DNA from: Verrucomicrobiia bacterium
Lineage (GTDB): Bacteria; Verrucomicrobiota; Verrucomicrobiia; Limisphaerales; DASXHY01
DNA: 64,000 nucleotides
NCBI GenBank assembly: GCA_035629175.1
Contig: DASPIL010000098.1
Location: 1 to 64,000 of the forward strand
Direction of reading: 5' to 3'
Position numbers and translations under genes: made by a program. How positions within the stretch are numbered: the first letter of the stretch is position 1; each line of letters starts with the position of its first letter. Positions 1-64,000 of this stretch are shown in pieces. The notes under the pieces are model-generated. The model had not been told where the DNA came from and did no database searches. It saw nothing but the letters and a program-made list of their open reading frames with translations.

Positions 1-95
1 AGCTTCCACGGCCATTTCAATCTCACGCAGCGACCGCGGTGGCTGATGCTCAGAGTTCATCCGGTTCCTTTGGTTGGTGGGTTTACGTCGATTGA

Positions 96-389
96 GGAAC
101 CGTTCACGCACTCATTGTGGGGGCAGTGTCAAGATGCACCCTGCATCGGCTCCTGGACCTGCGGCCCCTTGTGTTCATCGGGAAGATCTCCTACGGCATA
201 TACGTCTGGCACTTCCCCATTCTCTGGTTTCTTGAACGATCGGCTTCTCCGCGGTTGTGGCTATTCTGGCCAGCGACCATCGCCGCCACGCTGCTTTCCT
301 ACTACCTGCTGGAGCGCCCCTGTCTCAGGCTTAAGGCGAAGTTTTCCGGCGTTGACGGATTGCACCGGCGCCACCGCGGCCAAACCTGA
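96..389 (+). pseudogene. Truncated C-terminal part of an acyltransferase-3 (OafA/YrhL-like) membrane protein
   Basis: The frame encodes the typical end of an acyltransferase-3 membrane protein: a stretch RPLVFIGKISYGIYVWHFPI, then a hydrophobic segment ending LLSYYLLERPCLRLK. Family members are usually 350-650 residues and transfer acyl groups to surface glycans. Here a TGA at 93-95 sits immediately upstream of the first recognisable residues, and none of the three forward frames upstream carries more of the family, so the N-terminal part is missing rather than simply out of the window. A GTG at 117 could start a 90-residue product, but this would lack the catalytic histidine region. I read it as a decayed remnant. 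No partner gene is visible. Confidence 0.55.
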
Positions 390-475
390 GACTTCGTCAC
401 TGCACGACGCCGAAATGCTGCGCGCACCCGTTCGCGTGCTTGTTTCCATGCACTGCACTCCCTAGATTCTGGCGA

Positions 476-1456
476 ATGAGCACAGCGTTGAACGAGCAGG
501 TGCAAGCGACCACGGCCTGGATCAAAACCCTTCGGCAGGAAATCTCCAAAGTCATCGTGGGCCAGGAACCGCTTGTGGATCGCCTGCTCGTGGGGCTATT
601 AGCCAACGGCCATGTGCTGCTCGAAGGAGTTCCGGGGCTTGCCAAGACGTTGTCCGTTCGCACCCTCGCGACGGCCATTCATGCAACATTCCGTCGAATC
701 CAGTTCACGCCCGACCTGCTCCCTGCCGACATCACGGGGACGCTGATTTACAGTCCGCAGGACGGAAAATACCACGCAACGCGCGGGCCGATTTTTGCGA
801 ACTTCGTTCTCGCCGACGAAATCAACCGCGCGCCCGCGAAGGTTCAATCCGCGTTGCTGGAAGCTATGCAGGAACGCCAGGTCACGTTGGGCGGCGAAAC
901 GATGCCCCTGCCGTCGCCCTTCCTTGTCCTGGCCACCGAGAATCCGATCGACCAGGAAGGCACTTATCCGCTGCCCGAGGCGCAGGTGGACCGCTTCATG
1001 TTCAAGGTGCTTCTGGATTATCCTGCGTTCGACGACGAACGTCTGATCCTGGATCGGATGGCAGCAACCGCGCCGGAGATGCACGTGAAACCGGTTGTCA
1101 ATCTCGAGCAGATCCTGGAAACGCGAAAGATCGTGGACCAAATCCATGTCGACGCGAAGATTCGCGACTACATTGTGCACGTTGTGTTCGCCACTCGAAA
1201 ACCGGAGAACTACAAGCTCGATGTGAAGCACTTCATCCAGTTCGGGGCCTCACCCCGCGCCACGATCAACCTGACGCTCGCGGCGAAGGCATGGGCGCTT
1301 TTGCAGGGCCGCTCGTATGTGACGCCGGAGGATGTGAAGAGCATCGGGCCGGATGTGCTGCGCCATCGCATCATCCTGACCTATGAGGCCGAGGCGCGGG
1401 CGGTGACCAGCGATGTCATCGTGAGCCAGATTTTCAAGACCGTCCCGATTCCCTGA
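476..1456 (+). CDS. moxR: MoxR-family AAA ATPase
   Basis: A 326-residue AAA+ chaperone-type ATPase of the MoxR family. Walker A is GVPGLAKT (about residues 51-58), Walker B is VLADEI (111-116), and sensor 1 is LATENP (152-157), followed by the family's GTYPLPEAQVDRF stretch. MoxR proteins are thought to help mature or activate von Willebrand factor A (VWA) proteins encoded beside them, which fits the DUF58 and Bat genes downstream. A start 36 bases further upstream is open in frame, but the extra residues are not family-like, so the ATG at 476 is preferred. It is the first gene of the operon-like block that ends at 11044. Confidence 0.93.
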   Translation: MSTALNEQVQATTAWIKTLRQEISKVIVGQEPLVDRLLVGLLANGHVLLEGVPGLAKTLSVRTLATAIHATFRRIQFTPDLLPADITGTLIYSPQDGKYHATRGPIFANFVLADEINRAPAKVQSALLEAMQERQVTLGGETMPLPSPFLVLATENPIDQEGTYPLPEAQVDRFMFKVLLDYPAFDDERLILDRMAATAPEMHVKPVVNLEQILETRKIVDQIHVDAKIRDYIVHVVFATRKPENYKLDVKHFIQFGASPRATINLTLAAKAWALLQGRSYVTPEDVKSIGPDVLRHRIILTYEAEARAVTSDVIVSQIFKTVPIP

Positions 1457-1500
1457 GGCCGGATCGATCATCCAAACCCATTGTTAATCCTGAGAATTGT

Positions 1501-3822
1501 ATGAACGCCCTACGCACCTGTGCGCTGCTGCTGGCTGGAATGGTGTTTGTGAATGCCGCTGAGCGCCACACGTTCACCATTGGCACGAATGATTTTCTCC
1601 TCGACGGCCAGCGTCTGCAGATTCGCTGCGGCGAAATGCACGCCCCGCGCGTGCCGAAGGAGTATTGGCGGCATCGGCTTCAAATGATCAAGGCGATGGG
1701 GCTGAACACGGTTTGCGCCTATCTCTTCTGGAACATGCACGAGCCGCGCCCGGGCGAATTCAACTGGTCGGGCCAGGCCGATGCGGCGAAGTTTTGCAGA
1801 ATCGCGCAAGAGGAGGGATTGTGGGTGATGCTGCGGCCGGGGCCATATGCGTGCGCGGAATGGGAGATGGGAGGCTTTCCGTGGTGGCTGCTGAAGCATC
1901 AGGACATCCAGTTGCGCAGCCGTGATCCGAACTACCTGAATGCCGCCAAACGTTACCTCAAGGAAGTAGGCCGCGTGCTCGGGCCGTTGCAGGTTTCGAA
2001 AGGCGGGCCCATCCTTATGGTTCAGGTGGAAAATGAATACGGTTTCTTCGGCAAGGATCCTGAATACATGGGCGAACTCCGCCAGGCGCTGCTGGACGCG
2101 GGATTCGATGTCCCGCTGTTCGCCTGCAATCCGCCTTACGCGTTGAAGAACGGTTACCGCGCCGACCTTTTCCCCGTCGTGAATTTCGGCTCCGATCCTG
2201 CGAACGGCTTCAAGGCGCTGCGCGAGATTCTGCCGCAGGGGCCGCTCATGTGCGGGGAGTTTTATCCTGGATGGTTCGATACCTGGGGCGCGCCGCATCA
2301 CACGGGCAGGATCAATACGTATCTTGCCGACCTGGAATACATGCTCAAGGCCAACGCCTCGTTCAGCATCTACATGGCGCATGGCGGCACGACATTTGGT
2401 TTCTGGACCGGGGCTGACCGGCCGTTCAAACCGGATACGTCCAGTTACGATTACGACGCGCCGATCAGCGAAGCCGGTTGGACCACGGACAAATTCTTCC
2501 GGACTCGGGAGCTGTTTGCGCGTTACCTGCTCCCGGGTGAAACGATTCCCGAACACCCTGCGCGCAATCCCGTGATTTCCATTCCCGAACTGCAGGTGCA
2601 GGAAATAGCGCCGATGTTTGCGAATCTTCCGGGTTCGGTGAAGGACGCGAGTCCGCGGCACATGGAACTTTACGACCAGGATTACGGATGCATCGTGTAC
2701 CGAACGAGGGTTCCCGCGGGTCCTGCCGCCACGCTGGAAGCCGGGGCCATTCACGACATTGGCCAGGTATTCCTGAACGGCGAGCGCGTCGGTTTCACGG
2801 ATCGACGCAGCCGGAATTTCAAGGTGCGGCTTCCTGAACGCGCTGATGCTGCGACCCTCGACGTTCTGGTTGAAGCCATGGGGCGGGTGAATTTTGGCGT
2901 TGAGGTGCATGATCGCAAAGGGATTCATGCGCCAGTCACGTTGGGTGGAAAGGAGCTGACGGGTTGGGAGGTGTTCAACCTGCCGCTGAATGAGAAGATG
3001 CTGGCGTCGTTGAAGTTTCAACCCGCGCGGAATCAAACGCAGAGCGCCACGAACACGAAACCCGCCTTCTATCGCGCGCGCTTGAACGTGGATAAACCGG
3101 GCGACACGTTTCTCGACATGCGTCCCTGGGGCAAAGGTTTTGCCTGGGTGAACGGGCATAACCTCGGCCGCTATTGGAACATTGGGCCGCAACAAACGAT
3201 GTACATCCCCGGCCCATGGCTGAAATCTGGCGCGAACGCAATTATTGTCCTCGACCTCGTTGGACCGCAGAAGCAGGTCGTAGCGGGGCTCGAAAAGCCG
3301 ATTCTCGATGTGCTGCGTCCCGAGCTGGATTTTGCGCGCGCGAAACGGGCTGAAGTCAAATTGAACTTCGATGGCGTCCAACCGGTTCACAGCGGCAGTT
3401 TTCCCGAGGGAGTGAGCCAGCAGGAAATCACGTTTGCATCGCCGGCCCGCGGCCGTTTCTTCTGCATCGAATCCCTCAATGCGCACGACGGCAAGGCATT
3501 CGCGGCGATTGCGGAACTGACGCTTCTCGACGCATCGGGCAGGGCGCTGAGCACCGATGGCTGGACGGTGTCGTATGTGAGCAGCGAAGAGCGCACCCGG
3601 GAAGACGGGACTGCGGAGAACGCGATTGACGGGCAGACGGCGAATTTCTGGCATACGCAGTGGGGCGATGCCTCGCCCGCGCACCCGCATCGATTGATCC
3701 TGAACCTGGGCGACGCGCGCACCGTCGGCGGCTTTCGTTACGTTCCCCGCCAGGGTGCCGGGAATGTCGGCGGCCGCATCAAGGAATACCGCATTTATGT
3801 CGGCGATGAACTTGTGCGCTGA
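1501..3822 (+). CDS. Secreted beta-galactosidase, glycoside hydrolase family 35
   Basis: A 773-residue protein with an N-terminal signal peptide (hydrophobic LLLAGMVFV, cleavage probably after NAA). The GH35 catalytic domain covers roughly residues 25-345. It contains VQVENEYG, with the proton donor probably Glu179, and CGEFYPGWFD, with the nucleophile probably Glu253. Middle beta domains typical of family 35 follow. The last about 150 residues (NAIDGQTANFWHTQW region) look like a discoidin/F5-8C-type carbohydrate-binding domain. It likely removes terminal beta-galactosyl groups from polysaccharides outside the cytoplasm. It lies 44 bases after moxR and 79 bases before the DUF58 gene, on the same strand, so it interrupts an otherwise conserved gene order. 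Confidence 0.92.
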   Translation: MNALRTCALLLAGMVFVNAAERHTFTIGTNDFLLDGQRLQIRCGEMHAPRVPKEYWRHRLQMIKAMGLNTVCAYLFWNMHEPRPGEFNWSGQADAAKFCRIAQEEGLWVMLRPGPYACAEWEMGGFPWWLLKHQDIQLRSRDPNYLNAAKRYLKEVGRVLGPLQVSKGGPILMVQVENEYGFFGKDPEYMGELRQALLDAGFDVPLFACNPPYALKNGYRADLFPVVNFGSDPANGFKALREILPQGPLMCGEFYPGWFDTWGAPHHTGRINTYLADLEYMLKANASFSIYMAHGGTTFGFWTGADRPFKPDTSSYDYDAPISEAGWTTDKFFRTRELFARYLLPGETIPEHPARNPVISIPELQVQEIAPMFANLPGSVKDASPRHMELYDQDYGCIVYRTRVPAGPAATLEAGAIHDIGQVFLNGERVGFTDRRSRNFKVRLPERADAATLDVLVEAMGRVNFGVEVHDRKGIHAPVTLGGKELTGWEVFNLPLNEKMLASLKFQPARNQTQSATNTKPAFYRARLNVDKPGDTFLDMRPWGKGFAWVNGHNLGRYWNIGPQQTMYIPGPWLKSGANAIIVLDLVGPQKQVVAGLEKPILDVLRPELDFARAKRAEVKLNFDGVQPVHSGSFPEGVSQQEITFASPARGRFFCIESLNAHDGKAFAAIAELTLLDASGRALSTDGWTVSYVSSEERTREDGTAENAIDGQTANFWHTQWGDASPAHPHRLILNLGDARTVGGFRYVPRQGAGNVGGRIKEYRIYVGDELVR

Positions 3823-3901
3823 TGCATGCGCATGGCCCTGCCAGTTCGTATCCAACCGTTGCAGCCCGGCATCATAATCATAAATTGTAAATCCTAAATG
3901 C

Positions 3902-4837
3902 ATGGAACTTTCGGCCCTGCTCGAATCCGTCCGCAACATCGAGGTCCGCACCAATCGCCTGGTGAATGACACGATGGTGGGGGCGTATCTCAGCCAGTTT
4001 CGCGGCCGCGGAATGGATTTCGAGGAACTCCGCGAATACATGCCGGGCGATGACGTCCGCGACATTGATTGGAACGTCACGAATCGAATGGGACGCCCCT
4101 TCGTGAAGCGTTTTCGCGAGGAGCGGGAATTGGGAATGGTCCTCGCAGTGGATGTTTCAGGGTCGGCGGCGTTCGGTTCTGGCAATCGCACAAAACGCGA
4201 GTTTGCCGCCGAGGTCGCCGCAACCATCGCCGTCTCAGCTGCGCGCAGCAGCGACAAGGTCGCGCTGCTGATGTTTTCGCAGGAGGTTGAATTGTTTGTT
4301 CCTCCACGCAAAGGGCGGCGGCATATTTTGCGCATTCTGCGCGAATTATTATCGCTCGAACCGAGGAGTCGTGGAACCGATATTCCCGCAGCGCTCACGT
4401 TTCTCAATCACGTTCTGCATCGCCGTTCTTTGGTTTTCCTTCTCACCGATTTCCTGCACACCCAGGGCGCCGCTACCGACGGGTTGTTTGGCACTGGCGC
4501 GGTGAAAACAACCCGCGATGTCTTTCAGGAACTGGGATTGACGAATTCGCGGCATGACCTCGTTTGCGTGCATCTGCATGATCCGCTGGAAAGCGCCATT
4601 CCAGGCGCGGGACTCGTCACGTTTGAAGATGCAGAAACGGGTGAACTGCTGGAGGTGGATTCGCATCGGGCGCGCAACCGCCAGCAATACTCCGCGACGA
4701 ATGCCGAGCGGCTCATGCAGCTGGATCGCGCCCTCCTGCACGCGGGCGTGGATACCGTGCGCTTGAACACTGCGGAACCTTTCGCGCATGCTCTTCAGCG
4801 ATTCTTCGAACTGCGCCGCGGCAGGAGGCGTGGATGA
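3902..4837 (+). CDS. DUF58 domain protein (VWA-like)
   Basis: A 311-residue protein. The DUF58 signature is clear at about residues 41-72 (EELREYMPGDDVRDIDWNVT, then GRPFVKRFREERE), followed by a VWA-like metal-site motif DVSGS (84-88). DUF58 proteins almost always sit next to MoxR ATPases, as here apart from the inserted GH35 gene. Their biochemical role is not settled; a chaperone-assisted periplasmic or membrane complex is the usual proposal. The stop overlaps the next start by four bases (ATGA), so translation is probably coupled. Confidence 0.9.
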   Translation: MELSALLESVRNIEVRTNRLVNDTMVGAYLSQFRGRGMDFEELREYMPGDDVRDIDWNVTNRMGRPFVKRFREERELGMVLAVDVSGSAAFGSGNRTKREFAAEVAATIAVSAARSSDKVALLMFSQEVELFVPPRKGRRHILRILRELLSLEPRSRGTDIPAALTFLNHVLHRRSLVFLLTDFLHTQGAATDGLFGTGAVKTTRDVFQELGLTNSRHDLVCVHLHDPLESAIPGAGLVTFEDAETGELLEVDSHRARNRQQYSATNAERLMQLDRALLHAGVDTVRLNTAEPFAHALQRFFELRRGRRRG

Positions 4838-5439
4838 TTCGGTGGCTTTGGAGCAGGGCCATTGAGGGCAGCGTTTTCTTCCTGACCCGGCAAGTGGCCG
4901 CAGCCGCTGGCGGGGAAGGGCTGACGTTGAGTCCGCCGCATCCTGAAATTCCGGCGACGTTTCTCGAACAGTATTGGCTTTGGGTAATCTCGGGCAGCCT
5001 GGCGCTGGCCATTATCGTTTCCGCGTTCGGACTCGTCCTATGGCTCACATTGCGTTCCCGCGGCGCAGGGATTCCATCGCCGGACGAGATCGCTCGAAAG
5101 GAGCTGCAGCGGATTCACCAGGAGGCCGCCACGTCCGCGAATCTAAGTGCCATTTCGCGGGTCCTGCGGGCCTATCTGGTCGCGCGATTCCAATTGCCCG
5201 CGGAGGAGTTCACAACGCGGGAACTGAGCGATGCGCTGCTTCGCAAACAATCCGTCGGTCCGCAGCTCGCCACGCGTCTGAACAGCTTTTTCAAGCGGTG
5301 CGACGAGCTCAAGTTTGCGCCATCAACGCAGCCGCCTGCCACTGCCGCGGAGGAGGCACTGGCACTTGTAAATGATTGCGAGCGCAGGAGGGCCGAGCTT
5401 TTGCAGGCGTCCTTGAAGGCGCCCCCGATCCATTCATGA
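4834..5439 (+). CDS. Single-pass membrane protein of the Bat operon (DUF4381-like position)
   Basis: A 201-residue protein with one strong transmembrane segment (about residues 48-74). A basic, helical cytoplasmic tail follows, containing ISRVLRAYLVARFQLPAEEFT and a likely second helical bundle. The position between DUF58 and the first VWA protein, and the architecture, match the small DUF4381-type proteins of other moxR-bat operons. The assignment rests mainly on context because the sequence itself has few diagnostic residues. Both ends overlap their neighbours by ATGA, which argues that it is translated as part of the set. Confidence 0.7.
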   Translation: MIRWLWSRAIEGSVFFLTRQVAAAAGGEGLTLSPPHPEIPATFLEQYWLWVISGSLALAIIVSAFGLVLWLTLRSRGAGIPSPDEIARKELQRIHQEAATSANLSAISRVLRAYLVARFQLPAEEFTTRELSDALLRKQSVGPQLATRLNSFFKRCDELKFAPSTQPPATAAEEALALVNDCERRRAELLQASLKAPPIHS

Positions 5440-6476
5440 ACGGCAACTTCGAATTCCAGTATCCGTGGTTGCTGGCGCTGCTCGCGTTATTGCCGTGGTA
5501 TGCATTTCTGCGCGGACGATTTGGGGGGCATTCCGCACTGCAGATCTCAAGCACGGAAGTCGTGCGAAGCGTCGCCACACCCGCGCGCACCGCACCTGGA
5601 CGCCTGTTGCTGTTCCTACGCTTGCTCACCGTGGCGTTCTGCATCGTTGCCGCGGCGGGCCCGCGGTTTGCGAATGACCGAACCGAAACCCAGGCAAGCG
5701 GCGTCGACATCATGCTCGTGCTCGATCTTTCATGGTCGATGATGGCCCTCGACATGAGCGGGGCCGGCGAACGCGTCACACGCTTTGATATTGCGGCAGA
5801 TGTGCTGAAGGACTTCGTTCGCAAGCGACCGAACGACCGCATCGGCCTGGTCGTGTTTTCTGCCGTTCCCTATCTCGCCAGCCCGCTGACACTCAATCAC
5901 GAGTGGCTGATCGGTAATATCGATCGCATGCACATCGGCATGATTCGCGAGCTGGGAACCGCGATCGGCGATGCCACAGCCACCGCTGCCAAGCGGTTGA
6001 AATCGGCCCATGACAGCAAGAGTCGCATCATCATCCTGCTCACGGACGGCGACAACAACCGCGGCGAGATTGATCCTGTTCCCGCAGCCCAGCTGGCGGG
6101 CGCGTTGGGGGCGCGTATTTACACGATCGGAATTGGCGTCGAGGAGCCGTGCCAGCTGCCTGAATTCGAGCCCTCCACGGGTGAGCTGCGGCTGGATGAA
6201 AATGGCAACGTGAAGTGGACGCTGGTGTTGCAGCCCGCCAATTACTCGGTGCTCAGCCGGATGTCGGCGCTGTCGGGCGCCAAGTCGTATCGCGCCAAAA
6301 ACCGCAGCGAACTCGAGAACATCTACAACGAGATTGATCGCCTGGAGAAAACAGAAGTGAAGCTCCGGCGCTACACGCTCTACACGCCGCTTTTTCAATG
6401 GCCGCTTGTCGCGGCCTTCGGACTCTTCGGCCTGGAGGTTTTGCTGGCGAACACGCGTTTCAGGAGGATTCCATGA
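5436..6476 (+). CDS. batA: BatA-like VWA-domain membrane protein
   Basis: A 346-residue protein. Residues 8-26 and about 55-75 are transmembrane segments, a VWA domain follows, and a final transmembrane helix lies near residue 325-340. The metal-ion-dependent adhesion site is DLSWS (97-101), and the later VWA threonine/aspartate positions are in IILLTDGDNN. The ATG at 5436 overlaps the previous stop as ATGA. An upstream in-frame start at 5376 exists but would overlap the previous gene by 63 bases and adds no family sequence. In Bacteroides and Leptospira, Bat proteins form an inner-membrane complex linked to aerotolerance or stress; that function is inferred here from family only. Confidence 0.9.
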   Translation: MNGNFEFQYPWLLALLALLPWYAFLRGRFGGHSALQISSTEVVRSVATPARTAPGRLLLFLRLLTVAFCIVAAAGPRFANDRTETQASGVDIMLVLDLSWSMMALDMSGAGERVTRFDIAADVLKDFVRKRPNDRIGLVVFSAVPYLASPLTLNHEWLIGNIDRMHIGMIRELGTAIGDATATAAKRLKSAHDSKSRIIILLTDGDNNRGEIDPVPAAQLAGALGARIYTIGIGVEEPCQLPEFEPSTGELRLDENGNVKWTLVLQPANYSVLSRMSALSGAKSYRAKNRSELENIYNEIDRLEKTEVKLRRYTLYTPLFQWPLVAAFGLFGLEVLLANTRFRRIP

Positions 6477-7486
6477 GCGGCATGCAGTTTGCCGAACCCG
6501 GATGGTTGTGGCTTGCGCTGGCTGCTCCTGTGTTGCTCGTGACGGTCATGCGCTACGCCGCGTGGGCCCGGCAGCGCCAGTTGCAGACGCTTGCCTCGGC
6601 TCAAAGGCTGCCGGAACTGACGCGTTCCCACAGCAGGAGCCGGCGCGCCATTAAAAATATTCTGCTCGTTCTCGTTGCAATTCTGATGGGCATCGCACTG
6701 GCGCGACCGCAGTGGGGTGTGCAGGAGTTTGCGATCCAGGAAATCGGCGAGGACCTGGTGTTCGCCATCGACTGTTCGCGCAGCATGCTGGCCGCGGACG
6801 TTTCGCCAAATCGCCTTGAACGGGGAAAACTCGCGGTAATCGATTTTGTGCGCCGCCATCCCGAAGGGCGAATTGGCCTTGTGGCGTTCGCGGGCCAGGC
6901 ATTTCTGCAATGCCCGCTGACCTTCGATCACGAGGCCTTTGAGGAATCGTTGCGCGATCTCGATGAACGCACGATTGCGGTTCCCGGCACGGATCTTGGC
7001 CGTGCGCTCCAGGAAGCGTTCCAGGCAATGGAGAAGAAAAGCCGGCGCAAAACCGTGGTGCTGTTGACCGACGGAGAGGATTTGGAACAGTCGGGAATTC
7101 GTGTTGGGGAAGCGCTCGCGCGCGAAAACGTGGTGGTGTTTACAATCGGCGTGGGAACGGAAGCCGGGGCGGAGATTCGCGTGCTGAACGAACAGAACCA
7201 GCCCGAGATGGTGCGCGACGCGCAGGGGCAGCCTGTTCGCAGCCGCATGGACGAACAAACGTTGAAGCGGATTGCCAGCGTGACCCGCGGAGCTTACTTC
7301 CCGCTGGGCGCGCTCGGGGAAGGCCTGGCGAAGGTGCAGCTGGCCATGCAGAAGGACGAAGCGTCAGGGGCAAATGTGCCCGTTCGACGGCTCGGAATTG
7401 ATCGGTATCACTGGTTCGTGGGACTCGTGCTATTATTGCTCGTCGCCGAGTCCCTAATTGGAACGCGCCGGCATTTGAACGCATGA
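6473..7486 (+). CDS. batB: BatB-like VWA-domain membrane protein
   Basis: A 337-residue paralogue of the preceding protein. It has transmembrane segments near residues 11-26 and 60-77, a VWA domain with DCSRS (100-104) and VVLLTDGED, and a C-terminal hydrophobic helix (FVGLVLLLLVAESLIG). The ATG at 6473 overlaps the previous stop as ATGA and is preceded by a strong ribosome-binding site (AGGAGG, 6462-6467). A longer in-frame reading from 6398 would begin inside the previous gene and is rejected. BatA and BatB proteins are expected to associate in the membrane. Confidence 0.9.
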   Translation: MSGMQFAEPGWLWLALAAPVLLVTVMRYAAWARQRQLQTLASAQRLPELTRSHSRSRRAIKNILLVLVAILMGIALARPQWGVQEFAIQEIGEDLVFAIDCSRSMLAADVSPNRLERGKLAVIDFVRRHPEGRIGLVAFAGQAFLQCPLTFDHEAFEESLRDLDERTIAVPGTDLGRALQEAFQAMEKKSRRKTVVLLTDGEDLEQSGIRVGEALARENVVVFTIGVGTEAGAEIRVLNEQNQPEMVRDAQGQPVRSRMDEQTLKRIASVTRGAYFPLGALGEGLAKVQLAMQKDEASGANVPVRRLGIDRYHWFVGLVLLLLVAESLIGTRRHLNA

Positions 7487-8466
7487 GAATCCCGCCACTC
7501 CATCCTGGGTTCTGGGTGATTGCCTGTGCCGCATTCAATGCGCCCACCACAATGGCGGCCGCACCTGTGTTCATGGAATTCACCAACAGCGCGCGGATTG
7601 CAACCGAGCCGATGCCGCACACACCTCGAGAGCAGTTCAATCGCGCAACCCGCGATCTGCATGCGGGCAAACTAGGCGACGCGGAATCCCTGCTGGTGAA
7701 GGTGTTGGAATCGCAGAAGGAAAAATTTCAGGCACCCGCGCTGTTCAATCTGGGCCACACCCGATTCGCCCAGGGTCAGGAACATTTAAAGAAGTCAGAG
7801 GACGGACGGGCGAGCGCCGCGCAGGGACGGTCCGCGGCCGAGCGCGCGAATGCAGCGGCGGCGCGCGCGCGGGACGTGCTCGCGGGCAACGACCTGCAGC
7901 AGATGGTGGAGGCGTATATGAACGGACGCGGGGCGCGCCGGGAATTGAAGGCCGCGATGGAAGGAGTCCGCCGCGCCCTGGACCTTCATGGCGCCGCGCT
8001 GCGCAAGTGGCATCGCGCCCTCAAGGATTTTCGCAGCGCGGCAGAGTTGAACCCGGACAACGCAGACGCGCGGCGAAATGCCGAGGTGATTGAACGCGAA
8101 ATTGCAAAGCTGGTGGACAGCATTCGAGAGATGCAGCAGGCCGCGAATCAGATGGCACAAAGCCGCCAGGGATTGCAGGAACAAATGAAGCAACTGGGCG
8201 GGCGCATACCTGATTCCATGATGCCTCCGGGAGCGCGGGGCGAAGATGAGGAAGAGGAGGACGGTGAGAACGGCCGGGAAAACCCGCCGAAGCCCGAGCC
8301 CGGCCAGCACGAAAAACCGGGGCGCATGGGCGACGAAATTGAACTCTCGCCCGAGCAGGCGGGGTGGATGCTGGAAGCGTTCCAGGGCGACAGCGACCGA
8401 CGGCTGCCGATGGGGCCAGGCGACACGGCAGATCCGAAGAATAGAAACAAGGGGCGGGATTGGTGA
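7483..8466 (+). CDS. BatC-like TPR protein
   Basis: A 327-residue protein with an N-terminal hydrophobic segment, then tetratricopeptide-like helices (for example ALFNLGHTRFAQGQEHLKK and FRSAAELNPDNADARRNAEV). A long charged helix follows, then an acidic stretch (GEDEEEEDGENG) and a conserved-looking SPEQAGWMLEAF motif near the C terminus. This architecture matches the TPR protein (BatC-like) that sits between the VWA genes and batD in other operons. It is coupled to its neighbours by an ATGA overlap upstream and a GTGA overlap downstream. Confidence 0.8.
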   Translation: MRIPPLHPGFWVIACAAFNAPTTMAAAPVFMEFTNSARIATEPMPHTPREQFNRATRDLHAGKLGDAESLLVKVLESQKEKFQAPALFNLGHTRFAQGQEHLKKSEDGRASAAQGRSAAERANAAAARARDVLAGNDLQQMVEAYMNGRGARRELKAAMEGVRRALDLHGAALRKWHRALKDFRSAAELNPDNADARRNAEVIEREIAKLVDSIREMQQAANQMAQSRQGLQEQMKQLGGRIPDSMMPPGARGEDEEEEDGENGRENPPKPEPGQHEKPGRMGDEIELSPEQAGWMLEAFQGDSDRRLPMGPGDTADPKNRNKGRDW

Positions 8467-10301
8467 AGCGCTGGGGAACAATTCTGGCGCCGTTATTGTT
8501 GCTGGCCGGCGGGTTCGTCGTGTCCGCGCAGCAACCAGGATTGCTGCCGCCATCGCGGCCGCCAATGGATCCCTTGTTGCAGTTGATGATCACGCAGCCT
8601 TCGATTGACGTTACGAGCAATCTCGTGGCGACCGCTGTCTTCGATCCGCCCGTGATCAATCCCGGTGGCAAGTCCGTTTACAGGTTCACGGTCAACGCAC
8701 TGAACGACTCTGTGGAATGGGCTGAGCCAGCCTTTCCCACGGAACTCCGCGCGCGTTTCACGGCGCGCGGCCAAAATCTTTCGATGATGCCGGGCGAGGC
8801 AAAGTTGAAGCCTCTCACGGGCATCAACTATCACATTGCGGCGGAAGTGGAAGGTGTGTTTTCCGTTCCCGCTTTTTCGATCAGCGTCTACGGCCGCACC
8901 GTGCAGGTGCCTGAAGCGCAACTGCAGGTGGCCGCAGTGGGGCCCGCACAATCCCCTCAATTCCTCACGCTCGATGTGGACGCGACGAATTGCTACGTCG
9001 GCCAGCCAGTAAAGGTTCGCGTCCTGTTGACGGCTTCCGCAGCGAACCTTGTTCAAACCGCGCAGGAGGTGAAGCTGAACGGCGACGGCTTTCTCGTCGA
9101 CCTCGCCAACGCGCGGCAATCGATCAGCGGGGTTCCCGGCAACGGCTCGCCGACAGCGTATGTTTACGAGACGAGCCTTTCGCCATTGCGCAGCGGCGAG
9201 CTCACTGTGTCAGCCCAGGGGTTCACGGGCGGAAATCTATTTGGCGGCGCGATTGTAATCCGCGGACAGGTCACGATTCCCGGCGGTCCGCCGCAATTCA
9301 AGTTCCTGGATTCCGAGCCGCTGACGCTGCGCGTGCAGCCGCTTCCGAAACCCGAGCTCCCCGGTTTCACAGGCGCGATCGGCAGCTTTAGAACGGGCCC
9401 TCCCCAGTTGTCAACAAACCGAATTGCCGTCGGCGGCATTCTCAAATTGTCTGTTGCGTTTGCCGGAGACGGCAGCCTCACGCGCCTCGTGCCACCACCG
9501 CCGCCTCTCTCCACAAACTGGCAGGTGTTCGAAGCCGAACGTGGTGGTCCCACGGTCCTGCACGGCAACCCGCTCGTTTTGCCGGGAGCGGCTGTTGCGT
9601 TCACCTACACGCTCGTTGCGCTGACAACCAACGTTTCCGAAACCCCGCCCATCCCGTTTAGCTTCTTCGATGCTGAAACGGGAACGTATGTCGATGCGAC
9701 GATCCCTCCAGTGCCGATTCTTGTCATCCCGGGCGAACGTCCCGCTGATCCGGCAGCGCTGGCGGTTTTGATGAAGGAACCCGAGCGCGAGGAGAAGCCG
9801 CAACTGAGCGCGATCGCCACAGTTCCAGGACGAACCGTTTCAAGCCTTGAACCTCTGCAACATCGCCCGTGGTTTATTCTGCTGCAGATCGCGCCGCTCG
9901 CCGCGTTCATTGCGCTTTGGCAATGGGATCGCCGGCGCCGTTACTACGAGCAGTATCCGGACGTGCTGGTGCGCCTTCGCGCTCGCCGCGCGTTGAAGCG
10001 GGCCCGCCGTGCTGTCGAGCGCGCGAGGGCGAGCGGGGATGCCGAACGATATCTGCACGAGGCTATCCGCGCCATTCAGGTCGCAGCCGCGCCCCAGCAC
10101 GTGGCGGAACCCCGCGCGCTTGTTGCACGGGATGTCGTGCAGGCTTTGGAGGGCGATTCCGGGAGCCGCGAATTCGTGCAGCAATTATTCAGCGCGGCCG
10201 ACGCATTCCATTTTTCACCAGCGCCGCAGGTTGAAAAAAATCCGGCTCAGTGGCATCCGAAGTTGGAACGCATTCTCAACGACCTCGAAGCCCGCCTATG
10301 A
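8463..10301 (+). CDS. batD: BatD family protein
   Basis: A 612-residue envelope protein. A signal peptide (about residues 1-22) precedes several beta-rich domains of the BatD (oxygen tolerance) family. A transmembrane helix (WFILLQIAPLAAFIALWQW, around 465-485) and a basic cytoplasmic tail with a helical domain follow. The chosen start is GTG at 8463, overlapping the previous stop as GTGA; a TTG three bases upstream is also open. Family members are predicted to be membrane-anchored with a large periplasmic part. The next gene overlaps by ATGA. Confidence 0.85.
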   Translation: MKRWGTILAPLLLLAGGFVVSAQQPGLLPPSRPPMDPLLQLMITQPSIDVTSNLVATAVFDPPVINPGGKSVYRFTVNALNDSVEWAEPAFPTELRARFTARGQNLSMMPGEAKLKPLTGINYHIAAEVEGVFSVPAFSISVYGRTVQVPEAQLQVAAVGPAQSPQFLTLDVDATNCYVGQPVKVRVLLTASAANLVQTAQEVKLNGDGFLVDLANARQSISGVPGNGSPTAYVYETSLSPLRSGELTVSAQGFTGGNLFGGAIVIRGQVTIPGGPPQFKFLDSEPLTLRVQPLPKPELPGFTGAIGSFRTGPPQLSTNRIAVGGILKLSVAFAGDGSLTRLVPPPPPLSTNWQVFEAERGGPTVLHGNPLVLPGAAVAFTYTLVALTTNVSETPPIPFSFFDAETGTYVDATIPPVPILVIPGERPADPAALAVLMKEPEREEKPQLSAIATVPGRTVSSLEPLQHRPWFILLQIAPLAAFIALWQWDRRRRYYEQYPDVLVRLRARRALKRARRAVERARASGDAERYLHEAIRAIQVAAAPQHVAEPRALVARDVVQALEGDSGSREFVQQLFSAADAFHFSPAPQVEKNPAQWHPKLERILNDLEARL

Positions 10302-11044
10302 AAGGAAGAACGCCCGCTCGACTGATTTATGCGTTGATGCTGATCGTGTCCGGTTTGCTGGCAACGCAAGGTGTGTCGAAGGCAGCGGATTCGTTCGTTT
10401 CCGGCGTCGAAGCGTATCGCGCCGGGAATTTCGTCGAAGCTGCAGCAGCGTTCCGCACCTCTGTGAATGAGCGGCCTTCCTCCGGGGCGTTGCTCAACCT
10501 CGGTCTTGCCGAGTGGCATTCCACACGCCCCGGGCCGGCGATTATTGCATGGGAACAATCGCTGTGGCTGAATCCTTTCGAAGCCAGAGCGGGGAAAAAC
10601 CTGCGATTTGCTCGAGACAGCGCACAACTGGAGTCGCCGGATTTGCGGTGGTACGAGGTGGCTTCCACGTGGTTGTCCCCTGACACATGGGCGTGGCTGA
10701 CGGGCGCCAGTCTCTGGCTGGCCGTGGGGGTGCTGGTCGTGCCGGGTGTCCTGCGCCGGCGCAAGCGCGTCTGGCATCAGGCCGTCGCGGCGCTAGGCCT
10801 CGGCGTTTTTCTCGTGTGCATCCCTGCCCACATTGGAACAACGACACGAACACAGATCGGTTTTGTTCTCGAGCCAGAAACGCCGTTGCGGCTGACGCCA
10901 ACCTCCGAGGCGGAGAACATCACTGTGCTGGCAGCAGGAGAACCCGTCCGATCACTGGAATCGCGGGGGAACTTCATCTTCGTGCGTGGCAGCCGCGCCA
11001 CCGGGTGGTTGCGAACTTCCGATGTCGGATTCATCACGCGTTAA
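10298..11044 (+). CDS. BatE-like TPR and SH3-type membrane protein
   Basis: A 248-residue protein. It has a signal peptide ending near VSKAA, a TPR pair (GVEAYRAGNFVEAAAAFRTS and AIIAWEQSLWLNPFEAR), two transmembrane segments (about residues 130-150 and 160-178), and a C-terminal SH3b-like domain (RSLESRGNFIFVRG, TGWLRTSDVGFI). BatE proteins of Bacteroidota have the same TPR-TM-SH3 order, and the gene closes the operon. The start is the ATGA overlap with batD; an earlier in-frame start at 10250 falls inside batD. It converges with the alanine dehydrogenase gene 23 bases downstream. Confidence 0.8.
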   Translation: MKGRTPARLIYALMLIVSGLLATQGVSKAADSFVSGVEAYRAGNFVEAAAAFRTSVNERPSSGALLNLGLAEWHSTRPGPAIIAWEQSLWLNPFEARAGKNLRFARDSAQLESPDLRWYEVASTWLSPDTWAWLTGASLWLAVGVLVVPGVLRRRKRVWHQAVAALGLGVFLVCIPAHIGTTTRTQIGFVLEPETPLRLTPTSEAENITVLAAGEPVRSLESRGNFIFVRGSRATGWLRTSDVGFITR

Positions 11045-11067
11045 GTTGCGCGTGCGGCGTGGAATGG

Positions 11068-12168
11068 CTAGAGCGGCGGAGGAGAGTAAGCGAGCCCATG
11101 CGCTTCGGCGACCGCCCGGTGGGTGACTTTGCCGTTGATGACATTGATGCCTCCGCGGAGCGCTGGCTGCAGATTGCAGGCTTCCGCCACGCCATGATCT
11201 GCAAGGCATTCGATGAAACGATACGTGACGTTTGCAAGCGCCTGCGTTGCGGTTCGCGCATAAGCTCCCGGCATGTTTGCCACGCAATAATGCGTGACAC
11301 CCTCCTCAACGAAGGTTGGATCGTGATGCGTCGTGGGCCGCGATGTTTCCGCGCAACCGCCCTGATCGATCGCGATATCCACCAGAACACTGCCGGGCCT
11401 CATTCGGCGAAGCATTTCACGGCGAATCAGTTTGGGAGCCTTTGCCCCGGGAACCAACACGGCACCGATCAATAGGTCAACGCCTGGCAGGATTTCCATC
11501 AGGTGCGATTCACTCGAATAGAGGGTGTGCGCGGTGTGCAGGGTGATGTCGAGAAAGCGCATCCGTTCCAGGTCCACTTCAAGGATGGTGACGTCAGCGC
11601 CGAGTCCCTGTGCCATGCGCGCGGCGTTGATGCCCGACGTGCCGCCCCCAAGCACCACCACTTTTCCCGGCAGCACTCCCGGAACGCCACCCAGCAACAC
11701 GCCGCTTCCCCCGCAATGTTTCGCCAGAAAATAACCGCCGACCAGGACCGACATGCGCCCGGCGATTTCACTCATGGGTTCAAGCAGCGGCAGGCGGCGA
11801 TTGATCTCGACGGTTTCATATGCAATTGCGACCGCTCCGGATTGCATGAGCGAATCTGTCAGTGCGCGGTTGGCGGCGAGATGAAGGTAGGTGAACAGGA
11901 TTTGCCCCTTGCGAATCAGGCTCAGCTCCGGTTCGAGCGGTTCCTTCACCTTCACAATCATGTCCGCCGTTTCGAACACCTTCGCGTGTGAATCGGTCAT
12001 TGCAGCGCCAGCGGTCTCGTATTCCGCATCCGGATAACCTGCGCCGATCCCGGCGTTGCGCTCGACCACGACTTGATGCCCGCGCCGCGCGAGTTGGTAC
12101 GCACCCGAAGGCAGCAGCGCCACGCGAAATTCCTGGCCTTTAATTTCCTTGGGAACGCCAATGATCAT
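11068..12168 (-). CDS. ald: Alanine dehydrogenase
   Basis: A 366-residue NAD-dependent alanine dehydrogenase, interconverting L-alanine with pyruvate and ammonia in the cytoplasm. The N terminus [20 protein letters not shown] is family-typical, and the catalytic lysine and histidine regions are in the expected first third ([21 protein letters not shown]). The nucleotide-binding motif is [20 protein letters not shown] (about 170-190). Length matches the family (360-375). Its ATG overlaps the stop of the BrkB-like gene (ATGA at 12165-12168), so the two are probably co-translated, an uncommon pairing. Confidence 0.95.
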
Positions 12169-14027
12169 AGCGGAAACGTTCGTTCGTCGTCCTTGGTCGG
12201 TCCAACCACTTCTGTGTGAGCAGCAGCGGCTGCCTCTTCCTGAGCCGTTGGAATTTCAATCTTTGCGATCGGCGCGTTTGCGTCCGGCTTCGCCGCGCTC
12301 GCCTGCACGGTCTCTTCCCGATCCTTGGCGGGCGTGGTGGATTCCGGAGTTATCGCACTCGGTTTCAAAGCAGGGCTGATTTTCATGTCTTCCTCGTGCG
12401 GCGAGGGCGGCTGCAGTTGCTGGCGGGCTTCAGCGCGCGATGCCAGAGCGAGCAGGGAAACCTTAGACGCGGCATCCTTTTCCGCTTCCTGGATGCGCGC
12501 GAATTCCCCGAAGACCTCAGCGCGGACAGGTTCGTCGCGCGTGAGAAGTTCCTGTCCCTGCGTGGCGCGCATGGCCTGCAGGACATGATGCGCTGTGATG
12601 TTCTCGAGCGGCCGCGCGGGAAGGTAACGCGGTTCCTCGCCCGAAAGTTCCACGACAAGGTGCGCAGCCATCAGCGTTTGCAGGACTTGCTGGATCAGGC
12701 GGCTGGGAATCCCAAGTTCCGTGGACATTTCGTTCACCGAGGCCGACGGCATCCCATGCAGAAAACGCTGCCCGACCGCAGTCATGAGGCGCAGGGCCAC
12801 GAATTCGCGCCCGCGCTGGTTGACGTTCTCCGCGAGCTTCTCCTGGAGGTAAAGGGCGCGATTCTGAAACGCGTAAGACACTTGTGCTCCGAACAGAAGA
12901 ATCACCCATGAGATGAAAAGTCCGGCCATGAACAAGGGAACCAGGGCCAGACCCCCATACATGTTGAAATTCGTGGCCACGCGGGACACGTAAACGAACG
13001 CAAACACATTGTTTAGATGCCATAGTGTTCCCGCAACCATGCCGCCGACCAATGCCGCGTTGAAATGCACCTTCGTGTTCGGCACGGCTTTGTAAAACAT
13101 CGAGAACGCCAGCCAGATGATCCCGAGGGTGACGGCTGGAAGGATCAATCCGCCGACGATCGGCATATCGACAAGCACTTCCCGCGTCGCCTTAAAATGC
13201 GCGCCGCCCGAAAGCCCCAGGGCGCTTGCGAGCAGCAATGGGCCGAGTGTGATGCTGGTCCAATAGATAATGATCCGCAACGGCCAGCTGCGTCCGCACG
13301 TCACGCCCCAGATGTCGTTAAACGTTTCCTCGATCTGGCTCAGCATTCGGATTGCGACCACAATCAACAGGATCGTGCCCGTGATTCCGAGCGTTCCGCT
13401 GCGCGTGCGCTGGATGAAATCGTTGATTTGTCGCGCCGCTGTCTTTTGCACGGAGGAGATGCGGGAGTTGTCCTGCACATCCGAGCGGATTGCAGCCGCC
13501 GCAGCCATGACCATTTGGTTGGTGATGTCGGCCGAGTTCAGGTTCGTTGCTGTGATGACCGCCACGTTTGTTCCCTGCGGTGCTGCATTGGAAACGACGA
13601 CGGTGAGGTTGGGCAGCCCGGTTGCTGGATCACCTGCCGATTGCGGCCTTTCGGGCAACGGCGTGACAAGGTCGTCGAACTCGGGCTCGAAGACAAAATT
13701 GGTCCCGGTGTTTGCGGGCGGAATGAGGCTGGCCACCATGCGTTCGATGAAACGCTCGATGCTGTCTTCGCCCTGGTCCTTCAGCAGGCTGCTTGTGACG
13801 CCGAGCGCGACGGCGAGCATGGGGATCATTGCGAGCAGCGTGCTATAGGAGAGTGCGGAGGCACGAACGGGGCAGCGATTTCGGATGAAGCTTTTGACGA
13901 CGAGAACCCAGAAGTGGAGGAACTTGTACAGCCGCGTCGATTCAGCCCCGGCGCGAAACGGCTTTTCGTCCCAGAGATTTTCCGCCTGCTCGCGGAATTG
14001 CTCGAACCTGGATTTCGATTTCGGCAT
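12165..14027 (-). CDS. YihY/BrkB-family membrane protein with C-terminal extension
   Basis: A 620-residue protein. The BrkB/YihY domain spans roughly residues 30-410 with six or so transmembrane helices; ASALSYSTLLAMIPMLAVAL is the family's first core motif. A periplasmic insertion of about 100 residues (TPLPERPQS, NAAPQGTNVAVITATN) lies between helices 1 and 2. After the membrane domain come a winged-helix-like segment (MSTELGIPSRLIQQVLQTLM) and a low-complexity acidic/alanine tail. The family was once annotated as ribonuclease BN in error; its function is unknown. Its stop overlaps the ald start. Confidence 0.88.
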   Translation of the reverse strand: MPKSKSRFEQFREQAENLWDEKPFRAGAESTRLYKFLHFWVLVVKSFIRNRCPVRASALSYSTLLAMIPMLAVALGVTSSLLKDQGEDSIERFIERMVASLIPPANTGTNFVFEPEFDDLVTPLPERPQSAGDPATGLPNLTVVVSNAAPQGTNVAVITATNLNSADITNQMVMAAAAAIRSDVQDNSRISSVQKTAARQINDFIQRTRSGTLGITGTILLIVVAIRMLSQIEETFNDIWGVTCGRSWPLRIIIYWTSITLGPLLLASALGLSGGAHFKATREVLVDMPIVGGLILPAVTLGIIWLAFSMFYKAVPNTKVHFNAALVGGMVAGTLWHLNNVFAFVYVSRVATNFNMYGGLALVPLFMAGLFISWVILLFGAQVSYAFQNRALYLQEKLAENVNQRGREFVALRLMTAVGQRFLHGMPSASVNEMSTELGIPSRLIQQVLQTLMAAHLVVELSGEEPRYLPARPLENITAHHVLQAMRATQGQELLTRDEPVRAEVFGEFARIQEAEKDAASKVSLLALASRAEARQQLQPPSPHEEDMKISPALKPSAITPESTTPAKDREETVQASAAKPDANAPIAKIEIPTAQEEAAAAAHTEVVGPTKDDERTFPL

Positions 14028-14162
14028 TGTCGAGGACGCTACCAGAGCGCCCCTTCAAGTCAATTGCACCAGCCTGATCCGGCGACTTGGAAGTTCTGTG
14101 GAGGAGACATTTTCTTTTCTTGCGGAAGGGGAATGTCGTGCTTCATTATTCCGGCCCTGCGT

Positions 14163-14247
14163 GCGCATATGGTGGAATTGGCAGACACGCTACTTTGAGG
14201 TGGTAGTGGAGCAATCCGTGCAGGTTCAAGTCCTGCTATGCGCACCA
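14163..14247 (+). tRNA. tRNA-Leu(GAG)
   Basis: An 85-nt type II tRNA. The acceptor stem GCGCATA pairs with TATGCGC, followed by discriminator A and encoded CCA. The anticodon loop TTGAGGT gives anticodon GAG, reading CUC and CUU leucine codons. A variable arm (GGAGCAATCC region) and a T arm with GGTTCAAGTCC are present. It lies in the gap between the divergently oriented BrkB and RHS genes. Confidence 0.95.
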
Positions 14248-14362
14248 TTTCTTTTTCGGATGTTTCCTGCAATCGCTCTTCGGGCTCCCCCTGAAACCAC
14301 CTACCTTGACTTCGATTGGCGAAAACTGAAAGGATCGCGCATCCACTCTGCCAGCTGCACTT

Positions 14363-17300
14363 TTGAAGACGTTTGCTTTTATCGCGATGTTGTTGGCTGC
14401 TGTCGTATCGCCGGCCGGTGGTGCTCCGACTGGCGCCGATATTTCCCCCGCGCCCCTCGCTCCTTCGTCGGGTGTGCTGCCGTTGCGCTTTTCGGAGCAG
14501 CCCGCCACTGACGAAATCAGGAACGCCCGGGTGTTCGATGAGCCGCTTGTTCCGGTCGGGCGCGAACCAGGCCCCGCGGAGAATTCGGCCCTCGCAGCCG
14601 CTTTGCTTGCCTTTTCCCAACGGACGAATCCTGACGATTTTTCGAGTCTCTCTTCCTTCTTGAAGCGGTTTCCCCGCTCCCCATGGCGGGCTGCGCTCCT
14701 CACGAGCCTCGGGATCGAGTATTACCACGGCGCCCATTACTCGCTCGCGCTGGACGCATGGCGGGAGGCATGGGCGCTTGGCAGGAACGCCGCTGATCTC
14801 CCGGGGAAGTTTCAGGCTGACCGGGCGGTGTGCGAGCTCGCTTCATTGTATTCGCGGCTCGGCCGCATGGACGAACTCCACGCGCTGTTGGAGTCGGTAT
14901 CCAATCGCGCCTTTCTCGGCGGGACGGCCGAACGCATCAACCTTGCCCGCGAGGCGCTTCAGATGATGCGGCATCAACCCGGCATTTCCTTTCGCTGCGG
15001 GCCGCTCGCGCTGCAATCCATTGCCCGCAGTCTGAATTCTGACGCGCCCATCGATCCTTCGATTCTCAACGCTGCGTCGGCGCACCGCGGCTTCTCATTG
15101 ACGCAGGTGGCAGAAATCGGGAAGGACGCGGGGTTGAACTATCAGATGGCATTCCGCCGAAAGGGTGGGGCCTTTGTCGTTCCTTCTGTCGTGCATTGGA
15201 AGGTTGGCCATTACGCGGCGATGATCCAGCAGGTGGGAGATCGGTATTTGCTCGAGGATTCCACTTTCGGAAATACGGTGTGGGCAACGCGGCAGACGCT
15301 GGAGTCTGAAACGAGCGGGTATTTCCTGTTGCCGCCGGGAAAGCTTCCGCCGGGATGGCGTGATGTTTCAAATCGCGAAGGCAATCGCATCTGGGGAAAG
15401 GGAGTGACCAGCGGCATCGATCCCGACAACTACACGCCCGACGATTTGCAGGCGGGACAATGTCCGATCGAAGAGATGGGAATGGCGATTTCGCGCGTTC
15501 ATCTCGGGCTGGCAAATTTGCAGATCAGGGATACTCCAGTGGGATACGCCCCGCCCGTGGGTCCAGCAGTGCGATTCACCGTGCGGTATAATCATAGGGA
15601 TTATCTTCAGCCGGCCAGCCAGATCTCCACCGTGCTCGGCCCGAAGTGGAGCCACGACTGGACAGGTCATATCCGGGACACGCCGGCCAATCCGCTTGCC
15701 GAGGTGAAATATTTTGTCGGCGGTGGAGGCGCGCGCACGTTTACGGGTTTCGCCGCAGCAACGCAAACGTTCGCCTTGCAGCAGTTCGATCAGACGCGGC
15801 TGCGTCGCACGGGTCCCAACAGCTACGAGATGCTCTATCGTGATGGCTCGAAAAAGATCTTCGCCTTGCGCAGCGCGAATCGCGTTTACCTGACGCAGGT
15901 TGTCGATCCTGCCGGGAATGCCGTCACATTGACGTACGATGGCAGTCTGCGGCTTGTCTCGCTTACGGATGCGATCGGGCAGGTGACAACGCTTGAGTAC
16001 ACGCAGCCCGGGGCATCGCTTCTCATCACGAAGGTGACCGACCCGTTCGGCCGTTCCGCGCGTTTTGATTACGGAAGCTTTGAGTTGCTGCTCGAGCATG
16101 ATGGCAATCCGAACACGCCACCTGTCCCGACCGATGTGTTTGCATTGACGAACATTACGGACGTGCTGGGACTTTCATCGCGCTTCGAATACGCGGGAGC
16201 TCCGGCGGTCGACACCAACATGACGATCACGCGGCTCACGACGCCGTATGGTGCCAGCACATTTCTCGCAGGGCAGGGCGGCGGGCCGAGTGGATCCACA
16301 CGATTCCTGGAAACTGTCTACCCCGACGGAAGCCGGGATCGTGTTGAATACAACCAGAACACCAATGGCCTTGCGTTCTCGGAGCCTGCGGGCAGCGTTC
16401 CGCAGGGGATCAACGCGTTCAACCAGTGGATGCATGGGCGCAACACATATTACTGGGATCGCAACGCCTGCGCCCAGGCGTATGGGGATTATTCAAAGGC
16501 GACGATTTATCACTGGCTACACTCCCCGAATGTTGCGACGACCGCCGGGATTCTCGAAAGCGTGAAGGCTCCGCTCGAGCGCCGTGTGTGGTACAACTAT
16601 CCGGGCCAGGGCGCGCCATATCATACTACAGGCAGCAGCGACCTTCCCATCCGCGTCGGCCGGGTGCTGGACGACGGAACGACGCAGCTGGACTCGTATG
16701 CTTACAACAGCCTCGGGCGGCTGGTCAGTTCCATTGATCCCATTGGCCGCGAGCTGACCTATATCTACGCGACGAACCAGATTGACCTTTTGGAAATCAG
16801 GCAGACTCGCGGGACGAACAACGAGCTGCTCTTTCAGGCAACATACAATTCACAACACCTGCCGGTGACGATCACAGATGCCGCGGGTCAGACAACCACC
16901 AACACTTACAACGCGCGGGGACAGCTGCTGACGAGCACCAATCCAAAGGGCGAGACCTCGACGTTCACTTACGATTCCAATGGGTATGTCGTGGCGGCTG
17001 ATGGCCCGCTGCCCGGCACGAATGACACGTTCCGGACCACGTACGATGCCCTGGGCCGTGTCCGCACCCGAACGGACGACACGGGGTACACCCTGACCTT
17101 CGATTACGACACGATGGATCGGATAACTCGTGTGACCCACCCCGACAGCACGTACCTTCAATTCACGTACAATCGCCTCGACACGGCAGGGCTTCGCGAC
17201 ACAGCGGGGCGGCAGACATTTTTCGAGCATGACAGCATGCGGCAACTCACAAAGCGGACCGACCCGCTCGGCCGTGTCACGCAATACCAATGGTGCAACT

Positions 17301-19252
17301 GTGGGGGCCTGCGTGGTGTTGTCGATGCCAACGGCCGGATCACACAGTGGGACTTCGATGTGCAGGGCAGGCCCATCGCAAAACAATTTCCGGATGGATC
17401 GGAGATTCGATACGCCTACGAGAACACCACAAGCCGCTTGCGGGAGGTTATCGACGAGAAGCAGCAGGTGACGTTGTACACCTATAACCGCGACAACACC
17501 GTCAAGTCTGTGGTTCACGCGAATGCGGCCATTGCCACGCCGGGAGTCTCTTACACCTATGACCCCGATTATGAGCGGATCACGTCGATGACTGATGGCA
17601 TCGGCACAACGGTGTATTCCTACGTGCCCATTGCGTCACAGCCGGTTTCCGGCGCGGGTGAGATTGCTTCTGTGGATGGGCCGTTGCCGAACGACACGAT
17701 CATTTTCGGATATGACTCACTTGGACAACGCGTGTCGATGTCGATCGGTGGGGTGCAGACTTCGATCGCCTTCGATGAGATTGGAAGGCTTGCGGCGGAA
17801 ACGAATGCGCTGGGAGTTTTTGGATATGCGTATGAGGGAACATCCGATCGGATGGTTTTGCAGACGTCGCCGCATGGCATCACGACCGAACTGAACTATG
17901 CGAGCACGGTTCAGGATCGATTGCTTCAGCGAATGACGCACAAGGCGGGGAGCACTGCGGTGTCGGAATTCATTTATGGGCGCGACATCCCTGCGGGCCG
18001 CGTCGCCACCTGGAGCCAAAGGTTCGGAGCGTTGGCGCCGGACATTTATTCGTTTGGCTACGACGCTGCGAACCAGCTTCTCAGGGCGTCCGTCACCAAC
18101 GGCGGAGCGCCGGTCAAAGAGTTTATTTACGCGTATGATTCAGCTGGCAACCGGGTGCTGGAGCAGGAAGGGGGATTGAATCAGGTCGCAACCTACAATG
18201 CGTTGAACCAGATCAGCACCAGCACCGCGCATGGGGCGAGTCGCACGAATGAATGGGATGCAGTGGACCGGTTGGTGGCGGTGAACACGGGGAGCGCGCG
18301 TACGGAATTCAGCTACGACGGCCTCAGCCGTTTGGCCAGCTTGCGCCAGCTCACGAATGGAGTGGAGGTTTCCTTGCGGCGCTTCGTCTGGTGCGGAGAT
18401 TTCCTCTGTGAGGAACGCGATGCCGCCGGGGCCGTTGTCACGCGGTTTTTCAACCAGGGAATGAAACGCGAAACCGGAGCTGCCGCGGGCAACTATTATT
18501 ACACGCGGGATCATCTCGGATCCATTCGCGAACTGCTGGATGCGGGCGGAAATGTTCGGGCGCGTTATAGCTATGACCCTTTTGGCCGGCGAACGCGGAT
18601 TGCGGGTGATCTCGATGCAGCCTTTGGGTTCGCTGGAATGTTCTGGGTTCCGCAGGCAAACCTGTTCCTGACGCGATTCCGCGCGTATGACCCTGACATC
18701 GGCCGCTGGCTTTCTCGTGATCCAATGGAGTTGGCCGAAGCCCGCGAAGGTCCCAACTTGTATGCTTACGTGGGGAACAATCCGATTAACTTCGTCGATC
18801 CGGAAGGCCTCGCATTTACAACGGCTGATGCGTTTTGCCTAAAACATCCGCTCGTGTGCGCTGAGATTGCAGGCGTCGGCGCTGCGGCTGCGGACCGCGT
18901 CCGGCGTGGAGGCGAGATCCTTCAACGCGGCTGGCAGGCGGTCCAATGCGGTGCTGACAGATTATTGCCGGGAAGGATTCAGGCGATCCGAGAACGAGTT
19001 CCAGAAGCCGTGCGGCAGTTCAAGGATTACCTCAAGGATCCGTGGACGTCCGACAACGTGATGAAGCTCGGCGTGGATTACGCTGCGAAAGGAAAGGAAT
19101 ACTGGGCCACGGTTTACATGGGTCCGCCTCATCTGTGGCTGGAGGTGGGAATGGCCTTTGATGACGCGGCCCTTTTGTTGTCGCAACGCATGGGCATTTC
19201 CCTCGAGGCCGCGCGTTCGTGGCTGAGTTTTATCACGGGGTTCACACCGTAG
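14363..19252 (+). CDS. RHS/YD-repeat protein with C39-peptidase-like N-terminal region
   Basis: A 1,629-residue secreted protein starting at TTG 14363, with a signal peptide (FAFIAMLLAAVVSPAGGA). Residues about 60-190 are TPR-like helices. Residues about 205-330 resemble a C39-like cysteine peptidase fold: Cys in RCGPLALQSIA, then VHWKVGHYAAM with a candidate His and DRYLLEDSTFG with a candidate Asp. DUF6531-like and many YD repeats follow (for example YDALGRVRTRTDDTG). The RHS core ends in GPNLYAYVGNNPINFVDPEG, followed by a unique C-terminal piece of about 130 residues with no family I recognise. RHS shells usually encapsulate a C-terminal toxin. No obvious immunity gene follows; the next gene is a secreted repeat protein 12 bases on. 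Confidence 0.9.
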   Translation: MKTFAFIAMLLAAVVSPAGGAPTGADISPAPLAPSSGVLPLRFSEQPATDEIRNARVFDEPLVPVGREPGPAENSALAAALLAFSQRTNPDDFSSLSSFLKRFPRSPWRAALLTSLGIEYYHGAHYSLALDAWREAWALGRNAADLPGKFQADRAVCELASLYSRLGRMDELHALLESVSNRAFLGGTAERINLAREALQMMRHQPGISFRCGPLALQSIARSLNSDAPIDPSILNAASAHRGFSLTQVAEIGKDAGLNYQMAFRRKGGAFVVPSVVHWKVGHYAAMIQQVGDRYLLEDSTFGNTVWATRQTLESETSGYFLLPPGKLPPGWRDVSNREGNRIWGKGVTSGIDPDNYTPDDLQAGQCPIEEMGMAISRVHLGLANLQIRDTPVGYAPPVGPAVRFTVRYNHRDYLQPASQISTVLGPKWSHDWTGHIRDTPANPLAEVKYFVGGGGARTFTGFAAATQTFALQQFDQTRLRRTGPNSYEMLYRDGSKKIFALRSANRVYLTQVVDPAGNAVTLTYDGSLRLVSLTDAIGQVTTLEYTQPGASLLITKVTDPFGRSARFDYGSFELLLEHDGNPNTPPVPTDVFALTNITDVLGLSSRFEYAGAPAVDTNMTITRLTTPYGASTFLAGQGGGPSGSTRFLETVYPDGSRDRVEYNQNTNGLAFSEPAGSVPQGINAFNQWMHGRNTYYWDRNACAQAYGDYSKATIYHWLHSPNVATTAGILESVKAPLERRVWYNYPGQGAPYHTTGSSDLPIRVGRVLDDGTTQLDSYAYNSLGRLVSSIDPIGRELTYIYATNQIDLLEIRQTRGTNNELLFQATYNSQHLPVTITDAAGQTTTNTYNARGQLLTSTNPKGETSTFTYDSNGYVVAADGPLPGTNDTFRTTYDALGRVRTRTDDTGYTLTFDYDTMDRITRVTHPDSTYLQFTYNRLDTAGLRDTAGRQTFFEHDSMRQLTKRTDPLGRVTQYQWCNCGGLRGVVDANGRITQWDFDVQGRPIAKQFPDGSEIRYAYENTTSRLREVIDEKQQVTLYTYNRDNTVKSVVHANAAIATPGVSYTYDPDYERITSMTDGIGTTVYSYVPIASQPVSGAGEIASVDGPLPNDTIIFGYDSLGQRVSMSIGGVQTSIAFDEIGRLAAETNALGVFGYAYEGTSDRMVLQTSPHGITTELNYASTVQDRLLQRMTHKAGSTAVSEFIYGRDIPAGRVATWSQRFGALAPDIYSFGYDAANQLLRASVTNGGAPVKEFIYAYDSAGNRVLEQEGGLNQVATYNALNQISTSTAHGASRTNEWDAVDRLVAVNTGSARTEFSYDGLSRLASLRQLTNGVEVSLRRFVWCGDFLCEERDAAGAVVTRFFNQGMKRETGAAAGNYYYTRDHLGSIRELLDAGGNVRARYSYDPFGRRTRIAGDLDAAFGFAGMFWVPQANLFLTRFRAYDPDIGRWLSRDPMELAEAREGPNLYAYVGNNPINFVDPEGLAFTTADAFCLKHPLVCAEIAGVGAAAADRVRRGGEILQRGWQAVQCGADRLLPGRIQAIRERVPEAVRQFKDYLKDPWTSDNVMKLGVDYAAKGKEYWATVYMGPPHLWLEVGMAFDDAALLLSQRMGISLEAARSWLSFITGFTP

Positions 19253-19264
19253 GCGGGAGGAACA

Positions 19265-22200
19265 ATGCGAGACGCCAGGCGCCCATCCGAATTTTCTCTG
19301 CGAACACAAGGGTGCGCCTCAGTTGGTCTCACGAGATTCATCGCCGCGATTCTCCTTTGCGAGTTGCTCACCATCGGACTCGCCCAGCCGGCACGATTCG
19401 TTTTCGATCCCAATGGCAATCTCGAGGTACGCGACGGCGTCGAAAACCAACCGCCGCACATTGTGCGCCAGCCGACGGACCATGTCGTGCAGCCGGGAGC
19501 GCTTTCCTCGTTTTCAGTGGTGGTGGCGGACACGAGGGGCGTGGCGTATCAATGGCGACTCAACGGCTCGCCGTTGCTCGGGGCCACCAACGATTCTCTA
19601 TTGATATCACCGGCCAACCAAGACGAAGGGGCATATTCCGTGGTGTTGGTGAACGGTGGGGGAAGCGTGACAAGCGCCCCGGCCCTCTTGTTGATCGATG
19701 GCGACCGCGACGGACTGCCCGATTCCTGGGAGCAAAATCACTTTGGCGGACTTGGACAGCGTTCTGACGGCGATTTCGATGGCGACGGTGTTTCGAACCG
19801 AGACGAGTACCGCGATGCGACGAATCCGGCTGATGTGGCATCAGTTCTTTTCCGGCTGACGGTAATCAGCGATGGGGGGCACGTCACTGTGAGTCCAAGC
19901 CGTTTTGGCTTCACCAATGGAGAGATGGTGACGTTGACCGCGACGGCATTTGCTCCCAACACCTTCCATGGATGGGCGGGCGCGACGAATTCGCTGGAGC
20001 CGGTGATCAGCCTGAAGATGGATTCCAACAAAACGATCTTCGCCTTGCTTGGCTCCTACAATGTCGCATGGACCAACAACACGGGCGGGAATTGGAATGT
20101 CGCCTCGCATTGGAGTCCGAATGTCGTCCCGGGCTCGAACGACACCGTCAGCATTCCGCGCGGCGTCGTCGTCACGCTCAATTCCGATGCCGCCGTGTCA
20201 AGCCTCGTCATGGGAGGCGCGGGGTCGCCCACTTTGGCAGGGGCAGGCACCTTGTTGCTGCATCGGAATTCATCCTGGTCTTCGGGAACGATGAGCGGCG
20301 CGGGACGCACCATCGTGGCTCCTGGAGCCACACTCACGGTGGCGAATGGCAGCGCAGTGGGCTTGTCGCGGACACTTGAAATCGGCGGAACGCTGCTTTG
20401 GACCGGAGCCAATATTAACATGAACAACGCGGTGATCACCAATCGGCCGGGAGGGCTGGTTGAGGCGCGAGGTTCAGGAGGGCTGGCTTACAACGGAGGC
20501 ACGCCGCGATTTGACAACGCGGGCACATTTCGAAAAGCAGTGCACACCGGAACCACCGCGTTCACGAGCGTCGGCTTCAACAACTTCAACGTCGTTGAAG
20601 TGCAAACGGGCACGCTCTCACTCGCTGGAGGCGGTTTCAATGGCGGCGCAATTCACATTCCCGCTGGCTCGGCCCTTGTATACGCAAGCGGGACGCAGGC
20701 TTCAATCGCGGGGTCGAGTATCACAGGCGGCGGAAACCTGACGATCAGTGGCGGCACGGTGAACCTTGCAGGGTTGGTGGATCTGCGCGGTACGCAGTCC
20801 GTGAACAACGGCGTCGCGAACTTCACCGGCAACTTCATCTGCACCAACAATACGCTGAACATCGCCGGCGGAACGGCAAACTTCAGCGGCACGGGAATCG
20901 TCAGCCCGGCGATTCTGAACCTGGGCGGCGGCACTCTGAGCGGGAATCAGGCCGTAACTGTTCTTGGTGCGATGAACTGGACTGGCGGCAGCATGAGCGG
21001 AAGCGGCCGCACCGTGATTCCATCAGGTGTGACCCTGACCCTCGCCAATGCCAACGCAGTGGCATTGAATCGAACGCTTGAGAATGGCGGCACGCTGTCG
21101 TGGACGGGTGCCAACATCAGCATGAACAATTCCGTGATTACGAACCGCCCGGGCGCGCTGTTTGAAACCCGCGGAAGCGGCGGTTTGGCTTTCAACGGAG
21201 GTTCTCCGCGAGTCGATAATGCCGGCACATTTCGAAAAACGGTCCACACAGGAACAACCGCGCTCACCAGCGTTGCCTTGAATAATTACAACACGGTCGA
21301 ACTGCAAACAGGGACGCTGTCCCTGAGCGGTGGTGGTCTCAACGCAGGCACGATTCACGTTCCCGCTGGATCGGCCCTGGTGTACGCCAGCGGAACCCAC
21401 ACGGCGATCGCGGGATCCGGCATCGCAGGCGATGGAAACCTGACGATCAATGGCGGCACGGTGAATCTCGCGGGGTTGGTTCATCTTCGCGGCACGCATG
21501 CGGTGAACAACGGTGTTGCGAACTTCACCGGCAACGTCATCTGCACCAACAACACGCTGAACATCGCAGGCGGAACGGCGAACTTCAGCGGCACGGGAAT
21601 CGTCAGCCCCGCGACTCTGAACCTGGGCGGCGGCACTCTGAGTGGGAATCAGGCCGTAACTGTTCTTGGCGCGATGAACTGGACTGGCGGCAGCATGACC
21701 GGAAGCGGCCGGACCGTGATTCCATCAGGTGTGACCCTGACCCTCGCCAATGCCAACGCAGTGGCATTGAATCGAACGCTTGAGAATGGCGGCACGCTGT
21801 TGTGGACGGGCGCCAACATCAGCATGAACAATTCCCTGATTACGAACCGGCCGGGCGCGCTGTTTGAAACCCGCGGAGGCGGCGGTTTGGCTTACAACGG
21901 AGGTTCTCCACGAGTCGACAATGCGGGGGTGTTTCGAAAGGTGCTCCACGCGGGCACGACTGCGTTCACCAGCGTCGCATTGAACAACTTCAATGTCGTC
22001 GAACTGCAAACGGGAACGCTGTCTCTGAACGGCGGCGGTTTTAACAGCGGGTCGATTGAAGTTCCTGCTGGGACGGCACTCGTATTCGCCAACGGAACTC
22101 ACACTTCGATCGCTGGATCGAGTATTGCAGGCGGCGGAAATCTGACAATCGGCGGCGGCACGGTGAATCTGGCGGGGTTGGTGGATCTGCGCGGTACGCA

Positions 22201-23248
22201 CTCCGTGAACAACGGCGTTGCCAACTTCACGGGCCATTTCATCTGCACCAACACCACGCTGAACATCGCAGGCGGAACGGCAAACTTCAGCGGTGCGGGA
22301 ATCGTCAGCCCGGCGACTCTGAACCTGGGCGGCGGCACTTTGACGGGGAACCAGGTCGTGACTGTGCTTGGTGTGATGAATTGGACCGGCGGCAGCATGA
22401 GCGGGAGCGGCCGCACCGTTATTCCCTCCGGGGTCACCCTGAACGTCGCCAATGCAAACGTAGTGGGGCTGAACCGGAGACTAGAAAATGCCGGGACGAT
22501 GTTGTGGACGGGATCCACTGTCAGCATGAATAACTCGGTCATCACCAATTGGCCCGGAGCGCTCATCGAAACACGCGGCTCGGGAGGGTTGGCTTACAAC
22601 GGAGGTTCTCCACGATTCGATAACGCAGGCACCTTCCGAAAGGCAGTGCACACCGGGACAACAGCACTCACCAGCATTCCCTTCAACAACTACAACGTTG
22701 TGGAAATCCGCAGCGGAACCCTTGCGCCGAACGGCGGCTTCAACTCCACCACCAATTCCGTATTGGAATGCGTCCTAGCCGGGCTCACTCCCGGCGTTCA
22801 ACACGGACGTATTCAGTTCACCGGGCCGATTGCGCTGTCCGGGACACTGCGCGTGAGTTTCACAAATAGCTTTGTACCTGGAGTCAGCGACTCCTTCACT
22901 GTTGTTGCAGCGAGCAGTCGCCAGGGCTCGTTCCAGAACTTTTCCTATCCTTCGGGCGAAGTGACAATGATCGTCAGCAACACGCCCAACGCCGTTGTGG
23001 TGCGGGTTTTAGATGTGCTGACAGGTGCTGCGCGCCCGCTGCTCACCGCATCGCGGAGCGGAACCAACCTCTTGTTGCATTGGACGGCCGAGCCGAACGC
23101 AACGTACCGATTGGAATATTCTGATGCGTTGGAGGGTGGCCCATGGAACGTACTTGCGGGAGACGTGACAGCGCTTACAAATTTTGCGCAGAAAGTGGAG
23201 ATCCTCGGCCCAACCAACCGTTTGTATCGCCTGCGCGTGCTTCCATGA
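19265..23248 (+). CDS. Large secreted repeat protein (Ig-like, calcium-loop, beta-repeat)
   Basis: A 1,327-residue protein with a signal peptide ending near LAQ (about residue 40) and a good ribosome-binding site (GGGAGG, 19257-19262). Order of parts: Ig-like domain (about 65-135); calcium-loop segment DGDRDGLPDSWEQNHFGG with DGDFDGDGVSNRDEY; a bacterial InlB_B-like repeat (GGHVTVSPSRFGFTNGEMVT, GWAGATNS); then a Gly/Asn/Thr-rich parallel-beta-like region with a 234-residue unit repeated; and a C-terminal module ending TNRLYRLRVLP. The repeats resemble passenger domains of adhesins, although no autotransporter barrel or PEP-CTERM signal is present. It is probably cotranscribed with the RHS gene. 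Function is unknown; an extracellular adhesin or structural role is inferred. Confidence 0.8.
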   Translation: MRDARRPSEFSLRTQGCASVGLTRFIAAILLCELLTIGLAQPARFVFDPNGNLEVRDGVENQPPHIVRQPTDHVVQPGALSSFSVVVADTRGVAYQWRLNGSPLLGATNDSLLISPANQDEGAYSVVLVNGGGSVTSAPALLLIDGDRDGLPDSWEQNHFGGLGQRSDGDFDGDGVSNRDEYRDATNPADVASVLFRLTVISDGGHVTVSPSRFGFTNGEMVTLTATAFAPNTFHGWAGATNSLEPVISLKMDSNKTIFALLGSYNVAWTNNTGGNWNVASHWSPNVVPGSNDTVSIPRGVVVTLNSDAAVSSLVMGGAGSPTLAGAGTLLLHRNSSWSSGTMSGAGRTIVAPGATLTVANGSAVGLSRTLEIGGTLLWTGANINMNNAVITNRPGGLVEARGSGGLAYNGGTPRFDNAGTFRKAVHTGTTAFTSVGFNNFNVVEVQTGTLSLAGGGFNGGAIHIPAGSALVYASGTQASIAGSSITGGGNLTISGGTVNLAGLVDLRGTQSVNNGVANFTGNFICTNNTLNIAGGTANFSGTGIVSPAILNLGGGTLSGNQAVTVLGAMNWTGGSMSGSGRTVIPSGVTLTLANANAVALNRTLENGGTLSWTGANISMNNSVITNRPGALFETRGSGGLAFNGGSPRVDNAGTFRKTVHTGTTALTSVALNNYNTVELQTGTLSLSGGGLNAGTIHVPAGSALVYASGTHTAIAGSGIAGDGNLTINGGTVNLAGLVHLRGTHAVNNGVANFTGNVICTNNTLNIAGGTANFSGTGIVSPATLNLGGGTLSGNQAVTVLGAMNWTGGSMTGSGRTVIPSGVTLTLANANAVALNRTLENGGTLLWTGANISMNNSLITNRPGALFETRGGGGLAYNGGSPRVDNAGVFRKVLHAGTTAFTSVALNNFNVVELQTGTLSLNGGGFNSGSIEVPAGTALVFANGTHTSIAGSSIAGGGNLTIGGGTVNLAGLVDLRGTHSVNNGVANFTGHFICTNTTLNIAGGTANFSGAGIVSPATLNLGGGTLTGNQVVTVLGVMNWTGGSMSGSGRTVIPSGVTLNVANANVVGLNRRLENAGTMLWTGSTVSMNNSVITNWPGALIETRGSGGLAYNGGSPRFDNAGTFRKAVHTGTTALTSIPFNNYNVVEIRSGTLAPNGGFNSTTNSVLECVLAGLTPGVQHGRIQFTGPIALSGTLRVSFTNSFVPGVSDSFTVVAASSRQGSFQNFSYPSGEVTMIVSNTPNAVVVRVLDVLTGAARPLLTASRSGTNLLLHWTAEPNATYRLEYSDALEGGPWNVLAGDVTALTNFAQKVEILGPTNRLYRLRVLP
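20291..22740 (+). repeat. 702-bp in-frame tandem repeats, three full units plus a partial fourth
   Basis: The marker ATGAGCGG / ATGACCGG (peptide GSMSGSGRTVIPSGVTL or its variants) occurs at 20291, 20993, 21695 and 22397, each exactly 702 bases apart, or 234 codons. Units 2 and 3 are nearly identical over long stretches. Unit 1 and the partial unit 4 are more diverged, a pattern expected from recent expansion of the central units by unequal recombination. Confidence 0.92.
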
Positions 23249-23298
23249 CGATCGGCGCGGAGACCGCAAGGCTGTTGCGCGAGCCTCTCACAATGCAA

Positions 23299-24267
23299 TC
23301 AGTGAGTCATCAAATAGAACACCATGTTGATACCCAGCGGATAGGCGATCTTTTCTGAGAAGCGGCTGAAGTAGAGATCGTTTTCACCTTCCCGTTCCCA
23401 GCCATCGCTCACGTCGCTGTTATGGATCGCTAGAATCATGATGCGTCCGGCGCCATCCAGCAGCGCGCGGACATGCATTTCTTCGCTGCCGGGGCCGCGG
23501 AACATGCGGTGCGGAGGAGAGTGCGCATCGGCCGGATTGAAGTCGGGATTCCAGAACTGAATGGTTGGGACGCGCAGGTGATGCATCGGACCGCGCAAAT
23601 CGAAGACACAATGAAACACGGGATGATCCAGCTCGAGGTCGATCCAATGTTGATCCGGCACCACGCGGCGGATTTCGCTGGCGAAGCCTTCCCATTCGGG
23701 TTCGCTCCAGAAATCGTTCACGAAGAGGGCGCCGCCCGCCGCCAGGTATCGCCGAAGCGCACGCACTTCATCGTCGCTCAATTGCATGTAGCCCGCGTGC
23801 TCTAGGTAAAGCAGCGGGTGATTGAAAAGGTCGGGATCGGTGAGCTTTAACACTCGAGCATCCGGGTCCGTGCGGATGGAGGTGAGTTGCTGCAAGCGGT
23901 ACGACAGGTTCAGGTCCGCATCGGGATAATCAACCCACCAACCGAGCCTGCGTCCGAAACCGCGCCGCGATCCGCGCGGCGCATCGGATTGGAATATCAT
24001 TCGGGTGAACGTGAACACGTCGCGCTCGAATCCGGGGGCATTGGTCCATCCGGGAGTTTCGGAGCTGTGAGAAAGCGTTTCGCGAGCGGTGCGCACCTTG
24101 TCCTCGTCCACGACAGCGCCGCCCTCGATGCGCACAAGATTGCCTGACGAACGGTTTTCATCGAACCCGGAACGTGGTGGAAACTGCGCCACGCAGATTC
24201 CCGCACTGACGAGCGCGGCAGCAATCCACGCAAGGCATGTCTTGTTCAGGTTGTGGCGCGAGTGCAT
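23299..24267 (-). CDS. DUF4159 domain protein, secreted
   Basis: A 322-residue protein. The ATG at 24267 begins a signal peptide (CLAWIAAALVSAGICVAQ); an upstream in-frame start at 24342 adds 25 residues unlike a leader. The DUF4159 region includes NHPLLYLEHAGYMQLSDDEV, AAGGALFVNDFWSEPEW and DLELDHPVFHCVFDL, and the C terminus has RIMILAIHNSDVSDGWERE and YPLGINMVFYLMTH. DUF4159 proteins often accompany moxR/DUF58 loci and have a glutamine-amidotransferase-like fold without known activity. Here the gene stands alone, about 12 kb from the bat operon. Confidence 0.85.
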   Translation of the reverse strand: MHSRHNLNKTCLAWIAAALVSAGICVAQFPPRSGFDENRSSGNLVRIEGGAVVDEDKVRTARETLSHSSETPGWTNAPGFERDVFTFTRMIFQSDAPRGSRRGFGRRLGWWVDYPDADLNLSYRLQQLTSIRTDPDARVLKLTDPDLFNHPLLYLEHAGYMQLSDDEVRALRRYLAAGGALFVNDFWSEPEWEGFASEIRRVVPDQHWIDLELDHPVFHCVFDLRGPMHHLRVPTIQFWNPDFNPADAHSPPHRMFRGPGSEEMHVRALLDGAGRIMILAIHNSDVSDGWEREGENDLYFSRFSEKIAYPLGINMVFYLMTH

Positions 24268-24449
24268 GGAGCGGTGAAACTCGCAACTCTGCCCTAACGC
24301 GCAGCAGCGTGCAACCTGAAGGGAGGAGTCAGCGAGTGGCATTGCGGGTCATCAAGGGCAGTTTTTCGGGGCAAATACGGGCGGCAAATCACACGAGTTC
24401 GGGCTGGCGGAAATCCTCGCGCTGCGTATCTTTGCAGTCACCGTGTGTA

Positions 24450-24473
24450 GGCCGGACCTGTTGTCCGGCTTTT
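24450..24473 (+). terminator. Rho-independent terminator with no obvious upstream gene
   Basis: Stem GCCGGAC / GTCCGGC (24450-24456 and 24462-24468), a 5-base loop, then TTTTT on the plus strand. The nearest upstream plus-strand coding sequence ends at 23248, beyond a minus-strand gene, so it may end a small RNA starting somewhere after about 24270. Confidence 0.7.
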
Positions 24474-24603
24474 TCTTTGCCGGCGAGCTTTCCAGGCGGC
24501 GCTTCCGGTGCAGGGAAGAAGCATTGAACATGCGGCTGTTGGAGTGTGGTTTTCCTAAAAATTCTTGCCCGGTGCGGTCACCGCACTTACTGTTTTGGCG
24601 GTT

Positions 24604-24678
24604 GCGCGCTTAGCTCAGTGGTAGAGCATTACCTTCACACGGTAGGGGTCGCAGGTTCGAAACCTGCAGCGCGCACCA
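24604..24678 (+). tRNA. tRNA-Val(CAC)
   Basis: A 75-nt tRNA. Acceptor GCGCGCT pairs with AGCGCGC, followed by A and an encoded CCA. The D arm is GCTCAGTGGTAGAGC, the anticodon loop TTCACAC gives anticodon CAC (reads GUG), and the T arm GCAGGTTCGAAACCTGC is perfect. Confidence 0.95.
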
Positions 24679-24714
24679 TCCTCCGCCTCCACGAAATTCC
24701 CCCGCTGCTCCACA

Positions 24715-25245
24715 TCAGAACTGATCTTCCTTCTCCTTGAACAGCACGTTGAACGTCGTCATCGATCCATAGCAGCGTGTTATATACTGCTGCATTTCGA
24801 TCTTCTCGCCGTCAGTGAGTTTATCGTGCGCGTTGATTTTCTGTTCGAGCACGCGCAGTTGGTTCCTCATCCCAACGATCTTGTGGAAGAAGGTTTCCAG
24901 GGGCACTTCCTTGGTTTGCAGCGCGGGATCGGCGGGATGAAGCACGGCTTTGCCTCCGTGCCACCGCGCGCCCAGCTTGCCGATCTCGGCATCGGGCTTG
25001 TCAATGCCCAGGCGGGCGAGAGCCGATTCGAGCGTCTGTTCGATGAACTGTTTCAAGGGCACCGCCAACTCGCTCACGTTCGCCTGGGGTTCAGCAGGCA
25101 TCAGGCCTGCGGGCTCGGGGGCGATCGTCCGTTTGCCGTCAGGAAAGTGAATTTCTGACGTTGCTTCGGAAATTGTTTTCACGACGCCAACGCCGTATTG
25201 CGGATGGCGGACGTTCATGCCGATGTGCAATGCCTCAATCTTCAT
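24715..25245 (-). CDS. Conserved hypothetical protein with CarD/UvrD-tail-like N-terminal motif
   Basis: A 176-residue cytoplasmic-looking protein. The first 50 residues contain [17 protein letters not shown], resembling the tudor-like module of CarD and UvrD/PcrA tails that binds RNA polymerase. The middle has [19 protein letters not shown], and the C-terminal part ([20 protein letters not shown]) is helical. I do not recognise the complete family. The ATG at 25245 is preferred; a GTG at 25254 is also open in frame. The gene stands alone between tRNA-Val and comM. Confidence 0.7.
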
Positions 25246-25413
25246 GTCGTTCACTTTAGTCGGCCCCTGCGGGAACGGACAACCGGATTCCCAATGGATT
25301 GGCGGTGTGAGTGTTCCCGACAGGAATGGCTCAACCTTTTTTTGATCGCGGGTAACGAGATTTGCACGCGCTTTTCCGGTTGCGTTTGGAATCTGTCCTG
25401 ATTAGCTCTGCGC

Positions 25414-26940
25414 ATGCTCTCAAGGGTTTGTTCGGCGGCGGTAAATGGGATTGAGGCTTACCCGGTCGAAGTGGAGGTAAATGCGGGCTGGGGGGATACC
25501 AACATCATCATCGTGGGGTTGCCAGACACTGCTGTAAAGGAGTCGCGGGATCGGGTGACCACGGCGCTCAGCAATTCCGGGTTCAAATTTCCAATGGGAC
25601 GCACGACCATCAACCTGGCGCCGGCTGATGTCAAAAAGGAGGGACCCAGCTTCGATCTGCCGATTGCCGTGGGGATGCTTGCCGCGAGCGAGCAGGTGGA
25701 AACGAAACAGCTCGACCACTTCGTGCTGGTTGGCGAGCTGGCGCTGACGGGCAGCGTGCGCGCGGTCAAGGGTGTGCTTCCGATTGCGCTGCGCGCGCGG
25801 GCGGAAGGGAAGACGGGCGTTTTGGTGCCGGTTGACAACGCTGCTGAAGCGGCAGTGGTAGCAGGTTTGCAGGTGATCCCAATCCAGAACCTCCGCGAGG
25901 CAGCGGCATTCCTGGAAGGCGACCTTCGCATTCCCCCGGTGCAGGTGGACATCCAGTCACTCTTCAATCATCCGCCCGACGATGAAATGGATTTCTCTGA
26001 GGTGAAGGGACAGGAGAACGTGAAGCGCGCGCTGGAAATCGCCGCTGCAGGCGGGCACAACTGTTTGTTGATTGGTCCGCCTGGCACGGGAAAGTCGATG
26101 CTGGCCAAGCGGCTCGCGACGATTCTTCCGCCGCTGACGCTCGACGAAGCCCTCGAGACGACGAAGATTCATAGCATCGTTGGCATGCTCAGCCCGGGCC
26201 AGGCGCTCGTCACTCGCCGCCCGTTTCGGTCGCCTCACCACACTGCCTCCGACGCAGGATTGCTGGGTGGGAACGTCAATCCGACACCGGGCGAGATATC
26301 ACTTTCACACAACGGCGTTCTCTTTCTCGACGAGTTGCCGGAATTCAAGAGGAGCGTTCTGGAAACGATGCGGCAACCACTCGAGGAAGGCCGCGTCACG
26401 ATTTCGCGCGCGGCTGGAACGATGACTTTTCCCAGCCAGTTCATGTTGATCGCGGCAATGAATCCAACCCCGGACGGCAAAATGCCGCACGAATCGCGCA
26501 GTTCGCCACGTGAAATTCAGAATTACCTCGGGCGCATTTCCGGGCCGTTGCTCGACCGCATCGATCTTCACATCGAAGTGCCGCAGGTAAAGTTCCAGGA
26601 AATCGCGGGGGCGGCGAATGGGGAGAGTTCGACGGCGATTCGCGACCGGGTAATTGAAGCGCGGCAGCGCCAGCAGGAACGCTTTCGCCGCAAGCCTCGG
26701 ATCACCTGCAACGCCCGGATGGGCACGCGGGAGCTGAAGGAGTTCTGCGAGTTGGACGATGCCGGCAAGGCATTGTTGCAGTTTGCGATGGCGGACTTGA
26801 ATCTCAGCGCGCGGGCGTATGACCGCATCCTGAAGGTTGCGCGCACGATCGCTGATCTCTCCGGGAGGGAAAGCCTGGCACCTGAGCACGTTTCCGAGGC
26901 AATCCAGTTTCGATCCCTGGACAGGCAGTTGTGGAGTTGA
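25414..26940 (+). CDS. comM: YifB/ComM-family Mg-chelatase-like AAA ATPase
   Basis: A 508-residue protein. The N-terminal Lon-protease-like domain (VNAGWGDTNIIIVGLPDTAV) is followed by a Mg-chelatase ATPase domain with Walker A GPPGTGKSMLAK (about 224-235), the family motif FRSPHHTASDAGLLGG, and Walker B VLFLDELPEF. The C-terminal ComM domain contains RAYDRILKVARTIADLSG. ComM is a branch-migration helicase helping integration of incoming single-stranded DNA during natural transformation. Length and order match the family. It is monocistronic and followed by a hairpin. Confidence 0.95.
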   Translation: MLSRVCSAAVNGIEAYPVEVEVNAGWGDTNIIIVGLPDTAVKESRDRVTTALSNSGFKFPMGRTTINLAPADVKKEGPSFDLPIAVGMLAASEQVETKQLDHFVLVGELALTGSVRAVKGVLPIALRARAEGKTGVLVPVDNAAEAAVVAGLQVIPIQNLREAAAFLEGDLRIPPVQVDIQSLFNHPPDDEMDFSEVKGQENVKRALEIAAAGGHNCLLIGPPGTGKSMLAKRLATILPPLTLDEALETTKIHSIVGMLSPGQALVTRRPFRSPHHTASDAGLLGGNVNPTPGEISLSHNGVLFLDELPEFKRSVLETMRQPLEEGRVTISRAAGTMTFPSQFMLIAAMNPTPDGKMPHESRSSPREIQNYLGRISGPLLDRIDLHIEVPQVKFQEIAGAANGESSTAIRDRVIEARQRQQERFRRKPRITCNARMGTRELKEFCELDDAGKALLQFAMADLNLSARAYDRILKVARTIADLSGRESLAPEHVSEAIQFRSLDRQLWS

Positions 26941-26989
26941 GGCCGTTTCTGCGACGACGGAGGTGATGGTGTAAAATGGATCCTAAACG

Positions 26990-27022
26990 ACGAAGCCGGA
27001 CCTCTTTTGGATCCGGCTTCGT
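26990..27022. terminator. Hairpin between convergent genes
   Basis: A perfect 11-bp stem (ACGAAGCCGGA, 26990-27000, with TCCGGCTTCGT, 27012-27022) and an 11-base loop lie between the convergent comM and PA14-protein genes. Neither side has a long T run, so strength is uncertain; it may serve both directions. Confidence 0.6.
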
Positions 27023-27038
27023 GCTGTATCGGGACAGT

Positions 27039-30000
27039 TTATGGAAGGACCACGCGCAAGAACAGGTTGGTTGTCGTGATCGGAATCATGACGGGGTTCT
27101 GGGTTCCAACAACGTTCCAGATCCCGGATGATAGCAAGGGCGTGGACTGGAGTGTGCCGCCTGCTGGTGTCCACGAGACATTCAACGTGCTGCCGGATTT
27201 TGTTGCGGTGAGCAAGGGACGCGCGGCGATGACGGGTGCCTGCATGTAGCCGATCACGCCGTTGAGGAGGATTGAGGGATCGCCTGCAAGTGGATACGCG
27301 GCAGGATCGGCTCCTTCCATGTAGGTCACGCTGAAGTTTTCATCACCACCGGTTTGGGAGTGAATCGCCTCGAGGTAATATCGTTGGCCGTTTGTCATCC
27401 AGATTCCCTGGCCGTACGGCAGCGTCACACCGCCATCAGCCGTCCACGTATCGGAGTGTTTCAGGTTGGAATCGCCGCTGGTTGCGCTCAACCATGATCG
27501 CGCGGTGCTGAATCCTTCCTCGCGTGCAATCTCAACCTTGTTGCGTGGTTGATCATCAGGGCTGAGGAACAGGACCGCGGTGTCGTCGGAGGAGATGAAG
27601 AACGTGTAGTTCGTTGTGACGGGCGGAATGAAAAAACCCCGCACTCTCATTGAAGCGGAGGCGTATACTGCGGTGGGAAAATCGATTCCCGAAATGACGT
27701 CGTCTGTGTCGCTGCGGCCGAGGGCTCCCTTTTCAACGATGCCGGTGCCAACCCCGATGTTCCAAACCTCGCGTGCCAAGGAATTGGGAATGAGGGTGCC
27801 GATGCCCGAGACAGCAAGGTGAACGATGGAGCTGGTGAGCGCCAGTGATGTTCCAGGAGCTCGCACAACGCAGTCGAACTGAGCACCGTTGTCGCTGAGC
27901 GACGTCACGAACCCGAAGCTTCCTGCAGTGACTCCCGGCATATTCGTCATTGCTCCAGCCCCATTGCTTCTCCTCCACTGGTATGTGGATGGAACGATGC
28001 TGTCGTTTGTCGAATGAACAGTGAAATATACAGGCTGCCAGGCATGGGTTGATACGCTGACGGGGTTCGTCACAATTCCAAGCGCTGTCGCTGCGGGCAC
28101 GGGCGTGCCGAGCGAGCTTCCTGTTAAGCGCGTTGCAGACCCGTTTGGCGGATCGTTTTCGCCAATGAACTTATAGGTGGCCGACACCACGTCGCCTCCG
28201 CCAACTTCGCGATGAACAATTTCCAGGTAATAGCGCAGGCCGGCCGTCAGGGGAATTCCTGCGCCGTAAATGCCGCCGTTGAATTGATCCGACCGTTTCA
28301 ATGAGGCGTCGCCGCCGCCATTGGCTGTCAGCCATTGCCGCGCGCTGCTCCATACGTTTTCCTGCGCGATTAAATATTTGTTTGCCGGCTGCTCATCTGT
28401 GCTGATGAAAAGATCGCTGTCATCATCACAGGAAAGGAAAAAAACATAGTTTGTCGTTTCCGGCGGCACAAAGAATCCGCTGAGCCGCTGGACGTAGTTG
28501 TCGTCCCGCGCTTCACTGATGTCGAGGGTGTCGGTAAACAACGTGTAGTCGGGATCCGGAAAACCACCTGCGTTGGCACCGACGATCGGCCGCGTAATGC
28601 CACGGGTGGAGGAATTTGTCCAAAACTCCCTCCTCAAAATGCCGCTCGCGAAGGTTCCCTGGATCACATTCAGTGTCGCGTTTGCGCTATTCGTCGCGCC
28701 AACGCCCGGAATGGAGATGTCCACTGAAAAGAGCGCGTTGTTGTCCTGCACCAGCGCGATGGCGGTGTAGTTCGACGAGACCGCGCCTGTGATCGGCTGG
28801 CCGTTTTTTCTCCACTGGAACGCAGGGGTGATCTCGCTGTCGGTTTGAACGGAAACACGGAATGTATAAGGAAGCCCTTCAAAACGAACGGCGTCGCTCG
28901 GCTGGCTAGTGATGAGGAAGTTTGTGACCGGGCGCGTGATGTAGCTGATGAGGCTGCCTGTGAACGCCGATGGATCATTGTCCAACGGAAAACCCGCTTC
29001 CACATCAGTCGTTCGCGCGAACGTGGCCCCCAGGTGGTTGTTCGGATCGCCTCCCCAATGAATGGCTTCGATGTAATACCTGCTGCCCGCAACCATGGGA
29101 ATTCCGGCCGCATGCGGCGGACCTTCGAGCGGCGGATTCAGCGGATCAGGAACCCATTGATCAGACCGCTTTTGTTGAGGAATGCTTCCATCACCGCCGG
29201 GCGTGATCCAGTTCCGCGGCAAACTGAACCCATCCTCCTGCGCGACCAGGACTTTGCCCGATGGCTGATCGTTTGTACTGACAAACAGTTGCGCTTCGTC
29301 ATCGGCCGCAATGAAGAACACATAATTGGCAGTGGCTGGCGGCGTGAAGAAGCCGCTGACGCGCTCGCCGTACTGAGCACCCGCTGACGGAATTTCAAAC
29401 GAAGTGAAAGTGTTCACCGCGTTTGGCGGGCCGACGTTTCCGAGTGCGATGACATTTGTCAGAAAATGGCCCGGGGCAGGCTGGGTCACGCTCGCAAACA
29501 GTTCCCGTTTCAGGCGCCCGCTCACAGTCAGTCCGCCGGTGGGAACCACTGTCAATGTGGCGACTCCAGAGGTGCGGACCAGTGTGGGTGTTCCGATCCC
29601 GGGAACTGCCACGACGCAACGGAATTTGGCGTTGTTGTCATTGGTCGATGCGATGATGGTGTAAAAGGAATTTGTGGCGAAGCTCACGTTTGTTGCGCCG
29701 GGAATATTCGCGTAATTCGTGACCCCGCCGCTCACGGTTCCGCGCTGCCATTGATAAGCAGGGGGAATCTGGCTGCTATAGATCGGCGCGGCGCGAAAAA
29801 CCGCGGGTGTGCCCGCCACGACGGTCCTGCTTTGTGGCTGGCCTGCACTTGAGAATCCAGGAAGAGTGGGATTTGGAATGACGATTCCGATGATGAACTC
29901 TGGCGACCCGTTCATGAGTACCGTTTCCGTGCCATCCCCAATTCCAAATCCGTGGGGTATTGCTGTAACAGCCAAGGTGCCACCCCCGCCGCCGTTGTGA

Positions 30001-30503
30001 TGAACGGCTTCCAGGTAATAGCGCGTCCCTGCGACCAGGTTGATTCCGCCGGCGTGCGGCGAGACGCCCAGTCCATTCGTCCAGGAGGCCGAGCTTTTCT
30101 GGGAAGCGATCCCGCCCGCCGCACCCGGGACAGTCCAGTTCAATGGCGGGCTCCAGGTGTTCTCCTGCGCGATCAGATACTTGTTCGTGGGATTATCATT
30201 GGTGCTGATATAAAGGTCGGTGTCATCGTCGGCGGCCAGATAGAAATCATACAGACCGCTGTTCGTCGGAATGATCAATCCCGAGAATCGCGCAGTATAG
30301 TTGGGTCGTTCATCAGCGGCGTTCCAGGCGCTATAAAAGTTCGTCGCCGCTGCAGTTGGCGGGTTGGTGGAGTTCACCTGGGCTCGGGTGGCGCCGGGGA
30401 AATACTCGCGTTTCACCGCCCCAGGCACAAACAACTGGGCGTCGGCCGGAAACGCAAGGTGCAGGACAGTGCAAAAAAGCAACAGCAGTCTGGTCGTGTT
30501 CAT
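27039..30503 (-). CDS. Secreted four-module PA14-like/Ig-like protein
   Basis: A 1,154-residue protein. The ATG at 30503 begins a signal peptide (LLLLFCTVLHLAFPADA); an upstream in-frame start at 30665 only adds a non-leader stretch. Four modules follow, each opening with a GxLxRExF-like strand (AVKREYFPG, RLKRELFAS, ILRREFWTN, SLAREVWNI). Each then has a PA14-like core with GxxxPPxTxNYxFFIxxDD and a YYLEAIH strand, and is joined to the next by an Ig-like segment (YQW motifs). PA14 domains bind carbohydrates. The C terminus (SGSTLNVSWTPAGG to LRVVLP) is a small beta module also found at the end of the 19265 gene. It probably acts at the cell surface or outside the cell. Confidence 0.8.
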   Translation of the reverse strand: MNTTRLLLLFCTVLHLAFPADAQLFVPGAVKREYFPGATRAQVNSTNPPTAAATNFYSAWNAADERPNYTARFSGLIIPTNSGLYDFYLAADDDTDLYISTNDNPTNKYLIAQENTWSPPLNWTVPGAAGGIASQKSSASWTNGLGVSPHAGGINLVAGTRYYLEAVHHNGGGGGTLAVTAIPHGFGIGDGTETVLMNGSPEFIIGIVIPNPTLPGFSSAGQPQSRTVVAGTPAVFRAAPIYSSQIPPAYQWQRGTVSGGVTNYANIPGATNVSFATNSFYTIIASTNDNNAKFRCVVAVPGIGTPTLVRTSGVATLTVVPTGGLTVSGRLKRELFASVTQPAPGHFLTNVIALGNVGPPNAVNTFTSFEIPSAGAQYGERVSGFFTPPATANYVFFIAADDEAQLFVSTNDQPSGKVLVAQEDGFSLPRNWITPGGDGSIPQQKRSDQWVPDPLNPPLEGPPHAAGIPMVAGSRYYIEAIHWGGDPNNHLGATFARTTDVEAGFPLDNDPSAFTGSLISYITRPVTNFLITSQPSDAVRFEGLPYTFRVSVQTDSEITPAFQWRKNGQPITGAVSSNYTAIALVQDNNALFSVDISIPGVGATNSANATLNVIQGTFASGILRREFWTNSSTRGITRPIVGANAGGFPDPDYTLFTDTLDISEARDDNYVQRLSGFFVPPETTNYVFFLSCDDDSDLFISTDEQPANKYLIAQENVWSSARQWLTANGGGDASLKRSDQFNGGIYGAGIPLTAGLRYYLEIVHREVGGGDVVSATYKFIGENDPPNGSATRLTGSSLGTPVPAATALGIVTNPVSVSTHAWQPVYFTVHSTNDSIVPSTYQWRRSNGAGAMTNMPGVTAGSFGFVTSLSDNGAQFDCVVRAPGTSLALTSSIVHLAVSGIGTLIPNSLAREVWNIGVGTGIVEKGALGRSDTDDVISGIDFPTAVYASASMRVRGFFIPPVTTNYTFFISSDDTAVLFLSPDDQPRNKVEIAREEGFSTARSWLSATSGDSNLKHSDTWTADGGVTLPYGQGIWMTNGQRYYLEAIHSQTGGDENFSVTYMEGADPAAYPLAGDPSILLNGVIGYMQAPVIAARPLLTATKSGSTLNVSWTPAGGTLQSTPLLSSGIWNVVGTQNPVMIPITTTNLFLRVVLP

Positions 30504-30931
30504 AAGTCTGTGAGAGACAACCGGATGCGAACAAGCCTGACGCTGGCAGCAAAGCCATCGCGAACGGAACAGGGATGCCAATATCATAGGTGATGTTACG
30601 AAGAGGTTGGGTTTCTTCTGTGGTTTGATGTCCTGTCCGGCTGATTGACGAAATGCATGCGCCAATCGAGGGCGGGCCGGGGCGGTGACGGACAGACTGT
30701 ATCAAGTTCCTGCGGGCGGAATAGTCGCGAAAATGCATTACGGATCGTTTTGGAAGACCTGCAATTCGCTTCAGACTTGTTGTTGCGGACGGGATAATCG
30801 CCTGCGAAACAGGATTACGGCGTGGGCGGTAATACATTCCTACGACATGACAAGGTAATCAGAACGTATAGGATCCCTGCGTCCATCATTCCCTTAAAAC
30901 TCATAAGCAACCCATAATCTACGCCAATCAT
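30504..30931. other. Divergent intergenic region
   Basis: 428 bases between two divergent secreted-protein genes. Short open frames here have no recognisable product. It should carry the promoters and 5' leaders of both genes, but I cannot name convincing -35/-10 pairs for this phylum. No repeat or RNA structure stood out. Confidence 0.5.
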
Positions 30932-31816
30932 ATGAAACAAACCCGCATACTGGATGGAATAGGTCGGGCACTTGCCCTGGCCTGCCTCGCCGCCGGCGTC
31001 CTGCCTGCACAGGCTGCCCTGTTATCGTCAGAGTCATTCAATGTCGGTGCTGGCGGTTACACAACTGGCGACGTCGCCGGGCAAGCGTCAACGGATGCGT
31101 TCTATAGTGGTGGATGGTTCAAGGGGGACCCCACTCATGACGTGCAGATTGTTGGAACGGGTCTTAGTTATAATGGATTGCTCAGCAGCGGCGGCGCCCT
31201 GGCCACCGGTGCAGTCGGTCGCGGTGGGCGTAACCTCGCCACTCCCTGGGATAACAATACTGTGGGAACCTATTACATCAGTTTTCTGGCGAATTTCGGC
31301 GTCGGCGGCACGCACCACCGCGTTGTCGAAGCCTGGAACGCGCCTTCGCTCGCAGGGGCTGACGGAACTCGTTCACTGCAACTCGGTTACAGCACTTTTA
31401 CAGGATTGGGAACGACGCTGTCCCTGAGCATCAACAATGGGTCGGACGGGGTCGATGAGTCGGATTTCGACAATAACGTCGAATTGGCGGCCGACGGGAC
31501 CACGCACCTGTTCGTCTTGCGATATGACCTCGCCAATACAGCGGGAGGGGACACTGTGTATGGATACATGGATCCTGCGGACCTCAGCTTTGAACCCGGA
31601 TCGGCAAATGTTCTAATGACAGGTTTTGACTTCGGGCTCGCAGCTTTCGGCAGCGTCGTCAATTTCGTGTTCGATGGCACTCCGACAGGCACGATTGATG
31701 AAATCCGATTTGGTGATACGTGGAATGATGTGTTGCCTGTGCCCGAACCCAGTTCGCTCGCGCTTCTTGTTCTCGGCGGCGTGGGTCTTGTGGCGGCTCG
31801 TCGCAAGCAAGCTTAG
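30932..31816 (+). CDS. PEP-CTERM sorting-domain protein
   Basis: A 294-residue exported protein. A signal peptide (ALALACLAAGVLPAQAA) is followed by a beta-rich, probably concanavalin-like body, and the C terminus VPEPSSLALLVLGGVGLVAA plus RRKQ is a textbook PEP-CTERM sorting signal. Such proteins are processed by an exosortase at the inner membrane and tied to exopolysaccharide/surface biology. No exosortase gene is in the window. A strong terminator follows at 31832. Confidence 0.9.
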   Translation: MKQTRILDGIGRALALACLAAGVLPAQAALLSSESFNVGAGGYTTGDVAGQASTDAFYSGGWFKGDPTHDVQIVGTGLSYNGLLSSGGALATGAVGRGGRNLATPWDNNTVGTYYISFLANFGVGGTHHRVVEAWNAPSLAGADGTRSLQLGYSTFTGLGTTLSLSINNGSDGVDESDFDNNVELAADGTTHLFVLRYDLANTAGGDTVYGYMDPADLSFEPGSANVLMTGFDFGLAAFGSVVNFVFDGTPTGTIDEIRFGDTWNDVLPVPEPSSLALLVLGGVGLVAARRKQA

Positions 31817-31831
31817 TTTTGCCTCAATACC

Positions 31832-31864
31832 AGCCCTCGTCTGCGTGCAGGCGGGGGCTTTTTT
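31832..31864 (+). terminator. Rho-independent terminator after the PEP-CTERM gene
   Basis: Stem AGCCC-CG-CTGC with GCAG-CG-GGGCT (31832-31844 and 31847-31859, internal mismatches) followed by a run of T residues. Confidence 0.8.
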
Positions 31865-31912
31865 GTTTCCGTGCGCAGGGGTTTCAGGTAGGGGCGAAGC
31901 ATGCCGCCCGAT

Positions 31913-32731
31913 TCAGGGTGGCGCAAAAGTGCTGCGTTCGCGCAACCAGCGCAGGTCAGCGTAGCCGGACGCGGCGTCGGCTGGAGTTTGGACCGCGGTG
32001 GCTTTGAGAAGCCGGGGATCGCGCCATTTTTTGATTTCTGCGTGACCATCGGCATAGAGGATTCCACCTGCGTTGTTATGGTAGCTGGCAGGGACATCAA
32101 CCCACGTAAACGCATTGGCACCAGTGGCACTTGCGGAAACCACGAACCACCCGTCGTTTATCGTGTTGTGATTCTCATCCAAAAAAACAAAGAGCTGGCT
32201 GGGGCTGATTCGGCCTCCGATATCACTCTGTTTTCGAAACACCCGCCCTGGGGCTGAAAGGCCTTGATTATGTGGCGGACTCGCAGGATTGAGCCAGGCG
32301 TTGGCGGACATGCTGCGCAGCGTCGGAGCCCCATTGCTCGCTTTTTTCGGATCGGCGGGACATTTATAGATCGCGAATGACTTGGTGTAATCCCAGAGCA
32401 ACCCGCGCGTGATATAACTGGTGGTCACGGATTCGATCGGCGTCTGCATGTTCCCGTAGCACCAGTTTGGGGCGTCGGTGTTACCTGTTCCCGCCGTAGG
32501 GCAAATGTTATCGCGGTTGTCGCTCGAGTACATCATCCACGCCAATTGAAGCTGTCTCAGGTTGTTCATGCATTTGACGGCATGCGCCTTTTGCTTGGCC
32601 TTGGCGAGCGACGGCAGGAGCATTGCGGCGAGGATGGCGATGATTGCAATCACCACCAACAGCTCAATGAGCGTAAAGCCGTCCTGGCGGAAGCTATTCT
32701 GTCCAGACAGGTTTGTTTGTTTTGGTTTCAT
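31913..32731 (-). CDS. Type II secretion/type IV pilin-like pseudopilin (prepilin N-methylation motif)
   Basis: A 272-residue protein. After a short basic leader it has [20 protein letters not shown], the prepilin peptidase cleavage (before Phe) and N-methylation motif with its hydrophobic helix. [22 protein letters not shown] stretch and a globular C-terminal domain ending near [16 protein letters not shown] follow. This H-x-G motif is typical of the very large verrucomicrobial/planctomycete family of such proteins. These are probably pseudopilins presented by a type II secretion-like machine; individual roles are unknown. Confidence 0.9.
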
Positions 32732-32921
32732 ATGGCCGGGTTCAGATTCAGACCTGATTTTGAAGCGGGGCGGTTTTTCTAAAAACCTTGCGGTTATCCG
32801 CGCATTCTATTGGGTGCTGATGTTCAACAGAACAATAGCAGCTCATTAAGCGGCAAGGAATCGATTGTAATGAAAAATAATTACCGCTGGGCATGATAAA
32901 GGATGAGACTCGTTTTCGATT

Positions 32922-33581
32922 TTAAGCGCCTGGACGGTTGGCGCCTACTGCGCCGGGATGATGCGTGTATTTCGCGACGGCCTGGGAACGCGAACGGACG
33001 TGGAGTTTGTCGTAAATGCGCCGGATATACGTGTTCACTGTCGGCACGCGGATGTGCAGGGTGTCGGCGATTTCCTTGTACAGGTATCCGCGGGCGAGCA
33101 GTTCGAGAACTTCCTTTTCCCGGCCCGTTAATTCCTCGGTCTCAGGCATCGGCTGGCCGATGCGTTGATACGATTGAACCACCTTGCGCGCGATGTTGCT
33201 GGTCATTGGAGAGCCTCCCGCCTGCACATTGCGCAACGCAGAAAGCAATTCCTCCCTGGGGGTTTGCTTCAACAGGTAACCACTCGCACCCGCCATGAGC
33301 GCGTTGAAGATGTGATCGGAATCCTCATACACGGTCAGCATCACGAACTGCGCCTGCATCATGTCAGGCTTCAGGCGCCGAACGCATTCAATGCCGCTCA
33401 TTCCTGGGAGATTGATGTCCATGAGCACAACGGCTGGTTTCTCATTCGGCAGCGTCGCAATCGCACTTTCCGCGCTTGCGTGAACGCCGACACAGGCGAA
33501 GCCTTCCGCTCCCCGGATCCAGTCAGAAAGAATTCCCCGGACGGACGCGTCATCTTCGACTATGGAAACCGCAATACTCAT
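32922..33581 (-). CDS. NarL/LuxR-family response regulator
   Basis: A 219-residue two-component response regulator. The receiver domain has acidic residues near the start (VEDDASVRG), phosphoacceptor Asp in VVLMDINLPGMSG, and a conserved Lys in GYLLKQTPREE. The C-terminal LuxR helix-turn-helix is LTGREKEVLELLARGYLYKE to TVNTYIRRIYDKL. The ATG at 33581 is chosen because the family begins at MSIAVSIVEDD; an earlier in-frame start at 33623 is possible. It lies just downstream of the histidine kinase gene on the same strand, so it is its likely partner. Confidence 0.9.
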   Translation of the reverse strand: MSIAVSIVEDDASVRGILSDWIRGAEGFACVGVHASAESAIATLPNEKPAVVLMDINLPGMSGIECVRRLKPDMMQAQFVMLTVYEDSDHIFNALMAGASGYLLKQTPREELLSALRNVQAGGSPMTSNIARKVVQSYQRIGQPMPETEELTGREKEVLELLARGYLYKEIADTLHIRVPTVNTYIRRIYDKLHVRSRSQAVAKYTHHPGAVGANRPGA

Positions 33582-33641
33582 CGCAGTATTTATCGTATGC
33601 GGCCTGCGTTGGAGACATGACAAAATTGTAAATAGTTCTCA

Positions 33642-36600
33642 TTACACCGCATTTGCTGGCTTCGGGATGGGCACAGTCAATTGTACCTGTGTCCCAAGGC
33701 CGGGCGCGCTTCGCAATTCACATGCCCCGCCCGTCTCGGCCAGCCTCCGTTGAATGTTCCCCAATCCGTTTCCACTGCTGATTCGGCCAGCCCCGTTCGT
33801 GGCGGGCGCTTCCCGATTGAATCCGCGGCCGTTGTCCTCGACTTCCCACGTGAACGCGTCTGCGGAAAGCGACAGCGTGATCCGCACTTCGCTGGCGCCT
33901 GAATGTTTCACCACATTGTGCAATGCCTCCTTGAATGCAAGGAACAGGTTGTGGCGGATCTCGGCTGTCAGCGCCAAGTGTGGCAATTGCAGAGGAACAT
34001 CCAGCCGGCAGCGAACGCCAGCGACGCCCAGATAATCCTGCGCAAATTTGCCAAGATACGCGGCGAGACTGTCCAGGGTGTCGTGGCTAGGGTTGACGGC
34101 CCAAACAATTTCATCCATTGCGCGAGTCAACTCGCGTGCCGTGGTGTAGATCAGGTCCAGATTGCGGACGGCCGTTGAGTCCCCGTCCGAATGGCCATTG
34201 CGCGTGGCCGGGCTGAGTTGGCTTAACATTGTGATTCGAGTCAGGCTTGCGCCAAGGTCATCGTGTATGTCCCGCGCGATGCGCGATCGTTCGCGTTCAA
34301 CGGAGCGCTGCCGTTCGAGGCGCTCAAGCTTGCGCCGCATGCGGCGCCTCGTGGCAAACCAGACTCCACCGCTCGCGGCACCCACGATGGCAAGGCCGAT
34401 CACCGAACGAAACCACCCGGTCTGCCAGAAGAATGGCAGCACTTCGAAGGCAGCCTGCGCGCCGGCGTCGTTCCACACGCCATCGTTGTTGCACGCCGTC
34501 ACGCGAAACGTGTAGCGGCCTGGCGGAATATAATTGTAAACGATCGAGCGCAGCGTGCCGTTTTCGTTCCAGGTGGTTTCCAGTCCCTCGAGCTTGCAGC
34601 GGAATCGCACTTTTTCTGGCGCAACAAAACTGAGGCCGGCATAACGGAATTCGAAGTGATGCTTTCCTGGCGCGATCTGGATCGGAGTCGCGGCCGTCAG
34701 ATTGACGGTTTCCCCGTCAGTCAGCATTTCCTCAAACACCACAGGCGGCGGCAGTGTATTGATGCGAACGGCCTCGGGGTTGAATGTCACAAGGCCCTTC
34801 GTGGTTGGAAACCAAATATGTCCATCCGGCGTGCGGGATCCGGCGGGTTGAAGGCCTCCTGTGCATTCGAGCGTGGGCAGGCCGTCACTGAGTCCGAGAT
34901 TCAGCACATCGAGGCTGTTGGTGATGCCATCCGCGCACGCGTTCACCTGGGCCTTGCTCACGCGCATGATACCGCCGTGTGAACTGAGCCAGAAGTAGCC
35001 TCGGCCGTCATCCTGCACATTGCAAATCACGCTATTGGCCAGCCCGTGCTGCCTGCCCACCGCGGTGAATTTGCCGTCCTTCAGGCGATTCAGTCCGCCG
35101 CCCGAGGTTCCGATCCACAAGACACTGTCCGAATCGAGGTGCAGGCATTGAATCGAATCGCTCGAAAGGCCGTGCTGCCGCCGATACAGGCGAACTTCCC
35201 CGTGCCGCAGCTGGCCGATGCCTCCGCTGGCCATTCCGAACCAGACAGTTCCGTCGAGATCTTCAACGACTGAGTTGACGTCGCGAAGATCCACTTCGCC
35301 TGCGCGGCGATACCAGATCGATTTTCCATTTCGGTGGCGCAGAAGGCCATACGCACCCCCGACCCACAGGCCTCCCGAGCGCGCAGGCAGAATCGCGAGC
35401 AATGGTCCGCCGGCATCGCTGAGTGGCACCGCCGTTCGAAACACAGTTCCGCTGCGCATCAGCAATCCGCCGAACCATGTGCCCGCCCATACCTGCCCGG
35501 AAATATCCTCACCCACGGACCACACGTAGGGATTGTCGAAGCCCGCGGTCACGCCGTAGTTGCTCCATTGATCGTCCTCATAGTGATACAAACCCGCGCC
35601 TTCGGTGCCGACCCAGAGTGCGCCGTCCGCTCCGCTCGTGACTGAAAGAACGGCGCTGCCTTGCCATTGATCGGGTGGAGTGACGGTACGAACCATTCCC
35701 TGGCGCACGAGAACGATCCCATTGTTCCCTGTGCCGACCCACAGATTTCCTTCGCGATCCTCGTGCAGTGCGGTGACCCAATCGCTCGGAAAGCCTGTGG
35801 CGCGATGAAGCTGCTGGTGATCGCCGCCAGGCCTCCCGAGATAAAGCCCCTTGTCCGAAGTGCCGGCGGCAAGGAGTCCTGCGCGTGTTTCCAACAGATT
35901 GTGAACGGGTGAACCCTCCCATGGAGCCGGGCCTAGGTCCTCGACGCCCGTCACTTGGCTCCATCGCCGCACCCGCAGGTCGCTGAGCAACCAAAGGTCG
36001 CCATTCCTGCTTGGACCAATTCCCTGCAGATAGCTGTTTGTCGTGACGACATCGGGTTCCACCAGCCGCACTGTTCCATCCTGAAGCACGGATAGAAATC
36101 CTTCGCGATCAATCGCGATCCCGCCGTTCTGAAGCGCAGCCATCTGCACGATCTTGGCGACGCTTCCTGCAAGAGGACTCAGGACGAGGCGGTCCCGGAC
36201 ACGGGCGATGAACCCAAGTTCGTTGAGCAGCCAGATGTCGCCGGCGGCATCGGCGGCAATCGTGTGGATCTTTCCGGCAAGCCATTCCGGGGGAGGGACA
36301 GCGTGGAAGATTCCATCCTTCATGCGGGTCACGTCGCCGCTTTCGTGGCCAATCCAGAGCGTTCCGTCCTCCGCTTCGAAAAGACTTGTGACGCGGCTGT
36401 TGCGCATCGCGGGCGTGTTGTTGTCGTGGAACACCGTGAATGAAACGCCGTCGAACCTTGCGAGTCCGCTGTAGGTGCCGACCCACAGATAGCCATCGCG
36501 GGTTTGTTGGATGGCGGAAACCTTGTTTTGCGGCAGGCCGTCCTCGGCGCGCCAGGAACGGAAAACAAAATGCGGGGATTCAGCTGCTGGCGAGGAAAAG

Positions 36601-36662
36601 GTGGCGAGCAGGGTTTCCACCATTGCGATCCCGGCTGCCAATGCTGTAGCCGCCCGGCGCAT
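33642..36662 (-). CDS. Two-component propeller-type sensor histidine kinase
   Basis: A 1,006-residue sensor kinase. After a signal peptide (ATALAAGIAMVETLLATF), a periplasmic region contains about a dozen regulator-propeller repeats (GYLWVGTYSGLARFDG, GTLWIGHESGDVTR, NLWVGTGNNGI). A Y_Y_Y domain (HHFEFRYAGLSFVAPE) and one transmembrane helix (VIGLAIVGAASGGVWF) come next. A HisKA_3 dimerisation domain with phosphorylated His in ARDIHDDLGASLTRI and an HATPase domain (NVVKHSGAS, GNGLGNIQRRL) complete it. Architecture resembles sensors of glycan utilisation, but without a receiver or AraC output in the same chain; output goes through the adjacent LuxR regulator. The start could also be at 36773. 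Confidence 0.9.
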   Translation of the reverse strand: MRRAATALAAGIAMVETLLATFSSPAAESPHFVFRSWRAEDGLPQNKVSAIQQTRDGYLWVGTYSGLARFDGVSFTVFHDNNTPAMRNSRVTSLFEAEDGTLWIGHESGDVTRMKDGIFHAVPPPEWLAGKIHTIAADAAGDIWLLNELGFIARVRDRLVLSPLAGSVAKIVQMAALQNGGIAIDREGFLSVLQDGTVRLVEPDVVTTNSYLQGIGPSRNGDLWLLSDLRVRRWSQVTGVEDLGPAPWEGSPVHNLLETRAGLLAAGTSDKGLYLGRPGGDHQQLHRATGFPSDWVTALHEDREGNLWVGTGNNGIVLVRQGMVRTVTPPDQWQGSAVLSVTSGADGALWVGTEGAGLYHYEDDQWSNYGVTAGFDNPYVWSVGEDISGQVWAGTWFGGLLMRSGTVFRTAVPLSDAGGPLLAILPARSGGLWVGGAYGLLRHRNGKSIWYRRAGEVDLRDVNSVVEDLDGTVWFGMASGGIGQLRHGEVRLYRRQHGLSSDSIQCLHLDSDSVLWIGTSGGGLNRLKDGKFTAVGRQHGLANSVICNVQDDGRGYFWLSSHGGIMRVSKAQVNACADGITNSLDVLNLGLSDGLPTLECTGGLQPAGSRTPDGHIWFPTTKGLVTFNPEAVRINTLPPPVVFEEMLTDGETVNLTAATPIQIAPGKHHFEFRYAGLSFVAPEKVRFRCKLEGLETTWNENGTLRSIVYNYIPPGRYTFRVTACNNDGVWNDAGAQAAFEVLPFFWQTGWFRSVIGLAIVGAASGGVWFATRRRMRRKLERLERQRSVERERSRIARDIHDDLGASLTRITMLSQLSPATRNGHSDGDSTAVRNLDLIYTTARELTRAMDEIVWAVNPSHDTLDSLAAYLGKFAQDYLGVAGVRCRLDVPLQLPHLALTAEIRHNLFLAFKEALHNVVKHSGASEVRITLSLSADAFTWEVEDNGRGFNREAPATNGAGRISSGNGLGNIQRRLAETGGACELRSAPGLGTQVQLTVPIPKPANAV

Positions 36663-36912
36663 GGGCCTGGCGAGTTCACGGCGCAAAATCACGGGGTGAC
36701 TGTGCCTGTCCCGAAACCGCGAGGCAAGCACCAGCGAACGAGGTTCGCATCCTGCCATGACTGGTTCCCGCACGATATCTCACAAGGGCTGCGGTCCTTC
36801 AGGAATGCGTTCTACGGCGCGCGAGGTGTGCGGAACAATCAGCACGATGGCAAGTTCTACGGGGCGAACAATCCGTTGAAAAAGAAGGTGTGCACGACTA
36901 CTTTCGGTGCAC

Positions 36913-37821
36913 ATGGGTCTGGCAGATCGTTATTACATGCGGCAATCGTCCGGCGGCCTGAACTGGTCGGCGACAACGACGCTGCTGGTTGTGAACTGGA
37001 TTATCTTCCTGTTGCAGGTCACAGCGTTGCCGCCGCGTTGGGCCTATTACCTTTACCTGAGCCCGGAGGGATTGGCTCACGGTTTCGTCTGGCAGTTGCT
37101 CACCTTTCAGTTCCTTCACGATCCCAACAACTGGCTCCACATCATTTTCAATTCGCTGGGCCTTTTCTTTATCGGTCGCGCCGTTGAATCGATGTTGGGA
37201 ACACGGCGGTTCACCCACCTTTATCTTCTGAGCGGAATCGCGGGCGGTCTGCTTCAAATGCTGCTCGGCGTCTTCGTTCCGTCCAGGTTTGGCGGGCTGG
37301 TTGCCGGCGCGTCAGCTGGGTTGTCAGGTCTCATCGCCACCTTTGCCATGATGAACTGGTCGAACCGCTTCACGATGTTCCTGTATTTTTTTCCAGTCCC
37401 GATGACTGGCCGGATACTGCTCTGGATCAGCCTGGGTTTTGCGATTTTTGGCCTCGTCATGCCTTCTGGAAACGTGGCGCATGCGGCGCATTTGGGCGGA
37501 CTGCTGTTGGGCGTCATCTGGGTGAAGGTGGGATGGCATCTCGACTACGTGGTTCCTCCGTGGGAACGGTGGATCGCGGGGTTGTCCCGGCTGAGTCCGT
37601 GGAACCGCCGCGAGCGAAAACGGCAGCTTGTGCGCGCAGCGATCATCCGCAATCCAAACTGGACCGCCATGAAGAATATCTCGGCGGAGATCCCTGAGGA
37701 GGAGTTCATCAGCAAGGAAGTTGATCCCATCCTCGATAAAATTTCGGCCCACGGAATCCAAAGCCTGACCGATCGCGAACGCGCCATTCTGGAGCGCGCG
37801 CGCAACAAAATGGCAAAGTGA
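36913..37821 (+). CDS. Rhomboid-family intramembrane serine protease
   Basis: A 302-residue polytopic protein with about six transmembrane helices in residues 20-210. The nucleophile serine lies in GASAGLSG (about Ser134), the catalytic His in NVAHAAHLGG (about His193), and the oxyanion-side Asn in HIIFNSLGLFFIG. A soluble C-terminal tail (about 215-302) ends in helices with LTDRERAILERARNK. It cleaves transmembrane substrates within the membrane. The ATG at 36913 is preferred over GTG at 36907. The stop overlaps a GTG of the next gene as GTGA, suggesting coupling to the M48 protease. Confidence 0.92.
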   Translation: MGLADRYYMRQSSGGLNWSATTTLLVVNWIIFLLQVTALPPRWAYYLYLSPEGLAHGFVWQLLTFQFLHDPNNWLHIIFNSLGLFFIGRAVESMLGTRRFTHLYLLSGIAGGLLQMLLGVFVPSRFGGLVAGASAGLSGLIATFAMMNWSNRFTMFLYFFPVPMTGRILLWISLGFAIFGLVMPSGNVAHAAHLGGLLLGVIWVKVGWHLDYVVPPWERWIAGLSRLSPWNRRERKRQLVRAAIIRNPNWTAMKNISAEIPEEEFISKEVDPILDKISAHGIQSLTDRERAILERARNKMAK

Positions 37822-37856
37822 CGCGGGGGGCGTGCAGGTTTACACTGCCGCCGTTG

Positions 37857-39107
37857 ATGCATTCGACCACTGCCGCCGTTATTGTCATCGCGCTGATCCT
37901 GTTGCGCCTGTCCACGGAGCAATGCCTCGCCTGGCTGAATCGGCGGCACGTGCGGCGCCATGCCGATGCGGTCCCGGAATCCTTTCGCGGGTTTATAGAT
38001 TCTGCGACCTACGCGAAATCAGTTCGTTACACCCTCGCACGCAGCCGCTTTGCGCAACTGGAAGGTTTGTATGGGACCGCGGTTCTTCTGGTAATCCTGT
38101 TCAGTGGCGTGTTGCCGTGGGCGTTCCAGCTGGTTTCAACCGCCTGGGGAGAGTCGGCCTGGGCCATGGCTGCCTTCCTGTTCATTGTCGGGACTGGCCT
38201 GGCGATTCCCGACCTGCCCTTGGAATGGCTGGCGCAGTTTCGATTGGAATCGCGCTTTGGCTTCAACACGACGACGCAGGCGACCTGGTGGCTTGACCGG
38301 CTTAAAGGATTATTGCTGGCGGGGGTGCTGGGTTATCCGCTGCTTGTCCTGGTGCTAAAGATCGTGGACTGGACGGGCCCGAATTGGTGGCTTTGGGCGT
38401 GGGCGGTTATCCTCGGCTTTCAACTGGTGATGATGATCATCGCGCCCGTGCTGATCCTGCCGTTGTTTAACAGGTTCACGCCACTGCCCGAAGGAAGCCT
38501 GCGCGAGCGACTGCTAAAACTGGCGGATCGCACACGCTTTCGGGCGAAGAGCATTGAAGTGATGGATGGCAGCAAACGTTCCCGACATTCCAACGCATTC
38601 TTCACGGGCCTCGGCGGCTTCCGAAAAATTGTTTTATTCGACACTCTCATCCAGCAATTGTCGGAGCCCGAGCTCGAAGCCGTGCTGGCCCATGAGATTG
38701 GTCATTATCGCAGAAAGCATATTCCGCGGATGTTGATCGTGTCGGCCATCACGTCACTGGCCGGATTCTTCGTTGCGGGCTGGCTTGTAAGGCAGGCGTG
38801 GTTTTATCAGGCGTTCGGATTTGAGCCCGGCAACGCCGCCCCCGCGCTGCTGCTGTTTGCGCTGCTTTCCGGCGTCGTCACGTTTTGGTTTTCGCCGCTG
38901 ATGCACGCGTGGTCGCGTCGTCACGAGTATGAGGCAGATGCATTTGCGCGCGAGGCGGTGGAAGGCCCGGATGCGCTGATTGGGACATTGCGCAAGTTGA
39001 ATGAAAAGAATCTGAGCAACCTCACGCCGCATCCACTCTACAGCGGGTTCTATTATTCGCATCCAGCGTTGCTGGAACGCGAGCAGGCACTGCTTGCGAA
39101 ACCGTAA
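37857..39107 (+). CDS. M48-family membrane metalloprotease (Ste24/CAAX prenyl protease 1-like)
   Basis: A 416-residue integral-membrane zinc protease. The zinc motif HEIGH is at about residues 279-283, and the third ligand Glu lies in HEYEADAFAREAV. Ste24-type N-terminal helices and the motif FRLESRFGFN precede them. Length matches bacterial Ste24 homologues. A GTG at 37818, overlapping the rhomboid stop, is an alternative start adding 13 residues. Adjacent rhomboid and M48 genes suggest a small membrane-proteolysis operon. Confidence 0.92.
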   Translation: MHSTTAAVIVIALILLRLSTEQCLAWLNRRHVRRHADAVPESFRGFIDSATYAKSVRYTLARSRFAQLEGLYGTAVLLVILFSGVLPWAFQLVSTAWGESAWAMAAFLFIVGTGLAIPDLPLEWLAQFRLESRFGFNTTTQATWWLDRLKGLLLAGVLGYPLLVLVLKIVDWTGPNWWLWAWAVILGFQLVMMIIAPVLILPLFNRFTPLPEGSLRERLLKLADRTRFRAKSIEVMDGSKRSRHSNAFFTGLGGFRKIVLFDTLIQQLSEPELEAVLAHEIGHYRRKHIPRMLIVSAITSLAGFFVAGWLVRQAWFYQAFGFEPGNAAPALLLFALLSGVVTFWFSPLMHAWSRRHEYEADAFAREAVEGPDALIGTLRKLNEKNLSNLTPHPLYSGFYYSHPALLEREQALLAKP

Positions 39108-39252
39108 GGGACATCGCGCTGCGAACCGTGGGGGGCGGGCTGATATGCAGGGACAGCGCAAGCGCACCGTGCGATTCCGCGGGACATTTGGGAGCTGGTC
39201 CGTGTGGCGCTTGACACCTGCGGCTGAAAAATCTAGGTAGGACAGGCGCTCT

Positions 39253-40416
39253 ATGATTACTACCAAACTCCTCCCGCTGGCTTTGTGCCTTGTCGTTCCC
39301 GCCCTCGCCCCGGCAGCGACGCAGCTCACGGTTACCGCCGTCAACAAACTCCAGTTGTCCCGGCCCAGCCAGACGATCGAAGTTTCTGGACGCGATCTTA
39401 CGCCGCTCGGCACCGACCTAACACGGATTCACGTGCGCGATGCTGCAGGTGGGGAATTGTTGGTTCAGGCTGTGGATTCCGACGGCGACACGTACCGCAC
39501 ACCCGACCAGCTGATCTTCCAAGCGGACTTCGCTCCCGGCGAATCTAAAACGTTCACGCTCACGCAAGGGAACAAGCACGTTTACAGCCTGCAACAGTTC
39601 AAGGCGTTTGGCCGATTCAACCGTGAACGCTTCGATGATTTCGCATGGGAAAATGACCGCATCGCGCATCGCACGTATGGAAAGGCGCTCGAAACCTGGG
39701 AGGGCGAACCGCTGTCGAGCAGCACGATCGACATTTGGTCGAAGCGCACCGGCAGGATGGTGTTGAACGATTGGTATCTCGCCGATGATTACCACACCGA
39801 TCATGGAGACGGCGCGGATTTTTATTCGGCAGGCCTGAGTCGCGGCAACGGCGGCAGCGGCCTTTGGGCGGACGAACGGCTCTGGGTTTCGCGAAACTTC
39901 GTCAACTCGCGAGTGCTCGCGAACGGCCCGATCCGCGTCCTGTTCGAACTTGTTTATGAGCCATTCAACGTGAACGGCATCAGTGTCGCGGAGGTGAAAC
40001 GCGTCTCCCTTGATGCGGGACAGCAGCTGGATCATTACGTCAGCACGTTCAAGCCGTTCACGCGTCCGAATCAGCCGGCAACGCTCACTGCGGCGGCAGG
40101 GTTGAAGAAGGTTTCCGGTGAGCAACTCGAGAACAACGCCGAGCGCGGATGGATCGTGAAATGGGAGCGCGTGGAGAAGAATGCCGGAAATCAAGGTCTC
40201 GCGGTGGTCGCAGATCCGGCATCCGTTGTTAAATCCGCAAGCGACAACCTGAATCAACTCTTGTTGCTCAAGGTGACTTCCACGAACACAGTCTCGTACT
40301 GGGCGGGTTTCTGTTGGGACCGCGCGGGCCATTTCACCACGCCCGATGCGTGGAAGAACTACGTGGAGGAATTCAGCCAGGGTCTCGCTTCCCCGATCGC
40401 GATCACTGTCAAGTAA
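39253..40416 (+). CDS. DUF4861 domain protein, secreted
   Basis: A 387-residue protein with a signal peptide (LPLALCLVVPALAPAAT). The body shows DUF4861 features: FNRERFDDFAWENDRIAHRTYG, then ADDYHTDHGDGADFYSAG and GSGLWADERLWVSRNF. DUF4861 proteins recur in polysaccharide utilisation loci, and some are beta-sandwich proteins proposed to act on uronic-acid glycans; activity here is unknown. It is preceded by a 144-base gap and converges with a kinase gene downstream. Confidence 0.88.
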   Translation: MITTKLLPLALCLVVPALAPAATQLTVTAVNKLQLSRPSQTIEVSGRDLTPLGTDLTRIHVRDAAGGELLVQAVDSDGDTYRTPDQLIFQADFAPGESKTFTLTQGNKHVYSLQQFKAFGRFNRERFDDFAWENDRIAHRTYGKALETWEGEPLSSSTIDIWSKRTGRMVLNDWYLADDYHTDHGDGADFYSAGLSRGNGGSGLWADERLWVSRNFVNSRVLANGPIRVLFELVYEPFNVNGISVAEVKRVSLDAGQQLDHYVSTFKPFTRPNQPATLTAAAGLKKVSGEQLENNAERGWIVKWERVEKNAGNQGLAVVADPASVVKSASDNLNQLLLLKVTSTNTVSYWAGFCWDRAGHFTTPDAWKNYVEEFSQGLASPIAITVK

Positions 40417-40438
40417 CCGCGATGCTCACGCGGTGTCG

Positions 40439-41737
40439 TCAGGCCTGAAGGGTGGCGCAAACCACGTTTGGCATGGGCAGATCGGACCCCGCGTGGACAG
40501 GCGCAGCGGCAGGGACTTTCACAGCGTGACTTCTGCCGTTCCTTGCAGGCGAGGCGGCTGGCCTGGGGAGGGTGCAGGTGCAGATGGTGCCGTTCTTGGC
40601 ATTCGGCTCGATATTGAAAGTCGCGCCCACGGTGTTCGCGCGGTAATTCATGATGCGAAGACCCATGCGGTTTTTCTTTCCTTCCGGCAGGGAAAAGGGA
40701 AGGCCGTCGTTCTTGATCGTCAGCACCAGTTGATCGGGAACTTGGGCCGCGGAAATCCAGACTCGCGTGGCCTTGCCGTGCTTGACCGCATTGCTGATGG
40801 CTTCCTGCGCGATCTTGTAGAACTGCATCGTGGTGTTCGCGCTTAGAGGCGGGATCTCGCCCTTGATCACCAGCGAACAGGGAATGTTGAACATCTTCTC
40901 CACATTGGCCGCGAGGCATTTCAGCACTTCCGCAAGATCATCCCCCTGAACATCGAGTGAACTGAAGCGGCGGGCCAGATTGTGCGTGTGGTGGATGATT
41001 TGATCAACGAGATCCGCGACACGTTCGGCATCCTCTGCGGCGGGATGCTTCTCTTTGGTCAATCGTTGCTGAACCGCCTGGGCGAGCAGCAGCAGCCCTG
41101 TCAGTTTCTGACCGAGATCATCATGAATGTCAAAGCCGATGCGTCGACGTTCATTTTCCGCGATTTCAAGAAGCTCGGTTTCGAGGCGGCGGCGTTCCTC
41201 AAGCAGGCTCTGCAACCGCACGTTGGCCTCCTGCAGGTCCGCAGTCCGTTGTTCAACGCGAAGTTCCAACTCATCGTGCGCGCGCCGCAGTGCCGCTTCG
41301 CATTCGCGCTGAGCCTGTCGCATTTCAGCTTCGCGCAATTCCCGCTCGACCGCTGGAACAAGCCGGGCGAGGCGATCCTTCATGATATAATCGTGCGCGC
41401 CGGATTTCATCGCCGCGACGGCGGTTTCCTCCTCGATGTGGCCTGATACAATAATGAATGGGACGTCGACACCGCGCTGTTGGAGAAGTTTCAAAGCCTC
41501 TGTGGCGCTGAACATCGGCATGGAATGATCGGCCAGAATCACGTCCCAGCGCGATTCGTCCAGGGCAGCGGTCATTTCCTCCGACGTTGCCAGGCGGCGG
41601 CATTGAACGCGAAGCCCGCCTTTGGTGAGCGCGCGCTCGAGCAGGAACGCATCGGTTTCGGAATCTTCGATCAGCAAAACCCGCAGCAAGCGGCGGGAGG
41701 TTCGGGTGCCGTTTTCCTGAATCTTCTGTGCAATCAT
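40439..41737 (-). CDS. Receiver-histidine kinase hybrid (REC-HisKA_3-HATPase)
   Basis: A 432-residue cytoplasmic protein. Residues about 18-140 form a receiver domain (LLIEDSETDAF, Asp in DVILADHSMPMF, Lys in YIMKDRLARL). A coiled coil (AHDELELRVEQRTADLQEAN) leads to a HisKA_3 domain with His in FDIHDDLGQKLTGLL and an HATPase domain (NAVKHGKAT, NRMGLRIMNYR). No transmembrane segment is present, so the receiver is probably the input, controlled by another kinase. No dedicated output regulator is adjacent. Confidence 0.9.
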   Translation of the reverse strand: MIAQKIQENGTRTSRRLLRVLLIEDSETDAFLLERALTKGGLRVQCRRLATSEEMTAALDESRWDVILADHSMPMFSATEALKLLQQRGVDVPFIIVSGHIEEETAVAAMKSGAHDYIMKDRLARLVPAVERELREAEMRQAQRECEAALRRAHDELELRVEQRTADLQEANVRLQSLLEERRRLETELLEIAENERRRIGFDIHDDLGQKLTGLLLLAQAVQQRLTKEKHPAAEDAERVADLVDQIIHHTHNLARRFSSLDVQGDDLAEVLKCLAANVEKMFNIPCSLVIKGEIPPLSANTTMQFYKIAQEAISNAVKHGKATRVWISAAQVPDQLVLTIKNDGLPFSLPEGKKNRMGLRIMNYRANTVGATFNIEPNAKNGTICTCTLPRPAASPARNGRSHAVKVPAAAPVHAGSDLPMPNVVCATLQA

Positions 41738-41951
41738 ACGTGTTACTTCGCCACAGCGGAAACTTCGACCTAAGCGCGTTTATTTCCGAATGCTAGGAGC
41801 GATTATGGTGGGGATTACCCAAGTGCGTTATGGGGTTTTGACCCAGCACCGTGAACAATGTTCAAGTGTCGGAAGAGGAAGCTCGCCCGGCGTCTGCGAC
41901 GGCAATTCAAAGAAAGCGCAGGAAAGCTCTCCACTTCTGTCGGTGTGACCC

Positions 41952-43361
41952 TCAGCGCTGAGGCCGGCTGCCCAAGGATTCCTGAACCACTTCCTGGCCG
42001 ACCGCGCGATCGAGGCGGGCGCGGGCCACGGCGTAATCGTGCAGCGCCTGGATTTGCGTCGTCCGGGCCTGCGTCAGGGAAGTTTCAGCATTCAACACGT
42101 CCAACTGCGTCGCCGATCCCGCTTCGGTGCGCGCTTTCGCGAGTCGCAGTGCTTCGTCGGCCTCTTCCTGGACCTTGGATTGCGATTCCAAGACTTCCTT
42201 TGCTTCGATGAACGTGGAATAAGCCGTACGCACCTCAAGTTCAATCCTGCGTCCCGCATCGTCGACATCCACCTGCGCGCGTTCGTGTTCGGCGCGCGCC
42301 TGAATCACCCTGCCGCGGGTTTCAAAGCCGTCAAAAATGTTCCAGTTCAATTGGGCTCCCACCACCCAGCCGTCGACCTCGCGGCTCAGATCGCTAATAT
42401 ATTGGGAGCTGCGCCATTCGTATCCTGCGAAGCCTTGGAGGCTTGGTTTGTAGCCAGACCGCGCTTGAACGATGTTTTCGCGCCGAAGCTGTTCTGCTTT
42501 GCGCAGGGAACCCAGCTCAGTGCGCCGATTCAAAGCCTGCTGGATGGCATCGGGCAAGGAAACATCATAGGGCGCGGCCTCGAGTCGATCGGTCAGTTGC
42601 AACGGGATATCCTCCCACACCTCGCGCGGCAGATTGTAACCGAGCTGGTTCACCAGGTTGTTTTTCGCGATGCGAAAAGCGTTTCGGGCGCGGATCAAGT
42701 TCGGCCGCTGGTTCGCGACTGCGACTTCGGCTCGCAGCACATTGAAGCGCGGAACTGTTCCAGCGTCGTATCGACGGCGTTGATCTTCGAGTTCGCGGGT
42801 CAGGAGGTTCACGGAAGCTTCGTTCACGACGATCTGCTGTTCGGCGACGAGAACATCGAAGTAGGCGATGCGCGTGGCGAGGAGAGTGTCAGCGACTGCG
42901 GTTTGGTATTCCAGCAGCGCCTGTTCGCGTGTGAGCCGCGCGGCCCGCAGCGCAGAACTGACGCGGCCACCTTCGTAAATCGATTGAACCAGCTGCACCC
43001 CTGCCGCCCAGTTTTGATGCGGGAACTGGGGGCTCCCGCCGACTGGAAACGGCTCGGTAAGATTGGGATCCGTGCTGACGAACGAGGAAGGGCCGCGGGA
43101 CGTGGTTGTCTGGATGCGGGGAAGCGCAATGGCGCGGGTCTGGATGACAAGGCCGTATGTGGCCTGCAGGTCGCTGCGCGCGCGGGCGATGCTGGCATTC
43201 TGGCGCAGCGTGATGTTCAAGGCCTCCAGCAGGGACAAAGGTTTTGAAAGCCACGCGGTTTCCTGCGCTGCGGGAGCGGTGTCAAAGCGCGGCGCGGCGC
43301 TTGCAATTGCGGCGCTGGCTGCAATCGAAATCAGAGCTATCACCCGAGTGAACCTTTTCAT
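41952..43361 (-). CDS. TolC-family outer-membrane efflux protein
   Basis: A 469-residue protein. The ATG at 43361 begins a signal peptide (VIALISIAASAAIASAA), so the longer frame from 43514 is not used. Two TolC/OEP repeats are visible: PLSLLEALNITLRQNASIARA with LVQSIYEGGRVSSALRAARL, and SLPDAIQQALNRRTELGS with QLNWNIFDGFETRGRVIQA. It should trimerise as an outer-membrane channel. No periplasmic adaptor or inner-membrane pump gene lies beside it, so its partner must be elsewhere. Confidence 0.92.
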   Translation of the reverse strand: MKRFTRVIALISIAASAAIASAAPRFDTAPAAQETAWLSKPLSLLEALNITLRQNASIARARSDLQATYGLVIQTRAIALPRIQTTTSRGPSSFVSTDPNLTEPFPVGGSPQFPHQNWAAGVQLVQSIYEGGRVSSALRAARLTREQALLEYQTAVADTLLATRIAYFDVLVAEQQIVVNEASVNLLTRELEDQRRRYDAGTVPRFNVLRAEVAVANQRPNLIRARNAFRIAKNNLVNQLGYNLPREVWEDIPLQLTDRLEAAPYDVSLPDAIQQALNRRTELGSLRKAEQLRRENIVQARSGYKPSLQGFAGYEWRSSQYISDLSREVDGWVVGAQLNWNIFDGFETRGRVIQARAEHERAQVDVDDAGRRIELEVRTAYSTFIEAKEVLESQSKVQEEADEALRLAKARTEAGSATQLDVLNAETSLTQARTTQIQALHDYAVARARLDRAVGQEVVQESLGSRPQR

Positions 43362-43549
43362 GAGGCGCACAATATCTTCACCGCGGCCGGAGCCGACGAG
43401 CTTTTTTATATACCGGCAGCGGACCATTCGACGCAGCAGAAACTTATGCGATTGTCTATCGTGAATATACGGGATGCGAGAATGAGCGATAATTTTTCGT
43501 TTAAGTTTGCTCACCGGAAAACCGGCGCATTACCCTTCGGCTTCGCACT

Positions 43550-43975
43550 ATGCTCAGTGGTATCAATAAGTTGTTTGGCCAGCGGCAGGCCCCCCAGGCC
43601 GCTCCGTCTGCGCCAGTCTCACCCAGTCGTTCACCCATTTCCCAAGGCAGCCGGCCAACCTACGCCAAGGTTTTTCGCTGGCGCCTCCCGGAAGGACATG
43701 CACAACCGCCGTCCGTCGTTGAAGTAGCGGGATCGTTCAACGGCTGGCAAAAGGTTTCCATGCAGCGGGATGCCAGCACCAATTCGTGGCAAACCACGAT
43801 CGACCAGATTCCAGCAAACAAGACACATCATTATATGATCCTCGTGGACGGGCAGCCGGTTCATGATCGCAATGCCGACGGTTTTGCGATGCCAGCCGGA
43901 CCTGACGAGCAGCGTTATCAGTTGATTACTGAGCGCGGCCCGCGAGTGTTCATGCTGTTCGCCCAGGCGAAATAG
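43550..43975 (+). CDS. Glycogen-recognition (CBM48/AMPK-like) domain protein
   Basis: A 141-residue protein. A proline/serine-rich linker (residues about 10-35) precedes a beta-sandwich of the isoamylase N-terminal/AMPK glycogen-binding type. The domain shows VVEVAGSFNGWQKVSMQRD, SWQTTIDQIPANKTHHYMIL and VDGQPVHDRNADGFAM. The tryptophan in FNGW is the typical sugar-stacking residue. It probably binds alpha-glucans in the cytoplasm; no catalytic domain is attached. Confidence 0.85.
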   Translation: MLSGINKLFGQRQAPQAAPSAPVSPSRSPISQGSRPTYAKVFRWRLPEGHAQPPSVVEVAGSFNGWQKVSMQRDASTNSWQTTIDQIPANKTHHYMILVDGQPVHDRNADGFAMPAGPDEQRYQLITERGPRVFMLFAQAK

Positions 43976-44120
43976 CCCGCTCCGCACGGGCGCCCACAAT
44001 CGGGGTTGCAACGTTCGCGAGCTTTCGCGAACCCCACGGCTTTTTTCGAGCGCCCATTCGAAAACAGCCGCTTGAGAAATTTCGCCCAGGCTCTAATCTC
44101 GGTTCAACTTACAAATTCCC

Positions 44121-44504
44121 ATGGCTACCAAAACGATCATCAAACCTGCCAAATCCCCCGCCGCTGTTGGTCCTTACAATCACGCCATTAAAGTCGGCGA
44201 CCTCCTGTTTTGCGCCGGCCAGATTCCCATTGACCCAAAGGACGGCAGCCTGGTTCCGGGCAGCATCCAGGTGCAAACGGAACGCGTGCTGGAGAACGTG
44301 AAGTCAATTCTCGAAGATCAAGGATTGACGTTTGCGAACGTGGTGAAGAGCACGGTTTTCATGACGAACCTGGGTGATTTCGCGGGGATGAACGAGGTAT
44401 ACGCGAAGTACTTCACGAAAGATTTTCCCGCGCGCTCCACGATTCAGGTCGCTGCGCTTCCTAAGGGCGCCAATGTGGAGATTGAAGTCGTCGCACATTT
44501 TTAA
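44121..44504 (+). CDS. ridA: RidA family enamine/imine deaminase
   Basis: A 127-residue member of the RidA/YjgF/UK114 family. Family sequence is seen in PAAVGPYNHAIKVGDLLFCA, GQIPIDPKDGSLVPG, TVFMTNLGDFAGMNEVYAKY and the near-C-terminal FPARSTIQVAALPKGANVEI, whose Arg is the carboxylate-binding residue. RidA hydrolyses reactive 2-aminoacrylate and related imines formed by PLP enzymes. Length and motifs are canonical. Confidence 0.95.
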   Translation: MATKTIIKPAKSPAAVGPYNHAIKVGDLLFCAGQIPIDPKDGSLVPGSIQVQTERVLENVKSILEDQGLTFANVVKSTVFMTNLGDFAGMNEVYAKYFTKDFPARSTIQVAALPKGANVEIEVVAHF

Positions 44505-44548
44505 CAATCAACTGGCGCGGAAACCTTGCTCCAACCGCGTTTGAATTT

Positions 44549-45076
44549 ATGAGGAAATCCTGGAAGGATAAACTGGCCGATGACAAAAACCTGCCGCGGG
44601 TCTTCCAGGTGCCGGGCGAGATGGCCAGGCGGTTCGGGGCCGGCATGATGGTGATCCCGGCGCCGCGCGAAGTGGACGCCCTCATGAAGCGAGTGCCGAA
44701 GGGACGGGTTGTGACGATCAATGAACTTCGCAGCGCCGTGGCGTCGCGTCACCAAGCGGATATGGCGTGCCCCATCACGACTGGAATTTTCTCTTGGATT
44801 GCCGCGCATGCCGCAGCTGAAGCAAGTTCTCTCGGTTCGAAACGAATCACGCCCTACTGGCGCACGTTGAAAAACGGCGGGGAGGTGAATCCAAAGTATC
44901 CCGGGGGTCTTGAAGAAGTCAGCAAACGTCTGCGTGCGGAATGCCACGAAATAGAAAAGCGCGGCAAGCGCGCGTATGTCGTCGATTTCACAAATGTCCT
45001 CGTCAGCGGAAAGCGCCTTCTGGGGGCATCCGGATCGTCACGCAAGCCAATGCCGCGGTCGGGCAAGCGCGCATGA
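44549..45076 (+). CDS. MGMT-fold protein lacking the canonical alkyl-acceptor motif
   Basis: A 175-residue protein. The central part (VPKGRVVTINELRSAVASRH to CPITTGIFSWIAAHAA) matches the DNA-binding winged-helix domain of O6-alkylguanine-DNA alkyltransferases and alkyltransferase-like proteins. The normal PCHR active site is not present; the only comparable cysteine is in CPITTG. Such proteins may flag alkylated bases for other repair systems rather than repair them directly. The stop overlaps the rmuC start as ATGA, linking it to a DNA-metabolism gene. Confidence 0.75.
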   Translation: MRKSWKDKLADDKNLPRVFQVPGEMARRFGAGMMVIPAPREVDALMKRVPKGRVVTINELRSAVASRHQADMACPITTGIFSWIAAHAAAEASSLGSKRITPYWRTLKNGGEVNPKYPGGLEEVSKRLRAECHEIEKRGKRAYVVDFTNVLVSGKRLLGASGSSRKPMPRSGKRA

Positions 45077-46440
45077 CTGCTGTCGGTTATTTCGTCATTG
45101 GTTTTGTGCTGGGCGGGGGTGTTTGCTTTGCCATCGGCTGGCTCATAGGTTCCCGCAAAAGTGCTGTTCCTGCGGACAACCGATTGGAAAGCGAGTTGCG
45201 ACAGCAGGTTGCGCAGCGGGAGGCGGAGTTGATTCAACTGCGGGCGCAGCTGGTTGAAGCCACCAACGCCCGGGCGGCTGCGGAGGCAAAGAGATCCGCC
45301 GCTGAAAACCTGCTTTCGGAACAGCGGACGCTTCACGAGAACAGCATGGGTGCACTGCAAGAGGCGCAGTCGAAGGCGCTTGCCGATTTGCGGGACGCTT
45401 TTAAGGCATTAAGCGCGGATGCCCTGAAGCAAACCGCCCCGGAGTTCCTGCGATTGGCGGAGCAGAGTCTTGGTCGATTCCAGGAAGCGGCGAAAGGGGA
45501 TCTGGCGCAACGACAGGAATCCATCAAGACGCTTGTTGAACCGTTGAAACAACAGCTCGAGTCCTATCAGAAGCGCCTTCAGCAGAGTGAGGCCGCGCAG
45601 TCATCGACCCTCGGCGAGGTGAAGAAGCAATTGGAGTTGTTGTCGCAACAAAGTGAATCGCTTGCGAACGAAACCCAGCAGTTTCGGATGGTGCTGCGCT
45701 CGAATCAGGCGCGCGGCCGATGGGGTGAAGAAACCTTGCGACGGGTGGTCGAGGCGGCCGGATTGAGCGCCCATTGCGACTTTGTCGAGCAGACCAAGGA
45801 GGGGGATTCCAAGCCTGACCTGATGGTGCGCCTTCCGGGTAACCGTTTGATCATTGTTGATTCCAAGGTTCCCGATTTTGATTTCCTGACTGCGCTGGAA
45901 ACGGCGGATCCAGTGAAGCGCGCGACATCCCTTGCATCGCACGCTGCAAAGCTGCGATCCACGATCAAGTCACTGGCGGAGCGCGATTATCCGCGCCAAT
46001 TCCCGCATGCCTTGGACTACGTCGTTTTGTTTGTTCCCGCTGAATCGCTGTTTAGCGCCGCACTCGAGGGGGATCAGGAATTGATTGTCTGGGCGGCAGG
46101 GAAGCGGATCCTGCTCGCCACGCCCGCGTCCTTGATTGCGCTGCTTCGGTCGGTGGCTGTGAGCTGGCAGCAACATGCGGAAACAGAGAATGCGGCAGCA
46201 ATCGCCGAGGCGGCGCAGGATTTATTCACGCGCGTTTGCAAGTTCACGGAACATTTCGAACGCATCCGCGCGGGCCTGGACCGCGCCAACAACGCCTACA
46301 ATGACGCTGTGGGAAGTTACGAGCGCATGGTGCGACCGGCGGGCGATCGCATCCAGAAGCTGCGTGGCGGCGCGACCCAGAAAGAGCTGGCGGAAATCGT
46401 CCCACTGGAAGCAAATCTTCGGCTGCCGCCTGCTTCCTGA
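45073..46440 (+). CDS. rmuC: DNA recombination protein RmuC
   Basis: A 455-residue protein. It has an N-terminal transmembrane helix (GYFVIGFVLGGGVCFAIGWL), a long coiled coil (about residues 40-200), then the RmuC nuclease-like domain (NQARGRWGEETLRRVVEAAG, SKPDLMVRLPG, LIIVDSKVPDFDF). RmuC limits inversions and is a predicted PD-(D/E)XK-type protein. The ATG at 45073 overlaps the upstream stop (ATGA); the longer frame from 44941 lies inside the previous gene. Confidence 0.93.
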   Translation: MTAVGYFVIGFVLGGGVCFAIGWLIGSRKSAVPADNRLESELRQQVAQREAELIQLRAQLVEATNARAAAEAKRSAAENLLSEQRTLHENSMGALQEAQSKALADLRDAFKALSADALKQTAPEFLRLAEQSLGRFQEAAKGDLAQRQESIKTLVEPLKQQLESYQKRLQQSEAAQSSTLGEVKKQLELLSQQSESLANETQQFRMVLRSNQARGRWGEETLRRVVEAAGLSAHCDFVEQTKEGDSKPDLMVRLPGNRLIIVDSKVPDFDFLTALETADPVKRATSLASHAAKLRSTIKSLAERDYPRQFPHALDYVVLFVPAESLFSAALEGDQELIVWAAGKRILLATPASLIALLRSVAVSWQQHAETENAAAIAEAAQDLFTRVCKFTEHFERIRAGLDRANNAYNDAVGSYERMVRPAGDRIQKLRGGATQKELAEIVPLEANLRLPPAS

Positions 46441-46465
46441 TGCGAAAAATTCAACTATCAGGAAC

Positions 46466-46690
46466 AAATCGTACCGCACGGCCAAAAGACTTGGGGCAAC
46501 GCTCCGAAATCGCACGTCAAGGCAACAAAACCGTAGGGCAACGCCCCCCAATCATAGAGCAGACCGCACGAATCGTAAGGCGGAGCGGCCGAATTGTAGG
46601 ATGGAGGACCGAATCTTAAGTCCCGTGCCCGAAATCTCAGGTTCAAGCGGCTAAACCGTAAGTTTAAGGACGGAATCGTGGCGCAGCGCA
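46466..46690. repeat. Degenerate 20-22-bp tandem repeats, about eleven units
   Basis: Units begin with AATCGTA-like starts at about 46466, 46486, 46507, 46528, 46550, 46571, 46592, 46612, 46632, 46653 and 46673, with spacings of 20-22 bases. Examples are AATCGTAAGGCGGAGCGGCC, AATTGTAGGATGGAGGACC and AATCTTAAGTCCCGTGCCC. The A-rich start and CCG end are most conserved. The array lies directly after rmuC and has no coding explanation. Confidence 0.6.
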
Positions 46691-47241
46691 CAGTACTCGC
46701 TGGTCCAGTCAACGAAATCCCAAGGGCGGGCTCCCGAATACTATGGTGGTACGAATTCACACGAATCAGCAGAGCCTTTGATGGATGGGACGCAGCGTGT
46801 GGGTAACCGATTGAAGGCTCCAAGCTGAAGCTGAATTCCGCTTCTTGTGTCTCAGGAGTGGATGATTTCTCCCCCAGGGAATGGCCAGTGATGCCACGCT
46901 TCGTTGCCAGGAACACACCCGATCCAGGCAGGTTACTTATGGTCAGGCAATTATCACGAGCGGTTTGATGAACTTGACACCCCATCGAAGATCCGGCTTC
47001 GCAATTCGCAACCTAAAGTATTCCGCCTTTTTCGTGGCAACAACCGGTCGTGGTTGAACAGGGCAACTTCATAAACTTATAACCATCGATTTGCGCGTAA
47101 CAGTCGAATCCCAAGCTGTGCATATCAGAAGCGCCGCAAATTCCACTGCGAGGCAAACTTATAAGAAATGGGTCTGGCATTGCTGATGCTGATGATAACA
47201 ACTAACTGGAGCCAAAAAGCGAAGGTTAGAAAGGAAATCCT
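46691..47241. other. Non-coding region before the 47242 gene
   Basis: About 550 bases without a convincing gene. Base composition is more AT-rich toward 47000-47240, compatible with a promoter and leader for the next gene; an AAAGGA ribosome-binding site ends about 6 bases before its ATG. No transposase remnant or RNA gene was recognised. Confidence 0.5.
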
Positions 47242-47973
47242 ATGGAAACTGAAAACACATCGGCGGCGGTTGAAACGCCGCCGGAATTGAAACCGACAGT
47301 CCACAACAAGCCGCTCGGGCCTTTGAACCGGGCGCAGATGGAAGCGCTCAACGTGGCCGACATGGTCGGCGGTGCAGCGCAGAATGCGGATTACGCGCTG
47401 GCATTGGCCGGGCGGGACATCAGCCCGGAGTTTACGCGCAAGTTCCGGAAACTGGTCGAAGGCGTGCGCGAACAGGCTACCGCATTGCTTGTTAGCGTCA
47501 CGGTGCGCCGGGTGGCGATTATAAACGAACGCCGCGCATGGGATGCGCTCGCTGCGGTAGTGAAACAGGTGCAGATGGCCGCAAAACAAAAGTACGCGCG
47601 CACCAACCGTCCCAGGCTGGACGACTACCTCATCGGCACCAAGTGGGAACGCACCAACGCGAGCCTTGCCCAGGCTTCGCAAACTGTCCTGGGCGTCGCT
47701 TCTACCGATACGCTGCCGGGAATCAATGCCAGGCTCAAGGGCTTCCAGAAAGTCCGGGAGGAATGGGTTGCGGCCTGCGATGCCGTGGCGCACGCGACGG
47801 CGGCGGTTGCACATGACCGCGATGAGTTAGCGGCGGCAATAAGGACCGTCAACGATCAACGCTTCACGATCCAGGCCGCGGCTGCTGCGGAATGGCCGCA
47901 CGGAGATGAATCGAACCGAACCGTGCGTCTCGCGTTCGGATTGAATCCTTCGCGCCAACTGAGGGCTGGATAG
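47242..47973 (+). CDS. Hypothetical helical protein
   Basis: A 243-residue protein of unknown function. It is predominantly helical and alanine-rich (for example FRKLVEGVREQATALLVSV and AWDALAAVVKQVQMAAKQKY), with no signal peptide, transmembrane segment or recognisable catalytic motif. The C terminus carries DESNRTVRLAFGLNPSRQ. It has its own ribosome-binding site and is followed by a strong hairpin at 47995. It is the last plus-strand gene before the restriction operon. Confidence 0.75.
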   Translation: METENTSAAVETPPELKPTVHNKPLGPLNRAQMEALNVADMVGGAAQNADYALALAGRDISPEFTRKFRKLVEGVREQATALLVSVTVRRVAIINERRAWDALAAVVKQVQMAAKQKYARTNRPRLDDYLIGTKWERTNASLAQASQTVLGVASTDTLPGINARLKGFQKVREEWVAACDAVAHATAAVAHDRDELAAAIRTVNDQRFTIQAAAAAEWPHGDESNRTVRLAFGLNPSRQLRAG

Positions 47974-47994
47974 AAATGCAGGGGAATCATGTGA

Positions 47995-48020
47995 CAGGCG
48001 CTTTGATTCCAAAGCGCCTG
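47995..48020 (+). terminator. Perfect 11-bp hairpin terminator
   Basis: CAGGCGCTTTG, loop ATTC, CAAAGCGCCTG, then TTCGTTTT on the plus strand. It closes the 47242 gene and may also limit read-through from the convergent hsd operon. Confidence 0.8.
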
Positions 48021-48084
48021 TTCGTTTTCGAACTTTTTATACTGACATCCCATATCTGGGTGAATCGTGGGCGGAACCTTCATT

Positions 48085-51000
48085 TCATACCGCCCATCCA
48101 GCGCAGAGTAGCTTGGCCTGCTCCAACACGGTTTGTGTCGCCTTTTCTTGCTTGTCCGGCGGATAACCGTATTTGCGCAGGATACGGCGGACTATGACAC
48201 GGATTTGGGCCTGCGCGGCTTCGCGGAGCGTCCAGTCAATGGTTACGCTCTTGCGGACTTGTGTGACCAACTCCCGCGCGATGTCTTTCAACGTGGGTTC
48301 GCCGAGAACTTTCACCGCGCTGTCGTTGACTTCCAACGCATCGTAAAACGCTACTTCATCATCCGTCAGTCCAAGCTTCTCGCCGCGTTGATGGCCTTCA
48401 CGCATCTTCTTCGCCAGTTCGATCAATTCGGCGATGACTTGTGCGGCTTCGATGGTGCGATTCTGATATTTTCGGATGGTGGCTTCGAGCATCTCAGCAA
48501 ATGAACGGGACTGAACCAGATACTTCGCAGACCGGATTTTCAGCTCGTTGTTCAGCAACTTCTGCAACAACTCGACCGCGAGGTTGCGCTGGGGGAGGTG
48601 TTGGACTTCGGCGAGAAATTCATCCGACAAAATAGAAATATCCGGTTTCTTCAATCCGGCGGCATCGAAGATGTCTATGACCTTGTCGGACGAAATCGCT
48701 CGGGAAACGATCTGCCGGACTGCGGTCTCGTATTCCTCCGCTGACTTCTTCCCATCACCACCGTCGATGGGCTTCGACAACACGGCGCGAACTTCCTGAA
48801 AGAAACCGACTTCATCACGAATCTCCAAAGCCTTCTCGTGCGGAACAGACAAGGCGAACGCCTTGGAGAGTTCCATGACCGCTTGCAAGTATCGCGGCTT
48901 CCCATCCGTCTGTTGCAGCACATGCTCGACGGCTTGCGCGATGAGCGGCATTCGCTTTGCAGGCGAAGCCTCAGCAGCGGACTGAAAGTCGAAACCATGG
49001 AGAATGGCGCAGACCTTCTCGTATTTCTCCAGCATTACGGCCACGGCTTCCTCCTGGTCCAGCTTGATTTCGCCTTTGCCTTTGCTGTTGGTGTAATCAA
49101 CCAGCGCCAGTTTCAGTTCTTCCGCGAGCCCGAGATAATCCACCACCAATCCACCGGGCTTGTCTTTAAAAACGCGATTCACGCGCGCGATGGCTTGCAT
49201 GAGGCCGTGGCCTTTCATCGGCTTGTCCGCATACATCGTGTGCAGACACGGCGCGTCAAAGCCGGTGAGCCACATGTCGCGCACAATGACAATCTTGAAC
49301 GGATGCTTCGCGTTCTTGAAATTCTTCGCCAGTTCCTCGCGGCGCGGTTTGTTCCGGATGTGCTGCTGCCATTCCAATTTGTCCGAAGCCGAGCCGGACA
49401 TGACGATCTTCATCGTGCCTTTGGCGTCGTCATCGTCATGCCATTGTGGGCGGAGCTTTCGAATGGCATCGTAAAGATCCACGCAGATGCGGCGGCTCAT
49501 GCAGACGACCATCGCCTTGCCATCCATGGCGCCGAGGCGCGCCTCCCAATGCTTTACCAAATCTTCGGCCACCAGACCGATGCGCTTTTCCGTGCCGACC
49601 ATCGCCTCCAGTTGCGCCCATTTCCGGCGCAGACTTTCCTTGGTGGATTCCTCGGCGTCTTCGGTCACCTCCGCGAAGTTCGGGTCAATCTTCGGGCGTT
49701 CCTCCGGCTTCAAATCAATCTTCGCCAGCCGCGCCTCGTAATAGATCGGCACGGTCGCGTGATCTTCCTTCGCCTGGAGAATGTCGTAAACGTCAATGTA
49801 ATCGCCAAACACGGCCTGCGTGTTCTTGTCGCCCTTCTCGATGGGCGTGCCGGTGAAGCCGATAAACGAAGCCTTGGGCAGCGCATCCCGCATGTGCTTG
49901 GCGAAGCCATCAATGAAATCGTATTGGCTGCGGTGCGCTTCGTCGGCAATGACCACGATGTTGCGCCGGTCGGATAGCAGCAGATGCTTGCCGCTCTTCT
50001 CATCGGGAAAGAATTTCTGAATGGTGGTGAACACCACGCCGCCGCTCGCCACTTTAAGCAACTCACGCAAATGTTCCCGGCTCTCAGCTTGCACCGGCTT
50101 CTGCCGTAGCAAATCCGCGCAGGCAGAGAACGTGTCGCAAAGTTGATTGTCCAGATCGTTGCGATCCGTGAGGACGACGAGCGTTGGATTCTCCATCGCC
50201 GGGTGCTGAATGATCTTCCCGGCGTAGAACACCATCGAAAGACTTTTGCCGCTGCCTTGCGTGTGCCAGATGACACCGGCGCGCCGGTCGCCTGTAGCGC
50301 AGGCGTCCTCGCCTGCGAGTTTACCGGGCGTCTCGCCCGGTGTTCCTTCGCGCGGCGAGACGCCGCTCGAACTCGCAGCCGGGACGGCCGCGCTACGCTG
50401 AAGACCCGCCGCCCTGACAGTGGACTCCACCGCTTTGTTCACCGCGTGGAATTGATGATAGCCCGCCAACTTCTTCACCACCTTTTGCCCGTCATCTTCG
50501 AACACGATGAAGTTACGGATCAAGTCCAGCAGGCGTGACTTCTCAAACACGCCTTTGAGCAGCGTTTCCAGTTGCAGCGAACCGGGCGGGACAAGCTCCA
50601 TGCCCGTGACGGTGCGCCACGCCATGAAGCGTTCCCAGTCCGACGTGATCGTGCCGAGTCGCGCTTCGTGTCCGTCGGAAATCACCAGAAGCGCGTTCGT
50701 GTTGAACAGCGACGGGATTTGCGCCTTGTAAGTTTGAAACTGGTTGAACGCATGGCGAATCGTGGCCTGCGCGTCCGTGATGTTCTTCAGTTCCAGCATC
50801 GCCAGCGGCAGGCCGTTGATGAACACGACCACGTCCGCGCGCCGGTTGAAGTGTCCTTCCTCCACCGTGAACTGATTGACGGCGAGAAATTCATTGGCCT
50901 CGGGATTCGCGAAATCAATCAGCCACACCTTGTCGTGAACGATCTCGCCTGCCTTGTTCCGAAACTCCACATCCACGCCTTCCACCAGCAGCCGATGAAA

Positions 51001-51267
51001 CGCGCGATTGTTTTCAATCAGCGTGGGATGACTGAACAACCGAACTTTGCGCAATGCTTCCTGCAAACCATCGGCGGGAATTTTCGGATTGAGAGACGGC
51101 AGTTTCCCTTGCAGTCGACCGAGCAGAAGAACGTGCGTGAAGCTCTCACGTTCTGCCGAGGGTTCGCGAGGCGCTAGGTGAGGCCCATAAACGGTGACGT
51201 AGCTCAGCTTTTGTAGCCAATCCAGTGAGGCAAGCTCGACATCGTTTTCAACCAGGTTTGCAGGCAA
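48085..51267 (-). CDS. hsdR: Type I restriction enzyme endonuclease/translocase subunit HsdR
   Basis: A 1,060-residue motor-nuclease subunit. The N-terminal nuclease domain carries the PD-(D/E)XK signature ([11 protein letters not shown] then LAMLELKN, about residues 139-160). The SF2 motor has motif [10 protein letters not shown] (about 330), motif [10 protein letters not shown] and motif [13 protein letters not shown]; the C-terminal helical domain binds the methylase. With HsdM and HsdS it cuts unmodified DNA after translocation. Start: a TTG at 51267, with GGAGG six bases upstream, agrees with where family sequence begins; a frame from 51366 would overlap the previous gene. Residues about 291-325 are encoded by a palindromic mobile-like element inserted just before motif I. 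It is the last gene of the cargo-bearing hsd operon. Confidence 0.93.
50294..50396. repeat. 103-bp palindromic (MITE/REP-like) element inside hsdR
   Basis: The ends GTAGCGC and GCGCTAC are exact inverted repeats, and the inverted similarity continues for about 27 bases (GCGTCC/GGACGG, CTGCGAGTT/AACTCGCAG). Inside, ACCGGGCG/CGCCCGGT forms a hairpin and GGCGTCTCGCC is the reverse complement of GGCGAGACGCC. The reading frame stays open through it, adding about 35 Ala/Ser/Gly/Pro-rich residues to HsdR. No transposase is present, so it would need one supplied elsewhere. Confidence 0.75.
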
Positions 51268-51281
51268 AACATTCCTCCATG

Positions 51282-52049
51282 TTACGCACCGCACTGGTCT
51301 GGAATCCCCTTGGGGATGGGCTGAAACTCCTCGCCACTGCATGGCTGAAAATCTTCCGGCCAGCACGCGTGCATCCGGCAGAGCAAACGCTGTTGGAGCG
51401 GTGCATCCCGGTTCACACGATGAACAAAGATTTTAATAAACTCAGGTTCGCATCCTTGAAAAAGCTTCCAGACATCGTGTGCGAGGTAGCGCGGAACATA
51501 ACCAAGCATCAAGCGGTCGGAATTGACAGTTCGCAATGCCACCGCATTCCGGTCAGCCGGGTTGCAGAGGTCTAGCATTGGATAAAGTGGTTCGTCTTGT
51601 TGCAAGGATAGCACGCGGGCTTTCGCCGAGTCCGGCATGTAGCGCAGCCCATGCAGGAAGAACTTGCTCAAATAGCAACCTTGTTCGTCGGGCGCAGGAC
51701 ACGGAAACAATTCAATCATGTCCGTCCGGCGAATTCCCTCTGTGACTCCGAGAACCGCGATAGGATCAGGCTGGCTTGCGGGGTCAAAACCGCTCCACTG
51801 CAAATAGGCTTCGTATTCCGGGCGTGACTTGGGCAGAAGGCGATTGGCGAATACGGGAAACAAGTCATTGGACTCGTAAATCTCTTCGAGGTTTTCCATG
51901 CCGCTGAACGGAGTGAACCCCGCCGCCGTTCGCGCGCCATTGGTATAGGCAAACCGATATGTTCCGTCCTTGAACTCCAGACGTCCAATCGGACTCCAAC
52001 CGCCCGTGCTTGAATCAGCGGAACGTGAGGCAACAAGTAGTGCGTTCAT
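51282..52049 (-). CDS. HIRAN-domain protein with HipA-N-like start
   Basis: A 255-residue protein. The first about 110 residues resemble the N-terminal subdomain of HipA kinases ([27 protein letters not shown]-like and [19 protein letters not shown] positions). The C-terminal half resembles a HIRAN domain ([45 protein letters not shown]), a fold that binds DNA 3' ends or damaged DNA in Rad5/HLTF-type proteins. The ATG at 52049 follows the kinase stop by two bases, and hsdR begins 14 bases after its stop. It probably works with the adjacent HipA-like kinase; target unknown. Confidence 0.7.
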
Positions 52050-52051
52050 GG

Positions 52052-52969
52052 TCAAAAGCTTTCTACCAATCGGCGCTGGTTGATCATCAACAATTCCAAA
52101 GTGAATTCTCTCGTCACCGGCGACATCCGTTCCGGTGGAACTTCCGCCAGAATCGCGTCCATCGCACTGTGACTGATTCCGCTCAGTCTGCCCAGCCAGA
52201 TTCTTGCCGCCGCACTGTCACGTTCGGTGAATTTACGAAATACGTCCAGCGCAAGCATGGTTTTCTCGTTTTTGGCTGTGGCATAAAAACCCGATCGCGC
52301 TTTCCCGGCAAAATGCTCGACGGTCCGGTTCTTGTCCCGTGTCTCAATGCGCGACTTGCGGTCTTGATCTGTCAGGTTCCGCGCCAACGATGCGCCATGA
52401 TCAAACGTAGGTGACAGCCGCAACATTCCCGCGTTCAAAACCGCGCCCCAGTTCTGATGGTGCCGGTCCTGATTTGCCACCCAGGCGTCCAGCATCATGT
52501 AACCAATGAACACTCCCAGCGCCGTTGTGATTTCCGTCGGTGTGCCGCGCATCCATTCGGGCGACGGCGGATGCAAAGCTGCGACCACGTCAGCTACGGC
52601 GTCCACCGTGTATTCCCGAATACCGTATTTTCTTTCCTCTCCAGCCGGATAAGCCGGATCGCGCTGAACCAAAAGCTGATTACCCAGGATCAACGACAAC
52701 GGACGGGGAGCAAAGCTGGGACAAATCACACCGGGCTGTATCGGTTTCTGTCCATCGAACTCATAGGCCAGATCGTATTCGACGTGCGGAATGCCCAGCC
52801 GTCGGCACAGTTCGCAAACGATTTTCTCTGCCCAATCTTCACCCGTGCCGCGTTCTTCCGCCTTGAAAAGATACCGCTGTCCGCCAGAAGAGAACCAAAA
52901 CTTCCGTTTCGTTCCGAGGTATTCGATATCCTCGGCTTGGCCTTGATCAACTTTACGGATGGGAAACAT
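52052..52969 (-). CDS. HipA-like serine/threonine kinase
   Basis: A 305-residue protein matching the kinase part of HipA/CtkA-type enzymes. A glycine-rich N lobe (KFWFSSGGQRYLFKAEERGT) holds the candidate ATP-anchoring Lys. The catalytic loop is NQDRHHQNWG (about residues 163-173), and the metal-binding Asp is in LSPTFDHGASLARN. HipA toxins phosphorylate targets such as glutamyl-tRNA synthetase and arrest growth; the target here is unknown. The HipA N-terminal subdomain appears to be supplied by the separate HIRAN protein downstream, recalling split HipT/HipS systems. The start overlaps the end of an hsdR-hsdS chimeric remnant by 17 bases. Confidence 0.78.
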   Translation of the reverse strand: MFPIRKVDQGQAEDIEYLGTKRKFWFSSGGQRYLFKAEERGTGEDWAEKIVCELCRRLGIPHVEYDLAYEFDGQKPIQPGVICPSFAPRPLSLILGNQLLVQRDPAYPAGEERKYGIREYTVDAVADVVAALHPPSPEWMRGTPTEITTALGVFIGYMMLDAWVANQDRHHQNWGAVLNAGMLRLSPTFDHGASLARNLTDQDRKSRIETRDKNRTVEHFAGKARSGFYATAKNEKTMLALDVFRKFTERDSAAARIWLGRLSGISHSAMDAILAEVPPERMSPVTREFTLELLMINQRRLVESF

Positions 52970-53306
52970 GCTCAGATGGCATGGGCACGCGCAACTCGCC
53001 CGAGGGCAGTTTGGGCAGCAGCGCGTCCAGCGTGTAGGATTCCAAATTCTTTCCGATGAGCGTGGGATGACTGAACAACCAAACCTTGCGCAACGCCTCC
53101 TGCAAACCTTCGGCAGGAATTTTGGGGTTCAGCGCTGCCAGTTTGAATTGCAGCCGGTCGAACAGGAAAACCTGTTTGTAGTCAGTGCGCTCAGCCGCTG
53201 CTTCGCCCGGCGCGATGGTCAGGCCGGACAAAACCTGGTAGCCCAGTTCACCGAGCCAATCGAGAGAACATTGTTCAACAACCGACTCGGAGATGCCGTT
53301 GTTCAT
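52953..53306 (-). pseudogene. Chimeric remnant: hsdR 5' head joined to hsdS 3' tail
   Basis: A 117-codon frame. Residues 1 to about 88 are an HsdR N terminus ([50 protein letters not shown]) truncated before the nuclease active site. The frame then passes without a stop into the HsdS C-terminal tail (LDALLPKLPSGELRVP) and ends. The two genes it samples lie about 11 kb apart in this operon and in the opposite order, so it must come from a recombination event. It starts at an ATGA overlap with the DUF3037 stop and overlaps the HipA-like kinase start, so it is still embedded in translation of the operon. Confidence 0.85.
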
Positions 53307-53731
53307 GTTAGCGCCGCATTACGGGCGGGTGGTGCGTACCGTTCCACCAGGCGGGTGTAAACTTGTTGCAAAGTTTTCTCCGGATCGTCAGTGAATCCGA
53401 CGAAAGCACTCGACCACTGCAGGCTGCTATCATCTGATGGCAACACCTGTTGCACGATCTCAAGCAACCAGCCTGCAGGAATAGGCGCTGTGGTAGTTTG
53501 CATATTGGCCGCGACTTCTGAAAACCTAGCCTGCAAATGCTCTAACGCGGCGAGATAGTGAATTTCGTCAACCTGATTGAACATTCTCTTTATGCGATCG
53601 CACGAAGACGAAAAGCGCGCCCCGAGGTAACGTTGTTCCGGCGCGTGGAGCACGACGCCGATATTCGCAAACTCACCTGTGACGACGTCGTGGACGTATC
53701 GGAAGGTGATGGTGCTATAAGCTGTTTTCAC
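53303..53731 (-). CDS. DUF3037 domain protein
   Basis: A 142-residue protein. YSTITFRYVHDVVTGEFANI and GVVLHAPEQRYLGARF are the DUF3037 signature. The family's function is unknown, but it commonly sits next to HipA-like kinases, as here, although a 350-base hsd remnant separates them. It starts at GTG 53731, seven bases after the DUF4411 stop, and its stop overlaps the remnant's ATG. Confidence 0.85.
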   Translation of the reverse strand: MKTAYSTITFRYVHDVVTGEFANIGVVLHAPEQRYLGARFSSSCDRIKRMFNQVDEIHYLAALEHLQARFSEVAANMQTTTAPIPAGWLLEIVQQVLPSDDSSLQWSSAFVGFTDDPEKTLQQVYTRLVERYAPPARNAALT

Positions 53732-53738
53732 GGCGAGT

Positions 53739-54200
53739 TCAAAAAGTCAGTTTCAATTCCCGGATCATTTGGAGAAAGTTGATGCACCGAATCGCCTTCA
53801 CCTGACAGACGTCAGGAACGCGCGGTTTTTCGAGATTGCCGCTGATAATTTCGCCGGGCACCACGACCGCGTTTCGTTCTATCGCGGTTGCGATTACGAA
53901 CGGATCAGCTTTGGAACGGCCGCGAAGCGTGTCTACAAGACGCGGGTATTCGCTCAACAATGCGACCGCTCGAAGTTGTATCGGCTCATCCAGCGCAACC
54001 AACATCTGCTTTCGAGCCTTGATCCAATCCTGGAGATCGTCCGATTTCCGCTCCAACTCTAAATATACCTCCTCGCTGGAAATGATTTCGCCGGACGCTA
54101 TCAGCGCGTCGATCTTCGCCCACAGCGTGGGAAACACATCCGGTGGATAATGGCGTTGCCAGCCATCCAGCCAGCCGCTGGTATCCACGCAGTAGGGCAT
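53739..54200 (-). CDS. DUF4411 PIN-like protein, probable toxin
   Basis: A 153-residue protein of the DUF4411 family, a PIN-like fold. Candidate acidic residues are in YCVDTSGWLDGW at the N terminus, SSEEVYLELERK in the middle and GRSKADPFVIATA toward the C-terminal third, which fit the spaced Asp/Glu positions of PIN ribonucleases. DUF4411 genes usually follow an XRE-ImmA/IrrE gene, as here (three-base gap), and the pair is regarded as a type II toxin-antitoxin system. Substrate unknown. Confidence 0.82.
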   Translation of the reverse strand: MPYCVDTSGWLDGWQRHYPPDVFPTLWAKIDALIASGEIISSEEVYLELERKSDDLQDWIKARKQMLVALDEPIQLRAVALLSEYPRLVDTLRGRSKADPFVIATAIERNAVVVPGEIISGNLEKPRVPDVCQVKAIRCINFLQMIRELKLTF

Positions 54201-54203
54201 AGC

Positions 54204-55388
54204 TTACGCGATTGCCTCCATGCCTGGTCCGGGAAGAAGCTGCTGTGTAATTTTCTGTAGATGCTTCGATTGAACACCCAGATAATCCACGATATCGGCG
54301 CTGCTCACGGCATTGCGCTGGTACCCTTCCAACACCAATGACGTGAACGGCCTTCCGATTGCCGAAACGACCCTCACCTCGATTGGCGGTCCGCCTTCGC
54401 CTTGCTGTGGTGAATACCACGATTGCTTCTGCCAACCGCGCCGCTTTTGGCGATAGACCGATGGGGCAACACGATGCAACGCCACCAAGCGCCGCAGGAT
54501 TGCTTCCGGGCTGGCTTTGATCCGGTTCGCAAAACGTTTCAGCGCCGACTCATCGCCCATCATGGCGGCAGGATTATTGGCCGCTTCCGCTAGGAATTCC
54601 TTTTTGGGCATGAGGACCGCGGCGGCAAATCGGTTTCCGACCCGCTCCAAAATTTGATCTTCCGGAAGTTTCTGCCCTTCCAGTTTGCTGGTTCGATGCC
54701 CGCCGTTGTTCAGCAGGATGTGAATGAACTCGTGCAGCAGCGTGAAAATGCGCCCGTGCGGTGCATCAGCATTGTTCAGGACGATGACGGGCAGCGGCCC
54801 ATCGGGCATGCTGATGCCGCGCATTTCGTCCACGCTGATCATTCCGGTTTGGAACACAAGCACGCCCTGCCGTTCGATTGCGCTTCGCCACGCATCCAAC
54901 GCAGCATAGGGCCCATTCCAGGATAATTGTTTGGCCCAGGAAATCCCCAACAACTCACGAACACGTTGCGCCACCGCTTCCTCGTCTTCGTCGGGATGAA
55001 CCACCGCGGTCGTGTGCGGGATGTCTTCCTGCAACCGTTCGTATAATTCGCGCGCAATCTCGCGGCGAAACAAAGCCGTGCGCAAGGCCAAACGCAATTC
55101 TGGCGTCTCTTTCTGCGGCAATAGGCCTGGAAGCCGGCGGAATTCCCGCTGCGCATCGAAATCTTTGGGCGGCTCGGACAGAAAGAAAACCGCCAAGGGC
55201 CTTTTGTAGATTTCTCCCAGCTTCCGAAGCTGGGGAATCGAAGGCTGGCTTTCACCCGCTTCCCACGCGCGTAGAGTTTCCACCCCGATGTCAGCCTTGG
55301 TCGCCGCGTCTTCGATGGCAAAACCGGCGCGTTCCCTCGCCCAAACGAGGAGGGCCGGCTTGACCAATGCTGGAATGCTTCGCGGCAC
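54204..55388 (-). CDS. XRE regulator with ImmA/IrrE metallopeptidase domain, probable antitoxin
   Basis: A 394-residue protein. The N terminus holds an XRE-type helix-turn-helix (TKADIGVETLRAWEAGESQP, about residues 30-50). It is followed by an ImmA/IrrE zinc-peptidase domain with LLHEFIHIL (HExxH around residue 217) and the downstream NRFAAAVLMPKKEF stretch. It begins at GTG 55388 after a 90-base gap, the largest in the operon, which contains an inverted repeat. That gap and the DNA-binding domain suggest an autoregulated promoter for this gene and DUF4411. Peptidase activity is inferred from the motif only. Confidence 0.88.
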   Translation of the reverse strand: MPRSIPALVKPALLVWARERAGFAIEDAATKADIGVETLRAWEAGESQPSIPQLRKLGEIYKRPLAVFFLSEPPKDFDAQREFRRLPGLLPQKETPELRLALRTALFRREIARELYERLQEDIPHTTAVVHPDEDEEAVAQRVRELLGISWAKQLSWNGPYAALDAWRSAIERQGVLVFQTGMISVDEMRGISMPDGPLPVIVLNNADAPHGRIFTLLHEFIHILLNNGGHRTSKLEGQKLPEDQILERVGNRFAAAVLMPKKEFLAEAANNPAAMMGDESALKRFANRIKASPEAILRRLVALHRVAPSVYRQKRRGWQKQSWYSPQQGEGGPPIEVRVVSAIGRPFTSLVLEGYQRNAVSSADIVDYLGVQSKHLQKITQQLLPGPGMEAIA

Positions 55389-55422
55389 GAATGAATTTAA
55401 GCTGTTATCCCCGGTTTAGGCA

Positions 55423-55466
55423 ATTCCGTTGGAAGGCACGCGGTGCCCCAGGTGTTCTAACGGAAT
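55423..55466. promoter_or_regulatory. Nested inverted repeat, candidate operator upstream of the XRE-ImmA gene
   Basis: ATTCCGTT (55423-55430) and AACGGAAT (55459-55466) are perfect inverted repeats enclosing a second dyad GGCAC/GTGCC (55435-55447). It lies about 35 bases upstream of the GTG start, where autoregulating XRE antitoxins normally bind. A terminator role for the upstream DUF4268 gene is possible but there is no T run. Confidence 0.5.
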
Positions 55467-55478
55467 CATTTTTCTGGA

Positions 55479-56450
55479 TCAATCATTCCTAAGATTCTTA
55501 ACAATTGGAGCAAATACTCGTTGCATCGTCTCAAGTTTCTGCCGCAGCCAATCGAACTGTTCCGACCATAATCTTTCGTTAAGAAAGTCTGCATCCTGAC
55601 GCACTGCCAGCCGACATGCTTTTTTTCCTTCGATGTTGCGCCAGCGCAAGGCAAACCCAAGGTCGCTCTCAATCTGGGATTTGCGTTTTTCAAGTGCTGC
55701 GAAATCCTGTTTTGCCGTGTTTCCTTCCAAATATAGCTCAGCTCGAATTTCGGGACCTAGTCCGCCCGGCTCAGAGTTTACCGTCGATATGATGGATGTG
55801 AGATGCAATCCCGCACGACCCAGCGCGTGATTCATCCAGTGCTGTGGAAATGGTTTCTGGCACTTCACTGAACTCTGTCTCTTCTCCATGTAATCCTTGA
55901 ATGCGGTCCAGAACCTTAATTGGAACTGATTATGTGCAGACATCTCGCCTTGCGCCGCCTGCTGCACCGACCGCGTCCAGTCGTTGGGTTTGCTGACAAT
56001 GTTAAACTTCGGAGCGATCGGCGAATCTCCGATTCGCCACAATTCTACTTCCAAGCCGAAGAAGGTGATCTTCTCATCAGTGCGTTCGTTTAACCAATCC
56101 AATGCCGCCCGATGTTCCTCCGTGAACCGTTCTGCCACCCAAACAATAGTCACGGCTTCCAGCCCCGCGGCGTATGTGAGCAACTGGCCTAAATGACAGT
56201 GATCGGTGCGCTCCAGTTGATTCTCGATCAATACCCAGGCATCGGATGCCGTGTCTTTGCAGAGAATGTCGGCGCGAAATGGCCCCACTTCCTTTTCCTG
56301 TGCCTCACATTCCAGTTCGATGCCGATGGTTTCGCCGAGCAGCTTAAGGTTCTCAGGCTCGGCCAGCCAGGGTGTGAATTGGCCGGATTCCGAAAGCCAC
56401 ACCTCCCGGAGATCAATCTTCTGTAAACGACCTAGACTTTTAGTGTTCAT
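55479..56450 (-). CDS. DUF4268 protein with PD-(D/E)XK-like domain
   Basis: A 323-residue protein. The N-terminal half has a nuclease-like pattern: Glu in IGIELECEAQEKEV, Asp in GPFRADILCKD, and a Glu-x-Gln in WVLIENQLERTDHCHLGQLL, followed by LTYAAGLEAVTIVWVAERF. The C-terminal half is DUF4268 (FWTAFKDYMEKR, LGFALRWRNIEGKKACRLAV). Related proteins are frequent in defence islands and may cleave or bind phage DNA; activity is untested. Its ATG overlaps the upstream stop (ATGA), so it pairs with the unknown 56447 gene. Confidence 0.78.
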   Translation of the reverse strand: MNTKSLGRLQKIDLREVWLSESGQFTPWLAEPENLKLLGETIGIELECEAQEKEVGPFRADILCKDTASDAWVLIENQLERTDHCHLGQLLTYAAGLEAVTIVWVAERFTEEHRAALDWLNERTDEKITFFGLEVELWRIGDSPIAPKFNIVSKPNDWTRSVQQAAQGEMSAHNQFQLRFWTAFKDYMEKRQSSVKCQKPFPQHWMNHALGRAGLHLTSIISTVNSEPGGLGPEIRAELYLEGNTAKQDFAALEKRKSQIESDLGFALRWRNIEGKKACRLAVRQDADFLNERLWSEQFDWLRQKLETMQRVFAPIVKNLRND

Positions 56451-57379
56451 GAATCTGGCTCTTCGGTTTCAGACGCCCGTGCCACGTACGCGACCACAGC
56501 AGTCGTAATGGCCAGAATCATCTGCGATTCGAGCTGGTCGTAATGCGGGTTGGGAGAGTGGTGCGGCGGATTCGAAGCGTCCTTTATTGCGCCAAGGGTG
56601 CTGTTCAGCCAATCGTATGTCGCCTTTCCCATCTTCTTCTCCCAACTTTTCTTCAGGACAGGAATTTTACGGGATTCGGTGTGACTTGGATCAACAGAGA
56701 CAAGATCAAAAAACTTTTCCAAGGCCATCCGGCATTTCCCGACGGCATCGTCATAATAGCCGAGACGATGCTTCTCCTCTGCCTGCTTTAATGATTGAAA
56801 GGAGTGATCGAGAGCCTGGCAGGATTCCAACGGAACCGCCGGAAACTCTACGATATGAATTTTGCCGTATCCGATCCCAGGCAGGACATGCTCGATCCAA
56901 TCTGATTGTGAGATTTCAATTCCTTCCTGCAGTCTGGCCAGAAAAAGATTTTCGAGTTCCCATGCCGCCTCACTTGCCACAATTACAGGACGATGTTCGT
57001 CGATATGTAGGTCAATCCAGAGGTCCAGTTTTACCGAGCCTCCTTCTCGATACTGCTCCAAAGCGTAAATTTGCTGAACGTCTAAACCGAAATCCAACGT
57101 CAGATGGGTCGAAACTCTACCATCTTCAGGCTTCATCAAACGGTTAACATATTCAGTCCTTGCCTCGGCGATTCTCGTTGTTTTTGGAAATCGAAGCTGC
57201 GCTTCAGCCGTTCGGAAGACATAACGCTTGTGTGAATCGCGTTGAAACGAAATTGACAGTGGAACCTGCCAGTAAAGGGACGCGCAGCCTGGATTGCCAG
57301 ATCCCCACAGATTGGAGGTACTCTTATCCAGTTCGATCAACATTCCAGTTGGACCGCCGCGGAATTGTGGATGGCTCAT
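56447..57379 (-). CDS. Unknown cargo protein paired with DUF4268
   Basis: A 310-residue protein I do not recognise. The first two thirds look beta-rich (FGLDVQQIYALEQYREGG, KLDLWIDLHIDEHRPVIVA). The last third is helical and contains HRLGYYDDAVGKCRMALEKF, reminiscent of HEPN-like or abortive-infection helical domains, though no clear RNase motif is seen. The ATG at 57379 lies one base after the stop of an hsdR remnant; an earlier in-frame start at 57403 falls inside that remnant. It is coupled to the DUF4268 gene by ATGA. Confidence 0.65.
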   Translation of the reverse strand: MSHPQFRGGPTGMLIELDKSTSNLWGSGNPGCASLYWQVPLSISFQRDSHKRYVFRTAEAQLRFPKTTRIAEARTEYVNRLMKPEDGRVSTHLTLDFGLDVQQIYALEQYREGGSVKLDLWIDLHIDEHRPVIVASEAAWELENLFLARLQEGIEISQSDWIEHVLPGIGYGKIHIVEFPAVPLESCQALDHSFQSLKQAEEKHRLGYYDDAVGKCRMALEKFFDLVSVDPSHTESRKIPVLKKSWEKKMGKATYDWLNSTLGAIKDASNPPHHSPNPHYDQLESQMILAITTAVVAYVARASETEEPDS

Positions 57380-57380
57380 G

Positions 57381-57608
57381 TTATTGTTCGAATCCGAGCA
57401 CAACCGGAAACGCCGCCAGCGGGATTTTCGGGTTCAAAGCCGCCAGCTTGGATTGCAGCCGTTCGAAAAGAAAAACCTGCTTGTAGTCCGTGCGCTCCGC
57501 CGCTGCTTCGCCCGGCGCGATGGTCAGGCCGGACAAAACCTCATAGCCCAGTCCAGTGAGCCAGTCGCGGGTGGCTTGTTCGACGATGGTTTCCGTCAGT
57601 TTAGTCAT
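57381..57608 (-). pseudogene. hsdR 5' head remnant
   Basis: A 75-codon frame. Residues 1 to about 62 match an HsdR N terminus (YEVLSGLTIAPGEAAAERTD, YKQVFLFERLQSKLAALNPK). This is close to the remnant at 52953 and more distant from the intact HsdR. After NPKIP the match breaks into an unrelated 12-residue tail and a TAA. The ATG directly follows the TAA of the AAA-DUF4435 gene, and its own stop is one base before the next ATG, so it is precisely fitted between two genes. Confidence 0.85.
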
Positions 57609-59213
57609 TTAGATGGCGGGCTTTGGAACTACTGTTTGCAAAGCTTCAATGAATTCTTGTGCGTTCTCGCTCCGAAGCCATCGCATAATCTGGTCAGAAT
57701 ATTTGAGCGCGAAGACTGCGCCTGCTTCTGAGGCCAAACCTTTAATTTTGTAATAGCGGAGAGCCGCGCTGAAATCATTGTCTGTACTCACACGGCCAAT
57801 CTCGGTTTCCCACCTTTTGTAAATCTCGGTTGGATTGATGGCGGCGCATGCGCTCGTAAAAGCAGTTGCTAACGCTTCTGCCCCATCCTCACCTTTACCA
57901 ATGCGCCGGAGCTTCATCTCCATTTCTTGTCGGGTTAAGTTTGAAATGACTTGGACACTGTTTCTTTTCAGTGATTCCAGCACACGGGATTTAACCTGTG
58001 CCGCTGTCTCGTCTGGGTTTCGACCAAGCTTAGTCGCGGCAAGCCTTAGAACAGGCTCAACGAGAAACAGGTTTTCGACGAGCGCGACAGGAAGCACCGC
58101 TACACCGAGCTTATTAAGCATCTGGATGTCAGCCTCCGAACGACCATCATTATCAACTAGGCCGCCGCAAGTATTGTGATGCAGTTCCGCCATTGCAGCA
58201 AAACTCCGCGTTGAGTGTATGACAACCTCGCACGAGCCGCATGGCACAACTGTGTATTGAGGAAAGACTTTGCCGTAGATGAAGTAGTCCAGGTTGTCAC
58301 GCTCTCCTTCAACGAAAAGAACTGGGCGGCGGCTTCCCATTACTTCCAGAAGCATCGATTCGGGAAACGCGTCTGTTTCAGGGACTTCTTCCCAATCCCA
58401 TTTGTCATTTGTGTATTCACGCAGCCAAACTTTTGTTGCGTCTTTTCGTGACGCGGCGAAGCCAAGATCGTGAGTGATGTAAACAAATGTGCAATCCGCT
58501 CTGGCAACCTCGACAGCGTCCCAAAGCCGCGATTGAATCGCTCGGTGAAGGTGCAACTCCGGCTCATCTACAATAAAGACACCATTCTTCGGCGCGCTTA
58601 AAGCCTCGCCAATTAAATGAAAAATTCCCCGTTCCCCGTCGCTCATTTCCTTGGCGTGATAGGATTTGGAGTCTTTCCGGTTTCGTGCTTCGATTCGGGT
58701 GCCAGTAATAATCAACTCGCGCGAAGGCAGGATTGTCTCCCAGATCTTTTTTACCACATCCAACCTCGTCACTGGAGGAGCAACATATTGGTTTTCCGCC
58801 TGCATCGTGACGCGATATTTGTCGCTGACCGTAAAACTTTCGGAAACCATGAGCGTAACCAAAGGTTCGAAGTCGGCGAGTAAAGCCGTCGCTGGTTTGT
58901 TTTGCCATCTGGTGTGGAGGCGATGATGCGCGAAGTCCGTAATGGAGTGATGGCCCGAAAACAACCTGAGTTCTGCTTCCTGATAATCTCTAGGCTGGAC
59001 TCGCTCAGGAAAAACCAGAGATCGATGTGCCCCGACGCGGTGATGCAATTTCGCATCTCTGGAATCGAGCCAAGCTCCAAAACGTGTTTTACCAGACCCA
59101 TTCGCTCCAACAACGACGAGCACACGGTCTTTTAGAGGTAGGATGTGCCCGTTCGGATGCTTGACCGTTGGTGGCATGGGAACATAGCGAATGGAAGGGT
59201 TGTTCATACTCAT
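57609..59213 (-). CDS. AAA ATPase fused to DUF4435/TOPRIM nuclease (PARIS AriA-AriB-like)
   Basis: A 534-residue protein. The N-terminal ABC-type ATPase has Walker A GANGSGKT (about 36-43), a signature-like MSDGERG (about 190), Walker B VFIVDEPELHLH (about 208-219) and an H-loop TFVYITHDLGF. The C-terminal half fits DUF4435, a TOPRIM-like fold: VLFVEGERDNLDYFIYG (catalytic Glu in VEG, about 300), VVPCGSCEVV, and GLVDNDGRSEADIQMLNKLG with Asp residues. PARIS uses an AriA ATPase and an AriB DUF4435 effector that is released when anti-restriction proteins are sensed; some versions are single fused genes. OLD-family nucleases are the alternative. Its ATG overlaps the upstream stop (TAATG). Confidence 0.75.
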   Translation of the reverse strand: MSMNNPSIRYVPMPPTVKHPNGHILPLKDRVLVVVGANGSGKTRFGAWLDSRDAKLHHRVGAHRSLVFPERVQPRDYQEAELRLFSGHHSITDFAHHRLHTRWQNKPATALLADFEPLVTLMVSESFTVSDKYRVTMQAENQYVAPPVTRLDVVKKIWETILPSRELIITGTRIEARNRKDSKSYHAKEMSDGERGIFHLIGEALSAPKNGVFIVDEPELHLHRAIQSRLWDAVEVARADCTFVYITHDLGFAASRKDATKVWLREYTNDKWDWEEVPETDAFPESMLLEVMGSRRPVLFVEGERDNLDYFIYGKVFPQYTVVPCGSCEVVIHSTRSFAAMAELHHNTCGGLVDNDGRSEADIQMLNKLGVAVLPVALVENLFLVEPVLRLAATKLGRNPDETAAQVKSRVLESLKRNSVQVISNLTRQEMEMKLRRIGKGEDGAEALATAFTSACAAINPTEIYKRWETEIGRVSTDNDFSAALRYYKIKGLASEAGAVFALKYSDQIMRWLRSENAQEFIEALQTVVPKPAI

Positions 59214-59653
59214 TATGAAAGGTCTTCGATGATGGTCTTGATCCGGTTTTCCCGGAACAGATTCCAAACTCCTTTGTGTTTCATCTTATGGCCCTTTCCG
59301 TTGCAAACCGGCACGCTGCCAAACATTTCACAGAACTTTACCAACAAGGCGCGCTCCAATCGAAACCACGTCCGCACGTGCTTACGTCCCTTGCAGCTGA
59401 CAATCGCGACGGTAAAACTTTTTACGCCGTGAAGATTGAGAATCTTATTTGCTCGGTATGCGACACTTGAAGCGATTCGTGAGAGCCCCTTCTTGGTCGT
59501 TCCGATATAGGCAATCTTTGAACGTTCGCTTCCATATTTGAGCTTCTTGTTTGCTTTGATCACATAAACCAACCGTTCCTTCCCGAGACTCAAACGCGTC
59601 ACGTGCATTGCATCTTCCGTGGGAAGCGAAACATTGAGGCGGCGTGCAGACAT
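59213..59653 (-). CDS. Putative GIY-YIG-like nuclease-fold protein
   Basis: A 146-residue basic protein. RLVYVIKANKKLKYG with IAYIGTTKKGLSRI fits the spaced strands of a GIY-YIG domain (VYVI then AYIG in place of GIY and YIG), followed by an Arg-rich helix and a Glu in FRLERALLVKF. The GKGHKMKH motif near the C terminus may hold the Asn/His position. The match is by pattern only. It is coupled at both ends: TGATG with the hsdS-tail mini-ORF upstream and TAATG with the AAA-DUF4435 gene downstream. Confidence 0.55.
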   Translation of the reverse strand: MSARRLNVSLPTEDAMHVTRLSLGKERLVYVIKANKKLKYGSERSKIAYIGTTKKGLSRIASSVAYRANKILNLHGVKSFTVAIVSCKGRKHVRTWFRLERALLVKFCEMFGSVPVCNGKGHKMKHKGVWNLFRENRIKTIIEDLS

Positions 59654-59772
59654 CAGTTGAAGGGTTTATTTGTTGGCACGCGCAACTCGCCCGAGAGCGG
59701 CTTGGGCAGCAGCGCGTCGCGCAGTGCAACGAGGGTTGCGGGAAATGTTGCAATCTGATTAAAACTGCTCAT
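59653..59772 (-). pseudogene. hsdS 3' tail remnant forming a 39-codon mini-ORF
   Basis: The frame has a 12-residue unrelated start, then [19 protein letters not shown], the HsdS C-terminal tail, then TNKPFN. About 66 bases align with the end of intact hsdS, with a few mismatches. The ATG overlaps the SLATT stop (ATGA), and its TGA overlaps the next ATG (TGATG), so it acts as a translational bridge whatever its product does. Confidence 0.85.
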
Positions 59773-60371
59773 GGAGTCACGACTGGCGTTCGAAGCCAAC
59801 AGATAACGAGGAGAACAATCACCGCTGCGACAATAACTCCAACACTCAATGTGAAGCTGAGGGGAAGTTTGTCCCGAAAGAACTTAAAATGCTTTTGTTC
59901 GTTAATCCAGTCAATCTGGTGTTCCCAAAAGAATTTGTAGTGAGCGAACCAACCGCTGAAAAGAATCTGATCGCTGATTCCGGTTTTACCGTATTCCTCT
60001 TCGAGTGCCGCCAACTGCCGCTCCAATTCGGGCAAATCTGCATCTTTGGCTGCTTTGACATTGAAGTAGAGCGCCTTCAGTTTGTTAAAAAGTTGAGTCA
60101 GCTTCTGGCCAACCTCCGCATACTCCGCCTTTTTGTGGTCGTATAGCGCAATGCTGATTCCCAAAACACCCAGCACGATGAACGCCGCTGAAAAAACCTT
60201 CGTTGCTAGCCAATCAACGAAAAGCGAAAAAATGCCGATTGCAGTTGAAGCAAAGCCAATGACTGCTGGCACTTTGTCTGTAATGTCGTATGTGGCAAAA
60301 TGTTTCTTCGCACCGAACCCAACATTGTAAGCGGTGTCAGCGATATGCTTCAACAAATCTGGCTTTGTCAT
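59769..60371 (-). CDS. SLATT-domain two-TM effector of a CBASS-like pair
   Basis: A 200-residue membrane protein of the SLATT family (SMODS and SLOG-associating). Family sequence includes DTAYNVGFGAKKHFATYDI, an N-terminal pair of transmembrane helices (about residues 38-58 and 60-77), then LTQLFNKLKALYFNVK, ILFSGWFAHYKFFWEHQIDW, and a third hydrophobic helix near 170-192. SLATT proteins are proposed pore-formers triggered by nucleotide signals, killing infected cells. The ATG overlaps the CD-NTase stop (ATGA), the expected order for an enzyme-effector pair. Base composition is visibly more AT-rich than the hsd genes. Confidence 0.88.
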   Translation of the reverse strand: MTKPDLLKHIADTAYNVGFGAKKHFATYDITDKVPAVIGFASTAIGIFSLFVDWLATKVFSAAFIVLGVLGISIALYDHKKAEYAEVGQKLTQLFNKLKALYFNVKAAKDADLPELERQLAALEEEYGKTGISDQILFSGWFAHYKFFWEHQIDWINEQKHFKFFRDKLPLSFTLSVGVIVAAVIVLLVICWLRTPVVTP

Positions 60372-61675
60372 GTGTTAGTAGTAATTGGGACGTGTATGCG
60401 ATCCTTCGCAACAACGACTCCGTTTTTGATGGCGTAACATTCAACGACATGATCACCCTTAAAGTTTGTCGTTTCGGTTTTTTGTTGATGGCCCTTGTCA
60501 TCAACAATTTCGCCTCGAATGCAGTCTCTTTTTTGTGCCTCTTCGCCTCGATTGAGCACTTTCCATTTAAGCTCATAAGGTGGAGGCACAGTGTTTTGGA
60601 CAACACTGAAATTCAGATCCTTGTTCGCCAGCAATGGAATATGATACGCAATCATTTCTCGAAGCCGACGCTCAAGAAATCCCCTTTGTTTCACATCACA
60701 GTCAAGTTTCAGCGTGTAGCGAATGTCGACGGGAAAAAGGTCTTCAATGAATTCCTCAGTATTTCGCCAGGTGGCGGATGCCATTGCCGTTTTGGCCTCC
60801 TCAACTGCCTCGGCAGCAGCCGGGAACTGCCGCCCATAGACTTTTTTCCACTTTTCATTAACATTTTTCTGTTTCTTGTCCTGCGCTTCAATCGCTGCAA
60901 GGCAGAGGCGATGCGCCTTTCTTGCCTTTCGTTGAAACTTCTTCCTGACCTTTACATGCTGGCCACTGCCCGGCGCTGCGTAACGATCCTGTTCCGGCTG
61001 CTCACCCAAATACTTAAAAAAATCTCGGCTAAGCAAGTCGTAGTAAAGGTAGCTGCGACCGTCGTAATCTTTTGTGCTTTCCAGAAAATTGTAGGCTAGT
61101 GTATCGATTAAAAGGCCGCTCATTCCCAAGCCGTGTTTATTCTTCCATGCTCGCGCCATTTTGCAGAGCCGCTTCAAATTCAAATTCTTGGCGTTATCCA
61201 GCTTGGTAACGGCCTCCATTTCTTCGCGCGGCTTGGTTATTTTCCAACTACCTTCGTCTTTCGTGTCCGGATATTTATAGCTTCCGTCGTCCTGTTCAAA
61301 CACCGGCTGAATTTCGACATGGAAGTCTGCGTATGTAACCGTCACGACCAAGCGGTCCACACGAACATCTGTTGCGGGATACCGGGTGACTACCGCAGCT
61401 TTTACGTCCTGCAAAAGCTTTAGCTGCCGCCCGTCCTTGTAAGTGTTCCACTCTCCTTTCGGCATGATGTAAAGCATGTCCAAGTCAGAGATGCCATCAA
61501 TACCTGTATTCCTTCCGAATGAACCAACTTGAAGGACGTTCGCTGTTTTGGATTCCGTGTCTCGGAACTTTTTATTGAGCGCGGCTGTTAGCTCGCCGTA
61601 GCGAAGACTGATCGTCTCCGTGTTCTGGATTACGAGGTTGCCGAGAAAAACACTAAACATGTCAGCTACGGACAT
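60368..61675 (-). CDS. CD-NTase (SMODS-type) with AGS-C sensor domain
   Basis: A 435-residue nucleotidyltransferase of the cGAS/DncV-like superfamily. The active site is VGSFGRNTGIDGISDLDML (GS at 51-52, metal-binding DLD at 64-66), with a third acidic residue probably in FHVEIQPVF. The C terminus (about 320-430) matches the AGS-C sensor domain seen in CBASS operons: PPPYELKWKVLNRGEEAQKR, then DHVVECYAIKNGVVVAKDRI. It should synthesise a cyclic or linear oligonucleotide signal upon phage infection and activate the SLATT effector downstream. The start at ATG 61675 overlaps an hsdS-tail mini-ORF by 14 bases. No ubiquitin-like (Cap2/Cap3) or HORMA accessory gene is present. Confidence 0.88.
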   Translation of the reverse strand: MSVADMFSVFLGNLVIQNTETISLRYGELTAALNKKFRDTESKTANVLQVGSFGRNTGIDGISDLDMLYIMPKGEWNTYKDGRQLKLLQDVKAAVVTRYPATDVRVDRLVVTVTYADFHVEIQPVFEQDDGSYKYPDTKDEGSWKITKPREEMEAVTKLDNAKNLNLKRLCKMARAWKNKHGLGMSGLLIDTLAYNFLESTKDYDGRSYLYYDLLSRDFFKYLGEQPEQDRYAAPGSGQHVKVRKKFQRKARKAHRLCLAAIEAQDKKQKNVNEKWKKVYGRQFPAAAEAVEEAKTAMASATWRNTEEFIEDLFPVDIRYTLKLDCDVKQRGFLERRLREMIAYHIPLLANKDLNFSVVQNTVPPPYELKWKVLNRGEEAQKRDCIRGEIVDDKGHQQKTETTNFKGDHVVECYAIKNGVVVAKDRIHVPITTNT

Positions 61676-61838
61676 AACCCTCCTTCGTTTCGCGCGCCCG
61701 CAACTCGCCTGAGAGCAGCTTGGGCAGCAGCGCGTCCCGCAGCGTGGCGATGGCCAACGGGAGCAGCCCGTCATCAACGCAACGCGCTCCGCCATTATCG
61801 ACGGCACATTTGTAAACGTAAATGCGGTGCTCCCTCAT
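61662..61838 (-). pseudogene. Chimeric mini-ORF: unknown 30-residue start plus hsdS 3' tail
   Basis: A 58-codon frame with a GGAGG ribosome-binding site seven bases before its ATG. The start MREHRIYVYKCAVDNGGARC is unrelated to HsdS and loosely recalls Nmad2-like nucleotide-modification domains, a weak impression. From residue 31 it becomes [17 protein letters not shown], the HsdS tail, then RETKEGYVRS. It appears to be a gene whose body was replaced by an hsdS end. The ATG overlaps the stop of the tail remnant upstream, and its end overlaps the CD-NTase start. Confidence 0.75.
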
Positions 61839-61920
61839 GCTGTGACCTCCGTGAATTTTGCGGCCGTCGGAACGCGCAACTCGCCCGAGAGGAGCTTGCG
61901 TGGCTCCGGTAGCCTAGCAT
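61835..61920 (-). pseudogene. hsdS 3' tail remnant
   Basis: A 28-codon frame containing [11 protein letters not shown], the HsdS terminus, and ending in FTEVTA followed by TGA. The intact HsdS ends comparably, in AELVETTA. Only about 30 bases clearly match hsdS. Its TGA overlaps the following mini-ORF ATG as ATGA, the same coupling used by the real hsdS and its downstream gene. Confidence 0.7.
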
Positions 61921-61959
61921 CACAAAATGAAAGTCGGTGGTGGAGTTGTTTCATTTCCG

Positions 61960-62586
61960 TCACATCATTTCATTTGCTTTGCGCTTGGCTTCTTTGAACT
62001 CCTGCGATTCGTTGATCGCGCGAATACTTTCGTTAAGAGCGGCTTGCCGTGTGCGGTCTTGTTCAATGAATTTGCTGAACGCCTGCTCTGCATCATCCAA
62101 TGCTTGCTCATTCAGGGTTTTCACTTTCCTGAACTGACGATAATCCACTGCGCAGATCAATAGATGAGCAACAATTGCTGCGGTGGAGATTGCTCCACAG
62201 TGGCAGACTTCGACCCACGGAATCACATTGCCGGCTGTTCCTTCCGCGTTATCGGGATAGGGAACAAGTTTTCCCCGCAGGCTCTTGCGTTCGAATCCCA
62301 ACAAAATCGTGATCGGACTAGAGTCGCCAAGGAACTGTTGCCACTTGTGAGCCTCCCCCAAGGCGCGTTCTTCTGATTGAGATGTGAAATCGAATAGGGA
62401 AATGCCCCCGAGTTGCTGACAAGCGTATCGGCCGCCCCAACGATTGAGCCATCCATCATTCGGTTTGACGAAGCTTTCACTTTGAATCTTGCGCCAATGT
62501 TCCGGGCTTGTGCGATGCCAGAGCAATCCGTTCCGCAACTCGTCCCAGAGCGGGTGACCAACATGCATCTCATTGCCCTCGTTCAT
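61960..62586 (-). CDS. Unknown cargo protein, possibly ADP-ribosyltransferase-like
   Basis: A 208-residue protein directly after hsdS (ATGA overlap). Pattern features are LLWHRTSPEHWRKIQSESF, like the H/R-T-S strand of ADP-ribosyltransferases that binds NAD; QLGGISLFDFTSQSEE; and NVIPWVEVCHCGAIS, with a Glu in the place of the catalytic Glu. A charged helical tail follows (about residues 150-208). I do not recognise a named family, and the ART reading is only an inference from these spaced motifs. No antitoxin-like macrodomain gene is adjacent. Confidence 0.65.
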   Translation of the reverse strand: MNEGNEMHVGHPLWDELRNGLLWHRTSPEHWRKIQSESFVKPNDGWLNRWGGRYACQQLGGISLFDFTSQSEERALGEAHKWQQFLGDSSPITILLGFERKSLRGKLVPYPDNAEGTAGNVIPWVEVCHCGAISTAAIVAHLLICAVDYRQFRKVKTLNEQALDDAEQAFSKFIEQDRTRQAALNESIRAINESQEFKEAKRKANEMM

Positions 62587-63821
62587 GCGGTAGTCTCAAC
62601 AAGTTCAGCAGGCACGCGCAACTCGCCCGAGAGCAGCTTGGGCAGCAGCGCGTCCCGCAACGCGGCGAGGGTGCGGGATTCTTCTTTGTTCGCCTTGATG
62701 CGCTCATCCAGTGGCGTCACTTGGCTGACAAATCTTCTTTGGAACTCAATCGGCGGCAGGGTGATTTTGAACCGTTTGATGGAATCGAACGTGATTTGCG
62801 GGAATGTTCCCGAGCGAGACTCAGCTTCAATTTGAAATTCCTTCAACGCCTCCGCCGAAGTCAAAAGCTGATACAGAATTCTCGGCTCAATCGTTTCAAA
62901 AGCGCGAACCACCATGAACTTCGTGGATACGACGTAATCAACCGGATCAAAATCCACATACGCGTATCGGCGATTGCCGGGGCGAATCTCACTAAACAAA
63001 ATATCGTTCCTGCGGATGGCTTTCTTCGCCTGTCCCGGCAGACCGATCTTCGAACTGCGGTTAGAGTGCAAAAAGTCACCGCACAGCACGTCGCCGGTAT
63101 TCACAAAAACAACGTCTGACACTTCCGAGAAATCGAATGTATTTGAAGCATTCTCTGCAACTTCTCCGAGAGTTGTTTCGCGCCAGCCTTTGGGGAGGGC
63201 GGATTGAGTGGCGTCCCCGCCTTCGCCAAGGCTACGGCCGGCAGGCACGAACCAGGATTTGAACAGGGTCTGGGCCAGCGCCTCCAGCGTCTCGTTCATC
63301 CGCCGGTTCAACTCAATCTTTGCGGACAGCGTGAAATACAAATCGCCGATGAACTCCTGCACCTTGCGCTCGGGGATTTGGAGCAACAGTTTGTCGAAAT
63401 CACCTTTCTTAAAGTGAGGGATGAGCGTGCCAACGTGCATTTGTTCAATCTGTGATTGAACAGCGGGCGAGCGCAGCACAGCGAAAAGGAATTTGGGATA
63501 AACTTTCTTCTCGTCCGCTCGAATTGCGACCATGTCTTGAGCAATGCAGAAATCTACAGGGTCGGGAACGAGGCAAACCCTTCCAGGCGTCGCCTTGTTT
63601 ACAAAAAGTATGTCGCCCGGTCGCGGATGCCCGCGAAACCATGTGTCGTAGGTTTCCTGCGACACATATCGTGCCTTCTCGTAAGTCGGGTAGAGCAATT
63701 CGTTCCGAATACAATTTGTCGCAATGAGCGGAATTCCTTTTTCTGCGGTGGGGCAAGTCTTTCCTCGGTTGTCCACCACATCGCTGAGGAGTTCAGAGAA
63801 TGGAAGCTCGTCAACTTTCAT
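62583..63821 (-). CDS. hsdS: Type I restriction specificity subunit HsdS
   Basis: A 412-residue protein with the standard two target-recognition domains. TRD1 covers about residues 5-150. A central conserved helix follows ([31 protein letters not shown]). TRD2 covers about 205-360. The distal conserved helix ends in [19 protein letters not shown]. It determines the DNA sequence methylated and cut. Residues about 192-204, right after the central helix, are encoded by a palindromic interspersed element. The start overlaps the hsdM stop by 11 bases; the stop overlaps the next ATG. Its last 60-70 bases recur four more times in the operon. Confidence 0.94.
63208..63247. repeat. REP-like palindromic element in frame inside hsdS
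   Basis: The plus strand reads GCCTTCGCCAAGGCTACGGC followed by CGGCA. It is a short GC-rich imperfect palindrome whose minus-strand translation contains [10 protein letters not shown] recall this peptide/DNA motif as a widely dispersed short repeat in verrucomicrobial and related genomes. The usual HsdS linker at this point lacks it, so it appears inserted without breaking the frame. Confidence 0.55.
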
Positions 63822-64000
63822 AGCCGAGCTTTGTCAGATTTGCCCGAATCGCCTTCTCCAGCTTTGCCGATTCGACGAATTGTTCTTCGAGCGTGGCGGT
63901 GAGGCGTTTCATCTTTTGCTCGAAGGGTTCGGAATCTTCTTCCACTTCCGCCGCGCCCACGTAGCGGCCGGGCGTGAGCACGTAATCGTGTTTGCGGATT
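63811..64000 (-). CDS. hsdM: Type I restriction methylase subunit HsdM, C-terminal end (partial)
   Basis: The final 62 codons before the right edge. They include [19 protein letters not shown], typical of the end of the HsdM methylase domain, then [20 protein letters not shown] and a terminal helix ending TKLGYES. The stop lies 11 bases inside hsdS. HsdM transfers methyl groups to adenine in the recognition site; its catalytic NPPF-type motif would be beyond the window. Confidence 0.93.

What the first reader, a model, noticed from the sequence alone, without database searches (positions are those of the whole stretch)
14363..19252. RHS protein with an N-terminal C39-peptidase-like part and an unrecognised C-terminal tip
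The RHS shell is preceded by a Cys-His papain-like region (RCGPLALQ, VHWKVGHYAAM), unusual compared with classical RHS toxins. The C-terminal about 130 residues after the DPEG core are unique, as expected for a toxin, but there is no immunity-like gene; instead a large repeat protein follows 12 bases later. The peptidase could process its own shell or a partner.
Basis: partly seen in the sequence, partly recalled or inferred. Interest (0 to 1): 0.5.

Follow-up and report, generated by a model that had tools for sequence, protein, structure and literature searches.

The report
Toxin cage with a borrowed strand
This bacterial gene makes an exported, barrel-shaped toxin-type cage with a built-in protease; the cage lacks one short piece of wall that its relatives have, and the very next gene makes a large exported protein that begins with just such a piece, so the second protein probably plugs itself into the cage.

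Summary
The ORF at 14363-19252 is real: an exported TPR-C39-RHS protein. The C39 part is a C39-type peptidase by profile, fold and a near-invariant Cys-His-Asp triad. The 147-residue tip is unrecognised and nearly unique; the aspartyl autoprotease residues that should release it are intact. C39-RHS proteins form a widespread subfamily that my paper searches did not find described. Several relatives have toxin-like tips and a small neighbouring gene.

The window's gene is of another type. Its next gene, like that of every scorable close relative, encodes a large exported protein whose mature N-terminus is a YD hairpin (Q-x2-3-F-x-F/Y-D-x-x-G-N-L). These shells lack a YDxxGNL hairpin that all scorable relatives without such a partner carry: 31 of 31 against 46 of 46, including 18 of 18 scorable loci in a test with a rule noted beforehand. 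I infer that the partner donates the hairpin in trans and so docks on the cage. That step is not shown: the shell might simply be one repeat shorter. The C39 substrate is unknown; the partner is an unlikely one.

The parts
14363..19252 (+). C39-RHS protein (P0001, 1629 aa), exported RHS cage with N-terminal peptidase
14363..14425 (+). signal-peptide-like N-terminus (residues 1-21), TTG start
   Evidence: read from the translation; no signal-peptide program was run
14483..14962 (+). TPR-like helical domain (about residues 41-200)
   Evidence: AlphaFold model; matches to TPR proteins
14996..15331 (+). C39 peptidase domain (residues 212-323); C212, H283, D299
15470..18808 (+). RHS/YD shell and RHS core (about residues 370-1482)
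18215..18253 (+). 13-residue link (residues 1285-1297) between the LNQI strand and WDAVDRL, where relatives without a partner carry a YDxNGNL hairpin; proposed vacant wall position
   Evidence: comparison
18719..18799 (+). predicted aspartyl autoprotease dyad D1453 and D1479, motif PxxxxDPEGL
   Evidence: motif as stated in PMC8765631 (passages)
18809..19249 (+). C-terminal tip (147 aa), fold unresolved, mostly helical low-confidence model
19265..23248 (+). partner gene P0002 (1327 aa): signal peptide, YD hairpin tag, Ig-like and G8-like parts, long glycine-rich repeats
19385..19432 (+). YD hairpin tag QPARFVFDPNGNLEVR at the predicted mature N-terminus of the partner (residues 41-56)

Best explanation
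A two-gene exported RHS system. The first gene makes an RHS cage with an N-terminal TPR-C39 module and a C-terminal tip that the cage's own aspartyl autoprotease should release, as in other RHS toxins. One hairpin of the shell, the YDxNGNL repeat that relatives carry between the LNQ strand and the WDAENRL strand, has been lost from this protein. The second gene makes a large secreted protein whose mature N-terminus, right behind the signal peptide, is a hairpin of that kind. After export the partner's hairpin fills the vacant place, completing the wall and tethering a variable body (Ig, InlB-like, RCC1, Calx-beta or glycine-rich repeats) to the cage as an anchor or target-binding arm. SHOWN by sequence: both genes, the missing hairpin, the tag, its place behind the signal peptide, the co-occurrence, C39 fold and triad, autoprotease residues. 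INFERRED: a vacancy in the wall, physical insertion, export of both, toxicity of the tip, role of the partner body. The C39 peptidase, also kept in family members without partner, most likely cuts on the N-terminal side of its own shell (about 0.35 for that step).
For: Tag is exclusive: a profile of 22 tags gives 24 full-length matches (E<1e-8) in 146 genomes, then a gap to 1.6e-5; 22 of 24 lie downstream of a C39-RHS gene on the same contig and strand, 2 at contig ends; 2 of the 24 were not in the profile (at most 45 candidates per genome were scored). Of eight weaker matches opened, six are YD repeats of RHS-type frames, so the tag is YD-like. Missing hairpin: 31 of 31 partner-bearing shells, 12-15 aa link; present in 46 of 46 shells without partner (45 clear, L155 a variant). 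Rule noted, then run on loci fetched afterwards: 11 of 11 and 7 of 7 scorable loci agree, 5 with partner, 13 without; the 5 are 26-39% identical to the window N-terminus. GN signature: 44 of 45 cis hairpins, 29 of 32 tags, 25 of 274 other YD hairpins in partner shells (Mann-Whitney p 3e-7). Stretches of solved RHS proteins 8qja and Tse5 that align there, at low score, hold YDAQGNL and FDALGNL. Both autoprotease Asp in 31 of 31. In nine partners scanned the bodies differ while the tag stays.
Against: No complex was modelled or measured, and no coordinates of solved cages were inspected. RHS spirals vary in repeat number, so one hairpin fewer need not leave a hole: phmmer aligned the window with RhsA (7q97) across this place without a large gap. 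Kinship limits the statistics: the partner label needs 5 changes on the tree, only 2 forced by well-supported branches, and the independent-pairs test has no power. Only 8 of 32 tags exceed the 95th percentile of other YD hairpins. Only 5 of 22 tags match RHS_repeat, best E 0.024. Nothing shows that the tip is toxic, and no immunity gene is visible.
Confidence: 0.55

Rival explanations
1. Fission relic or shorter spiral: a rearrangement took one repeat out of the shell and left a YD hairpin at the start of the second gene as a vestige; the shell closes with one repeat fewer and nothing docks.
For: A deletion from one gene and the same kind of motif in the next is what a rearrangement leaves; the link is short and uniform; RhsA aligns across it without a large gap.
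Against: D and G of the tag are invariant and Q and N at least 90% conserved in 22 sequences of 43% mean column identity; bodies behind it are exchanged while it stays; it directly follows the signal peptide. A relic should decay.
Confidence: 0.22
2. Ordinary RHS polymorphic toxin beside an unrelated surface protein; co-occurrence reflects common descent of a two-gene block.
For: 24 of 31 partner-bearing rows fall in one clade; all are Verrucomicrobiota where a phylum is named.
Against: No full-length tag elsewhere in 146 genomes; distant lineages repeat the pattern: L266, L267 and L269 (partner, no hairpin) against L265 (hairpin, no partner; read by eye) in a clade with full support.
Confidence: 0.12
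3. Detoxified scaffold (compatible with docking): in the partner-bearing type the cage no longer delivers a toxin, and cage plus partner form a surface fibre or adhesin, as teneurins reuse the fold.
For: Of 30 partner-type tips scanned only two match Pfam at E<=0.01: DUF7689 and a weak Hydro_N_hd; several tips are proline- or cysteine-rich; tips slightly shorter (p 0.026, 30 against 35 rows); no immunity gene.
Against: Autoprotease residues kept in 31 of 31; tips diverge as polymorphic toxins do; the L101 tip resembles an endolysin (PHROG lysis E 3.6e-4).
Confidence: 0.35
4. The C39 peptidase processes the partner, as bacteriocin C39 domains cut leader peptides.
For: The partner is co-encoded and starts with a short N-terminal element; the fold is that of leader peptidases.
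Against: Relatives without the partner keep the triad too: of 39 rows only L103 (His) and L051 (Asp, in a poorly aligned stretch) deviate, both without partner; no Gly-Gly leader seen in the tags.
Confidence: 0.1

Closest known systems
RHS toxins of type VI secretion (RhsA of Pseudomonas protegens, Tse5)
   Same: YD shell, core domain with PxxxxDPxG[WLF] autoprotease, variable tip; RhsA also loses its N-terminal part by an unidentified mechanism (PMC8765631, passages seen)
   Different: Here a signal-peptide-like start, TPR and C39 lie in front of the shell; one hairpin is missing and a tagged partner follows; PAAR, VgrG and chaperones were not searched for
Tc toxin TcB-TcC
   Same: A cocoon built from two polypeptides (recalled)
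   Different: There the shell is cut into two large parts; here the second chain would give a single hairpin and otherwise non-RHS domains
Polymorphic toxins with peptidases (Zhang et al. 2012)
   Same: Constant N-terminal part, RHS repeats, variable tip; a C39-like domain, Tox-PLC39, is listed among toxin domains (PMC3482391, passages seen)
   Different: Here C39 is N-terminal, before the shell; a partner instead of an immunity gene
C39 peptidases of peptidase-containing ABC transporters (PCAT1, ComA)
   Same: Profile match, fold, Cys-His-Asp
   Different: No transporter attached; predicted to be exported; the Gln recalled about six residues before Cys is mostly Pro
Donor-strand complementation in chaperone-usher pili (recalled)
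   Same: N-terminal extension of one subunit fills a structural gap in another
   Different: No kinship claimed; a YD hairpin and an RHS wall instead of an Ig-like fold

Membership tests
RHS/YD-shell proteins | tandem YD repeats | tested here: met
   PF05593 5e-50, TIGR01643 2.8e-37
RHS/YD-shell proteins | RHS-associated core with two-Asp autoprotease | tested here: met
   TIGR03696 73.2 bits; D1453 and D1479, motif PINFVDPEGL. Cleavage itself not tested
C39-RHS shells without partner (this family's other type) | YDxxGNL hairpin between the LNQ and WDAENRL strands | tested here: not met
   absent in P0001; present in 46 of 46 scored shells without partner
Peptidase family C39 | profile score | tested here: met
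   26.2 bits on the domain, 23.2 on the N-terminus, cut-off 22; 20 bits on the whole protein is below it; 39 of 39 members match at E<=0.01
Peptidase family C39 | papain-like C39 fold | tested here: met
   model pLDDT 93.2; 6mpz Z 12.7, rmsd 2.7, 117 aligned; best Foldseek E only 1.3e-3
Peptidase family C39 | catalytic Cys, His, Asp | tested here: met
   39, 38 and 38 of 39; aligned with 6mpz and ComA
Peptidase family C39 | oxyanion-hole Gln before Cys (recalled) | tested here: inconclusive
   column six before Cys is mostly Pro; not covered by the alignments
Polymorphic toxin systems | constant N-terminus with variable tip | tested here: met
   N-terminus in 27 of 146 genomes, tip in 2 of 146, both counts including its own
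Polymorphic toxin systems | adjacent immunity gene | tested here: not met
   next ORF is the 1327-aa partner; small genes follow several relatives, such as L184
Polymorphic toxin systems | toxic tip | not testable with these tools
   no Pfam match; tip model pLDDT 60
Tc toxins | TcB beta-propeller and TcA partner | not tested
   not searched for

The most novel reading that the evidence does not exclude
The shell has a standing vacancy in its wall, and a portable YD hairpin of about 15 residues serves as a docking plug: any secreted body that carries it behind the signal peptide is built into the cage by donor-hairpin complementation. This would be a plug-in architecture for RHS cages, with exchangeable arms.
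Probability: 0.5. Interest if true: 0.85.

Novelty: new variant of a known kind. Interest (0 to 1): 0.72.

Why it matters
RHS and teneurin cages are, as far as I recall, seen as self-contained shells apart from the TcB-TcC pair. A cage that takes one hairpin from another protein would show how such shells can be anchored or aimed, would offer a short natural docking tag, and would explain why large repeat proteins sit beside these RHS genes in Verrucomicrobiota. The pairing can be tested directly with two purified proteins. A C39 peptidase fused in front of RHS cages in several phyla also gives a candidate for N-terminal processing of the kind left unexplained in RhsA.

Tried and rejected
Tip identity: no Pfam or PHROG match and no clear homologue apart from G025; one search also lists 12 weak partial matches at E 5e-4 to 0.01, not opened. 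The two-sequence AlphaFold model reached only pLDDT 60, so no fold search was run on it.

A chance neighbour was considered: seven matches, four of which seemed to include the tag without a C39-RHS neighbour (G026, G018, G070, G129), proved to be internal Ig-like domains without the motif. Of eight weaker tag matches opened six are YD repeats of RHS-type frames, L222 is a small secreted protein without a proper motif, and L224 is an unexplained short frame with a tag-like start. The other weak matches were not opened.

Single-protein search of solved structures gave only antibody fragments at E>0.2. A relaxed automatic scoring of the hairpin was too noisy (it called several partner rows 'present' by taking a wrong anchor) and was replaced by reading the segments by eye. 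Rows L179, L180, L181 and L290 were dropped as unclear, rows such as L049, L152, L175 and L289 (hairpin, downstream unknown) and L040, L094, L099, L100 (partner, broken frame) as not scorable. Four of the 36 tags seen (L091, L094, L099, L100) were left out.

Not found in print: searches showed no paper on N-terminal C39-RHS fusions or hairpin donation to RHS cages; listings were read, and passages of three papers only.

Full report
What is there. The ORF 14363-19252 encodes 1629 residues: a signal-peptide-like start, a TPR-like helical domain, a C39 peptidase domain, an RHS shell with core, and a 147-residue tip. Twelve bases later a second protein with a signal-peptide-like start, 1327 residues, begins. 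A tRNA-Leu gene ends 115 bases upstream of the RHS start codon.

The peptidase. An AlphaFold model from 39 homologues has pLDDT 93.2 and pTM 0.89. Against solved structures the C39 part aligns with the AMS/PCAT double-glycine protease 6mpz (Z 12.7, rmsd 2.7, 117 residues) and with ComA, tied in Z with helical repeats that match the TPR part. Foldseek's best E was 1.3e-3, none at or below 0.001. A profile of the domain finds 6mpz at 5.7e-9 and ComA at 7.3e-6, with Cys, His and Asp aligned. All 39 homologues match PF03412 at E<=0.01. C212 is kept in 39, H283 in 38 and D299 in 38 of 39; the exceptions, L103 and L051, are rows without partner. The position six before the Cys, where C39 enzymes have a Gln as I recall, is mostly Pro.

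A family. N-terminal homologues occur in 27 of 146 genomes, its own included, four of them in this genome. A named scan kept 80 of 85 loci; 43 of the 80 titles name Verrucomicrobiota, the rest Pseudomonadota, Myxococcota, Acidobacteriota, Fibrobacterota, Melainabacteria and others, many of them MAGs. Among 28 tips scanned, one matches GH-E, one LHH and one a colicin-type DNase (which does not say which; by motif L050 and L051, both without partner, are the first two). A PT-HINT domain precedes the tip in Chthoniobacter flavus (L145). Small genes follow directly in several relatives without partner, one matching DUF6572 (L184) and one HEAT-like (L145). So the family as a whole looks like polymorphic toxins. 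The window's tip has one clear homologue, in G025 at 32-33%.

The partner. In the window's clade every scorable C39-RHS gene is followed by a large exported-type protein: 25 rows in the tree, plus L136, which that tree labelled 'none' but whose contig carries the tag; 6 rows of the clade were unknown. Just behind the signal-peptide-like stretch lies Q-x2-3-F-x-F/Y-D-x-x-G-N-L or a close variant. In 22 aligned tags D and G are invariant, Q and N at least 90% conserved. A search of 146 genomes with these tags gave 24 full-length matches, 22 downstream of a C39-RHS gene on the same contig and strand and two at contig ends; two of the 24 were new to the profile; at most 45 candidates a genome were scored. 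In nine partners scanned the bodies behind the tag vary: Ig and InlB-like, Calx-beta, 11-15 RCC1 repeats, or DUF11 (one partner given in part).

The missing hairpin. Shells without partner carry a YD-x-N-GNL hairpin between the LNQ strand and the WDAENRL strand. Shells with partner run directly from one to the other in 12-15 residues (the script mis-anchored several rows, which were read by eye). Stretches of solved RHS proteins 8qja and Tse5 that align there hold YDAQGNL and FDALGNL, but these stretches score only 15.8 and 14.2 bits, and RhsA aligns with the window across the place without a large gap. So the alignments to solved cages do not by themselves prove a hole. The scoring rule was noted and run on newly fetched loci: 4 partner/no hairpin and 7 hairpin/no partner (18 loci, 7 not scorable); 1 and 6 (20 loci, 13 not scorable, among them L289 with hairpin but unknown downstream). 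No discordant case in 18; a random pairing would do this once in 8568, ignoring kinship (L259 and L284 are sisters). On the discovery rows the same code gave 30 concordant and 7 discordant calls, the latter explained on inspection by a wrong anchor (window, L033, L037, L038, L105) or a missed partner (L044, L101). Reading the rows by eye gives 31 of 31 against 46 of 46, from about 140 non-identical loci; the others have contig ends, broken frames, unknown downstream or unreadable regions. L155 counts as a variant hairpin.

How strong. The tags resemble the lost hairpin more than other YD hairpins do (p 3e-7), chiefly by the GN signature (44 of 45 cis hairpins, 29 of 32 tags, 25 of 274 others). 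However, some tags were recognised with a pattern that asks for N, D or S there, and only 8 of 32 exceed the 95th percentile. The tree needs 5 changes, of which 2 are forced by well-supported branches; formal pair tests have no power. One good contrast is L265 (hairpin, no partner, read by eye) against L266, L267 and L269 (partner, no hairpin), in a clade with full support.

Mechanism. I conclude that the partner most likely supplies the hairpin in trans and so attaches to the cage. Both autoprotease aspartates are kept in 31 of 31 partner-type shells (26 by script, whose pattern asks for the first Asp, 5 by eye; the second is invariant in the 30 rows), so the tip is probably still released. 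The RhsA paper gives the motif, shows that changing either Asp blocks C-terminal cleavage, and reports an N-terminal cleavage of unknown mechanism (PMC8765631, passages seen). The C39 domain is a candidate for such a step here; since relatives without partner keep it, the partner is an unlikely substrate. Whether the tip is a toxin is open: of 30 partner-type tips only two have a Pfam match at E<=0.01; L101 has an endolysin-like tip.

Literature. Zhang et al. 2012 list a C39-like domain among toxins and describe other releasing peptidases (PMC3482391, passages). The Akkermansia outer-membrane proteome reports YD repeat proteins (PMC4960237, passages). Other papers were seen only in listings.

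Noticed in passing
window 14163-14247: tRNA-Leu(gag) gene ends 115 bases upstream of the C39-RHS start codon; not checked whether the block is an island.
   Followed up: no
window 56001-64000: G+C falls from about 0.58 to about 0.50 and GC skew turns negative from 48 kb on.
   Followed up: no
window 19265-23248: The partner body holds several long near-identical glycine-rich repeats (read); Tandem Repeats Finder lists none at periods up to 500.
   Followed up: partly
L105: The nearest named relative is a MAG titled Akkermansia muciniphila; a same-order genome, G167, has a frame of the same length, so the title may be wrong.
   Followed up: no
L142, L148, L157, L160, L253, L254 and others: In many shells without partner an insertion of roughly 70-80 residues, Ig-like by eye, lies directly before the YDxNGNL hairpin, so this wall position also tolerates added domains in cis.
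   Followed up: partly
L145 (Chthoniobacter flavus): C39-RHS protein with a pretoxin HINT domain and a HEAT-like small gene next to it.
   Followed up: partly
L101 and L140: Two partner-bearing proteins outside the main clade have an endolysin-like tip (L101) and a DUF7689 tip with a weak amidase match (L140).
   Followed up: partly
L224 2330-2410: Short frame with a tag-like start (AQQADFQFDPAGF); its neighbours were not examined; possibly a broken gene.
   Followed up: no

Follow-up and report, generated by a model that had tools for sequence, protein, structure and literature searches.

A chimeric hsdR–hsdS reading frame as the probable scar of a defence module insertion in a type I restriction operon

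The hsd operon and the contents of its gap

The DNA analysed, termed the window here, is a stretch of 64,000 nucleotides (contig DASPIL010000098.1, positions 1 to 64,000) from a Verrucomicrobiia bacterium of the order Limisphaerales (assembly GCA_035629175.1). It carries genes of a type I restriction–modification (RM) operon, and the operon features described below are all on the minus strand. The resident hsdS gene (62583–63821; family match) encodes 412 aa, and the resident hsdR gene is at 48085–51255, with a frame that is open from 51366 and an uncertain start codon. The HsdS specificity domains and the HSDR_N, SWI2/SNF2 helicase and C-terminal domains of HsdR are present. The hsdM gene is not intact in the assembly and is frameshifted at the NPPF catalytic motif. 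The frameshift is at about 64520–64560 of contig C98 (L042:9521–9560), just past the window, and is either a real mutation or an assembly error.

The resident hsdS and hsdR are about 11 kb apart. The gap contains several modules that are known or candidate defence systems (CBASS, AriAB-like, PDC-S11, IrrE/PIN/DUF3037 and PDC-M03AB), and between these there are fragments of hsdS tails and hsdR heads. Adjoining hsdS is an uncharacterised open reading frame (61960–62586), followed by a short remnant with hsdS-tail homology (61898–61869) and by a 58-codon scar ORF (61662–61838) made up of another fragment and, in frame with it, an hsdS tail (61753–61699). The CBASS module consists of a SMODS CD-NTase gene (60368–61675, likely start 61675) and a gene for a SLATT_6 2TM effector (59769–60371), both recognized by family match. 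Next are a 39-codon scar ORF (59653–59772) with an hsdS tail at its end (59743–59675), an uncharacterised ORF (59213–59653) and the AriAB-like (PARIS-type) fused ATPase-TOPRIM gene that it precedes (57609–59267; E=4.7e-140). An older truncated hsdR head (57608–57420), recognized by homology, lies inside a 75-aa ORF (57381–57608) and is followed by an uncharacterised gene that has no family match (56447–57403) and a DUF4268 gene (PDC-S11; 55479–56450; family match). A very short hsdS-end remnant at about 55442–55417 reads RVPSNGIA-stop and matches the hsdS end of the related genome G448, RVPANGIA-stop. It is followed by genes for an HTH-IrrE peptidase (RmrA-like; 54204–55388), a PIN/DUF4411 protein (53739–54200) and, as the last gene of this module, a DUF3037 protein (PDC-M66B-like; 53303–53731), each with a family match. 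The chimeric ORF that is the subject of this work (52953–53306) comes next. Between it and hsdR are the two genes of the PDC-M03AB module, PDC-M03A (HipA_C-like; 52052–52969; PADLOC E=8.5e-104) and PDC-M03B (HIRAN; 51282–52055; E=5e-84).

The fusion at 61662–61838, a 30-codon fragment (MREHRIYVYKCAVDNGG...) in frame with an hsdS tail, represents a second kind of scar chimera. A similar fusion is found in genome G394 (L093:8109–8180), where an HTH/IrrE-like N terminus is joined to an hsdS tail.

The chimeric reading frame

The ORF at 52953–53306 has 117 codons and joins an HsdR N terminus (residues 1–87) in frame to an HsdS C terminus, as the earlier note on this DNA had read it. Residues 5–90 match Pfam HSDR_N with E=3e-5 and 24.4 bits, just under the curated cut-off of 25.1 bits. 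Residues 94–108 match the C terminus of the resident HsdS, and the DNA of the tail is 94% identical to the resident hsdS over 48 nt (E=2e-15, within the window). With up to three mismatches allowed, the hsdS-tail pattern CTGCTGCCCAAGCTGCTCTCGGGCGAGTTGCG occurs four times in the window against 0.00 occurrences expected.

Homology of the chimera to intact hsdR extends to 53046, which is hsdR codon 87, and hsdS-tail homology is found from 53042 (ES-TL, past a four-residue gap) or, ungapped, from 53031. Therefore the joint is at about 53042–53046, and the head occupies 53046–53306 and the tail 52984–53042. This is slightly upstream of the range of 53030–53040 that had been predicted for the crossover. 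The microhomology between hsdR and hsdS that was to be looked for there did not materialize, as none longer than about 3 nt is visible at the joint. An ATGA overlap links the start codon of the chimera with the stop codon of the DUF3037 gene upstream, and at the other end the chimera runs 17 nt into the downstream gene.

Between scar codons 58–87 and the resident hsdR, 11 of the 13 differences are at third positions. This bias counts against the displacement reading set out below, as it exceeds what is expected for a scar that drifts freely after a simple duplication; thus the scar may be under constraint, or both copies may come from diverged alleles.

Origins of the head and the tail

The body of the resident hsdR is mostly 80–97% identical to the hsdRs of five related genomes (G448, G601, G501, G622 and G623), yet its residues 1–60 are only 43–60% identical to the same five in 30-residue windows. 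Residues 1–60 of the chimera are 67–78% identical to the heads of these hsdRs. Thus the chimera has the native type of head, and it is the front of the resident hsdR that is foreign. When 320 genomes of the order were searched with PDC-M03B, the closest matches were in G477 (81% identity) and G471 (80%). In both of these PDC-M03B is directly upstream of hsdR, and both hsdRs start with the same 15 protein letters as the resident hsdR. When resident codons 1–48 were compared with all HsdR-head copies in the 320 genomes, the top two outside the window were again from G477 (72%) and G471 (69%), and the hsdRs with the closest bodies scored 45–49%.

Informative sites show the same partition. The resident hsdR has 12 donor and no native sites up to codon 46 and 2 donor and 12 native sites at codons 49–83; counted to codon 123, the change from donor to native is significant by Fisher's test (p=1e-8). 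The chimera head has 16 native and no donor sites up to site 46, and 10 native and 2 donor sites beyond. Native controls that were left out of the comparison score as native. The switch in the resident hsdR would lie between codons 46 and 49 (51109–51118), with the donor-type head at 51118–51255.

At the DNA level the window is homologous to G477 from 53027, a position within the chimera's hsdS tail, across PDC-M03AB and into hsdR. An hsdS tail directly precedes PDC-M03A in G477, G471 and G443 and a distant homologue in G514; thus the tail belongs to the PDC-M03AB module as its left arm. The order in G448 is hsdS, the IrrE-PIN-DUF3037 module and an hsdR with a native head. Positions 53613–55442 of the window are 80% identical (1.8 kb) to the stretch between hsdS and hsdR of G448, where the same ATGA overlap is found between DUF3037 and hsdR. 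To judge by these arrangements, G448 shows the presumed pre-insertion state and G477 a donor-like state. The older scar at 57608–57420 is about 94% identical to the chimera head at residues 30–63 and 55–57% at residues 1–30, a pattern that fits a previous event of this kind. The pattern in G643 is similar, with a native-looking scar head and an hsdR whose first 30 residues are divergent.

Given the foreign head, the native scar, the module's own hsdS tail, the pre-insertion and donor-like relatives and the recurrence of such joints at other breakpoints, the chimera is very probably a displacement scar that marks the left edge of the newest hsdR-side insertion, that of a module of hsdS tail, PDC-M03AB and hsdR head. 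The starting operon would have read IrrE-PIN-DUF3037-hsdR with a native head, as in G448, and the incoming DNA hsdS tail-PDC-M03A-PDC-M03B-hsdR of another family, as in G477. Recombination of the incoming hsdR head with the resident gene, between codons 46 and 49, would have put 46 foreign codons in front of a native hsdR body. At its opposite end, which lies within the hsdS tail, the incoming DNA would have joined native hsdR codon 87, where microhomology is slight or absent. This would have pushed the native head upstream and fused it in frame with the hsdS tail of the module, and native codons from about 46 to 87 would now be present in two copies. We infer this direction and order of events, and the anchoring by homology at one end of an illegitimate join at the other would constitute homology-facilitated illegitimate recombination.

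The locus has three features of a displacement array. The homologous end in a conserved gene is seen as the mosaic switch at hsdR codons 46–49, the other end, which lacks extended homology, as the joining of codon 87 to the hsdS tail with at most about 3 nt shared, and the displaced native part beside the module as the native-type chimera head. An integron-like array, with an integrase and recombination sites, is not indicated: no integrase was found among the annotated passengers, and the joints are at differing positions in hsdR and hsdS. It should be pointed out that the genomes compared, one per species, are mostly draft or metagenome assemblies on short contigs and that the head and tail stretches are short. 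Among these genomes, no intermediate of the insertion and no population series was seen.

A tandem duplication of the segment from hsdS tail through passenger to hsdR head, by recombination between the hsdR head and the hsdS tail and with the passengers of one copy later exchanged, has a novel joint with exactly the reversed order seen, and the fact that G454, G667 and G682 have one joint but unrelated modules downstream of it suggests refillable slots. It is nevertheless improbable: to judge by their annotations, the modules that flank the joint are not related to each other, either in the window or in the chimera loci examined, and duplication alone does not give a foreign resident head together with a native scar. 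Somewhat less probable again is the entry into hsdR, by one crossover, of an excised circle with a head::tail junction. Such an integration predicts both the upstream chimera and the downstream foreign head that are observed, but scar codons 49–87 should then be of donor type, and the 10 native and 2 donor sites there disfavour it; in addition, the annotated passengers include no integrase gene. Two tandem hsdMSR operons would also give an hsdR head and then an hsdS tail if a deletion between them removed the hsdR1 body, hsdM2 and the hsdS2 body, so that the assertion in the earlier note that a simple deletion cannot produce this order holds for a single operon only, but such a deletion is highly unlikely because the resident hsdR head is foreign and because of the G448 and G477 comparisons; moreover, no hsd operons in tandem were noted in the loci examined, the deletion would need to recur with different breakpoints and it does not predict the head swap.

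Displacement by an incoming module supports the proposal, made in the same note, that the chimera records two cassettes placed in series, with a further refinement. Modules do follow one after another, but the hsdR head did not arrive as the right-hand end of a cassette; it is the native 5′ end of the resident gene, which was displaced.

Recurrence of scars in the order

The same kind of chimera was sought in relatives by profile searches for heads and tails. At least six further genomes of the order (G454, G667, G682, G698, G496 and G471) have in-frame head::tail chimeras, but with differing breakpoints, one of which is common to three genomes. The head ends at codon 87 in the window, at about codon 64 in G454, G667 and G682 and at codon 11 in G471; this variation in head length led to rejection of a conserved chimeric gene family with its own function. 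In G471 the PDC-M03AB module lies behind a different in-frame joint, MSQRFTESTVD|ALALLPK.... A short in-frame head::tail chimera is probably present in G648. Joints G647, G648:C165 and G648:C432, which are at GAGCGG and include only the last hsdS-tail bases, were left out as uncertain, as was the G510 joint, which has an insert.

Joints common to several genomes are treated as non-independent events. G454, G667 and G682 share one joint and differ in their downstream modules. In transcription-oriented coordinates, loci L076:1556–1627, L081:11813–11905 and L090:2170–2270, from two families of the order, have one head::tail joint and three unrelated downstream modules, which could be either a landing slot with exchanged cargo or repeated joining at one place.

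Between hsdS and hsdR, 22 scars (heads and tails together) were counted in 118 kb, against one in 390 kb outside. The distance from hsdS to hsdR is above 1 kb in all 34 loci that have both genes on one contig (median 2.9 kb). The survey starts from an hsdR-head search and thus describes this hsdR type, not type I systems generally. In a broader sample of the phylum, a second, truncated head was found in only 2 or 3 of the 41 genomes with a match.

Many truncated heads end at hsdR codon 64–68, and a fixed breakpoint resembling an attachment site was considered there and rejected. Several of these heads have the same RhuM-like downstream module, so that common descent explains much of the pattern.

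Related systems and possible roles of the scars

In Vibrio cholerae, effector-immunity modules of the type VI secretion system (T6SS) are displaced sequentially, homology-facilitated illegitimate recombination has been proposed for this, and orphan 3′ regions of Rhs loci are discussed alongside the T6SS arrays (PMC5361080). The hsd gap is similar in that a module with an anchor in conserved sequence takes the place of the native end of a gene, the old part staying behind as a remnant, and repetition of this gives arrays. It differs in that the 5′ end of hsdR is displaced instead of the 3′ end of an effector gene, that the remnant is joined to part of another gene of the operon, hsdS, and that the cargo consists of defence genes and not of immunity genes. 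Homology-facilitated illegitimate recombination has been demonstrated in experiments with competent bacteria and with conjugating E. coli (PMC3240628), whereas here it is deduced from sequence comparison only.

Passengers within type I RM operons are described in the available extracts of other papers. DarTG2 is embedded between hsdS and hsdR in EPEC, where the gap is termed a potential recombination hotspot (PMC12255303), and prrC is embedded in the type IC EcoprrI operon (PMC3874165, PMC12707154). The window resembles both in this respect; unlike it, those extracts describe no multi-module arrays with hsdS or hsdR remnants and no mechanism of insertion. In the open-licence literature, no published account was found of such displacement, of displaced hsdR heads or of head::tail joints in type I RM operons, and nothing on point was found on truncated hsdR, RhuM or remnants in hsd operons. 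Thus displacement is already known for T6SS and Rhs loci and the gap has already been called a hotspot; it is the type I RM case for which no report was found.

Displacement provides a readable mechanism for the growth of a defence island within a restriction operon. Since every insertion on the hsdR side gives hsdR a new front and deposits a scar of its own, the order in which modules arrived and a donor lineage for a module can be traced in the sequence. With more than 1 kb of passenger DNA in 34 of 34 loci, the hsd gap may be productive for finding new defence genes, and scars may mark the edges of modules in such searches.

A further function, compatible with displacement, is tentatively considered but rather unlikely: scar ORFs may be retained as translational-coupling relays, with ribosomes passing from module to module. 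An in-frame upstream ATG is present in 14 of 17 internal hsdS-tail scars and overlaps a stop codon in 12; the corresponding counts are 2 and 2 in the second frame and 5 and 2 in the third. In many cases the stop of a scar lies on or just before the next start, and the third-position bias of the window scar also favours such a role. Against this, the scars are non-independent, with joints in common, and native hsd operons already use overlaps, so that inherited structure is a sufficient alternative to selection. Slightly more doubtful is a broader proposal in which the hsdS tail and hsdR head would form an integrase-free mobile cassette format. The tail would be a portable translational leader, its stop overlapping the passenger start, and the head a landing arm; type I RM operons would then be growing, time-ordered arrays of defence modules with scar ORFs kept as ribosome relays.

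Repeat elements were also observed at these loci. Truncated hsdR heads in L080, L084, L087, L088, L090 and L110 contain an in-frame palindromic insert that codes for TLTRPLPRGEE or a similar sequence, and this palindromic repeat element seems to enter intact hsdRs (L122 and L075) as well as scars. The heads at L102:3642–3840 and L110:8137–8230 are broken by a short inverted-repeat element (AGAGTGAAGAGTGAA...TTCACTCTTCACTCTT). Elsewhere in the window, at 20275–22680, a 702-nt unit is present four times in tandem, and the other three copies are 68–70% identical to the first over 300 nt.
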